A stretch of 32,690 nt of DNA from Alphaproteobacteria bacterium (GTDB lineage: Bacteria > Pseudomonadota > Alphaproteobacteria > Bin95). The stretch is taken from positions 1-32,690 of the forward strand of contig JAJDVH010000120.1 of assembly GCA_022826185.1 (NCBI GenBank), in the 5' to 3' direction. A program made the translations under genes and the position numbers. Under the pieces are notes generated by a model, which was given only the letters and a program-made list of their open reading frames with translations, did not search any database and was not told where the DNA came from. This document shows positions 1-32,690 of the stretch, in pieces (within the stretch, counting starts at the first letter, position 1; the number at the start of each line of letters is the position of its first letter).

Positions 1-1200
1 AACACCCCCCGGCAGGAACCGCGCCTCAGGCGCAACCCATACCCCTGCGCCCTCAAACCGAAATACAAAACCCGCCACCGCCAACACCCAGCCGATTGCT
101 AAACTTGGCCGGACGACGCTCGCGGTGAGAAATCCGGGCTAGGCCCAAGCCGCTCACCATGAGGCAGCAGATGCGCGGGACGTCCTCCACTGCATCCACA
201 TGCCCATGCGCGCTATCCCACCGCCGTGCGATGTCCGATTTCTTCAACCGGAGCGTCGTGGTGACCTCGGCCAGGACTGTGAATTCCCCATAGTCGGCGC
301 TGGTATCGGAATTGCCCTGCGGGGCGGCACCGTAGGGGATGCCTTCCCGTCTTGCACGAGCGTGCGGAAGGGCCAGCGGGCCTTCTCCGGGCTGTCCAGG
401 ACGCTGAGGAACAGGCCCGTGATCGATTCCAGGTTTATCGCCCTGACGGCAATCCGGAAGTGCTGCTTTATCTTGTCGTCCTCGGCGACCAGCCTCCCTG
501 TCCTGGCGGTTCTTTTCTGCAAGCGGGGCCCGATGCTTCCGCATGGCCCTGCAGCCGTAGCTGTCGACCTGCACCATTCCGCTGAAGCCTTCGAGAAGCT
601 TCTGGCCATGCTTGCCGCTGCGGCCGGGAGAATACTCATATTGCGCCAAGCCAAGCTCTGGAAGGAGGAAGGTATGAACTAGAAACCTTGCATCGCAAGC
701 CAGCGGATCCAATTCTCGCCCGGTAAAGGCGCAGTCCGCCAGCCGGGAGCGAGTGTTGCAAGGCGTGCGGTAACGCCCGTCCTGAAGCGTACACAGCGGG
801 TGATGAAGCGACGTATTGAGCCTCGAAATTGCCAATGTCGGTGCCGTCGTTTTGTGAATGCGGAGGCACCCGCCCGAGACGTCAGCGGATTCGCCTACAG
901 GGCCGTTACTCGCTTGCCGCCGCGATCCCGTCCCGAAAGTCACGACTTGCCCTCGTTTCGTCAGAATCTCGCTCCGATGATGTGAGGGGCGCGCAACCCG
1001 ACAGAATTCCTCGATTCTCCGCCCCCTTCCGCAGGATCAGGAGAGGCGCCTGTCATCGTGTCGTAATCGGATCGATTCAATCCCCAGGCCACGACTGGCC
1101 TTCCATGTCCTCGTCATCGGAATTCGTTACTTCCCCCGGGACCCCATCGGCCGATGCCGACAGTACGCCCGGTCCTACAGTCTGCGAAAATGGTCTCGCG
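1..1200. other. Gene-poor stretch with decayed sequence
   Basis: I see no intact gene in this stretch. Open frames exist on both strands, but none keeps a recognisable protein from end to end. The only recognisable piece is the IS66-like fragment at 539-652. A 10-bp palindrome, ATCGGCCGAT, lies at 1146-1155 but has no T-run after it, so I do not call it a terminator. The stretch is downstream of the ubiquitin-like operon, which is transcribed towards it and ends at 1201. It looks like insertion-sequence debris at the edge of an accessory cassette. Confidence 0.5.
539..652 (-). pseudogene. IS66-like transposase fragment (degenerate)
   Basis: Translation of the minus strand gives a segment beginning QYEYSPGRSGKHGQKLLEGF and continuing with a QVDSYG-like sequence. 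This matches the central DDE region of IS66-family TnpC, where a Y-x-Y-x-P-x-R...LL-x-G-F-x-G-x-x-Q-x-D-x-Y pattern is typical. Outside about 38 residues the frame no longer resembles a transposase, and neighbouring frames do not restore it convincingly. I read it as a relic of an insertion sequence, not a working gene. A second IS66 relic, the C-terminal end, lies at 6290-6487 in the same orientation. The match is from memory of the family pattern, so it is moderate. Confidence 0.45.
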
Positions 1201-2595
1201 TCATCCCCAAAGATTCACGTTCACATTCTTTAGGATGGAATCCGCGCAAAATGCGCACGAGGATTGCCTTTGCCGGATTATCTGCCGTCTCTTGTCGATG
1301 GGATGCCACGGACTTAGGCGCCAATAGTTGAAGTCTCGAGAATGCTCGCCAGCGCTGAGACGCCGTACTACCTCTAATGCCAGCAGAGTGCCCGCTAGTA
1401 CCGATACGAAGGCGAATGGGGCCACGATTCGCCTGCCTTCCGGCGTTTGGAGCTGACCTTCAGCGCATAGCGACTTGAACAACGTGTCGTACGCTATTCC
1501 CACTAAAGTCTCAGGATCAAGTTCGGAATGCATCAGCACGATCCTTTCCGCGGCTGACTCGGAAATGCGCTCCGTTCGCACATCCTCGATTGAGACACCG
1601 AGATGCTGCGCGATATGTTTCTCTCGCGTCATCTCCTCTTCGTCTGCCTCATAAATGCAACTCAGGCAGGCAAGTTCAGTTGGCTGCCTATTGTAGTGCA
1701 CGACTATTTCTCGAATGTCCGTAGTGGAAGAGTCGAACACTTCACCCGGCAATTCATTTTGTAGCTCACGACGAGCCCGTCGACTGTCAACTGAGACAAT
1801 TAGTCTACGTAACCACGGGCCGCTTGACTTCTCGGGCAAATCCTGAAGTCGACACCTATTGGGCACTAGCTTTAGTTTTGGAAAATACCTCTGAGCTCTC
1901 TCCACAATCCTGTCGGCCTTCGGCTTACCAATATCTTCGTTCTCAAACCAGATCTGTCGATTGAGATTACCGGAGCCCACAGTATCGTCATCTGCGATAC
2001 CAAGGCTTCCCTGGAAATTTAGATGACGAGCAGCCCATAGGAATCCATTGCCAATTGCTCCAGCGCCAGCGACATAAGTATGCTCCAAATCGATGGGTTC
2101 CGATACCGCATTCCAATCAATACCTACTTGCCGGAAGTCAAGGGTGAAGGGATTCGGTGGTGCAAACGGTAAAGCGCGGTTCAACGCCCTACTAAGCGTT
2201 ACTGCGGAAGCAAAACATGAAATCAGTAGTGCAAGGATGGGGGGCGTAGATGCGCAGGCCTCCGTGCCGTGTCTTTCCAGACTGATTGTCGCACAGTCCG
2301 GCAAAACCCTTAGAAATACGCGTCTAGCATTAGTCTTGGGCCTTGCAGATCCAATAATGAGTTCGGCTGCGACGTTTCCTAGGCAGGAGTCTTGCGCTAC
2401 TTTACGTACCGTCCTGCGAAGCAGCTCGTATGTCTCATCCCCGATTCGCCTAGCTGTCTCGTTATTTTTCTCGACTGTTATTGCTACTTTTAGGTCAAGT
2501 GCCTCTGACGCATCGGAAACCGATAGACCGAGTGCGGTGGCCAAGGCGGTGGCATTTTCCCGTCGAGCTTCGGGTGTCATGAAATCGTCAGACAT
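1201..2595 (-). CDS. E1-like ubiquitin-activating enzyme (ThiF/MoeB fold)
   Basis: This is a 464-residue protein whose C-terminal two thirds are an E1/ThiF-type adenylation domain. Such enzymes adenylate the C-terminal glycine of a ubiquitin-like protein (Ubl) and usually pass it on as a thioester. Visible landmarks are the Rossmann nucleotide loop GAGAIGNG (about 177-184), the acidic DDD at 202-204, the NLNRQ motif with its arginine at 210-214, and KPKAD at 224-228. Two CxxC pairs, C310/C313 and C447/C450, match the zinc tetrad of MoeB/ThiF. C377 is one candidate transfer cysteine, but I cannot assign it. Residues 1 to about 165 form an N-terminal region I do not recognise. It is the last gene of the operon, and its start overlaps the end of the JAB gene by 19 bp. 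The gene is poorer in GC than the surroundings. A biosynthetic ThiF role is less likely because an E2-like gene is present. Confidence 0.88.
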   Translation of the reverse strand: MSDDFMTPEARRENATALATALGLSVSDASEALDLKVAITVEKNNETARRIGDETYELLRRTVRKVAQDSCLGNVAAELIIGSARPKTNARRVFLRVLPDCATISLERHGTEACASTPPILALLISCFASAVTLSRALNRALPFAPPNPFTLDFRQVGIDWNAVSEPIDLEHTYVAGAGAIGNGFLWAARHLNFQGSLGIADDDTVGSGNLNRQIWFENEDIGKPKADRIVERAQRYFPKLKLVPNRCRLQDLPEKSSGPWLRRLIVSVDSRRARRELQNELPGEVFDSSTTDIREIVVHYNRQPTELACLSCIYEADEEEMTREKHIAQHLGVSIEDVRTERISESAAERIVLMHSELDPETLVGIAYDTLFKSLCAEGQLQTPEGRRIVAPFAFVSVLAGTLLALEVVRRLSAGEHSRDFNYWRLSPWHPIDKRRQIIRQRQSSCAFCADSILKNVNVNLWG

Positions 2596-3041
2596 AACTC
2601 TCTCAAGTCATCTTGTGGCACATGAAGCCAAAATCCGTCCTCCGAAAATCGGTACACCTTGGCAAAATCCAAGAAGGACTCGACTGTCGTACCGAACGCG
2701 AAGTAAGGCAGCACAAGAGAAAGTGCGCCAACGTGGCGGATTATTGCCCAGTCGTCGTCCGCTTTGGAGTGGTATGCGCGGCCTGGATGCGTATGAACTT
2801 GCGCAGCCACCATTTGACGACGATAACGGAGTTCATTGTGAAGAGCCTTCATTCCTTCAGGAGTAATGTGAAACATGTCCGCTTTGGAAATGTGGGGCGG
2901 CTGATACGCGTCCGTAACTTGGATATGGCCCCCCGCTCGTTGTCCCAACCAAAGAACGATGCCCTCGCGCCGTTTCTTGCCTGCTTTTCGCAATAGCGTG
3001 AGGGTCGTGTGAATGACGTCAGAAGGGCAGTCGATGAGCAT
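2577..3041 (-). CDS. JAB/JAMM-family peptidase (deubiquitinase-like)
   Basis: This 154-residue protein is about the size of a minimal MPN+/JAB domain. JAMM metallopeptidases cleave isopeptide or peptide bonds after the glycine tail of ubiquitin-like proteins. The zinc-site signature is present: E26 (in EGIVLWLG), then H83 and H85 in VHTHPG, followed by an S-x-x-D stretch (S92...D95/D96). The fold therefore appears catalytically competent. In this operon it could remove the Ubl from targets or trim its precursor. Since the Ubl already ends in glycines, deconjugation is the better guess. The start codon follows the E2 stop codon immediately, and an AAGGGA Shine-Dalgarno-like stretch lies about 9 nt upstream. 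The 3' end overlaps the E1 gene, which indicates translational coupling. Confidence 0.87.
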   Translation of the reverse strand: MLIDCPSDVIHTTLTLLRKAGKKRREGIVLWLGQRAGGHIQVTDAYQPPHISKADMFHITPEGMKALHNELRYRRQMVAAQVHTHPGRAYHSKADDDWAIIRHVGALSLVLPYFAFGTTVESFLDFAKVYRFSEDGFWLHVPQDDLRELCLTIS

Positions 3042-3479
3042 TCAATCTGTTCCCTTTTGCCAGGCGTTCCATAGTTGAGTGAGGATTCCTCCGAGAGTGT
3101 AGTTCTCTTGGTTCTTCAAATTTTCCCAGAGATCACCAACGTGGCTGGGGTGTGTGTGGTACTCCCGTGCTCCGCGCATGCATACGAAGGGGCGTTGGGT
3201 CGAAGGATGAGGTCCTGGATTGAAGACCCCTGTCGGGTTGGGTGGCAATTGCGAAAGGAAATCCCCGTTGCCCGCGTGCAAAGTGATGGCGGGTGGTAGA
3301 TCATTCCAGTCGTCGCAATGAAGTTGCAACCGAAGGGTGGTGCGGCCGTTAGCCGTGAACGCGCAATCAATGCTTGGAAAATCGATAAGGTGTAAAACCC
3401 AGTCCCGGCGCTCGGCGAGCGCCGGGGTGAGTTTGCGAACCTGCTCCTCAAAGAGCAGCTTGGCCGCTGCAGGGTGCAT
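3042..3479 (-). CDS. E2-like ubiquitin-conjugating protein
   Basis: This 145-residue protein has the order of features expected of a prokaryotic E2/UBC-like domain. A beta-rich first half contains a Pro-rich loop (PPNPTGVFNP, about 79-88). A single cysteine in the PFVC motif (C100) lies where the E2 catalytic cysteine would be expected. A histidine-rich REYHTHPSH stretch (105-113) and a Trp-containing C-terminal helix follow. Other cysteines are C39 and C55. The role inferred is accepting the Ubl thioester from the E1 and transferring it to a target. The HxH segment could alternatively bind a metal or act as a general base. The start overlaps the Ubl stop (TGATG), and the JAB gene follows directly. 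Assignment rests on motif layout plus the Ubl, JAB and E1 neighbours, so the catalytic cysteine is a prediction. Confidence 0.75.
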   Translation of the reverse strand: MHPAAAKLLFEEQVRKLTPALAERRDWVLHLIDFPSIDCAFTANGRTTLRLQLHCDDWNDLPPAITLHAGNGDFLSQLPPNPTGVFNPGPHPSTQRPFVCMRGAREYHTHPSHVGDLWENLKNQENYTLGGILTQLWNAWQKGTD

Positions 3480-3784
3480 CAGCCGCCGCCGCCTTCCTTG
3501 GGGCCCCAGTCGATGTCGACCTGTCCAGAGAGCCGGTTCTCCATGTAGGTCTTCATCGGATCGATCTCTCGCAGGCCTTCTGGACCATTCACATTGGCGA
3601 TCCAGTCGCTCGTTGGCTTGATGTCGAGGTCGCGCGCGGCTTTCTCAAGCTGGAGCTCGACCTTGTCGTCGACCGGGACCTGATCGTACCCCTCGGCCGG
3701 ATAGAACCCTGCCGTGGTGGAGATCGAGACTTCGACGAACTTCTCCGGTACCACGTTAACAACCTGTGGTTCGTTAGCGCTCAT
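3479..3784 (-). CDS. Small ubiquitin-like modifier with Gly4 tail
   Basis: This is a 101-residue protein with a beta-grasp-like pattern: short beta strands (about 7-22), a long amphipathic helix (about 38-52), more strands, and a flexible tail ending in four glycines exactly at the stop codon. A free di-glycine or longer glycine end is the substrate of E1 enzymes, so no processing should be needed. I chose the ATG at 3784 because AGGAG lies 7 nt upstream. An upstream in-frame ATG at 3829 overlaps the predicted -10 box and cannot be in the transcript. The protein has one Ubl domain, unlike BilA of the described BIL antiviral operons, which has two. It may belong to a small Pfam Ubl family such as DUF2604, but I have not checked. 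First gene of the Ubl, E2, JAB, E1 operon. Confidence 0.82.
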   Translation of the reverse strand: MSANEPQVVNVVPEKFVEVSISTTAGFYPAEGYDQVPVDDKVELQLEKAARDLDIKPTSDWIANVNGPEGLREIDPMKTYMENRLSGQVDIDWGPKEGGGG

Positions 3785-3828
3785 GTGCTTCTCCTTGCCC
3801 GAGATGTCGGGCGTTACGTTGGAGCACA

Positions 3829-3857
3829 CATATAATGGCCACTGAATACAGTATCAA
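3829..3857 (-). promoter_or_regulatory. Promoter of the ubiquitin-like operon
   Basis: On the minus strand TTGATA (3857-3852) is followed after exactly 17 bp by TATATG (3834-3829), a good sigma-70-type match. Transcription would start near 3822 and give a leader of about 38 nt before the Ubl ATG at 3784. The dyad ACTGAATACAGT (3841-3852) and one GGCCATT-type half-site lie in the spacer, so a bound repressor would block this promoter. Confidence 0.6.
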
Positions 3858-3873
3858 GGGCCATTTGATGGCC
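3834..3873. promoter_or_regulatory. Repeat-rich operator between two divergent operons
   Basis: AATGGCC (3834-3840) is repeated in inverted orientation as GGCCATT (3859-3865) and again in direct orientation as ATGGCC (3868-3873). Between the first two copies lies the 12-bp dyad ACTGAATACAGT (3841-3852). The block sits between the two outward promoters. The first plus-strand gene encodes a ribbon-helix-helix protein, and that family usually binds short repeated half-sites in its own promoter. It is therefore the natural candidate ligand, with the XRE protein as an alternative. Confidence 0.5.
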
Positions 3874-3881
3874 GCCCCCTA

Positions 3882-3910
3882 TTGCATTGGTGGGCCGGAA
3901 AGCCTATATG
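3882..3910 (+). promoter_or_regulatory. Promoter of the RHH-GNAT-XRE-ImmA operon
   Basis: TTGCAT (3882-3887), a 17-bp spacer and TATATG (3905-3910) form a sigma-70-like promoter. The predicted start near 3917 leaves a leader of about 21 nt before the ATG at 3938, with the strong ribosome site GGAGGAA at 3923-3929. This placement rules out the in-frame ATG at 3887 as the start of the first gene. Confidence 0.55.
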
Positions 3911-3937
3911 AACCTAGACTGCAGGAGGAAGGGGGAC

Positions 3938-4147
3938 ATGGACCGGAGGCAGATGACGCTCATGCTGAGCGATAAGGAAATGAATTTACTAGATAATTTG
4001 GCCTCGCACCGAAACATGTCGAAGACGGCCTTGGTGCGACAGGCCCTTCGCCTTTACCAATCGGTGACGGAGCGAATCGAGAACGGCGAGAAGGTATTCG
4101 TGGAGGATCCCGGCACCAAAGCCAAGACCGAGCTGATGGTCCTATGA
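3938..4147 (+). CDS. Ribbon-helix-helix (CopG-like) DNA-binding protein
   Basis: This is a 69-residue protein with an RHH pattern: a short strand (QMTLMLS), a helix with NLLDNLASH, then MSKTALVRQAL and a second helix. Such proteins bind DNA as dimers and are often the antitoxin/autorepressor in toxin-antitoxin pairs. I use the ATG at 3938, which has GGAGGAA 8 nt upstream. A longer frame from 3887 would begin upstream of the predicted transcript. The stop overlaps the start of the GNAT gene by 4 bp (ATGA), so the two are translationally coupled. This arrangement matches RHH-GNAT pairs such as TacA-TacT, although the GNAT here is longer. The repeats at 3834-3873 are a plausible binding site. 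Confidence 0.75.
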   Translation: MDRRQMTLMLSDKEMNLLDNLASHRNMSKTALVRQALRLYQSVTERIENGEKVFVEDPGTKAKTELMVL

Positions 4148-4719
4148 AGGAGCACGTCCGCCAGGTCGAGCTTCTCAATCGAGCATCAGGGGAGTTCGAG
4201 CCAGCGGACGTGTTCCAAGAGTTGGACGACAAGAACTTCGACGACTTCGATCAGCTATGGAAGCCGGGGTTTTCCAGCCCCGCGCCGGATTCGCACTGGG
4301 ACTGGGTAGCTAAGGCGAGGCACGCGGTCTCCTCGATGGCTTTGGAAACCTTCGCCCTTGAGTGCGCCGAACATACGCAGGGTTTGATGCTCGTGAACTT
4401 AGCCTCATTCGCCAAGCTGGACAGCCAGCGAGGCCGTGATCTCGTCTACGTCGAGTTGCTTGCCACCGCACCCTGGAACAGGTCAACACCATCCCAAGCC
4501 GGGAAATATAAGGGCGTCGGCCGCGTTTTAATTGCAACTGCTATTCATTTGAGCATTGAACAAGGCTTTGGCGGAAGAATTGGTCTGCATTCTTTGCCCA
4601 CATCCCAAAGTTGGTACAGGGTCACACTCGGTCTCACTGATTGCGGCTACGATGTGGCAAAAGACATGCACTACTTTGAAATGACAGACCAACAGGCCCA
4701 AGTCTTCTTCGCAACATGA
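4144..4719 (+). CDS. GNAT-family acetyltransferase
   Basis: This 191-residue protein has a C-terminal half resembling a Gcn5-related N-acetyltransferase. The strand VYVELLATAP (101-110) precedes the acetyl-CoA loop KYKGVGRVL (121-129, the Q/R-x-x-G-x-G/A motif), a helix IATAIHLSIEQ, then LHSLPTSQSWYR and a GLTDCG turn typical of GNAT motif B. The substrate is unknown. RHH-GNAT toxins acetylate aminoacyl-tRNA, and the 4-bp overlaps with both neighbours make a toxin role plausible. However, it is longer than TacT-type toxins (about 160-175 residues), and its first 90 residues look unrelated to them. A metabolic or protein acetylase cannot be excluded. Its end overlaps the next start at 4716. 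Confidence 0.68.
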   Translation: MKEHVRQVELLNRASGEFEPADVFQELDDKNFDDFDQLWKPGFSSPAPDSHWDWVAKARHAVSSMALETFALECAEHTQGLMLVNLASFAKLDSQRGRDLVYVELLATAPWNRSTPSQAGKYKGVGRVLIATAIHLSIEQGFGGRIGLHSLPTSQSWYRVTLGLTDCGYDVAKDMHYFEMTDQQAQVFFAT

Positions 4720-5258
4720 CCAACGGGAGATCTGTCATGAAGACGTTGTTCACGCAGGAATGGCTTCGCCGAAAGATCGAGTCCGATCCCGATGTCGACG
4801 TGGAAGCTGGACCTACCTTAGACGACTGGGCTCTCCTCGCAGATTTTGGCGAAGAGAGTATCGAAAACACAAATCTTGCGACCATCAGGGAACGACATGT
4901 CGTTCCCCTACGCATGTCGCTAGGCTTGCTTGTACGCCAATTGCGCATGAGAGATGGCTTGACGGTGGAAGCGCTAGCCCTCAAGGCGAGCGTTTCCGAA
5001 GAGGAATTGAACCAAGTTGAGCACAACCCAAACTACACGGCACGTCCAAGATTGATTCACAATTTATCCGAATATTTTGACGTACAGCTAGAATACCTTT
5101 CGCAATTGGCCGGCGCCACGCACAAGGTCGATCGACAACTGTATAATACAGCCGTGCGGTATGCAGCAAAGTCAGATGAAGCGGCGGTACTAACTCAACA
5201 ACAAAAGGAAATTCTTGCCGGATTTGTCTCTTTGTTGAACGAGCGTCGCGGATCATGA
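4716..5258 (+). CDS. XRE-family helix-turn-helix protein
   Basis: This 180-residue protein carries a Cro/cI-type HTH at about residues 68-133. RQLRMRDGLTVEALALKASV and SEEELNQVE mark the first helices, and FDVQLEYLSQLAG is the usual end of such a domain. The N-terminal 65 residues are acidic and unassigned. The ATG at 4716 overlaps the GNAT stop by 4 bp. An ATG at 4737 with GGGAG upstream is an equally possible start and would remove seven residues. The gene lies directly before an ImmA/IrrE-type peptidase. In phages, ICEs and TA-like modules that pairing usually means a repressor whose activity is removed by the peptidase. Codon use is clearly less GC-rich than in the flanking DNA. Confidence 0.75.
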   Translation: MTNGRSVMKTLFTQEWLRRKIESDPDVDVEAGPTLDDWALLADFGEESIENTNLATIRERHVVPLRMSLGLLVRQLRMRDGLTVEALALKASVSEEELNQVEHNPNYTARPRLIHNLSEYFDVQLEYLSQLAGATHKVDRQLYNTAVRYAAKSDEAAVLTQQQKEILAGFVSLLNERRGS

Positions 5259-5261
5259 ACA

Positions 5262-6191
5262 ATGAGTGACGCATTGCCAGACGAACTTGAGAGACATGAT
5301 ATCCGGAAGCAAGTAAACCGTATTCTGCGGGATCTTGGAAATCCTGAACCTCCAATCAAACTGGCGGACGTGCGCTCGCTCCTGTCACTCGACCTACAAT
5401 ACTACAGCAGCTCTGATCCAGGGTTGGTATCGGAATTGACGCACCGTTTTCAGCTGATAGCAAAGAAAACTATTCCCGATCTGGGAAGACATTTGCAATT
5501 GGCACTTTCCAAGTCAAAACTTTGTGCGTTTTGGGTTCCAGCGCTCTCAAGAATCATGCTTGATGGCGATGTTCCTGAACCGAAGCATCGTTGGATTGAG
5601 GCGCATGAGATCATTCACAGCGTAATCCCGTGGCACAAGAATTTCCTATTGGGGGATAACGCACAGACGTTGGATCCTACGTGCCACGCAGTCCTTGAGG
5701 CTGAGGCAAACTATGGAGCAGGTCGATTATTGTTTCTCGATGAAAAATTTAATGCGGAAGCTAAGGATTTAGATCTGTCATTCAAGTCAATTAAGCTTCT
5801 ACAAAAACGGTACGCAAACTCTATTGTTTCTACGTTTTGGCGAATTGTCGAGGATAGAAACCCCCTTGATCCAGTTTTTGGAATGGTCAGTATACATCCC
5901 CACTATGCAGACGTTGGAAGTCATGACGGTCCGAACCCTTGGAGATACTTTATACGATCAGAGGCGTTTGCGCGGCAATTTTCGAGAATTTCATCGGAAA
6001 CCGTGTATGAATTGGTCAGGTCGCACGCCAGTCGGCGAAAAGCGGGACCAATATTTGCTGCACAAGACACAATTATTGATGATCGTGGGGAAGAGTGGGA
6101 AGTCGAACTAGAGTGTTTCTCGACTACCCATGCGGTACTCACTCTCGGGTACACCATCAAGGAGCGGCCGGTAGTAGTTCAAGTGAGCTAA
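5262..6191 (+). CDS. ImmA/IrrE-family metallopeptidase
   Basis: This 309-residue protein has a zinc-peptidase signature: HEIIH at 115-119 in RWIEAHEIIH, and a downstream EAEANYGAGRLLF segment (148-160) that supplies the third ligand in COG2856 proteins. ImmA cleaves the ICEBs1 repressor ImmR, and IrrE/PprI cleaves DdrO after DNA damage. By analogy this enzyme could inactivate the XRE protein encoded 3 bp upstream. The C-terminal 150 residues have no assignment I can make and may sense a signal. It is the last gene of the plus-strand operon. If the XRE or RHH protein also controls the facing ubiquitin-like operon, the peptidase would be the trigger for it. That link is inference. Confidence 0.8.
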   Translation: MSDALPDELERHDIRKQVNRILRDLGNPEPPIKLADVRSLLSLDLQYYSSSDPGLVSELTHRFQLIAKKTIPDLGRHLQLALSKSKLCAFWVPALSRIMLDGDVPEPKHRWIEAHEIIHSVIPWHKNFLLGDNAQTLDPTCHAVLEAEANYGAGRLLFLDEKFNAEAKDLDLSFKSIKLLQKRYANSIVSTFWRIVEDRNPLDPVFGMVSIHPHYADVGSHDGPNPWRYFIRSEAFARQFSRISSETVYELVRSHASRRKAGPIFAAQDTIIDDRGEEWEVELECFSTTHAVLTLGYTIKERPVVVQVS

Positions 6192-6289
6192 CAGGCAATT
6201 GTGCCGGGTGGTGATCGTGGGCCCTTCGGATCAATCGGAAGCGGTAAAATCGGAATAGTCGTATGCGGTGCGAGCGGGGCACCCGGGTT

Positions 6290-6487
6290 TCAGCTTGACG
6301 GGGGCTTGAAGCTCCACGGGAGCAGGTCGTCGAGGCGGTCATTGGGATGGCCGGCTGTGACGGCTTCGAGGGTGTCCTTGAGCCAGACGGCCGCAGCCGG
6401 GCACCGCGCCGACAGCGCCCGCACACGCCGCCAGTCCAGGCCGGAGAACAGCGCCTCGAAACGCTTGCCCAGTTCCGACTTGTTCAT
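6290..6487 (-). pseudogene. IS66-family transposase C-terminal remnant
   Basis: The minus strand encodes about 65 residues, including WLKDTLEAV, AGHPNDRLDDLLPW and a SFKPPSS end. Full-length IS66 TnpC proteins end in the same way (L-x-x-T/V-L-x-x-I...HP-x-x-R-I/L-D-D/E-LLPW). The rest of the transposase is absent upstream (higher coordinates). This is therefore a terminal relic, although an ATG at 6487 allows a short open frame. It lies about 100 bp beyond the end of the ImmA-like gene and has the same orientation as the relic at 539-652. Insertion-sequence debris thus flanks the double cassette. Confidence 0.65.
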
Positions 6488-6655
6488 CCATGGGCTCCCA
6501 TGCTTGCCGGGACCGCTCCATTCGGGGCCTGAGTAGCATGTTGCGCCGGTCTGCGCGATATCCGCGCAAGTCCGGCTCGCGATGTTCCTGCCCATGGACA
6601 GTCGGGTCTTGGGGTTGTGTCATGACCGCGTCGCGTTTCGATCGAGCGGTTCGGG
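6488..6655. other. Intergenic stretch without recognised genes
   Basis: This stretch, together with 6192-6289, holds no frame I can support. It joins the IS66 relic to the mobilisation block. The base composition shifts back to GC-rich here, consistent with the right edge of the imported cassette. Confidence 0.4.
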
Positions 6656-7258
6656 ATGACAGGGGACGATCAACTCCGGGAAAAGCTCGCCAGGATGGAG
6701 GCGTTGTTCCGGCGGGCCGGCAGTCCGGGGAAGCAGGCGGCAACTGGGGCCGCAATGGACCGGCTGCGCAACCGCCTCGATGGTCCGAACCTTGATGGCG
6801 GACCGGAGACGGAACTCCAGTTCTCGCTGCCCGACATGTGGTCGGTCAGGCTGTTCGTCGCCGTCTGCCGCAAGTACGGCCTGCGTTCCTTCCGCTACGC
6901 GCGGCAGCGGCGGACGACCGTCATGGTGCGCGCCCGCGAGCGGCATTTCGACCGCGTGGTATGGGCCGAGTTCAGCCGGCTTCAGACCGAGCTGCAATTT
7001 TATTTCGAAGACGTTACCGACCACCTGATTACTCGTGCGGCGATAGCCGTCGAAAACGACTTATACGGCTTCCACAATCACGCGGCCGCGTCCCCGGCGG
7101 ACGACGTAACCGCCCCGCCGGATCGAGAGCTTGCCGTCCTGTATCAGGCCCCACAAGGCATCGGAGATGGCCTTTGCATTCTCGTCCTCCTCCGGTTCCG
7201 CGACCGCCTGTTGCAGCCACTTCGCGAACGCTTCGTCGGCAATGGCCGTACCTACTGA
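6656..7258 (+). CDS. Plasmid-type hypothetical protein, 3' end doubtful
   Basis: The first 126 or so residues look like a real protein. A helical start (REKLARMEALFRRAGSPG), reminiscent of DUF2786-like openings, is followed by a conserved-looking core with SLPDMWSVRLFVAVCRKYG, a basic RQRRTTVMVRARE strand and FDRVVWAEFSRLQTEL. I recall similar proteins on alphaproteobacterial plasmids but know no function. After about residue 126 (position 7034) the frame runs antisense through the gene at 7061-7396 and loses any protein-like character. I infer a lost stop codon or a frameshift near 7035-7060, so the true product may be about 130 residues. No strong ribosome site precedes the ATG. Confidence 0.5.
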   Translation: MTGDDQLREKLARMEALFRRAGSPGKQAATGAAMDRLRNRLDGPNLDGGPETELQFSLPDMWSVRLFVAVCRKYGLRSFRYARQRRTTVMVRARERHFDRVVWAEFSRLQTELQFYFEDVTDHLITRAAIAVENDLYGFHNHAAASPADDVTAPPDRELAVLYQAPQGIGDGLCILVLLRFRDRLLQPLRERFVGNGRTY

Positions 7259-7396
7259 TTTGCGGAGGGCGGCGAGTTTTCGTAACTGGCCCTTGGTCAG
7301 GGCGGATTCGTCGAACATCCGGGAGAACTCCCTTAGCTGTCTTTCGGGTTGCGCCGGCAGAATAACGGCCGCAAGCATGGCTTCGCCCTGTGTCAA
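7061..7396 (-). CDS. Small conserved hypothetical protein
   Basis: This 111-residue protein has a helix-rich middle (LTKGQLRKLAALRKSVG, EAFAKWLQQAV), an acidic EPEEDEN loop and a basic end, IRRGGYVVRRGRGRVIVE. The final segment looks like a beta-rich, nucleic-acid-binding tail. I recall similar small proteins beside relaxase genes in alphaproteobacteria, but no function is known to me. It lies upstream-to-downstream with the relaxase on the same strand, 133 bp after it. A shorter start at 7378 is possible. It converges with, and overlaps, the doubtful 3' part of the gene at 6656. Confidence 0.6.
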   Translation of the reverse strand: MTQGEAMLAAVILPAQPERQLREFSRMFDESALTKGQLRKLAALRKSVGTAIADEAFAKWLQQAVAEPEEDENAKAISDALWGLIQDGKLSIRRGGYVVRRGRGRVIVEAV

Positions 7397-7529
7397 TTGT
7401 CGCGCCGGTCGGCTGTCCTTTGCCGAGCGCTTGGCGACAGGGACATCCCGTCGTTCCGCTCTCCCTGCCGGGGAACGATTGCAGGCGCAGCAAGCCTTGC
7501 GGAGGCGTATTCCGCAACGCTCGCCGCGC

Positions 7530-10500
7530 CTAGAGTTTTATCCCGCCGCCCTCGCTCCGCTCCTGCCTGCGTTCCTCTTCGAGCCTGAGGCGCTCGGCTT
7601 CCGCAAGCGCCTGTTCCTCCGCCAGCCGCTGCCGTTCGGCGGCGCGGGCTTCCTCGTCCTCGCGCAGCCGTTCGGCGATCTTCGCGGCATACTCGTCGAT
7701 GGCGTCGGGCCTGGCGTCGGCGGCGTCGAGATGGGCCTTCAGTTCCCCTTCCGGAATGTCCCGCCTGAGCGCGTCCGCCTCGGCAAGCACATCATCGGCG
7801 TCCTGCTTCCACGCCTCGGGTGTTAGCGGCAGCCCCATCGGCGCCCGGAATTCGGGAGGCAGGCCGTCCATGCGGTCGCGGTCATTGAGCCGCTTGCGCG
7901 CCAGGTCGAGGAACGCCTTGACGCGGGCCCGGCCCCTTGCCAGGCGCCCGCGTTCCACCGGATCGGCGTGTTCGGCCGTGCCGGACGCGACGGCGCCGGT
8001 CGGTTCGGCCGCCTGTCCGACGAGCTCCTGAAGGTAGTCGGCCTGCGCCGCCCCGATTTCGGCCAGCGCATTTTCGATCTGGTCGGCAGCCTCCACCAGC
8101 GCCTTGCGCTCCTCTGGCATGGCGGCCAGGTGGGGCGCATGCGGGCTTTCCTCCGCCAGCATGGCGCGGGCCTCGGCGAGCAGCGGCTCAGCCCTGTCGC
8201 GCCAGCGCAGCATCGGCCAGATGCTCTCGCCGAGCCCGGGCCGCTCGCCGAGGAGCGCATCGGCGCGCGCCGGCCAGTCCCGGACCTCCCGGCGGAGCTG
8301 TTCGCACCGGGCGTCATAACGGGGCCAGTCTCCAACGGCCCGCCTCCGGTCTTCATCGAGGCCTTCTTCCCCGAAGAGCGAACGGGCATGGGCCACCGTC
8401 TCCGGGTAGCGGGGCGCATAGTACCACACGGTTCCCGCCTCCCTCGCCTTGCCGGTGACATGCCGCGTCAGCCATGCGAACCGCCGGTAGCGGTCGTCCA
8501 GGATGGCGGCGTCGATCTCCGCAAGCGCCGCGGCGACCGCGTTCCGCGCGCCCGGCATGGCGTTCATGTGGTGGCCGTGCGGACCCTCCGCCTCCAGCAT
8601 GCCGGCGGCCTCGTTCCGGAGCGCGTCGCCCTCCTCGCGCCAGGCGTGGCAGGCGGGATCGACCGGATCGGCGCCACCATGTTCGTCGAGCGGCAGGTCC
8701 GTCTCCCGCCGCGCCCGCCATGCCGCCGTGCGCGCCGGCAGGGAGCGGATGGCGCCGGCCAGCGCCGTCTGCCGGTCATGGACCGTCAGCCAGTCGTCCA
8801 CCAGGCGCCGGTCGGCCGGGTCGAGGCCCTCGGCTTCCGCGAGCCGCCCGGCCAGTGCAGCGAGCGCGATGCAGCCCTTCAGATGCAGCTCCGGTACGCC
8901 CTCGCGGACGGCGCTCGCGCCGAGCACCGTCCGGTCCCGCCGGAACCGTTCGCAGTCGTCGCAGAGCCGCATGCGCTCCAGCGCCGCAGCCTCGCCCTCG
9001 AGCCCGCCGGCCATGCCCGGCACGGCGTCCATGTCGTACGCCTCGTCCAGCAGCGCCGCGCCTTCCTCGCGCCATGCGGCATGTTCCGGCAGGTCCTGCC
9101 GCGCGCAGCCCCGCGCCGAGGCGATCCAGCCGAGCTCCGGCCAGCGCCGCCAGTGCGCCCGGAGGCGGTCGGCATGGCTCCGCACGTCCCGCTCATGCGC
9201 GGCATGACGTTCATGCTCCGCCAGCATGCCGTCCACGAAGGCGCGCATGTCCGCCGGCAGCTCCTCCACGAGGGAGAGCACCGCCGCCCGCGCCATGACG
9301 TCATCCGCGCCCGGCAGCAGGAACGGCGGCATACCGGTCTCCTCGCCCCGCCGCTGCAACGCACGCCAGTCCGCCGCGAGCGCCTCGAACAGTTCCGGCT
9401 CGACGACAGGCATCACGGCCGGGTCGAGCCCCAGCGCCTCCAGCGCGCCGTCCTCGCGGTCGGGGCGCGCCTCCAGCATCTCCACCAGCGCCTCGCGGTC
9501 GTCGGTCAGCAGTTGGAACGACTCCGAGGCCCGGCTGACCTCGACATGGAACATGGCCTGGTCGACGGCGCCATGCGCGTCCAGCACTGCGATGACGGTC
9601 CTGGCGGTGCGGCCCTGGGCGCCATGCACGGTCGAGCAGTATGCATGGTCCAGGTGGCGAAGCTGGGGGTCCTTGCGCCGGAGCGGGAACGTCCGGCCGG
9701 CCTCGTCGCGGAACAGCACCCGCTGGCGGTCGATGTCGACGATCTCCGCCTCGCCGCCGTTTACAAGGTCCGGCTGGCGGGGATGGCCGAACCTGGCGGG
9801 CGGGGCCTTGCGGTTGCGGGTCCAGCGGATGCGGTCGCCGGCCCTGACCTCGATCCGCTCCGTGTCGTAGAGCCCGAGATATGTGGCGGCATTGCCCGAG
9901 GGCCGGAACCGGCGCTCGCCGCCGTCCGGGCCTTCCAGCACCACATGCCCGTCCTCCGCGCCCATGACCGTGCAGACATCGCCCGCAAGGCAGCCGAAGG
10001 TGCTGCGGTGGAAGACGATGGTGTCGCCCGGCTCGTAGCTCCTTATGTCGGAGGCCTGCGCGCGCGTCAGGCGGCGGTCCACGAGGCGGTCGATGGCGAG
10101 CGCCCGCCCGTGCAGCAGTCCCTCCGCCTCAAGCCCCTCGCGCACGGTGTCGCTGACCTGCCGGCGGATCGTATGGGTCGGCGCCAGGATGAGCGCGTCG
10201 GCGCGGTCTTCGGGAGGCAGGTCGAGCCAGCGCCGGCCCGCCTCCGGCCCCAGCGCCTCGCGGGGATATTCGCTCACCCGCGGGCCGAGTTCCCCGATCG
10301 CGGCGCCCGGCTCGCCCGCGCGGGCGCGGCCCGACGCTTTCTTCAGCTCCGGGTCCCTCTGGCGCAGCACCTCGTCCATGACCGCCGTCGCCATGCCAGC
10401 CTTCTGCAGCACCCGGAAGGGCTGGCCGGCATCCACGGCGCGCAGCTGCGCCGTATCGCCCACCAGCGCCACCCGGGCGACGCCGAGCGAGCGCGCGATG

Positions 10501-12287
10501 CGCAGCAGCGCCTCCATGCGCACCGTGTCGATCATCGAGGCCTCGTCCACCGCCAGCACCGCGCCCCCGAACTCCGCCCGCGCCCGCGCCAGCCGTGCCG
10601 GGTCGGAGAGGTCCCCATGGCGGGTGAGGAACCATTGCAGGGTGCGCGACGGGATGCCCGCCTCGCGCGCCAGCACCCGGGCAGCGGAGGCGGAGGGCGC
10701 GAGGCCGAGGATGGTTCTGCCGCCGAGCAGGTCCTTCACGGTGCGCAGCATGGTGGTCTTGCCGCTACCGGCATGGCCCTGCACGCCCACGATCCGGTCC
10801 CGGGAGAGCAGGATCGTCCTGACCGCCTCCTTCTGGCCTTCGGTCAGCCCGCTCTCCAGGAGGCTGACCTCGACCGCGACCGGCACGGCCTGCGCCTGTC
10901 CCCGGTCCCGCTCCGCGCGCAGCGCCGCCAGCATGCGCCGCTCGGTCTTCACGGCGCGGTCGGTGACGAAGGCCCGGTCCGCGCCCCGGCTCTGCGTCTC
11001 CACCAGCTCGCCGCTGCGCACCAGGCGCGCGACGGCGGCATCGACCTCGGCCAGCGTATGGCGCCCCGGCGCATGGCCGAGCGCGACGGCCCGGATCTCC
11101 GCCTCCGGGATGCGCACCCGCCGTTCCTCCACATGCGCCACCGCCCGCGCGACGGCTTCCAGAAGGCCCGGTTCGGGCTCGTATGAGAGTTTCGCCCGTG
11201 CCGTGGCGCGCGCGAGCCGCAGGGACGCCTTGTCCGCCCGGACCGCCGCCGCGTCGCGCGCCAGCTTCGGCAGGGCCGGGGCGCGCTGGCGCTTGCGCCG
11301 CTCGTTCGCCGGCAGGGTGGAGGCCGGCATGCGCGGCGCGGCGCTCCGCTCTCCGGTCAGCGGGTCCAGCGGCCGGGGCGGCGAGAGCTCCGCCTTGTCG
11401 CGCACGAGGCCGAGTTCGCGAACCCGCGCGCGCCATTCCGGCACGAGGTCCGCCAGGCTCTCCTCGGTCTTGCGCCTGCGGGTGCGCAGCGCCGCCGCCT
11501 GCGCGTTCCTCGCCGTCAGGGACAGGTTCCTGCGCTTCAGGTCCGCCTCGATCGCCAGCCGCCGGGCCGAGAACGCCTCGACGAACTCGCGCGGGTAGCC
11601 CGCAAGCTCGAAGCCCGGGATGCGTCCGACCAGCCTTGGCGCGACCGCCATGCCGAGCGCCTCCAGCCGCCGGGCCAGCTCGTTGCGGTAATACGCCCCG
11701 ACCAGCTTCACGTTCCATTTGACGGCCGTCGGCTCGACGCTCCGCCACTGGCCCGAGGCATTGCGCGTCATGTTGGCCAGCACGCAGTGGGTGTGCAGCG
11801 TCGGGTCACGGTCGCGGCTGGTCAGGTGCCGGAACCCCGCAACGACCATGCCGCCCGCCTTCACCCGCGGGCGCCGCCTCGTCGCCGGGTCCCAGCCCCG
11901 CGTCTGCAGCAGGTCCCGCTCCACCCAGTCCAGGGTGGCGCGCACCGCCTCGTCATGCGCCCGGATCACCCGCCGGTCGCCCATCACCAGCGCCTCGATC
12001 GACACCGACTTCGGCGCCGAGAGGGTGAGGTCCCAGCCGGGACGGTGATCGTGCTCGCCCTCGCGCTTGCGCCCGAGCCGGATGTCCGTCCCCGGCACGA
12101 ACCCCGCCAGCACCGACTCGAACCGCTTCGGGCGCACATGGCCCCCGAGACCCAGCGCGCTCGCCGCCTCCCCGTGCCAGAAGCTCGCCTGCCGGTGCTC
12201 CGGGTCGTTCCGCGCGTAGTAGCCGTCCCGCTCGAAATAGGACACGACGACAGCGGAGGAGTTGAGTTCGACGAAGGTCGCGACCAC
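7530..12287 (-). CDS. MobF-family conjugative relaxase-helicase
   Basis: This 1585-residue protein nicks oriT DNA and unwinds it during conjugation. Residues 1 to about 300 are a TrwC/TraI-type relaxase: candidate nucleophile tyrosines Y17, Y23 and Y24 near the N-terminus, and the metal-binding histidine triad in FRHLTSRDRDPTLHTHCV. Residues of about 450-950 are a superfamily 1 helicase, with Walker A GHAGSGKTT near 500, the DEAS Walker B-type motif, and CSTVHGAQGRT near 885. The last 600 residues are unusual: W-R-x-E-G-x-x-L-L-x-E-A-like units recur near residues 1070, 1215, 1360 and 1490, ending in a charged coiled coil. The gene follows a membrane-anchored accessory protein in the same direction. 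No coupling protein or T4SS genes are visible, so the element may be mobilisable or continue outside the window. Confidence 0.92.
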   Translation of the reverse strand: MVATFVELNSSAVVVSYFERDGYYARNDPEHRQASFWHGEAASALGLGGHVRPKRFESVLAGFVPGTDIRLGRKREGEHDHRPGWDLTLSAPKSVSIEALVMGDRRVIRAHDEAVRATLDWVERDLLQTRGWDPATRRRPRVKAGGMVVAGFRHLTSRDRDPTLHTHCVLANMTRNASGQWRSVEPTAVKWNVKLVGAYYRNELARRLEALGMAVAPRLVGRIPGFELAGYPREFVEAFSARRLAIEADLKRRNLSLTARNAQAAALRTRRRKTEESLADLVPEWRARVRELGLVRDKAELSPPRPLDPLTGERSAAPRMPASTLPANERRKRQRAPALPKLARDAAAVRADKASLRLARATARAKLSYEPEPGLLEAVARAVAHVEERRVRIPEAEIRAVALGHAPGRHTLAEVDAAVARLVRSGELVETQSRGADRAFVTDRAVKTERRMLAALRAERDRGQAQAVPVAVEVSLLESGLTEGQKEAVRTILLSRDRIVGVQGHAGSGKTTMLRTVKDLLGGRTILGLAPSASAARVLAREAGIPSRTLQWFLTRHGDLSDPARLARARAEFGGAVLAVDEASMIDTVRMEALLRIARSLGVARVALVGDTAQLRAVDAGQPFRVLQKAGMATAVMDEVLRQRDPELKKASGRARAGEPGAAIGELGPRVSEYPREALGPEAGRRWLDLPPEDRADALILAPTHTIRRQVSDTVREGLEAEGLLHGRALAIDRLVDRRLTRAQASDIRSYEPGDTIVFHRSTFGCLAGDVCTVMGAEDGHVVLEGPDGGERRFRPSGNAATYLGLYDTERIEVRAGDRIRWTRNRKAPPARFGHPRQPDLVNGGEAEIVDIDRQRVLFRDEAGRTFPLRRKDPQLRHLDHAYCSTVHGAQGRTARTVIAVLDAHGAVDQAMFHVEVSRASESFQLLTDDREALVEMLEARPDREDGALEALGLDPAVMPVVEPELFEALAADWRALQRRGEETGMPPFLLPGADDVMARAAVLSLVEELPADMRAFVDGMLAEHERHAAHERDVRSHADRLRAHWRRWPELGWIASARGCARQDLPEHAAWREEGAALLDEAYDMDAVPGMAGGLEGEAAALERMRLCDDCERFRRDRTVLGASAVREGVPELHLKGCIALAALAGRLAEAEGLDPADRRLVDDWLTVHDRQTALAGAIRSLPARTAAWRARRETDLPLDEHGGADPVDPACHAWREEGDALRNEAAGMLEAEGPHGHHMNAMPGARNAVAAALAEIDAAILDDRYRRFAWLTRHVTGKAREAGTVWYYAPRYPETVAHARSLFGEEGLDEDRRRAVGDWPRYDARCEQLRREVRDWPARADALLGERPGLGESIWPMLRWRDRAEPLLAEARAMLAEESPHAPHLAAMPEERKALVEAADQIENALAEIGAAQADYLQELVGQAAEPTGAVASGTAEHADPVERGRLARGRARVKAFLDLARKRLNDRDRMDGLPPEFRAPMGLPLTPEAWKQDADDVLAEADALRRDIPEGELKAHLDAADARPDAIDEYAAKIAERLREDEEARAAERQRLAEEQALAEAERLRLEEERRQERSEGGGIKL

Positions 12288-12353
12288 GGGCTCAGAGCCT
12301 TCCCTCGGAAGCGCCGGCCGCGCCGCGTCGGAGGAGAGGGTTCGGGGGCGGGG

Positions 12354-12932
12354 TCAACTGTCCGGCAGCAGGCTGTAGAAGAGATGTATCCTGCTCTCGA
12401 GAGCCATGCCGGCGGCGACGGCCAGGCCCGTGATCGTCATGCAGAGCCCGGGAACGATCCACCGGCCGCGCCGCATCCTGTCCAGCGCCGTCCCGACCTC
12501 CCGCAGCCCTGACGAGATGCCCTCCAGATAGCGGACGGTTCTCCCGTCGAACGCGTCGACCTTCGCCTCGATCCTTTCCAGCGTCTTCCCGATCCCGGAC
12601 ACACCGTCGCGGATTGCGAACCGCTCGCGCCGTTCCTCCAGGCCCCCGGCCTCTGTGACCGACCGCTCCACGCTCTTCGCGATGCTCTCCGCCGCCGCGT
12701 CCGCCTCCCTGGAAACCATCGCGCCGAGCCGCGCCAGAAAGCCCTCCTCCCACGCCGCCAGATCCTCCCGCGTCAACGGCTCCGGCCGTTCCGGCGCCGT
12801 CAGCCGCTCCCGGATGTCCAGCATCCACGCCCGCACTTCCTCGAACGCCGCCGGATCGATCCCCGGCTCTGCCGGCACGCCCGCCAGAAGGTCCGGCCTC
12901 CGCCGGCCGCTCCCGTCCCGTCCCGTCGTCAT
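12354..12932 (-). CDS. Membrane-anchored mobilisation accessory protein
   Basis: This 192-residue protein is hydrophilic and helical up to about residue 155, with a coiled-coil-like stretch at 75-130. It then has one likely membrane segment (WIVPGLCMTITGLAVAAGMA, 158-177) and a short tail. Single-pass proteins of this layout often lie beside relaxase genes and may link the relaxosome to the membrane. I cannot name a family. It is 66 bp upstream of the relaxase gene on the same strand, so co-transcription is likely. The gene diverges from the small gene at 13127. Confidence 0.6.
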   Translation of the reverse strand: MTTGRDGSGRRRPDLLAGVPAEPGIDPAAFEEVRAWMLDIRERLTAPERPEPLTREDLAAWEEGFLARLGAMVSREADAAAESIAKSVERSVTEAGGLEERRERFAIRDGVSGIGKTLERIEAKVDAFDGRTVRYLEGISSGLREVGTALDRMRRGRWIVPGLCMTITGLAVAAGMALESRIHLFYSLLPDS

Positions 12933-13032
12933 GTCTCGTCATCCCTCTTCATCGCTGACCGCCCGGCGCCGGTGCGGCCGCGGCAAGCCCGGAAGGATCG
13001 TACCGGCCGATCCCGTGAAACGCCGCCCGGTT

Positions 13033-13061
13033 TTGCGGTTCGGTGCCGTACCGGATATGAA
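13033..13061 (+). promoter_or_regulatory. Putative promoter of the small gene at 13127
   Basis: TTGCGG (13033-13038), a 17-bp spacer and TATGAA (13056-13061) make a plausible sigma-70 promoter. The spacer contains the dyad CGGT-GCCGT-ACCG (13041-13053), which could be an operator. In GC-rich DNA such matches arise by chance, so this is tentative. Confidence 0.38.
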
Positions 13062-13126
13062 GACGCCCGGCCCCGGTCCGCGTCCCGGCGGACGCGCCCG
13101 GCCGGGCGGCTTTCCGGAGGAAGCGC

Positions 13127-13492
13127 ATGACCTCGATCTTCGATCCGGCCCTGGTCGAGACCCACCACCTCTACCATGCCAAGGCCGGAGTGGGCGCCGT
13201 CATCGCCGCCATCCCGAAAGCCGCGGAAGACGAGGCGGGCGAGAGCCACAGGCGCCTGGGCCTTCATGTCGCGTACTTCTTCAACGCCCGGGTTCCTAAG
13301 GTTATCGGCACCGCCCCCGACTTCCAGCGGATCAAGGCGATCCGCGAAGAAGCCGGTTTCGTCCATGTGACGCTGCACCTCCAGTATCCGGACCCCGACA
13401 GCGCTGACTTCGCTATGAGGTGGGCCGAGGTCGACCGCGCCATCCCCGCCCATCACGTCGCGCTCGAAATCATCCGGACCGACCGGCAATAG
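13127..13492 (+). CDS. Small hypothetical protein in mobilisation block
   Basis: This 121-residue soluble protein is of unknown function. It starts at an ATG with an excellent ribosome site (GGAGGAAG, 6 nt upstream) and keeps a balanced composition. Alternating helix and strand are suggested (GVGAVIAAIPKAAEDEAGES, LGLHVAYFFNA, FVHVTLHLQYPDP, HHVALEII). A histidine-containing start (ETHHLYHAK) is notable. No catalytic motif or membrane segment is obvious. It is transcribed against its neighbours, between the relaxase accessory gene and the RHH operon, with its own putative promoter. Confidence 0.55.
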   Translation: MTSIFDPALVETHHLYHAKAGVGAVIAAIPKAAEDEAGESHRRLGLHVAYFFNARVPKVIGTAPDFQRIKAIREEAGFVHVTLHLQYPDPDSADFAMRWAEVDRAIPAHHVALEIIRTDRQ

Positions 13493-13820
13493 GCGACCCC
13501 GAAGACCGGCCTCCCGGCCTTCGCGCCGTGCGCCGGCCTGTATCGAACGGCATATATGAGCGTATCGGCGATACCCTGTAGGAACCGTCGCCCATACGGT
13601 CCCGGGAACGCCGGAATCCAACATCGTCATGCGCAACACAGAAACGACACTGGGATGCGTCCGGGCGTTGCCAGGAAACGATGTTTCGACAACACAGAGG
13701 CAATGCTGTCCCACCGATCATATAACCGATCCCGAGCAACGGCATCGCCTCTCACGTTGTAGAAACTCTGCCATGAAGCCTCCATGACGCCGGTCCGCGG
13801 CAACCGAAGTACCGCAGTTG
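13493..13820. other. Non-coding region, candidate relaxosome/oriT site
   Basis: No gene is supported in these 328 bp. GTATCG occurs at 13540-13545 and, 22 bp on, within the perfect 13-bp dyad GTATCG-G-CGATAC (13562-13574). A second inverted repeat, GGAACCGT (13581-13588) with ACGGTCCC (13596-13603) around a 7-nt loop, has one mismatch in eight. Dyads and direct repeats beside relaxosome-type RHH genes are what an origin of transfer looks like, but I cannot recognise a nick site. The alternative is an operator region. Confidence 0.4.
13562..13574. repeat. Perfect 13-bp dyad GTATCG-G-CGATAC
   Basis: This is a perfect inverted repeat with one central base. The same hexamer is repeated at 13540 upstream, and three times at 15212, 15228 and 15239 on the other side of the RHH operon. 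It is a likely recognition site for one of the three RHH proteins. Confidence 0.5.
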
Positions 13821-14315
13821 TCACGACCACAACCCCCCGTCCGGGCCTTCCGGTTGCGCCGTGTCTTCGATCCGCTCCTCCTGGGCAGCCGCAGGCGCGA
13901 CGGAGGCGGCGACGAGCCGGGCGCGGTCCCCGCCCAGCACCGAGGCGAGCGCCGCGTGCAGCTCCTCTCCCCGGCCCGCGCCGGCCATGGCCGACATCCA
14001 GGCCGCGAACTGCACCGCAATCCGCTCCTGCATGTCCCGCACCAACGGCGCCGCATCCGCCCCCTCCAGCATCAGCGACCGGATCTCCCGCACCGCCGCC
14101 AGCAACTCCTTCTGCTCGGCCGCATCGAGCGCGAGCGCAGGTCCCTCGACTTCCTCCGGACCGCCGCGCTCCACAAGGCCCACGAGGTAGCGCGCGATCG
14201 ACAGGCCCCTCCGGTCCGCATGCCGGCGCACCGTCTCCCACTCGCTGTCCCACGCCGAGATCGAGATATGCTTGCTTGTCGCCTTCGCCCTCCGGCCCCG
14301 TCTCGCCCGCCTCAT
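13821..14315 (-). CDS. RHH relaxosome-like protein A
   Basis: This 164-residue protein has a basic start (MRRARRGRRAKATSK), an RHH-like segment (ISISAWDSEWETVRRHADRR, then GLSIARYLVGLVERG) and a longer helical C-terminus with EQKELLAAVREIRSLMLEG. It is the third of three overlapping genes with the same layout. Such proteins (MobC, NikA, VirD1 types) bind oriT and assist the relaxase. The ATG at 14315 overlaps the stop of protein B by 4 bp (ATGA). A longer frame upstream runs antisense-like through protein B in another frame and is not used. It probably acts as a heteromer or paralogous partner of B and C. Confidence 0.65.
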   Translation of the reverse strand: MRRARRGRRAKATSKHISISAWDSEWETVRRHADRRGLSIARYLVGLVERGGPEEVEGPALALDAAEQKELLAAVREIRSLMLEGADAAPLVRDMQERIAVQFAAWMSAMAGAGRGEELHAALASVLGGDRARLVAASVAPAAAQEERIEDTAQPEGPDGGLWS

Positions 14316-14623
14316 CGGCCGCGCTCCCGCGCCAGCAGGGAGATCGCCCCCAGCAGGCTGAGGCCGCTGCCGCCCGGAAGTTCGCGCCTGAGCGCCAGCA
14401 CCAACGCCCCGACCTCGCGCATGCCGTCCAGAAGCTCCCGTTGCTCCTTCTCCGTCAGCACCAGGGGATGGCGGTCCGGATCGTCGGCAAGCGCAAGGTC
14501 CAGCACATGGCGCGATACCGGCTTGCCGGCCTCCGCCGCCTTCTCCCGGATCATCGCCTGCTCCGCCGGCGTGCAATGCAGGCTCCGCTGGCGCCTCACG
14601 GGACGCGCAATCTCTTCCGTCAC
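14312..14623 (-). CDS. RHH relaxosome-like protein B
   Basis: This 103-residue protein starts at a GTG at 14623 that overlaps the stop of protein C by 4 bp (GTGA). It has the same design as its neighbours: a basic start (RPVRRQRSLHC), a helix TPAEQAMIREKAAEAG, KPVSRHVLDLALAD, and a C-terminal helix EKEQRELLDGMREV. The last stretch is strikingly like EQKELLAAVREI in protein A, which shows they are paralogues. The predicted role is relaxosome DNA binding. A start further upstream in the same frame would run through most of gene C and is rejected. Confidence 0.62.
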   Translation of the reverse strand: MTEEIARPVRRQRSLHCTPAEQAMIREKAAEAGKPVSRHVLDLALADDPDRHPLVLTEKEQRELLDGMREVGALVLALRRELPGGSGLSLLGAISLLARERGR

Positions 14624-15006
14624 GACTCCTCCTCCTCGTCCTCCGGGCCCATGCCCACCGCCTTCCAGCGGTTGGCCGCGGCGGGATCGGTCAGCCGGTC
14701 CATCAGGCCCTCCCGGTCGATCCACTCGTCCACCGCGTCGCAGGCGTCCTCCCAGTCGGCGCCCAGGCCCGCATCCCTCAGACGCCGCTCCTCGAGCAGC
14801 GACATCGCCAGCATCTCCCGCACCGCCCGGCGCAGCACCTCCGGCGGCAGCATGTCCGCCGCCAGCGCGCGATGGATCACGAAGCGCGAGAGCTCCATGC
14901 CGCTTGCGACCGCCCGCCGGGAGATGCGCTCCCACTCCTCGTCGGTCGCCATCACCGCGCGCTGGCGCCGCCCTTCCTCTCCGCCGGTCATCGCCGCCTC
15001 CGGCAC
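14620..15006 (-). CDS. RHH relaxosome-like protein C
   Basis: This 128-residue protein, first of the operon, carries RRQRAVMATDEEWERISRRA followed by GMELSRFVIHRALAADM, the same RHH-like pattern as A and B. It then has a helical part and a strongly acidic end (GPEDEEEES). Start choice is between the ATG at 15006 and one at 14991. The three genes C, B and A follow each other with 4-bp overlaps, implying equimolar production. The upstream region holds three CGATAC hexamers that could be its operator. Confidence 0.62.
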   Translation of the reverse strand: MPEAAMTGGEEGRRQRAVMATDEEWERISRRAVASGMELSRFVIHRALAADMLPPEVLRRAVREMLAMSLLEERRLRDAGLGADWEDACDAVDEWIDREGLMDRLTDPAAANRWKAVGMGPEDEEEES

Positions 15007-15211
15007 GAAACGGGGGCCTTGACCCGCAACACACGGCTATCCTCATATGCTGCTGATGACGAGAATGCTCCTGCGTCAGTCCACATGACCATTTCTCCAT
15101 ATCGGTTGACGCATCGTACATATGTCGTTATCAGTGGTCTACTCAAAATCCGTACCGGCACGTCATACAAATCGCATACATTCCACGTTCATCCACCTCG
15201 TTCAGTTCCCT

Positions 15212-15244
15212 CGATACCATCAATTCACGATACAGCTTCGATAC
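15212..15244. repeat. Three CGATAC hexamers in 33 bp
   Basis: CGATAC occurs at 15212-15217, 15228-15233 and 15239-15244 in the same orientation. By chance a given hexamer would appear about once per 4 kb per strand. The other cluster is at 13540-13574, on the far side of the RHH genes. Confidence 0.5.
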
Positions 15245-15275
15245 TTGTTGTTTCCGCTGTCCGCAAAATATCTCC

Positions 15276-15304
15276 TTGACAGTGCCTTCAAGGCATTCTA
15301 TTCA
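15276..15304 (+). promoter_or_regulatory. Strong sigma-70 promoter with dyad in spacer
   Basis: A perfect TTGACA (15276-15281) and TATTCA (15299-15304) are separated by exactly 17 bp. The spacer holds the perfect inverted repeat TGCCTT-C-AAGGCA (15283-15295), a classic position for a repressor operator. Transcription would begin near 15311 and run into the truncated amidohydrolase gene. The promoter probably belongs to the mobile element and now drives whatever lies beyond the junction. Confidence 0.6.
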
Positions 15305-15347
15305 AAGGACTTATCAGGGAGACAAAACGACCCTGCGTCAGATCGCC

Positions 15348-15377
15348 TGAACCTCCAACTTGACTCATGGAGGTTCA
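15348..15377. repeat. 9-bp inverted repeat at the gene junction
   Basis: TGAACCTCC (15348-15356) and GGAGGTTCA (15369-15377) are perfect inverted copies separated by 12 nt that contain the stop-blocked frame and most of the ATG at 15367. The site lies where the amidohydrolase coding sequence begins abruptly. It could be a recombinase core site with two arms, or an RNA hairpin that occludes the start codon. Confidence 0.45.
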
Positions 15378-16281
15378 TACCATCGACGACTATGCGGCCG
15401 ATTGCGCCTTGGGCCACGATATCCGCGCCTCGGTCTATATCGAGGTGCGCCAGCACTACCGGGACGGCGGCCCCGAGCATCTGAGGCCCGTCGGAGAGAC
15501 GGAGTTCGTCTCGTCGCTGGCGGAGCGCGCCGAGCGGGGCGCCTGGGGAGGCCGCAGGCTCTGCGCCGGCATCGTCGGCTATGCGGACCTCGCCGTCGGG
15601 GACAGGGCGGGCGAGATTCTGGACGCCCATATCGAGGCCGGCGGCGGGCGCTTCAGGGGCATTCGCCGGGGCGTCTATTGGGACGCCGACGAGGCCGTTT
15701 ACGGCCATATCAGCATGCGCCCGCCACCGGGCCTGCTGCTGGATGCGGAATTCGCGCGCGGCTTCCGGCAATTGCACGCCCGCGGCCTTTCGTTCGACGC
15801 CGTGCTCTTCCACCCGCAGTTGCCCGAACTCGCGGACCTCGCGCGGCGGTTCCCGGACACGCCGATAATCCTCAACCATCTGGGCTTCCGCCTGGGCGTC
15901 GGGCGCCACGCCCTCGACCCGGCCGGGGCGACGGAGCAGTGGCGGCGCGGGCTGGCCGCGGTCGCCGAATGCCCGAATGTCCTGATGAAGGGCGGCGGCT
16001 TCGGCATAAGGCTGTGGGGGTTCGACATCGCCGAGGGCGAGCGGCCCCCTTCGGACGTCCTGGCGGAACTCTGGCGGCCGTTCTTCGAGACCGGACTGGA
16101 GCTCTTCGGGACCGGGCGCGTCATTCTCGAGAGCAACTACCCCGTGGACGGGCAGACAACGACCTTCACGGCCCTCTGGAACGCCTTCAAGCGCCTGACG
16201 GGCGGCTGCTCCGACGACGAGAAGCGCCTGCTCTACCGGGAAAACGCCAACAGGGCCTACAGGCTGGGCCTGGAGACGTGA
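15367..16281 (+). pseudogene. Amidohydrolase-2 family hydrolase, N-terminus missing
   Basis: The 304 visible residues match the body of an amidohydrolase-2 (TIM-barrel) protein: TIDDYAAD (5-12), SVYIEVRQHY (22-31), GETEFV (43-48), a probable metal histidine H149 in FHPQ, H171 in NHLGF, and D261 in ESNYPVDG. Relatives begin some 30-40 residues earlier with a D-x-H-x-H-x-W motif that binds the metal. Here that part is absent, and a stop codon lies two codons before the ATG. I found no displaced HxH in the other frames upstream. The protein is probably inactive or altered, although the promoter at 15276 could express it. The 3' end is intact and converges with the LLM gene 7 bp away. Members of this family hydrolyse lactones, decarboxylate or cleave C-N bonds. 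The original substrate is unknown. Confidence 0.75.
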
Positions 16282-16288
16282 GCGCCTC

Positions 16289-17602
16289 CTATCCGCCGAC
16301 CAGGTTTCCCCTCAGCGTCGCCGCCTCGTATTCCCGGCGGAAGATGCCGCGCTCCTGCAGGACCGGCACCACGCGGTCCACGAAATCCTCATAGCCGCCG
16401 GGCACGACCGCCGGGGTGACGTTGAAGCCGTGGCAGCCGGTCTCCCGCCAGATCGCTTCCAGCTCGTCCGCGATCTCTTCGGGCGTGCCCAGAAGCTGCG
16501 GAATCAGCCCCGCCAGGCCGGAGAGCCGGACGGCCTCGCGAAGCGAAATCCGCTCGTCGCCGAACATGCCCGCCATCGCCTTGACAAGCCCTCGCGACGC
16601 CTGCGTGTCGAGGTCCTGGAGCGGCCTGTCGATATCCACGGTCGCGAGGTCGACGCCGAACGTGCCGGATATGCGCGTCAGCGCCGCGTCTATCGGAATG
16701 CGCGCCAGCATGTCATCCCGGCGCCGGGCGGCCTCCTCGCGGCTGCCGGCCACGAAGGGCTGGACCGCGAAGGTGACCTTCGGCTCGCGCGCGCTTCCCT
16801 GTTCCCGGGCGGCGGCGCGGATCTGCGCCATGAAGGCCTTCATGCGCTTCAGGTCCGGCTGGATGGAGAAGATCACGTCGGCATGGGTGACGGCGAAGCG
16901 CTGTCCCCGCTCCGAGGAGCCGGCCTGGAAGAGCACCGGCCGCGCCTGCGGGGACGGGAGGACCGAGGGCGTGGCGCGGCATTGGAAATACCGCCCCTCA
17001 TGCGCGATCCTGCCGATCCTCGAAGGGTCCGCCAGCACCCCGGCCGCCCTGTCTGCGGCAATCGCGTCCGCCGGGATGCCCCGCCACAGCTTGTAGCAGA
17101 CCTCCATATATTCATCGGCCCGGTCGTAGCGCTCGTCATGGTCCATGACCTCGAGCCCGAGCGCGCGGTGCTCGGAGCGCGCATTGCCGGTCACGATGTT
17201 CCACCCGACCCGGCCGCCGGTCAGGTAGTCGAGGCTGGAGAGCGACCTCACGGTCAGGAACGGGTGCTGGCTGGCGACCGAGACCGTCGCCGCGATGCCG
17301 AGATGCCGGGTGGCCGCCCCCATCACACCGATGAGCGCGACCGGATCGTGCGCCGGCCAGCTGACCCCGTGCCGGACGGCGACATCGGTCGTGTCCTTGT
17401 AGAAGTCGTAAACGGCGGGCACGTCGGCGAAGAACAGGCCGTCGAAGCGGCCGCGCTCCATTACCCGCGCGAGGTCCTGCCAGTGCTCCATCGAGCCGAA
17501 GCCCTCGACCTGCCGGTCCTCGGGGTCGGCCCAGCTGAGCGTCATGTGGTTGATGGGCGTGTACATCATGAAGCCCAGCAGGTGCATCTTGCGCGCCGCC
17601 AT
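16289..17602 (-). CDS. LLM-class flavin monooxygenase (NtaA/SnaA/DszA type)
   Basis: This 437-residue protein is of normal length for the nitrilotriacetate monooxygenase component A family. These enzymes use FMNH2 supplied by a separate reductase to oxidise amines, sulfur heterocycles or similar compounds. Recognisable stretches are FDGLFFADVPAVYDFYKD, SQHPFLTVRSLSSLDYLTGGRVGWN, the ERYDRADEYMEV segment and FQAGSSERGQRFA, all typical of this group. It is the last gene of a minus-strand operon (SDR, fused hydantoinase, LLM) and starts 18 bp after the hydantoinase stop. No flavin reductase is seen in the window. The natural substrate is unknown. The neighbours suggest ring or amide opening of a nitrogen heterocycle. 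Confidence 0.88.
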   Translation of the reverse strand: MAARKMHLLGFMMYTPINHMTLSWADPEDRQVEGFGSMEHWQDLARVMERGRFDGLFFADVPAVYDFYKDTTDVAVRHGVSWPAHDPVALIGVMGAATRHLGIAATVSVASQHPFLTVRSLSSLDYLTGGRVGWNIVTGNARSEHRALGLEVMDHDERYDRADEYMEVCYKLWRGIPADAIAADRAAGVLADPSRIGRIAHEGRYFQCRATPSVLPSPQARPVLFQAGSSERGQRFAVTHADVIFSIQPDLKRMKAFMAQIRAAAREQGSAREPKVTFAVQPFVAGSREEAARRRDDMLARIPIDAALTRISGTFGVDLATVDIDRPLQDLDTQASRGLVKAMAGMFGDERISLREAVRLSGLAGLIPQLLGTPEEIADELEAIWRETGCHGFNVTPAVVPGGYEDFVDRVVPVLQERGIFRREYEAATLRGNLVGG

Positions 17603-17620
17603 CGACCGGATCTTCCGGGC

Positions 17621-20600
17621 CTACCCGCCGGGCCTTCCGTAACCGCCGGCGCCGCTCGTGCGGATGCTCAGCACGTCGCCGCGCTTCAGGGTGCGGATTT
17701 CCTTGGAGCCGAGCCGTTCGCCGTTGCCGTCGGGATTGAGCACCGTCTCCCCGAGCGCGCCGGGCTCGCCGCCGAACACGCCGTAGGGCCGGCTCTCATG
17801 CCGGTCGCCGAGCAAGGTCAGCACGCCTTCCCCGGCCAGCAGCTCGATATCCTTGCGCAGGCCGCTGCCGCCCTTGTGCCGGCCCGCGCCGCCCGTGCCG
17901 TCGAGCAGCTCCAGCCGGCGGATCAGAACCGGCAAATTGGTTTCGTGGACTTCCACCGGGATGTTGGAACAGTTCATCACGGGGCTCAGCCCTTCCGGCC
18001 CGTCGCTGTCGACCCGGCCGCCATAGCCCGCCAGGATCAGGTCGTAGAAGACGTAGGGCTTGCCGGTGCGGTCGTCGATGCCGCCGATATTGGGGTTGGA
18101 CCAGTGGCTGAAGGCGCCCATCGCGCGCTCCGGCATCGCCCCGGCCATCGCACCGTTGATCGTGTCGAAAATGCGGACCTGCAGCGCGGCCCGGCCGCCC
18201 GAAGGAGCGGGGAATTTCGGATTGAAGAAGCTGCCTTCCCGCGCAACCAGCCTTATCGGGCGCATCGCGCCCGCATTCTGCGGGCTGAACGGGTCGCAGA
18301 ACACCTTGACCGCGAAATATGTATAGGCGCGGGTGTAGTTGATGTAGCTGTTGATCGCCGCCGGCACCTGGTCCGAGGAGCGGGAGAAATCGACCGTCAC
18401 CTCCGCGCCCTCCGGCCCCTCGGCGAAGGTGATATCGACGCCGAAATGGATCGGCGCCGTGCCGGGGCCGTAATCGTCCATCCGGTCGTCGAAGCTGTAG
18501 GTGCCCGGCGGCACCTTCGCCAGCGCGGCGCGCATGCGCGCTTCGCTGCGGTCGAGAATGTCGTCGAAGGCCTGCTCGACAACGGGCCGGCCGTGGTCCC
18601 GGAAAAGCTGGCGGAAGCGTTCGGCGGCGGTCAGGTTGGCGGTGTGCTGCGCCATCACGTCGCCGCGCACCTTGTCCGGCACGCGGGTGTTGGTGAGCAC
18701 CATCGAGAGGATGTCGCGGTCGATCTCGCCCTCGCGGCAGAAGCGCACGGGCAGGATGCGGAAGCCCTCCTGGAAGGATTCGGTCACGCCGTGGACCTTC
18801 TGCGAGCCGGGCGCCGCGCCGCCCACATCCATCTGGTGGGCCGAGGCCGCCACATAGCCCAGCAGCTCCCCTCCCTCGAACACCGGCATGACCTGGAAGA
18901 AGTCCGGGAAATGGCCGGACCCCATCCAGCTGTCGTTCATCAGGATGCTGTCGCCGGGCCGCAGCGTCTCCGGCGGATAAACCTCGGTCGCATGGCGAAT
19001 GACGAAGGGCATGGAGCCCAGATGGCCCGGCGAGAAATTGCCCTGCGCGATCATCCGGCCCTTCGCATCGAACACGGCCGTCGAGAAGTCGTCGCCCTCG
19101 CGCACCGCCTCGCTGAAGGCCGTGTGCCGCATGGTGGTGCCGAGTTCCTCGGCGATGGAGACGACGGAGTTCCAGATGACGGTGAAGGTAATGGGGTCGA
19201 TGGACGCCTGCGCCGCCCTGCCGCCGCTGCACGGGCCGGCGGCGGCGGGCCCGGCCCGGTCTTCCGGTTCCTCTCCGGGCGCCGCCTGCTCGATGTCGAT
19301 CGTCAGGTGGCCGCCCGGCCCGAGCCGCGCGCGGTCGCCCGGCGGGATGACGGTCGTCGCCTCGGCGTCCTCCACGATGGCCGGTCCCTCTATGACGTCA
19401 TCCGGGCCGATGGCCTCCCGCCGCCAGACCGCCGTCTCCGTCATGCCGCCCGCCTCGGGGAACCAGGCCCGCCTCATGCCCGGCGGCTCGCCGGTCGGCC
19501 GCGCGCCCGTCTCCCCGGCAGGCATGTCCCGCGAGCCGGGCACCACGGCCGCCAGCGCCCAGTCCACGCCCTCGACCGTGCTTGCCGGGTCTTCCGTGCG
19601 GTAGCGGGCCCTGTAGGCGGCGCGGAACGCGGCCTCGCAGGCGTCGATATAGCCTTCGCCGATCGGGCCCGCCGGCAGGTCCACATGGATTTCGAAGCCC
19701 TGGCCCGTGTGCCGCATATAGGCGAAGCGCCGGAACTCCGGCTCCGATGCTTCGGGCAGGCGGGCAAGGTCCTCCTTGAGCCGCGCCTCCAGCCCGGCAT
19801 AGATGGCCGCGATGTCCCCCGGCGCCGCCTCGTCCAGGCGCAGCAGGCGGGTGACGGAGGCGTCCAGCCGGCTCTCCGCCGCCAGCATGCCGACGGCCGA
19901 GCCGACGCCCGCGGCCCTCGGCACCACGACCTGCCGGACGCCCAGCCTGCGCGCGATCCGCGCCGCATGCAGCGGCCCGGCCCCGCCGAAGGCCACCAGC
20001 GCGTATCTGCGCGGGTCGCGGCCGCGCTCCACCGAAACGACGCGCAGCGCATGCTCCATGTTGCCGGTCGCGACCAGGTGGACGCCCCAGGCGGCCTCCG
20101 CCGCCGACAGGCCGAGCGGCCCGGCGACATGGCTGCTGAGCGCCGCCTCGGCCGCCGCCGGGTCAAGCGCCATCGCGCCGCCGTTGAAATAGGCGGGGTT
20201 GAGGTAGCCGAGCGCCAGGTTCGCGTCCGTCACCGTCGGCCGCCGACCGCCGGCGCCGTAGCAGGCGGGGCCGGGGTCCGCGCCCGCGCTCTCCGGTCCC
20301 ACCCGGATGGCGCCGTCCACGGCCGCGGCGATGGAGCCGCCGCCCGCGCCGATCTCGATCAGCTCGACGGCCGGCACATTGATCGGCAGGCCGGAGCCCT
20401 TCTTGAACCTGACCGGATCGACCTCGAAGACGGGCGCAATCGCCGGCTCGCCGCCGTCGATGGCGCCGAGTTTCGCCGTAGTGCCGCCCATGTCGAAACT
20501 GAGCACGCGGTCCGCGCCGATGTCCCGGCCGATCCGCCCCGCCAGCAGCACGCCCGCGGCCGGGCCGCTCTCGACGATGCGCACGGGGTATTCGCCCGCC

Positions 20601-21367
20601 AGCGCGGGCGAGACGAGCCCGCCGTTCGACTGCATGATGGAAAGTCCGGCCGTCGAGCCGGCCGCCGCGAAATCCTCCGCCAGCCGCCGCACATAGGCGC
20701 CGACAAGGGGCTTCACGAAGCTGTTCGCCACCGTGGTGTTGGTGCGCTCATATTCCCTGAGCTTCGGCGAGACATCGACCGACAGGCTGAGCGCCGCATC
20801 CGGCAGGCGCGCGGCGACGGCCGCGCCCACTTCCCGCTCATGCGCCGGGTTGGCATAGGCGTGCAGCAGGGCCACGGCGACCGCCTCGTAGCCGTCCTCC
20901 GCAATGCGCTCCAGCACCAGCGCAAGCTCTTCGGTGTCGAGCGGCTCCAGCACCTCGCCCTCGAAGCTCACCCGCTCCCGCACCTCGAAAATCCGCTCGC
21001 GGGGAATCAGCGGGTCCGGCTTCAGCATGTGCAGGTCGTAGGTCTCGTAGCGTTTCTGCCGACCGAGGATAAGCACGTCGCGGAATCCGCGCGTGGTGAT
21101 CAGCGCCGTCTTCGCGCCGCGCCGCTGGATGATCGCGTTGGTCGCGACCGTCGTCGCGTGGAGAAGCTGCCCTATGCCGGCGGGGCCCGCTCCGGCCTTT
21201 TCGAGCAGCGCCGGCAGGCCGTTCCGGACCGCCTCGGACGGGTCGGCGGGCGTGGAGGGAACCTTGTGGACCGCAACGCGGCCGGTCTCCTCGTCGCGGA
21301 GCACGAAGTCGGTGAAGGTGCCGCCGACATCGACGCCGATCCGGTACGGGGCTTCATTGCCTGTCAT
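17621..21367 (-). CDS. Fused HyuA-HyuB hydantoinase/5-oxoprolinase
   Basis: This 1248-residue protein joins both subunits of an ATP-dependent hydantoinase/oxoprolinase. Residues 1 to about 690 are HyuA-like, opening with GVDVGGTFTDFV (ATPase phosphate loop) and carrying ESGPAAGVLLAG and FDMGGTTAK. After a Gly/Ala-rich linker, residues of about 716-1248 are HyuB-like, starting near DPITFTVIWNSV and containing EGDDFSTAVFDAKGRMIAQG. The fused order and length resemble eukaryotic 5-oxoprolinase, and many bacteria keep the two as separate genes. I place the start at the ATG at 21367 because the upstream frame overlaps the SDR gene antisense-like and has no protein character. The probable reaction is ATP-driven opening of a cyclic amide (hydantoin, oxoproline or a related lactam). 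It is 20 bp downstream of the SDR gene. Confidence 0.9.
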   Translation of the reverse strand: MTGNEAPYRIGVDVGGTFTDFVLRDEETGRVAVHKVPSTPADPSEAVRNGLPALLEKAGAGPAGIGQLLHATTVATNAIIQRRGAKTALITTRGFRDVLILGRQKRYETYDLHMLKPDPLIPRERIFEVRERVSFEGEVLEPLDTEELALVLERIAEDGYEAVAVALLHAYANPAHEREVGAAVAARLPDAALSLSVDVSPKLREYERTNTTVANSFVKPLVGAYVRRLAEDFAAAGSTAGLSIMQSNGGLVSPALAGEYPVRIVESGPAAGVLLAGRIGRDIGADRVLSFDMGGTTAKLGAIDGGEPAIAPVFEVDPVRFKKGSGLPINVPAVELIEIGAGGGSIAAAVDGAIRVGPESAGADPGPACYGAGGRRPTVTDANLALGYLNPAYFNGGAMALDPAAAEAALSSHVAGPLGLSAAEAAWGVHLVATGNMEHALRVVSVERGRDPRRYALVAFGGAGPLHAARIARRLGVRQVVVPRAAGVGSAVGMLAAESRLDASVTRLLRLDEAAPGDIAAIYAGLEARLKEDLARLPEASEPEFRRFAYMRHTGQGFEIHVDLPAGPIGEGYIDACEAAFRAAYRARYRTEDPASTVEGVDWALAAVVPGSRDMPAGETGARPTGEPPGMRRAWFPEAGGMTETAVWRREAIGPDDVIEGPAIVEDAEATTVIPPGDRARLGPGGHLTIDIEQAAPGEEPEDRAGPAAAGPCSGGRAAQASIDPITFTVIWNSVVSIAEELGTTMRHTAFSEAVREGDDFSTAVFDAKGRMIAQGNFSPGHLGSMPFVIRHATEVYPPETLRPGDSILMNDSWMGSGHFPDFFQVMPVFEGGELLGYVAASAHQMDVGGAAPGSQKVHGVTESFQEGFRILPVRFCREGEIDRDILSMVLTNTRVPDKVRGDVMAQHTANLTAAERFRQLFRDHGRPVVEQAFDDILDRSEARMRAALAKVPPGTYSFDDRMDDYGPGTAPIHFGVDITFAEGPEGAEVTVDFSRSSDQVPAAINSYINYTRAYTYFAVKVFCDPFSPQNAGAMRPIRLVAREGSFFNPKFPAPSGGRAALQVRIFDTINGAMAGAMPERAMGAFSHWSNPNIGGIDDRTGKPYVFYDLILAGYGGRVDSDGPEGLSPVMNCSNIPVEVHETNLPVLIRRLELLDGTGGAGRHKGGSGLRKDIELLAGEGVLTLLGDRHESRPYGVFGGEPGALGETVLNPDGNGERLGSKEIRTLKRGDVLSIRTSGAGGYGRPGG

Positions 21368-21387
21368 CGCGCGGGCACCGGCGCCGG

Positions 21388-22188
21388 TCAGCCGATGCGG
21401 GCGGTCATGCCGCCATCGACCGGCAGGTTGACGCCGGTGATGAACCGGGCCTCGTCCGAAGCGAGGAACAAGGCGGCATGAGCCGTGTCCCAGCCGGTCC
21501 CCATCTTCCGGTTCAGCGGGATCTGCGCGTCGCGGGACGCGCGGACCTCGTCGGCGGAGACGCCGCTCCTGCGGACGCGGTAGCCGATGGAGATGGGCGT
21601 GTCCATCAGGCCCGGCATGATGACATTGCAGCGGATGCCATAGTCCCAATTGGTGCTGGCGAGCATGTGGCAGAAGGCGTTCATGCCGGCCTTGGACGCC
21701 TTGTAGATCACGCGGTCGGCCGCGCAGACGGCAATGATCGAGGAGACCGCGACAATCGCGCCGGACCGCTGCTCGCGCATGATCGGCACCACCAGCCGGG
21801 AGGTGCGGTAGAGGCCCTTCAGGTTGACGTCCATCACCCGGTCCCAGACCTCTTCCGGCAGCGTCATCGGGTCGTTGTCGAGCCCGTCTCCGGTGATGCC
21901 GACATTGTAGTGCAGGATGTCGATGCGCCCGTGACGGTCGGTGCAGGCCTTGACGAACGCGGCGCAGTCCCCGTTGTCGGTCACATCGCCCCTGACGGCC
22001 GCGCAGTCGCCGCCCTCGGCGCGGATCATGGCCGCGGTCTCCTCGGCCGACGACAGGTTGTTGTCCACCGCCACCACCTTCGCGCCCTCGCGCGCGAACA
22101 GGAGCGCCGTCGCGCGGCCGTTGCCGACCGTGTCGCCCTCCTGCTGCCCGGCGCCCACCACCAGCGCCACCTTGTCCTTCAGCCTCAT
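21388..22188 (-). CDS. Short-chain dehydrogenase/reductase (SDR)
   Basis: This 266-residue protein is of classic SDR length. The Rossmann start reads VALVVGAG followed by QQEGDTVGNGRA, so the usual TGxxxGxG loop is extended by several residues. D42 at the end of the second strand suggests NAD(H). The active site is present: N122 in the VNLKG segment, S149, Y162 and K166 (YKASK). The common NNAG is replaced by NVG (95-97). I chose the ATG at 22188, just before MRLKDKVALVV. In-frame ATGs further upstream (22245, 22224) would add a non-conserved leader. It leads the catabolic operon and probably oxidises or reduces a hydroxy/keto intermediate of that pathway. Confidence 0.87.
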   Translation of the reverse strand: MRLKDKVALVVGAGQQEGDTVGNGRATALLFAREGAKVVAVDNNLSSAEETAAMIRAEGGDCAAVRGDVTDNGDCAAFVKACTDRHGRIDILHYNVGITGDGLDNDPMTLPEEVWDRVMDVNLKGLYRTSRLVVPIMREQRSGAIVAVSSIIAVCAADRVIYKASKAGMNAFCHMLASTNWDYGIRCNVIMPGLMDTPISIGYRVRRSGVSADEVRASRDAQIPLNRKMGTGWDTAHAALFLASDEARFITGVNLPVDGGMTARIG

Positions 22189-22311
22189 CGCCTTCGCCCG
22201 CCGAGCTCCGGATACGGCGTCCATCTTGCCCCTGCTGTCGGCCATCCTCAACTGCGCCCCGGAGCGCCGCCGATGAGCATTCCCCTGTCGGTCATGTTAT
22301 TCGTAAGCGCC
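22189..22311. promoter_or_regulatory. Divergent intergenic region
   Basis: This 123-bp gap separates the minus-strand SDR operon from the plus-strand regulator gene and must hold both promoters. I see no convincing -35/-10 pair and no ModE-type palindrome. The regulator could alternatively start at an ATG at 22273 inside this gap. Confidence 0.35.
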
Positions 22312-23202
22312 ATGGCGCAAGAACCGTTTGAAGACGATCCAGAGACGCCGCGCTACCTCACGACGAAGGAAGTGGCGGCGCTGCTGCGCGTGAGGGAGCG
22401 CAAGGTGTACGACCTCGCCGCTGCCGGCGGGATTCCGTACAGGCGGATCACAGGGAAGCTGCTCTTCCCGCGCACGGAAATCCTGGCGTGGATCGAGGGA
22501 GGCGGCGGCGCCGAATCTCCGGAACGGCCGGAGGTGCTCACCGGCTCGCATGACCCGCTTCTCGACTGGGCCGTGCGCGAGTCCGGCTCGGGTCTGGCGA
22601 CGCTCTGGAACGGCAGCCTCGACGGCCTGGACTCTTTCGCCGCCGGCCGCGCCGCGCTTGCCGGGCTGCATATCCCGGAGGAGGCGGACTGGAATGTCCG
22701 GACTGTTGCCGCCCGAGGCATGCGCGGCTCGGTACTGATCGCCTGGGTTACGCGGGCTCGCGGCCTCGTCCTGTCCGGGCGCGCAGGCGAAGAGGTTCGC
22801 TGCATTTCCGATCTCAGGGGCAGGCGGATCGCGATGCGCCAACCGGGCGCCGGGGCGACGGCGCTTTTTGACAAGCTTCTGTCGAAGGAAGGGCTTGCAA
22901 CGACGGACCTGATCCCGTCGGCGGAGCTGGCGCGAACTGAGAGCGACGCGGCGGCAGCCGTGGCCGCGGGAGAGGCGGAGGCGGCGCTGGGCATCGAGGC
23001 AATGGCCCGGCAGTTTCATTTGCCGTTCCTGCCTCTGGTCCGGGAGCGGTTCGACCTGCTGATCGACCGGCGGGCCTACTTTACCGACCGGGTGCAGATG
23101 CTGATGGCCTTTGCGCGCGGCGATGCGCTGAGGCGCAAGGCCGACGCCATGGGAGGCTACGACCTGTCGGAAACCGGTCATGTGCGATGGCTTTCACCAT
23201 GA
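22312..23202 (+). CDS. HTH and periplasmic-binding-like transcription regulator
   Basis: This 296-residue cytoplasmic protein has two parts. Residues of about 15-65 are an excisionase/MerR-like HTH (YLTTKEVAALLRVRERKVYD, then GIPYRRITGKLLFPRTEILAW). Residues of about 80-290 are a periplasmic-binding-protein-like domain without a signal peptide (GSHDPLLDWA, SLDGLDSFAAGRAALAGLHI, LRGRRIAMRQPGAGATALFD). Proteins of this design (HTH_17 plus PBP_like) commonly accompany molybdate or tungstate transport or molybdoenzyme genes, and the binding domain probably senses the oxyanion. The gene converges with the importer ATPase gene, overlapping it by 25 bp. The start at 22312 fits the domain, but an ATG at 22273 is possible. 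Target promoters cannot be read from the sequence. Confidence 0.8.
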   Translation: MAQEPFEDDPETPRYLTTKEVAALLRVRERKVYDLAAAGGIPYRRITGKLLFPRTEILAWIEGGGGAESPERPEVLTGSHDPLLDWAVRESGSGLATLWNGSLDGLDSFAAGRAALAGLHIPEEADWNVRTVAARGMRGSVLIAWVTRARGLVLSGRAGEEVRCISDLRGRRIAMRQPGAGATALFDKLLSKEGLATTDLIPSAELARTESDAAAAVAAGEAEAALGIEAMARQFHLPFLPLVRERFDLLIDRRAYFTDRVQMLMAFARGDALRRKADAMGGYDLSETGHVRWLSP

Positions 23203-23978
23203 CGCGCGAGAGACGGCAGGCACACCGTCCTGCCGTCCGCCAACCGCTCCACGCGCACGTCGATCTGGTAGGCCGCCGACAGCGTGTCTCCGGTAAGGGC
23301 GGCGTCCGGCGTGCCGGTCGCGCGCACGCGGCCGTCATGGAGCAGGGCGACATCCGTCCCGACGGCGAACGCATGGTCCGGGTCGTGAGTCGACAGGATG
23401 ACCGTGAGGCCGTCGGCGGCCAGTCCCGCGATCTCGCGCAGCACCAGCGCCTGGTTGCCGAAATCGAGGCTGGCTGTGGGTTCGTCCATGATGAGCACCG
23501 GCGTTTCCTGAGCCAGCGCCCGCGCGACCAGCACAAGCTGGCGCTGGCCTCCGGAGAGCCGGGTGTAGTCGGCGTCGGCCAATTCGTCGATGCGCAAGCG
23601 GGCCAGCGCGCGCCGCGCGGCCTCCCGGTCGGCTTCGCCCGGCTGGGAGAATAGCCCGAGCCGAGCCGTCCTGCCCATCAGGACGACTTCGAACGCTGAC
23701 CAGGCGAAGGGCGGTGCATGGGCCTGCGGCACATAGGCGACACGACGTGCAATCTCGGCCCGCGAGAGGTGGTCGAGCGGCTGGCCTTCCAGAAGCACTC
23801 GTCCTCCCCGCGCCGGAATAAGCCCCAATTGGGTCTTGAAGAGCGTGGTCTTGCCGGAGCCGTTGGGGCCGAGCAGGCAGAGCACCGCGCCCGGCCCGGC
23901 CGCCAGCGTTATTCCCGACCCGACCTCGTGGCCGGGATAGCCGATCGCCAGGTCCTGGGTTTCGATCGTCATGCCCAT
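23178..23978 (-). CDS. Type II ABC importer ATPase (MolC/BtuD-like)
   Basis: This 266-residue nucleotide-binding subunit has every motif intact: Walker A GPNGSGKTT (about 38-46), signature LSGGQRQ, Walker B VLIMDEPTASLD and the switch histidine in STHDPDHA. Spacing and sequence (PQAHAPPFAWSAFEVVLMGR) are typical of FecE/BtuD-type partners of FecCD permeases. The start overlaps the permease stop by 10 bp, and a second ATG at 23972 could also serve. It is the last gene of a run that also includes TupABC, which suggests an oxyanion such as molybdate or tungstate, as for MolABC of Haemophilus influenzae. An iron-chelate or cobalamin substrate remains possible from sequence alone. Confidence 0.88.
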   Translation of the reverse strand: MGMTIETQDLAIGYPGHEVGSGITLAAGPGAVLCLLGPNGSGKTTLFKTQLGLIPARGGRVLLEGQPLDHLSRAEIARRVAYVPQAHAPPFAWSAFEVVLMGRTARLGLFSQPGEADREAARRALARLRIDELADADYTRLSGGQRQLVLVARALAQETPVLIMDEPTASLDFGNQALVLREIAGLAADGLTVILSTHDPDHAFAVGTDVALLHDGRVRATGTPDAALTGDTLSAAYQIDVRVERLADGRTVCLPSLARHGESHRT

Positions 23979-24982
23979 GCGCGCCGGCCCCGTGCAAGCA
24001 GCCAGAGAAAGAACGGCGCGCCCACCACCGCCGTCAGAATGCCGAGCGGAACCTCTGCGCCCGAGATCGTGCGCGCCAGCGTATCGACCGCAAGCATGTA
24101 ACCCGCTCCGAGCAGCGCGGCGGCCGGCAGGAGCCGCCCGAAGCCGGGACCGACGATCATGCGGGCGATATGCGGGATCACCAGACCGACCCAGCCGACG
24201 ACACCTGCGACCGCGACGACACTGGCCGTGATGAGCGTGGCGCAGACAATGACGATGAGGCGGAGCCGGGCGGCCTCGACGCCGAGCGCGCGGGCTTCTT
24301 CGTCACCAAGCGCCAAAACATTGATCCTCCAGCGCAGCAACGCCAGCGGCACGAGGCCGGCTGCCACGACCGGAGCCGCGGGAAAGAGGTCTGCGGTCTT
24401 CACCCCGGCGAGGCTGCCGAGGAGCCAGAAGGTGATCGCGGGCAGCTGGTCGTAGGGATCGGCCAGCACTTTCAGCAGCGATGTCGCCGCCCCGGCGAGC
24501 GCGCCGACCACCACGCCTGCGAGCACAAGTATCAGGGTGCGGTCGCCCGTTTGGACGGCAGCCGCAACGAAACCGACCAACAGGACCGCCCCGAGCCCGC
24601 CGGCGAATCCCAGTAGTTGGACCGCCACGACCGGCAGCGACAGGAAGATCCCGAGTACGGCGCCGAGCCCCGCTCCGGCCGACACGCCGAGAATGTCGGG
24701 CGACACGAGCGGATTGCGGAACAACGTCTGATAGCAGGCGCCCGCCGCTGCAAGCGCCGCCCCGACCAGAAGCGACGCCGCCACTCTCGGAAGCCTGATC
24801 GCCAGCAGCACGGTTTCGGCCTGGTCCGTGCTTTCGCGCCCCGTCAGCACCGATATCGCTTCAACGAATCCGAGCGGGTAGGGCCCGATCAGGAGCGCGG
24901 CGAGGCTGCAGAGGACCAGCGCTCCGGTGAGCCAGAGCGCAGTGCCGGTTCCCGCTCCCGCGCGGTAGCGAGCGGATTTCAA
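23969..24982 (-). CDS. Type II ABC importer permease (FecCD/MolB-like)
   Basis: This permease of about 337 residues has some ten hydrophobic segments. It carries family stretches such as RLPRVAASLLVGAALAAAGA, YQTLFRNPLVSPDILGVSAG and GLVIPHIARMIVG, the standard marks of FecCD/BtuC proteins. I start it at a TTG at 24982, because TTGA then overlaps the stop of the binding-protein gene exactly as ATGA overlaps do, and the length becomes normal. A longer ATG frame from 25126 would add 48 Arg-rich residues that overlap the preceding gene. It is inferred to form the channel with the ATPase at 23178 and to take substrate from the binding protein at 24979. Confidence 0.88.
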   Translation of the reverse strand: MKSARYRAGAGTGTALWLTGALVLCSLAALLIGPYPLGFVEAISVLTGRESTDQAETVLLAIRLPRVAASLLVGAALAAAGACYQTLFRNPLVSPDILGVSAGAGLGAVLGIFLSLPVVAVQLLGFAGGLGAVLLVGFVAAAVQTGDRTLILVLAGVVVGALAGAATSLLKVLADPYDQLPAITFWLLGSLAGVKTADLFPAAPVVAAGLVPLALLRWRINVLALGDEEARALGVEAARLRLIVIVCATLITASVVAVAGVVGWVGLVIPHIARMIVGPGFGRLLPAAALLGAGYMLAVDTLARTISGAEVPLGILTAVVGAPFFLWLLARGRRAWA

Positions 24983-26016
24983 GGCGCGCGTCCGCCCGCC
25001 CACTCCAGCAGCCGGTTCAGCTCGGCTTCTCCCAGATCGACATGGTACCAGAGCTTGTAGAAGGCGTGCGTTTCGCCTCGCAGGTCGCCCGGCCACAGGT
25101 CGGGATAGAAGAGGCCGGCGAGCCATTTCAGGCCCATCATCCGGTTGATCGACGGCGGTCGGTCGATCCAGCCGAACGGCGCGGTGGGCGAAAGATAGAC
25201 CCGGCCCCGGCGGACCGCCGCGATCCCCTGCCAGAGCGGGTCCTTCCAGACGCGGTCGTAGAAGATCCGGTCCCAGGTGACGATGGTGTCGGGATCCGCA
25301 ACGATCACCTGCTCGGGCGAGGCCTGCACGAGCCCGTACTGCCCCGGCACATCGGCCACGTTCCGTCCGCCTGCGAGCTCGATGATCTCGGTATTGATGG
25401 ATCCCTTCAGCCCCGTCTCGAGCCCGTCCGGGCCGCGGGCGAGATAGACGCGGGGGCGCTGCTTTTGGGGCACAGCGCCGAGCGCAGCCCGGAGTTCGGC
25501 GAATGTCGCTTCCACATCCGCCGCGAGCCTTTCCCCGCGGTCGGGGACTCCGAGCGCCGCGCCCAGCAGGCGGAGCGAAGCGGCCGTTTCCGAGAAGCGC
25601 CCGTTGATGAGGATGTAAGGGATGCCGGTCTGTTCCTGGACCCGGTTTGCCAGGTCGATATAGGTGTCCCGCACCGACCCGAAATCGACGATGAGGTCGG
25701 GCCTCAGCACGATCACCCGCTCAAGGTTTGCGTCTCCGCCGCGCCCGGTAACGCGCCCGGTTTCGGGAAGATCGCGCCAGGGCTGGGCGATGTAGGGTTT
25801 CTCGTAGTCCCGAAGCCTGCGCGGCCAGCCGAGCAGCGCCTCGGGCTTCAGCGCATAGACCAGGATCGAGGCCGGCGGCCCGGCCGCGAAGACCCGCTCC
25901 ACGCGGTCCGGAATCTCCACGACCCTCCCGGCGGAGTCCCGGACGGTGCGCGCATCGCCCGGCGCGGCGAGGCCGGCCAGGGCAATCGCCAGCAGGAACC
26001 GCATAACCCCTTTCAT
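24979..26016 (-). CDS. Type II importer periplasmic binding protein (MolA/BtuF-like)
   Basis: This 345-residue protein has a cleavable-looking signal peptide (MRFLLAIALAGLAAPGDA) without a lipobox cysteine, so it should be periplasmic. The fold markers are those of FhuD/BtuF-type proteins: RVERVFAAGPPASILVYALK, ERVIVLRPDLIVDFG and FGWIDRPPSINRMMGLKWLA. The start at 26016 has GGAGA 7 nt upstream; an ATG at 26004 is weaker. The gene lies 58 bp downstream of tupA on the same strand. I infer molybdate or tungstate binding from the neighbourhood and the precedent of MolA. The family itself also includes siderophore, haem and cobalamin binders, so the ligand is uncertain. Confidence 0.8.
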   Translation of the reverse strand: MKGVMRFLLAIALAGLAAPGDARTVRDSAGRVVEIPDRVERVFAAGPPASILVYALKPEALLGWPRRLRDYEKPYIAQPWRDLPETGRVTGRGGDANLERVIVLRPDLIVDFGSVRDTYIDLANRVQEQTGIPYILINGRFSETAASLRLLGAALGVPDRGERLAADVEATFAELRAALGAVPQKQRPRVYLARGPDGLETGLKGSINTEIIELAGGRNVADVPGQYGLVQASPEQVIVADPDTIVTWDRIFYDRVWKDPLWQGIAAVRRGRVYLSPTAPFGWIDRPPSINRMMGLKWLAGLFYPDLWPGDLRGETHAFYKLWYHVDLGEAELNRLLEWAGGRAP

Positions 26017-26074
26017 TCAGAAATCTCCATGCAAGGCGGCCCTGTCCATACAGCCGAAGGCCGGCGCGCGTCCG

Positions 26075-26890
26075 TCAGCCGCCCGCATTCGGAAAGAAGA
26101 CCTGCCGGCCTTCCACCCGGTAGGACGCGATTGCCGACTGCCCCTCCTCGGAGAGCACCCAATCGACGAACTGGCGGCCGAGACCCGCCCTCACATTCGG
26201 GTGTTTCTCCGGATTGACCAGGACGATGCCGTACTGGTTGAACAGCCTGGGATCGCCCTCGACCACTATGCGATGGCCGTTCCTGTTGCCGAAGCTCGTC
26301 CAGGTCGCGCGGTCGGTCATCGCATAGGCGCCCATGCCGGCACCGATGTTCAGCGTTGCGCCCATGCCGGAACCCGTTTCGCGGTACCAGCTGCCCGAAG
26401 CTGCCGCCACATCGATTCCCGCCTCCTTCCAGAGCCGCAGCTCCGCCTTGTGCGTGCCGCTGTCATCCCCGCGGGAAGCGAAGGGAACCGCCGCTTCGGC
26501 GATCTTCCGCAGCGCCGCTGCGGCGTCTCTCATGCCTGCAACGCCAGCCGGATCGGAGGCCGGACCGACAATGACGAAGTCGTTGTACATGACATCGGCG
26601 CGCTCGATGCCGTGGCCGTCGGTGACGAACTTTTCCTCTGCCTTCGGAGCATGGACGAGGAGCACATCGCCGTCGCCGTTTGCCGCGTTTCTGATGGCCT
26701 GGCCCGTGCCCACGGCGACCACCCGGACCTCGATACCGGTCCTCTCCCGGAAGATCGGCAGGATATGGCCGTAGAGGCCGGAATTCTGGGTCGAGGTCGT
26801 GGACTGGACGATGATGAACCGGTCCGCTGCCGCAGGCCCCGATGCTATGAATGCAGCGGCTGTCAGAGCGAAAAGAGCGTGTCTGACCAT
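26075..26890 (-). CDS. Tungstate-binding protein TupA
   Basis: This 271-residue periplasmic protein has a signal peptide ending near AAA-DRF. The sequence TTSTQNSGLYGHILPIFRER, with GIEVRVVAVGTGQA and DVLLVHAP, is diagnostic of TupA, which binds tungstate with very high affinity and favours it over molybdate. The TTST motif is the known start of the ligand site in this family. MYNDFVIVGP and GTHKAELRLWKEAG also fit. I prefer the ATG at 26890. A GTG at 26905 in the same frame would place the start 6 nt after the ATPase stop. It is third in the order tupB, tupC, tupA and is followed by the type II importer. Confidence 0.92.
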   Translation of the reverse strand: MVRHALFALTAAAFIASGPAAADRFIIVQSTTSTQNSGLYGHILPIFRERTGIEVRVVAVGTGQAIRNAANGDGDVLLVHAPKAEEKFVTDGHGIERADVMYNDFVIVGPASDPAGVAGMRDAAAALRKIAEAAVPFASRGDDSGTHKAELRLWKEAGIDVAAASGSWYRETGSGMGATLNIGAGMGAYAMTDRATWTSFGNRNGHRIVVEGDPRLFNQYGIVLVNPEKHPNVRAGLGRQFVDWVLSEEGQSAIASYRVEGRQVFFPNAGG

Positions 26891-26911
26891 GCGGTGCCCG
26901 CCCACCCGGTT

Positions 26912-27703
26912 TCAGGCTTTCGGCCCGGCCGGGGTGTCGAGATAAAGACGGCCCTGGAGCCAGGCTCGGGCCGCTTCGGACCGGGGCATGTCCAGCACGT
27001 TCGATGCCGGCCCGGTTTCGACCACCCGCCCGCCGTGCAGGAAGACCAGATCGTCGCCGAGGCGCCGCGCCTGCCCGATGTCATGGGTGACCAGCACGAT
27101 GGCGACGCCGCTCTCATGGGCCTCGGCAACAAGCTGCTCGATGGCATGGGTCGAGCCCGGATCGAGGCTGGCCGTCGGTTCGTCGAGGAACAGCATGCGC
27201 GGCCTGCAGGCAAGCGCGCGCACCACCGCGAGCCGCTGCTGCTCCCCGCCGGAAAGGACACGCGCCGGCCGGTTCGCCAGATCGCCGAGCCGCGACCGTT
27301 CCATCGCCTCGGCCTCCCGCGCCCTGCGCTCCGCAGCGGGGAGGCCGCGCACTGCAAGCGCGAAGCGGAGATTGGCGAGCACCGAGCGGCGCAGCAGGAC
27401 GGGGCGCTGGAACACCATCGCCTGCGCAAGGCGGCCTTCGCGGTCCAGGGGCCGGCCCTGCCAGAGCACCTCACCGGCGGTCGGGCGGATCAGGCCGTGC
27501 AGAAGGCGCAGCAGCAGGCTCTTGCCGGCGCCGTTGGCTCCCATGACCACCGTCCGCATGCCGGGGCGGATGTCGATATCGACCCCGTCGATCAGCCGCT
27601 TGCCGCCGGCGTCGAAACACAGGCCCCGCGCGCTCAGCAGGGCCGGACCGTCCGCCGCCATCGGGGGCGCCGGCGCGGCCATATGGAACGCCGCCTCAGG
27701 CAT
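26912..27703 (-). CDS. Tungstate importer ATPase TupC
   Basis: This 263-residue ABC ATPase has Walker A GANGAGKS, signature LSGGEQQR, Walker B MLFLDEPTASLD and switch histidine in VTHDIGQA. The length and the position between TupB and TupA identify it as TupC. The first 20 residues (AAPAPPMAADGPA) are a low-complexity leader not usual for the family, so a later start is possible, although no good alternative is seen. Its start overlaps the tupB stop by 8 bp, indicating coupled translation. Confidence 0.9.
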   Translation of the reverse strand: MPEAAFHMAAPAPPMAADGPALLSARGLCFDAGGKRLIDGVDIDIRPGMRTVVMGANGAGKSLLLRLLHGLIRPTAGEVLWQGRPLDREGRLAQAMVFQRPVLLRRSVLANLRFALAVRGLPAAERRAREAEAMERSRLGDLANRPARVLSGGEQQRLAVVRALACRPRMLFLDEPTASLDPGSTHAIEQLVAEAHESGVAIVLVTHDIGQARRLGDDLVFLHGGRVVETGPASNVLDMPRSEAARAWLQGRLYLDTPAGPKA

Positions 27704-28403
27704 AGGCCATCCGCACCGCCGACGCCCGGAGCGTCATCACGGCCCCGTTTACCGCCACGGCAATGGCGAGAAGCACGACGCCGAGCGCCAGCGCCAGTTC
27801 GAGATTGCCCTTCGAGGTCTCGAGCGCAATCGTCGTGGTCATGACGCGCGTGACATGGTTGATGTTGCCGCCGACGATGATGACGGCGCCCACCTCCGCC
27901 ACGGCCCGGCCGAAACCGGCGAGCGCCACGGTCAGCAGGCTGTAGCGCGCGTCCCACAGCAGCGCGGCGACCCGGTCGAAAGGGCCGACGCCGAGCGAGT
28001 CGAACTGCTCGGCATATTCGCGGTAGCAGTCCTCCACCACCTGCCGGCTCAACGCCGCCACGATGGGCGTGACGAGGATCGTCTGGGCGATAATCATGGC
28101 GGCCGGCGTGTAGAGCAGTTCCAGCGGACCGAGCGGTCCGGCGGCGGACAGCATCAGATAGGCGATCAGCCCCACGACGACGGGCGGCAGGCCCATCAGC
28201 GCGTTGAGGACGACGATCACGGCCGTCCTCCCCGGAAACCGGAACGCGCCCACCGCCGCGCCGAGCGGCAGGCCGATGACGCAGGAAATGGCGACGGCGC
28301 TCAGCGTGACGCGAAGCGACAGGCCGACGATTTCGATGAGGTCGGAGTCCCAGGCGAGGATCAGGCTGACCGCCTCTCCGAGGATCCTCCAGAAGCTGTC
28401 CAC
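27696..28403 (-). CDS. Tungstate importer permease TupB
   Basis: This 235-residue inner-membrane permease has about five hydrophobic segments. It has the TupB hallmarks GLPPVVVGLIAYLMLS, the EAA-type loop region and GRAVAEVGAVIIVGGNINHVT. It begins with GTG at 28403 and a strong GGAGGAA ribosome site (minus strand, over 28411-28417). As the first gene of tupBCA and the following type II importer genes, it sets the promoter position to within the divergent gap shared with the MOT1-like gene. Confidence 0.92.
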   Translation of the reverse strand: MDSFWRILGEAVSLILAWDSDLIEIVGLSLRVTLSAVAISCVIGLPLGAAVGAFRFPGRTAVIVVLNALMGLPPVVVGLIAYLMLSAAGPLGPLELLYTPAAMIIAQTILVTPIVAALSRQVVEDCYREYAEQFDSLGVGPFDRVAALLWDARYSLLTVALAGFGRAVAEVGAVIIVGGNINHVTRVMTTTIALETSKGNLELALALGVVLLAIAVAVNGAVMTLRASAVRMAYA

Positions 28404-28572
28404 CCTGCAATTCCTCCCGTGATCCGGAAGAATCGCATAAAAACAACCTTAAATCGACAAGACCAGCAGGAAATTCCCGGTTCCGCGATGGCGTCCGTCC
28501 GGCCTTTCGCAGGGCGGCATGCGCCTGTAGGCTTGGGCGCAGGACAGGCGCAAAAACAACAAGATAACGGGA
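28404..28572. promoter_or_regulatory. Divergent promoter region, tupB and MOT1-like gene
   Basis: These 169 bp are AT-rich compared with both neighbours and must carry the promoters of the tungstate operon (minus) and the MOT1-like permease (plus). I see the tupB ribosome site at 28411-28417 but no clean -35/-10 pair and no ModE-type dyad. A minus-strand TTGTCG with a 15-bp spacer to TATGCG is a weak possibility. Confidence 0.4.
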
Positions 28573-29712
28573 ATGCCTGGGTTCGGAGCACAGGAGGTCG
28601 GGCGCCTGGAGCGCCTGCGCTCGGCCAGCGGGGAGCTGTCGGGCGCGTTCGGCGACCTCGGCACCTTCCTGCCTTATGTCGTGGCCGCGGTGGGCGCGGG
28701 CATTCTCGCGCCGACGCCGGTGTTTGCGGGCTTTGCGGCCGGATATGTCCTCGTCGCCGCCGTCTATCGCATGCCGGTATCCGTCCAGCCGATGAAGGCG
28801 CTCGGCGCCGTGATAATCGCGGGCGGCCTCACGGCGGCCGAAACCGCCTGGGCAGGCGGCATCGTCGGTGCGGTTCTGCTCCTGCTTGCGGCCATCCCGT
28901 CGTTCGAGAAGGCGACCCGCGCGATACCGCAATCGGTTGTCACCGGCCTCCAGGCGGGACTCGGCCTGATGCTCGGAACCGTGGCTTTCGGCCTGATGAG
29001 CCACGACTGGATCATGGCCCTGGCGTCGCTTGCCGTGCTCTCGCTGGCCCTTCTCCTGCCGCGGGGACCCTGGGTTCCGCTGGTCGTCACCGGCGCCGTG
29101 CTGCTGGTTCCCCATGCAGGGCCGCCGGCTGCCCCGGCGGCGCCGCCCGGCGGCATCGACACCGTCCACGCCGTGCTTTCGGGCGTGCTGGCGCAGCTGC
29201 CGCTGACCCTGCTCAATGCCGTGGTGGTCGCCGCCGCGGTCGCGCGCACGCTCTATCCCGACCGGGCCGCGCGGGTGAGCGAACGCAGGCTCGCTGCGAC
29301 GAACGGGCTGATGAACCTCCTGCTTGCGCCGCTGGGCGCCATGCCGATGTGCCACGGGGCCGGCGGCATCGCCGCGCACCGAAGGTTCGGCGCGCGCGGC
29401 ATGGGGGCGCCGCTGATCATGGCGGCCGCCTGCGGCGCCGTCGCCGCGGCGGGGCCGGAGATCGTCGGGCTGCTCATGTCGATCCCGCCGGCGGTCGTCG
29501 GCGCGCTCCTGGTCTATGCGGCGGCCGACCTGATCCTGAGCCCGAGGCTGCTCGACGCCCGCCCGGACTGCCGGCCCGTCATCGCCGCGGCTGCGCTGGC
29601 AACGGTATTCCTGGGCGCGCTGGCGGGGCTGATTACCGGCCTGGCTGCGGAAGGAATGCGCGTCCATATCCGGCGCAGGCGGCGTTCCGGTTCCACGCAT
29701 GGCGGCGGATAG
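28573..29712 (+). CDS. MOT1-type molybdate permease (putative)
   Basis: This 379-residue protein has 10-12 hydrophobic segments. It carries the two signatures of MOT1-like transporters: GELSGAFGDLGTFLPYV near the start (18-34) and GAMPMCHGAGGIAAHRRFGA in the second half. MOT1 proteins of plants and algae take up molybdate with high affinity, and bacterial relatives are usually annotated as putative sulfate/molybdate transporters. Here the flanking tup and mod genes favour molybdate or tungstate. It diverges from tupB and converges with modC, ending 19 bp from it. The last 25 residues are Arg- and Gly-rich and probably cytoplasmic. The ribosome site is weak. Confidence 0.88.
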   Translation: MPGFGAQEVGRLERLRSASGELSGAFGDLGTFLPYVVAAVGAGILAPTPVFAGFAAGYVLVAAVYRMPVSVQPMKALGAVIIAGGLTAAETAWAGGIVGAVLLLLAAIPSFEKATRAIPQSVVTGLQAGLGLMLGTVAFGLMSHDWIMALASLAVLSLALLLPRGPWVPLVVTGAVLLVPHAGPPAAPAAPPGGIDTVHAVLSGVLAQLPLTLLNAVVVAAAVARTLYPDRAARVSERRLAATNGLMNLLLAPLGAMPMCHGAGGIAAHRRFGARGMGAPLIMAAACGAVAAAGPEIVGLLMSIPPAVVGALLVYAAADLILSPRLLDARPDCRPVIAAAALATVFLGALAGLITGLAAEGMRVHIRRRRRSGSTHGGG

Positions 29713-29731
29713 CTCGCGGGAGCGGCGCGGC

Positions 29732-30817
29732 TCAGGCACCGCCCACGCCCTCCGGGGCGATGGCGACGGTCTTGATGACGGCATGGCACGCCATGCCCTC
29801 CTCCAGCCCCAGCGCCTCGGTCGAACGGCGGGTGGAGCGCGAGAGGATCGTGCCGGCCGCCGTGCGGACGGAAACGATGGCGCCCGGCCCCTCGCCCGCC
29901 CGGACCGATTCGACCGTGCCCGGCAGGATGTTCAGCGCGGACAGGCCTTCCGGCTCTCCTCTGGACAGCAGCACCTCATGCGCCGCGATCCGGACCCGGA
30001 TCCGGCTGCCGGGCGCATGCGGCACGCTCGGCAGGAACAGGCGCACGCCGCCGGCCTCGATCTCCGACAGCCCGTCGGCATGGTGGCGCACGACGGCCGC
30101 TTCGAGCACCGCGCCCGCGCCGCGCGCGCCGAGCGGCGTGACCGTCGGATCGCCCAGCACCTCGACCGCCGGCCCCTGGCGCAGCACGCGCCCGTCCTGG
30201 AGCGCGATCACCGTGGTTGCGAGCCGCGCCACCTCCGCCGCCGAGTGGCTGACATAGAGCACCGGCACCGACACCTCGTCGCGCAAGCGCTCGAAATAGG
30301 GCAGGATTTCCGCCTTCCGCGCTTCGTCCAGCGAGGCCAGCGGCTCGTCGGCGAGGATCAGCCGGGGGCTCGCCAGCAGGGCGCGGCCGATTGCGACCCG
30401 CTGCTTCTCGCCGCTCGACAGCGCGCCGGGGCGCCGGCCCAGCAGATGCCCGATGCCGAGCATGTCGACGATGCGCCCCAAATCCTCGCGCGGCCCGTTC
30501 CTCGGCGCGAACCAGCGGCCGTATTTCAGGTTCTGGCCCACGGTAAGATGCGGAAACAGCCGCCCCTCCTGGAAGATGTAGCCGAGCCGGCGCCGGTGGG
30601 CGGGAAGCCAGGCGCCGCGCTCCGTGTCGAACAGCACCCAGCCGTCCGCGACCGCGCGCCCGGCCTCGGGCCTGAGAAGCCCTGCGACGGCGTTGACGGT
30701 CGTCGTCTTGCCGGAGCCGGAGCGGCCGAAGAGCACGGTGACGCCCGGCGGTGCCTCGAAGGAAATGTCGAGTTCGAAGCCGGGGAAGGCATGGCGGATG
30801 GCGACGGACAGCGTCAT
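29732..30817 (-). CDS. Molybdate importer ATPase ModC
   Basis: This 361-residue protein has the normal ModC length. An ABC domain (Walker A GRSGSGKTT near 30-38, signature LSSGEKQR, Walker B LILADEPLASLD, switch histidine in VSHSAAE) is followed by a C-terminal MOP/TOBE molybdate-binding domain (about 290-355, LSALNILPGTV and GMACHAVIKTVAI). The Walker A surroundings and SSGEKQR signature are typical ModC. The ATG at 30817 overlaps the modB stop by 4 bp. A frame that continues upstream runs through modB and modA in another frame and is not coding. Confidence 0.94.
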   Translation of the reverse strand: MTLSVAIRHAFPGFELDISFEAPPGVTVLFGRSGSGKTTTVNAVAGLLRPEAGRAVADGWVLFDTERGAWLPAHRRRLGYIFQEGRLFPHLTVGQNLKYGRWFAPRNGPREDLGRIVDMLGIGHLLGRRPGALSSGEKQRVAIGRALLASPRLILADEPLASLDEARKAEILPYFERLRDEVSVPVLYVSHSAAEVARLATTVIALQDGRVLRQGPAVEVLGDPTVTPLGARGAGAVLEAAVVRHHADGLSEIEAGGVRLFLPSVPHAPGSRIRVRIAAHEVLLSRGEPEGLSALNILPGTVESVRAGEGPGAIVSVRTAAGTILSRSTRRSTEALGLEEGMACHAVIKTVAIAPEGVGGA

Positions 30818-31506
30818 GCGCCGGCCACCCTTCTCGCCACGCGCCGCGCGACGAGTTCGGAGAGCAGCAGCGCCGCCATGGACACGACGACCGCGATCGC
30901 CACCAGCCGGAGCGCGGAGGCCTCGCCGCCCGGCACCTGGAGGAAGGCGTAGATCGCCGTCGGCAGGGTCTGCGTCTGGCCCGGAATGTTGGAGACGAAG
31001 GTGATCGTCGCCCCGAACTCCCCCATCGCCTTGGCGAAGGCCAGGATCGTGCCCGCGAGGATGCCCGGCAGGACGAGCGGCAGGGTCACGGTCGCGAAGA
31101 CCCAGGGGCCGGAGGCGCCGAGCGTCGCGCTTGCCTGTTCCAGCCTCGGGTCCACCGCCTCGATGGACAGCCGGATGGCGCGGACCATGAGCGGGAACGC
31201 CATGACCGCCGCCGCCAGCGCCGCGCCCGTCCAGCGGAAGGCGAAGACGATGCCGACCTCCTGCAGCAGGCCGCCGACGGGTCCCTGCGTCCCGAAGGTC
31301 AGCAGCAGCAGGTAGCCCGTCGCCACCGGGGGCAGGATGAGGGGCAGGTGCACCACGCCGTTCAGGAGCTGCCGGCCGGGGAAGCGCCAGCGCGCGAGCG
31401 CATAGGCGGTCAGCACGCCGAGCGGCAGGCTCGCGAGCGTTGCCCAGAACGCGACGCGAAGCGAGAGCGCAACGGCCCGCCATTCCTCGGGGCTCAGCCA
31501 GTCCAT
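30814..31506 (-). CDS. Molybdate importer permease ModB
   Basis: This 230-residue inner-membrane permease has about five hydrophobic segments. The loop EQASATLGASGPWVFATVTL is the EAA coupling motif, and FAKAMGEFGATITFVSNIPG is the ModB signature. It begins 9 bp after the modA stop and overlaps modC by 4 bp, forming the standard modABC order. Confidence 0.94.
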   Translation of the reverse strand: MDWLSPEEWRAVALSLRVAFWATLASLPLGVLTAYALARWRFPGRQLLNGVVHLPLILPPVATGYLLLLTFGTQGPVGGLLQEVGIVFAFRWTGAALAAAVMAFPLMVRAIRLSIEAVDPRLEQASATLGASGPWVFATVTLPLVLPGILAGTILAFAKAMGEFGATITFVSNIPGQTQTLPTAIYAFLQVPGGEASALRLVAIAVVVSMAALLLSELVARRVARRVAGA

Positions 31507-31515
31507 GGCGCGATT

Positions 31516-32304
31516 CTACTCGAAGGCGGGGACAAAGCCTTGCCGCTCGAACGCCTTTCGCGCGGCCGGCCCGCGCAGCCAGGCGAGGAAGCGCGCGCCC
31601 AGCGGGTTGCGGCTCGCGGCCACCGCGGCGGCCGGATAGACGATGGGCGGATGGCTGTCCGCGGGGAAGGCGCCGACGACGGTCACATTGCCGTCGGCTG
31701 CGGCGTCGGTCGCATAGACGATGCCGAGCGGCGCCTCGCCGGAAGAGACCAGCGCCAGCGCGGCGCGCACATTGTCCGCCTGCGCCACCTTCGGCGCGAC
31801 GGCCTCCCAGATGCCCAGCCGCCTGAGCGCCGCCTTGCCGTAGATCCCGGCGGGCACCGCATCGACGAACGTCATGGCGAGGCGGCCTTCGCCCAGCATG
31901 CCGGCTATGTCGGCGCCCGGGACGATGTCCACGGGGGCCGCGTCCCGCCCGTGCGCGATCAGCACGATGCTGTTCTTCAGCAGGTCGAAACGGCTTCCCC
32001 GGTCGATGAGGCCGTCCCGCTCCAGCGCGTCCATCCAGCCCGGATTGGCGGAAATGAAGATGTCCGCGGGCGCGCCGTGCCGGATCTGGCGGGCAAGCGC
32101 GGAGGAGCCGGCCAGCGACACGGTCACGGCGCGGCCGGTCTCGCGCTCGAACGCGGCGGCGATCTCGTCCATCGCATTCTTGAGGCTGGCGGCGGCGAAG
32201 ACCGTGATCGCGTCCGCGCCGAAGCCGGGCCGCACGAGGCCGAGGCCGAGCGCAAGCCCGGCGGCGAGCCCGAACAGGCGGCGGCGAAGGGGTGAAGACG
32301 GCAA
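31516..32304 (-). CDS. Molybdate-binding protein ModA
   Basis: This periplasmic binding protein has the mature start ITVFAAASLKNAMDEIAAAF, the GSSALARQI and PADIFISANP segments of the ligand cleft, and TFVDAVPAGIYGKAALR. These are classic ModA features. The signal peptide is LRRRLFGLAAGLALGLGLVRPG with cleavage near GFGA-DAI. The start is uncertain. I prefer a TTG at 32304, because GGGGAG lies about 7 nt upstream and it places the signal peptide near the N-terminus. An in-frame ATG at 32397 would add 31 polar residues before it. First gene of modABC. Confidence 0.9.
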   Translation of the reverse strand: MPSSPLRRRLFGLAAGLALGLGLVRPGFGADAITVFAAASLKNAMDEIAAAFERETGRAVTVSLAGSSALARQIRHGAPADIFISANPGWMDALERDGLIDRGSRFDLLKNSIVLIAHGRDAAPVDIVPGADIAGMLGEGRLAMTFVDAVPAGIYGKAALRRLGIWEAVAPKVAQADNVRAALALVSSGEAPLGIVYATDAAADGNVTVVGAFPADSHPPIVYPAAAVAASRNPLGARFLAWLRGPAARKAFERQGFVPAFE

Positions 32305-32403
32305 ATGCGGCGCTCCCCGGCGGCCCTGCCAATTGGCCCTTTTTCCACCGGCCCGGCAAGGCGTCGCCGTGCAGGAGGACCCCCTGCGAAACGTCATGAA
32401 TTG

Positions 32404-32688
32404 TCATGCGATGTCATGGGCCGGCGCGAATTCCGCGCTGTCCAACCAGTCCCCGTCCTGCCGGTACGGGGCGTCGTCCCGGTGTTCATCACCATCGTCC
32501 CAGTCGTCCTCGTCCCGGTCGTCGTCCCCGTCCGGGCCGCGGGGGCGGAGGGGGTCTTCTTCCCGTTCGAGGCGGTCTTGCCTGCGCTCCTCGATTGCTT
32601 CCGGGGACCAGGGGTCGTAGATGTCGGCATAGCCGTTGCGGCGCTGGTAGAGCCAGTCATGTTCGGCGCCGTCGGCCCGGTCGTCGTC
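32404..32688 (-). CDS. Partial acidic protein of unknown function
   Basis: This is the C-terminal 94 residues of a protein that begins beyond the window. It reads DDRADGAEHDWLYQRRNGYA, then an IYDPWSPEAIEERR segment, and then a long Asp/Glu/Arg-rich tail ending in DSAEFAPAHDIA. I recognise no family. The frame is open throughout with consistent GC-rich codon use. It ends about 100 bp before the preferred modA start on the same strand, so it may share a transcript with modABC. Confidence 0.5.
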   Translation of the reverse strand, partial: DDDRADGAEHDWLYQRRNGYADIYDPWSPEAIEERRQDRLEREEDPLRPRGPDGDDDRDEDDWDDGDEHRDDAPYRQDGDWLDSAEFAPAHDIA

Positions 32689-32690
32689 GA

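Follow-up and report, generated by a model that had tools for sequence, protein, structure and literature searches.

A predicted divergent BIL operon with a single-domain modifier, and the four-gene cassette that probably controls it

The locus

The stretch of DNA described here, 'the window', comprises 32,690 nt of contig JAJDVH010000120.1 from an Alphaproteobacteria bacterium (GCA_022826185.1), and is plasmid-like. A four-gene operon occupies positions 3784-1201 on the minus strand and encodes, in order, a ubiquitin-like modifier (Ubl), an E2, a JAMM peptidase (JAB) and an E1. The genes are closely coupled: the Ubl stop and the E2 start have one base in common (TGATG), the E2 and JAB genes abut, and the JAB and E1 genes overlap by 19 nt. 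An initial annotation placed this operon correctly, without giving its strand, and took it to be a bacterial ubiquitin-like conjugation system. Divergent from it, at 3938-6191, lies a cassette of four further genes, encoding a ribbon-helix-helix protein (RHH), a GNAT acetyltransferase, a helix-turn-helix regulator (HTH) and an M78 metalloprotease. This is the distinct regulatory operon that the initial annotation mentioned in passing; its pairing with the conjugation operon is the most informative part of the locus.

The conjugation enzymes

A 2006 study predicted operons that combine genes for an E1, a JAB, an E2-like protein and a Ubl (PMC1779556), and the CEHH residues of BilB and Cys417 of BilD have been described in a review (PMC11354881). 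The E2 of the window (3479-3042, minus strand; 145 aa) matches Pfam Metal_CEHH (6.6e-8), and its best match among solved structures is BilB (8tyz_C; 8.7e-5 with the single sequence, 4.5e-10 with a profile). Its residues C100, E106, H108 and H113, noticed earlier as an E2-like cysteine and histidine motif, have the same spacing as C138, E144, H146 and H151 of BilB, and homology to that solved protein predicts a UBC fold. The JAMM peptidase (3041-2577, minus strand; 154 aa) matches Pfam Prok-JAB weakly, the PADLOC BilC model at 8.5e-16, and, best among solved structures, BilC (8tyx_B; 3.7e-18). HxH (83 and 85), S92 and D95 are intact, in keeping with the metal ligands noted in the initial annotation, and E26 aligns opposite the catalytic E33 of BilC, which is mutated to Ala in 8tyx. 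The E1 (2595-1201, minus strand; 464 aa) contains the Pfam E1-N and ThiF domains, each at about 1e-16, and matches PADLOC BilD (6.5e-8). Its best solved relative is BilD (8tyz_A; 5.9e-14), and C377 lies opposite the catalytic C417. Five homologues retain unchanged the nucleotide loop (GxGxxGN) and arginine motif (N-x-x-R) named in the initial annotation, as well as the CxxC pairs. The HMM searches that the annotation had proposed returned Metal_CEHH, a weak Prok-JAB, BilC and BilD.

ThiF-type E1 enzymes and JAMM proteins are also known from pathways of sulfur-carrier or cofactor biosynthesis, and the E1 weakly matches ThiF/MoeB models, so a ThiS/ThiF-like biosynthetic set has to be weighed against conjugation. 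Every NCBIfam ThiF/MoeB score falls far below its cut-off, however, the E2 has an intact CEHH motif, an E1-N domain is present, and the best structural relatives are BIL enzymes; the biosynthetic set is so improbable that we reject it. The conjugation chemistry, as judged by homology to BilB, BilC and BilD, is very probably that of a BIL system.

The modifier

The modifier (3784-3479, minus strand; 101 aa) has homologues in 24 loci. A search of solved structures with its sequence profile gave no match, and fold comparison was used instead. AlphaFold2 predicts a beta-grasp (pLDDT 82) whose GGGG tail is disordered, and the Foldseek matches of this model include the Ubl domains of BilA (8tyx_A and 8tyz_B), NEDD8 and SUMO. 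The C-terminus reads GPKEGGGG, in agreement with the earlier description of a beta-grasp-like protein ending in four glycines.

In two respects this protein departs from characterised BilA. It has one Ubl domain rather than two; two domains are a feature of characterised BilA and are not known to be required across the family, and one to three have been reported for BIL and Bub modifiers in published surveys. And, whereas characterised BIL modifiers are trimmed before use, that of the window stops at GGGG with no tail to remove, so that the JAMM enzyme would not be needed for maturation here. Among the loci surveyed, single-domain modifiers occur in the six that carry the cassette (the window included) and in L005, L011, L012 and L028; more than one domain is found in L003 (Multi_ubiq) and, as judged by longer proteins, in the remaining loci. 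The modifier ends exactly at GGGG in the six cassette loci, and has one to five extra residues in 16 other distinct loci (Fisher p = 1.3e-5, in a test that ignores shared descent).

Individual modifiers vary further. The proteins of L008, L010 and L029 are extended at the N-terminus by roughly 40-55 residues that resemble a charged coiled coil, an extension absent from the window copy. In B. barranii (L002/L007; L002 7580-8125), the GGGG end lies in a different frame from the start of the modifier, and the gene is annotated through the frame change; this copy is frameshifted or misread.

Relationship to BIL and other conjugation operons

A genome scan with the single E2 sequence gave zero matches; relatives were reached with an alignment of E2 as query, and L003 and L005 were added from plasmid records. 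All 24 homologous loci fetched by the scan keep the order Ubl-E2-JAB-E1, which answers the neighbourhood survey proposed with the initial annotation and shows that the arrangement did not arise by chance. No relatives of the operon were found in viral contigs. The six loci that carry the cassette group in the E1 tree: they lie on one side of a branch, apart from the other labelled group, in 200/200 bootstrap trees, although the fork that unites these six alone, out of all rows, is supported at 88/89 and drawn open.

BIL (bacterial ISG15-like) systems are anti-phage, and virion proteins have been reported as their targets. The window operon resembles them in gene order, in the CEHH motif of the E2, in the catalytic Glu of the JAMM enzyme, and in the E1-N and adenylation domains and catalytic Cys of the E1. 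It differs in its modifier and in its control cassette, and overall identity is low. Because its three enzymes have BilB, BilC and BilD as their closest solved relatives, we classify it, by homology, as a divergent BIL operon and not a separate system. The initial annotation had preferred a separate variant on account of the single Ubl domain. That reading is not supported: each of the three enzymes is specifically related to its BIL counterpart (BilB, BilC or BilD), and single- and multi-Ubl forms are mixed within one enzyme family. Two other known systems were considered and rejected. Type II CBASS has a nucleotide cyclase, the E2 and E1 fused in Cap2, and Cap3, whereas here E2 and E1 are separate, and the operon contains no nucleotide cyclase, as the initial annotation had stated; Bub, annotated in the plasmid loci as a multiubiquitin-E1-DUF6527 set, was set aside, there being no DUF6527 protein in the operon and the enzymes matching BIL. 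The likeness to Bub and CBASS lies outside the operon, in that relatives of the window's cassette and promoter adjoin operons of both kinds.

The wider BIL family has other neighbours. The BIL operons with multi-domain modifiers that the scan reached (L004 and L014-L023; near-copies L024-L027 and L030) are divergent from a pair of genes for an Xre antitoxin and a RES-domain toxin, and ten distinct loci of this kind group together in the E1 tree. L003 is paired with a WYL-domain regulator, and L005, L011 and L013 with HTH and M78 genes, without RHH-GNAT. An operon and cassette 58% identical to those of the window (L008) occur in a metagenome-assembled genome labelled Marinimicrobia, by horizontal transfer or binning error.

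The control cassette

The RHH protein (3938-4147, plus strand; 69 aa) matches Pfam RHH_1/CopG (3.7e-5) and not DUF1778; homologues favour the conserved start MDRRQMT at 3938 over a TTG at 3887. Its gene overlaps by 4 nt that of the GNAT-fold acetyltransferase (4144-4719, plus strand), whose AlphaFold2 model (pLDDT 78.5, pTM 0.81) has GNAT matches in Foldseek at 1e-5, NatD and the AtaT toxin among them, and whose homologues are annotated GNAT. The HTH regulator (4716-5258, plus strand; start possibly 4737) matches Pfam HTH_3, PADLOC HTH_VI (3.6e-7) and, with a weak score, capH (7.8e-4). The M78 (ImmA/IrrE-type) metalloprotease (5262-6191, plus strand) matches PADLOC capP (4.2e-9), and in alignment its HEIIH and EAEAN motifs are intact; it gave no sequence match among solved structures.

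The last two genes thus have the hallmark of CapH+CapP, an HTH protein and an M78 metalloprotease with HExxH encoded divergently beside an immune operon. Control of immune operons by CapH+CapP, including Bub, is published: the pair responds to single-stranded DNA, and CapW or CapH+CapP adjoins 219 of 544 Bub operons (PMC13373217). The window differs in that RHH and GNAT genes precede the pair, neither of which is mentioned in that paper, and in the linked, recurrent palindromic promoter. A literature search, to which the key BIL, Bub and CapH/CapP papers were external, found no description of the four-gene cassette.

When the M78 protein was looked for in sets of 385 and 397 genomes, each survey turned up only two matches, of which one came from the query or centre itself, and plasmid records were used for the cassette neighbourhoods thereafter. 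Six cassettes accompany BIL operons. Nine are divergent from Bub-type operons (L032, L033, L035, L037-L039 and L041-L043), L033, an unannotated record, being assigned by a Ubl match and a ThiF-domain protein; three are divergent from CBASS operons (L034, L036 and L040). Two lie beside a convergent Bub-type operon (L044 and L048), and two have no clear partner (L031, next to Cas9, and L047, in which M78 is broken). These figures are counts, not frequencies, the loci having been picked by similarity to the cassette, mostly from plasmids. In L043, an annotated anti-phage dCTP deaminase (7040-8665) lies directly beyond the Bub-paired cassette.

An RHH gene overlapping, and followed by, a GNAT gene is also the usual layout of type II toxin-antitoxin pairs (TacAT, AtaRT and KacAT), and the pair might be just that, an independent module that stabilises a plasmid and merely neighbours the operon. 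The 4-nt overlap, the AtaT match and the many cassette loci on plasmids are in keeping with this. The cassette nevertheless keeps all four genes in one unvarying order next to defence operons of three kinds, and the palindromes described below fall on the defence promoter; we consider an independent pair unlikely. The window's RHH protein, moreover, is CopG/RHH_1 and not DUF1778 as in those pairs, its gene and the GNAT gene are joined into a defence-linked cassette, and a toxin role for the GNAT is putative.

The shared divergent promoter

Between the defence operon and the RHH gene lies a promoter, TTGAC-N17-TATAT, overlapped by palindromes of sequence TAGCTA or TGGCCA, which lie roughly a helical turn apart in regions that retain several. 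In the window, the predicted bil promoter is TTGATA-N17-TATATG (3829-3857, minus strand), with TGGCCA at 3836-3841, just before the -10. Upstream of the -35, an operator-like inverted repeat, GGCCATTTGATGGCC (3859-3873), is a further candidate site. Allowing up to two mismatches, this promoter has a single match in the 4.48-Mb genome (control, 0), and it aligns with the promoters of 15 other cassette loci. TRGCYA sites number 33 in 16 such regions, against 3.5 expected from 500 dinucleotide shuffles (sd 1.8, maximum 9), a descriptive comparison, as the motif was picked after inspecting the same regions. Their density is 13.8 per kb in 21 regions and 0.59 per kb elsewhere. L009, L010 and L029 have fewer clean palindromes.

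Since the BIL, Bub-type and CBASS operons are made up of different genes, the similarity of their promoters travels with the cassette, although recent common ancestry of the cassettes may account for part of it. BIL loci combine TGGCCA-type sites with the RHH strand RRQMTL(M/I)L, and Bub and CBASS loci combine TAGCTA sites with KKTMTLNL or near variants. This covariation hints that the RHH protein reads the palindromes; with two groups only, it may instead reflect descent in two lineages.

Function and significance

Computation shows that the parts are present and conserved and that the promoter is shared. These observations are best explained, with a probability of roughly 0.8, by a BIL operon under a portable control cassette. 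By analogy with BIL, the E1 would adenylate the Ubl at its exposed Gly-Gly terminus, load it onto C377 and pass it to C100 of the E2, which would attach it to target proteins; the JAMM enzyme would remove it again. Those targets are probably phage virion proteins, as for BIL. The same enzymes might instead modify host proteins in a general stress response; published work notes that phage defence has yet to be demonstrated for Bub operons under similar control (PMC13373217). Their specific kinship with the anti-phage BIL enzymes, and the occurrence of cassette relatives beside CBASS, make a stress response distinctly improbable.

The cassette most likely acts through the palindromic operators to hold the BIL operon repressed, and lifts this repression when DNA is damaged. 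RHH, the CapH-like HTH protein, or both, would bind the palindromes that overlap the promoter and keep expression low. DNA damage during infection, which the cassette somewhat more probably than not senses, would activate the CapP-like protease, and cleavage of the HTH repressor would then release transcription. The GNAT, paired with RHH, could tune the repressor or act as a toxin-like partner; we infer both this role and the identity of the palindrome-binding protein. More tentatively, RHH-GNAT-CapH-CapP and its palindromic divergent promoter could form a self-contained, swappable control module common to BIL, Bub and CBASS; an acetyltransferase partner, acting as a toxin or by modifying a signal, would then be part of the circuit that induces protein conjugation and cyclic-nucleotide immunity.

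What is known here is the conjugation system, with the ordinary chemistry of a diverged BIL operon; what is new is the control region and the minimal modifier. With one Ubl domain and no maturation step, the operon offers a minimal BIL in which to ask what a bacterial ubiquitin-like tag needs. The cassette, whose four genes bring a promoter design of their own and have been joined to immune operons of at least three types, makes it testable whether one sensor controls unrelated defences, and what part an acetyltransferase plays in this.

Elsewhere in the window, a TrwC-type relaxase with a helicase domain is encoded at 7530-12287, and the contig resembles a mobilisable element. A FecCD-type permease, ABC ATPases and a periplasmic binding protein, encoded at 23178-26016 and 29732-32407, probably serve metal or ion uptake.

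Follow-up and report, generated by a model that had tools for sequence, protein, structure and literature searches.

What happened to the first part of an amidohydrolase gene that begins in the middle of its domain? The gene lies in the window (the whole stretch of 32,690 nucleotides analysed here), and a preliminary description had proposed that the right end of a mobile element was joined to chromosomal DNA inside the gene, removing its first codons. The open reading frame (15367-16281) has a single readable start, ATG 15367, giving MEVH-TIDDYAAD; reading the sequence ahead of this ATG revealed no Shine-Dalgarno-like stretch, and an in-frame TGA lies two codons 5' of it (15361-15363), as had been described. 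The match to the Amidohydro_2 profile covers only positions 77-289 of 289, in agreement with the earlier reading that the gene starts mid-domain at TIDDYAAD; an intact orthologue of 330 aa (L033) matches the full 1-289. The window frame does not encode a complete Amidohydro_2 domain with an N-terminal D-x-H-x-H. This metal motif, D-A-H-H-H in the intact orthologue, falls in the missing N-terminal part, as the preliminary description held, but the tryptophan of the D-x-H-x-H-x-W that it named is not there: the residue two after the last histidine is methionine (DAHHHLM).

Five loci in our genome collection encode relatives of the amidohydrolase, two of them close: L033 (97%), apparently identical with contig C120 of genome G005, and L034 (93%). 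Comparison with these relatives, a step already advised, placed the breakpoint exactly at 15379, where DNA identity of the window to both begins, inside the interval of 15348-15400 anticipated for it. Close orthologues starting naturally at this position had been named as the observation that would overturn a truncation; instead, the reading frame of both (2/2) extends upstream to a start 31 codons earlier. The proposed junction between element and chromosome within this gene is supported.

We searched the window's own assembly, a draft of 279 contigs, with L033:3800-6060 and found the missing 5' part on contig C175 (609-2391, 95%). It sits at the other end of the element, where the preliminary description had suggested looking; the first codons were not removed, as that description supposed, but displaced, and a deletion of the 5' end is ruled out. 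A naturally short enzyme or a late start with no insertion could make use of the in-frame ATG at 15367, the first four codons of this frame being element DNA. The upstream starts of both orthologues and the displaced codons elsewhere in the same genome leave this reading next to no probability; the 5' half on C175 refutes it.

The C175 match stops at query position 2214 and the window match starts at 2205, an overlap of 10 bases. These form an imperfect 10-bp repeat, whose right copy (15379-15388, plus strand) is ACCATCGACG and whose left copy on C175 is ACCATTGACG; the same ten bases read ACCATCGACG in L034 and ACCGTCGACG in L033. When the flanks are joined after ACACC, they give a 330-aa frame, the length found in L033. 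Since C175 holds the 5' part and the rejoined frame equals L033 in length, the gene was split after codon 31 with nothing lost. Its 3' part, on the plus strand at 15379-16281, comprises codons 31-330 and the stop. On C175, the native start overlaps the stop of an upstream GMC oxidoreductase gene. Without the D-x-H-x-H metal ligands and without its native start, the leftover 3' piece is probably dead. In L034 (1378-1923), the same amidohydrolase has a separate in-frame deletion of 447 bp further on, with short sequence similarity at the break points and a possible origin as an assembly error. If it is not such an error, this deletion adds a second route of decay for the gene to that of the insertion. 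Outside the element, a dispersed repeat at 32349-32690 of the window is 85% similar to C175 27-331 on the opposite strand.

The window holds the element from 1 to 15378, and its left end lies on C175 from 2392 onward. We characterized the right end first within the window and then among the four right ends known (the window and contigs C35, C46, and C255). The element ends in an AT-rich strip of about 350 bp (15029-15378, G+C 0.47). A change of base composition at the junction, as previously claimed, holds for this strip but not beyond it, deeper element DNA having a G+C of 0.72 versus 0.71 on the host side. In all four right ends, the last 350 bp have a G+C of 0.47-0.49 beside DNA of 0.61-0.75, and the four have little sequence in common. 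At the extreme right end of the window's element is a perfect 9-bp inverted repeat around 10 nt (15349-15376), of a kind expected 0.01 times in the window even when as many as 3 mismatches are tolerated. The palindrome recurs in three right ends (9/9, 7/9, and 6/9 pairs), perfect in the window and weaker in the two related ends; none was seen at the C255 right end, so we dropped it as a right-end hallmark of the family. Left and right ends compared in inverted orientation show weak similarity (6, 7, 7, and 5 of 10). We searched 14 family genomes for GAACC-N12/26-GGTTCANACC; beyond the three known ends, this returned five matches, all in another genus, against seven for a reversed control, so the pattern was uninformative. 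Within contigs holding a left end, we found no convincing right end by repeat or motif.

At the left end, the repeat on C175 is followed by CACCTGTCGGTGCTAACTATCTGATATAGCG and then by two tyrosine recombinase genes, intA and intB (2507-3628 and 3632-4780), 3 bp apart (3628 and 3632) with nothing between them. IntA and IntB each have an arm-binding and a catalytic domain and are ~40% identical to each other. A DNA search matched the left-end stretch with this pair in all eight genus genomes examined, among the matches listed; 39 of the 41 loci fetched from those matches yielded 40 left ends. A full-length intB accompanies a full-length intA in 27/28 genus loci, both genes pass all four catalytic-motif tests in 25 of the 27 pair loci, and DNA conservation among copies ends at the end of intB. 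The element thus belongs to an expanded family, the same left end and pair recurring in different genes across the genus. A third tyrosine recombinase gene, XerC/D-like, lies inside the element 1.3 kb from the pair (L055, G000:C175, 6070-7155); none of the other loci among 44 gave a match to it, which rules it out as a core component.

The left junctions revealed a target preference. For 36 of 40 left ends (34 of 38 when only distinct flanks are counted), the host DNA has ACACC 7-9 nt ahead of the boundary, compared with 0.4% of 20,000 random positions at that spacing by chance, and CG stands at the left border in 34/40; host DNA at the left junction accordingly reads ACACC-N5/6-CG. Right at the border is a 5-bp inverted repeat, GCACC-N3/4-GGTGC (for example, L055 2391-2404). 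It is perfect in 35/40 left ends, including a compensated variant, GCATC/GATGC, in four (L103-L106), and the same scan found such repeats in 4/40 further inside and 1/40 in the flanks. This repeat may reflect folding or a dimer-binding site. A weak, sub-threshold match to an IS66-like transposase near the contig end (window 53-943) would fit a break caused by a DDE transposon or insertion sequence. We regard that origin as highly improbable, as no transposase gene was recognized beside either junction, the left end carries tyrosine recombinases, and the repeats, besides being imperfect, go with ACACC targets.

The assembly contains no physical link between C175 and the window contig, the stretch between them being unassembled; the interior could therefore be more than one element. 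If the two flank one element, it measures at least ~20 kb (15.4 kb in the window plus 4.9 kb on C175). A chimeric assembly, or an unrelated rearrangement such as a deletion or translocation, might also have joined foreign DNA to the gene, and both the draft state of the assembly (279 contigs) and the repeated nature of the element, which favours misjoins, are compatible with this. We nevertheless judge it very unlikely: in another genome (G005), two right ends break off at the identical base of the element; the base at which the 5' part of the gene gives way to the conserved left end is the matching one; and rejoining the flanks restores the reading frame.

We resolved both ends of two further insertions. 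A dioxygenase gene of G005, uninterrupted in all five relatives with a long match, is split between a left end (C161) and a right end (C35); its spacer reads GTCATCG on the left and TTCATCG on the right, and four of the relatives have TTCATCG and one has TTCGTCG. In G000, a class II aldolase gene is divided between a left end (C188) and a right end (C255), with spacers AAGCACG on the left and GAGCATG on the right, and with AAGCATG (four) or AAGCACG (one) in five uninterrupted copies. The left repeat differs from the right at 1-2 positions in each of the three insertions resolved at both ends. A left end in G002 (L071) occupies the aldolase site of G000 (L093), and G002 also has an uninterrupted copy on C298. 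Similarly, the site in an alpha/beta hydrolase gene with a right end in G005 (C46, L057) is that of a left end in G003 (L082); three close relatives have this site uninterrupted, as do, judging from an alignment that spans it, two distant ones, and the right half of the G003 insertion was not found. Different genomes of the genus thus carry an insertion at the same target site, either through inheritance or because insertion happened more than once. We read 39 frames into left junctions and scanned 20, picked mostly for high third-position G+C rather than at random; 13 of these 20 match a Pfam family, a count that does not establish interruption by insertion for each.

Because both gene halves are complete and in frame, an exact excision would bring the amidohydrolase back, and the element might in principle act as a reversible switch whose programmed excision returns the gene when needed. 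Copies in many unrelated genes, and the resemblance of a relaxase-bearing element to ordinary mobile DNA, make a switch very improbable.

The proposed mobility of the element rests on its gene content. A MobF (TrwC/TraI-type) relaxase-helicase is encoded on the minus strand at 7530-12287 (profile match), and relaxase matches occur in 6/44 loci, four of which also have a left end. A weakly matching NikA-like (mobilization accessory) protein is encoded at 14312-15121, also on the minus strand; 79% identical copies adjoin the two G005 right ends, and it had no match among plasmids. No conjugation-apparatus genes were found among the proteins scanned, the middle of the element being unassembled. 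We also note cargo resembling a ubiquitin-like conjugation operon (window 1201-6191; E1-like, JAB-like, and CEHH, with BilC and BilD matches), adjoined by CapH/CapP-like regulators. This cargo is probably a defence module of the element.

Taken together, these data make it very probable that what split the amidohydrolase gene after codon 31 was an integrative mobilizable element (IME) with paired tyrosine recombinases and a loose choice of targets. Our confidence is high for the insertion itself and moderate for its mechanism. We propose that the element would circularize, bringing its right end (GGTTCAYACC) beside its left end (CACC-N4-GGTGCTAAC); IntA and IntB would then exchange strands within the 7-8 nt after a target ACACC, leaving slightly mismatched repeats; and the circle, by virtue of the MobF relaxase, would be transferable to another cell by a helper conjugation system. 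Excision, the circular form, and conjugative transfer are what we infer from this arrangement. The spacing between ACACC and the border is not constant (7, 8, or 9 nt), which is unusual for a tyrosine recombinase and counts against this reading, as do the gap between the two contigs, the small number of right ends (four) with little common sequence, and the mismatched repeats of all three resolved insertions; in addition, we saw no circular form and no empty site in the same strain. More tentatively, we entertain a broader and rather doubtful possibility: that these elements of a single alphaproteobacterial genus, with their paired tyrosine recombinases, form a separate and as yet undescribed family, requiring of a target little beyond ACACC and a loosely spaced CG and having a short left-border inverted repeat, and so behaving as a many-copy mobilizable transposon, possibly with folded single-strand exchange or a strand bias like that of the SEs discussed below.

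A truncated open reading frame has thus become a resolved insertion with both gene halves in hand, and about 40 natural insertion sites are available for reading the target rule of a paired-recombinase system. The recombinase pair and the ends can be set beside sites that relatives have kept uninterrupted, so that footprints can be compared site by site. This bears on the question of why certain elements require two or three recombinases, and illustrates how metabolic genes of an uncultured lineage are inactivated by such elements.

When up to 3 mismatches are allowed, the left-end pattern is present in 3 of 385 genomes of the class, each of which belongs to this genus. The recombinase pair as such is widespread: IntA-related proteins occur on 211 plasmid records, all at <60% identity, and the records inspected have adjacent pairs, overlapping by 4 bp in 3/3. 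These are pairs of neighbouring tyrosine recombinase genes on plasmids of Shewanella, Vibrio, and Aurantiacibacter, ~36-40% identical to IntA/IntB, and those plasmid records contain no description of ends, targets, or mobility. The accessible portions of PMC8627217 and PMC8138268 contain no description of such a pair family, nor did our literature search, whose scope excluded most subscription journals, return one of the present family.

Among known systems, the conserved left end, the pair, and the matched junctions point to a recombinase of its own and defined ends, as in an IME. MTnPi1-3 of Prevotella intermedia are IMEs that combine a duo of tyrosine integrases with loose targets; as far as the accessible text describes them, they likewise have two tyrosine recombinases, are mobilizable and not self-transmissible, and occur in several copies per genome (PMC5704250). 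They differ in preferring AT-rich targets, whereas here the target is ACACC, a comparison by description only, and their recombinases are called distantly related, whereas here the pair is ~40% identical and the host alphaproteobacterial (PMC5704250). RIT and BIM elements differ in gene number or kind, according to the part of PMC3414803 available; a RIT has three adjacent overlapping recombinase genes, and here two are adjacent and the third, not conserved, is 1.3 kb away. GInts, in the available sections of PMC5385486, are genomic islands with three integrases; they depend on ginABCD, which encodes the three integrases and a small helix-loop-helix protein, and show high target specificity. 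Our element shares with them recombinase genes at the 5' end, variable cargo, an AT-rich 3' end (G+C 0.47-0.49 in the four right ends), and imperfect flanking repeats (10-11 nt in GInts, 10 bp here), but has two conserved recombinases rather than ginABCD, and many targets (PMC5385486). A strand-biased circularizing integrative element (SE) has the order intA-tfp-intB-srap and one very large recombinase; the accessible parts of PMC10214605 and PMC9345347 describe SEs as lacking a relaxase and report them only from Gammaproteobacteria. Two tyrosine recombinases, a short spacer footprint, and target-side bases kept at the border are common to both (PMC10214605, PMC9345347), but here intA and intB stand 3 bp apart with nothing between them. 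On this comparison, the element appears to work like GInts and SEs but falls within the definition of neither.
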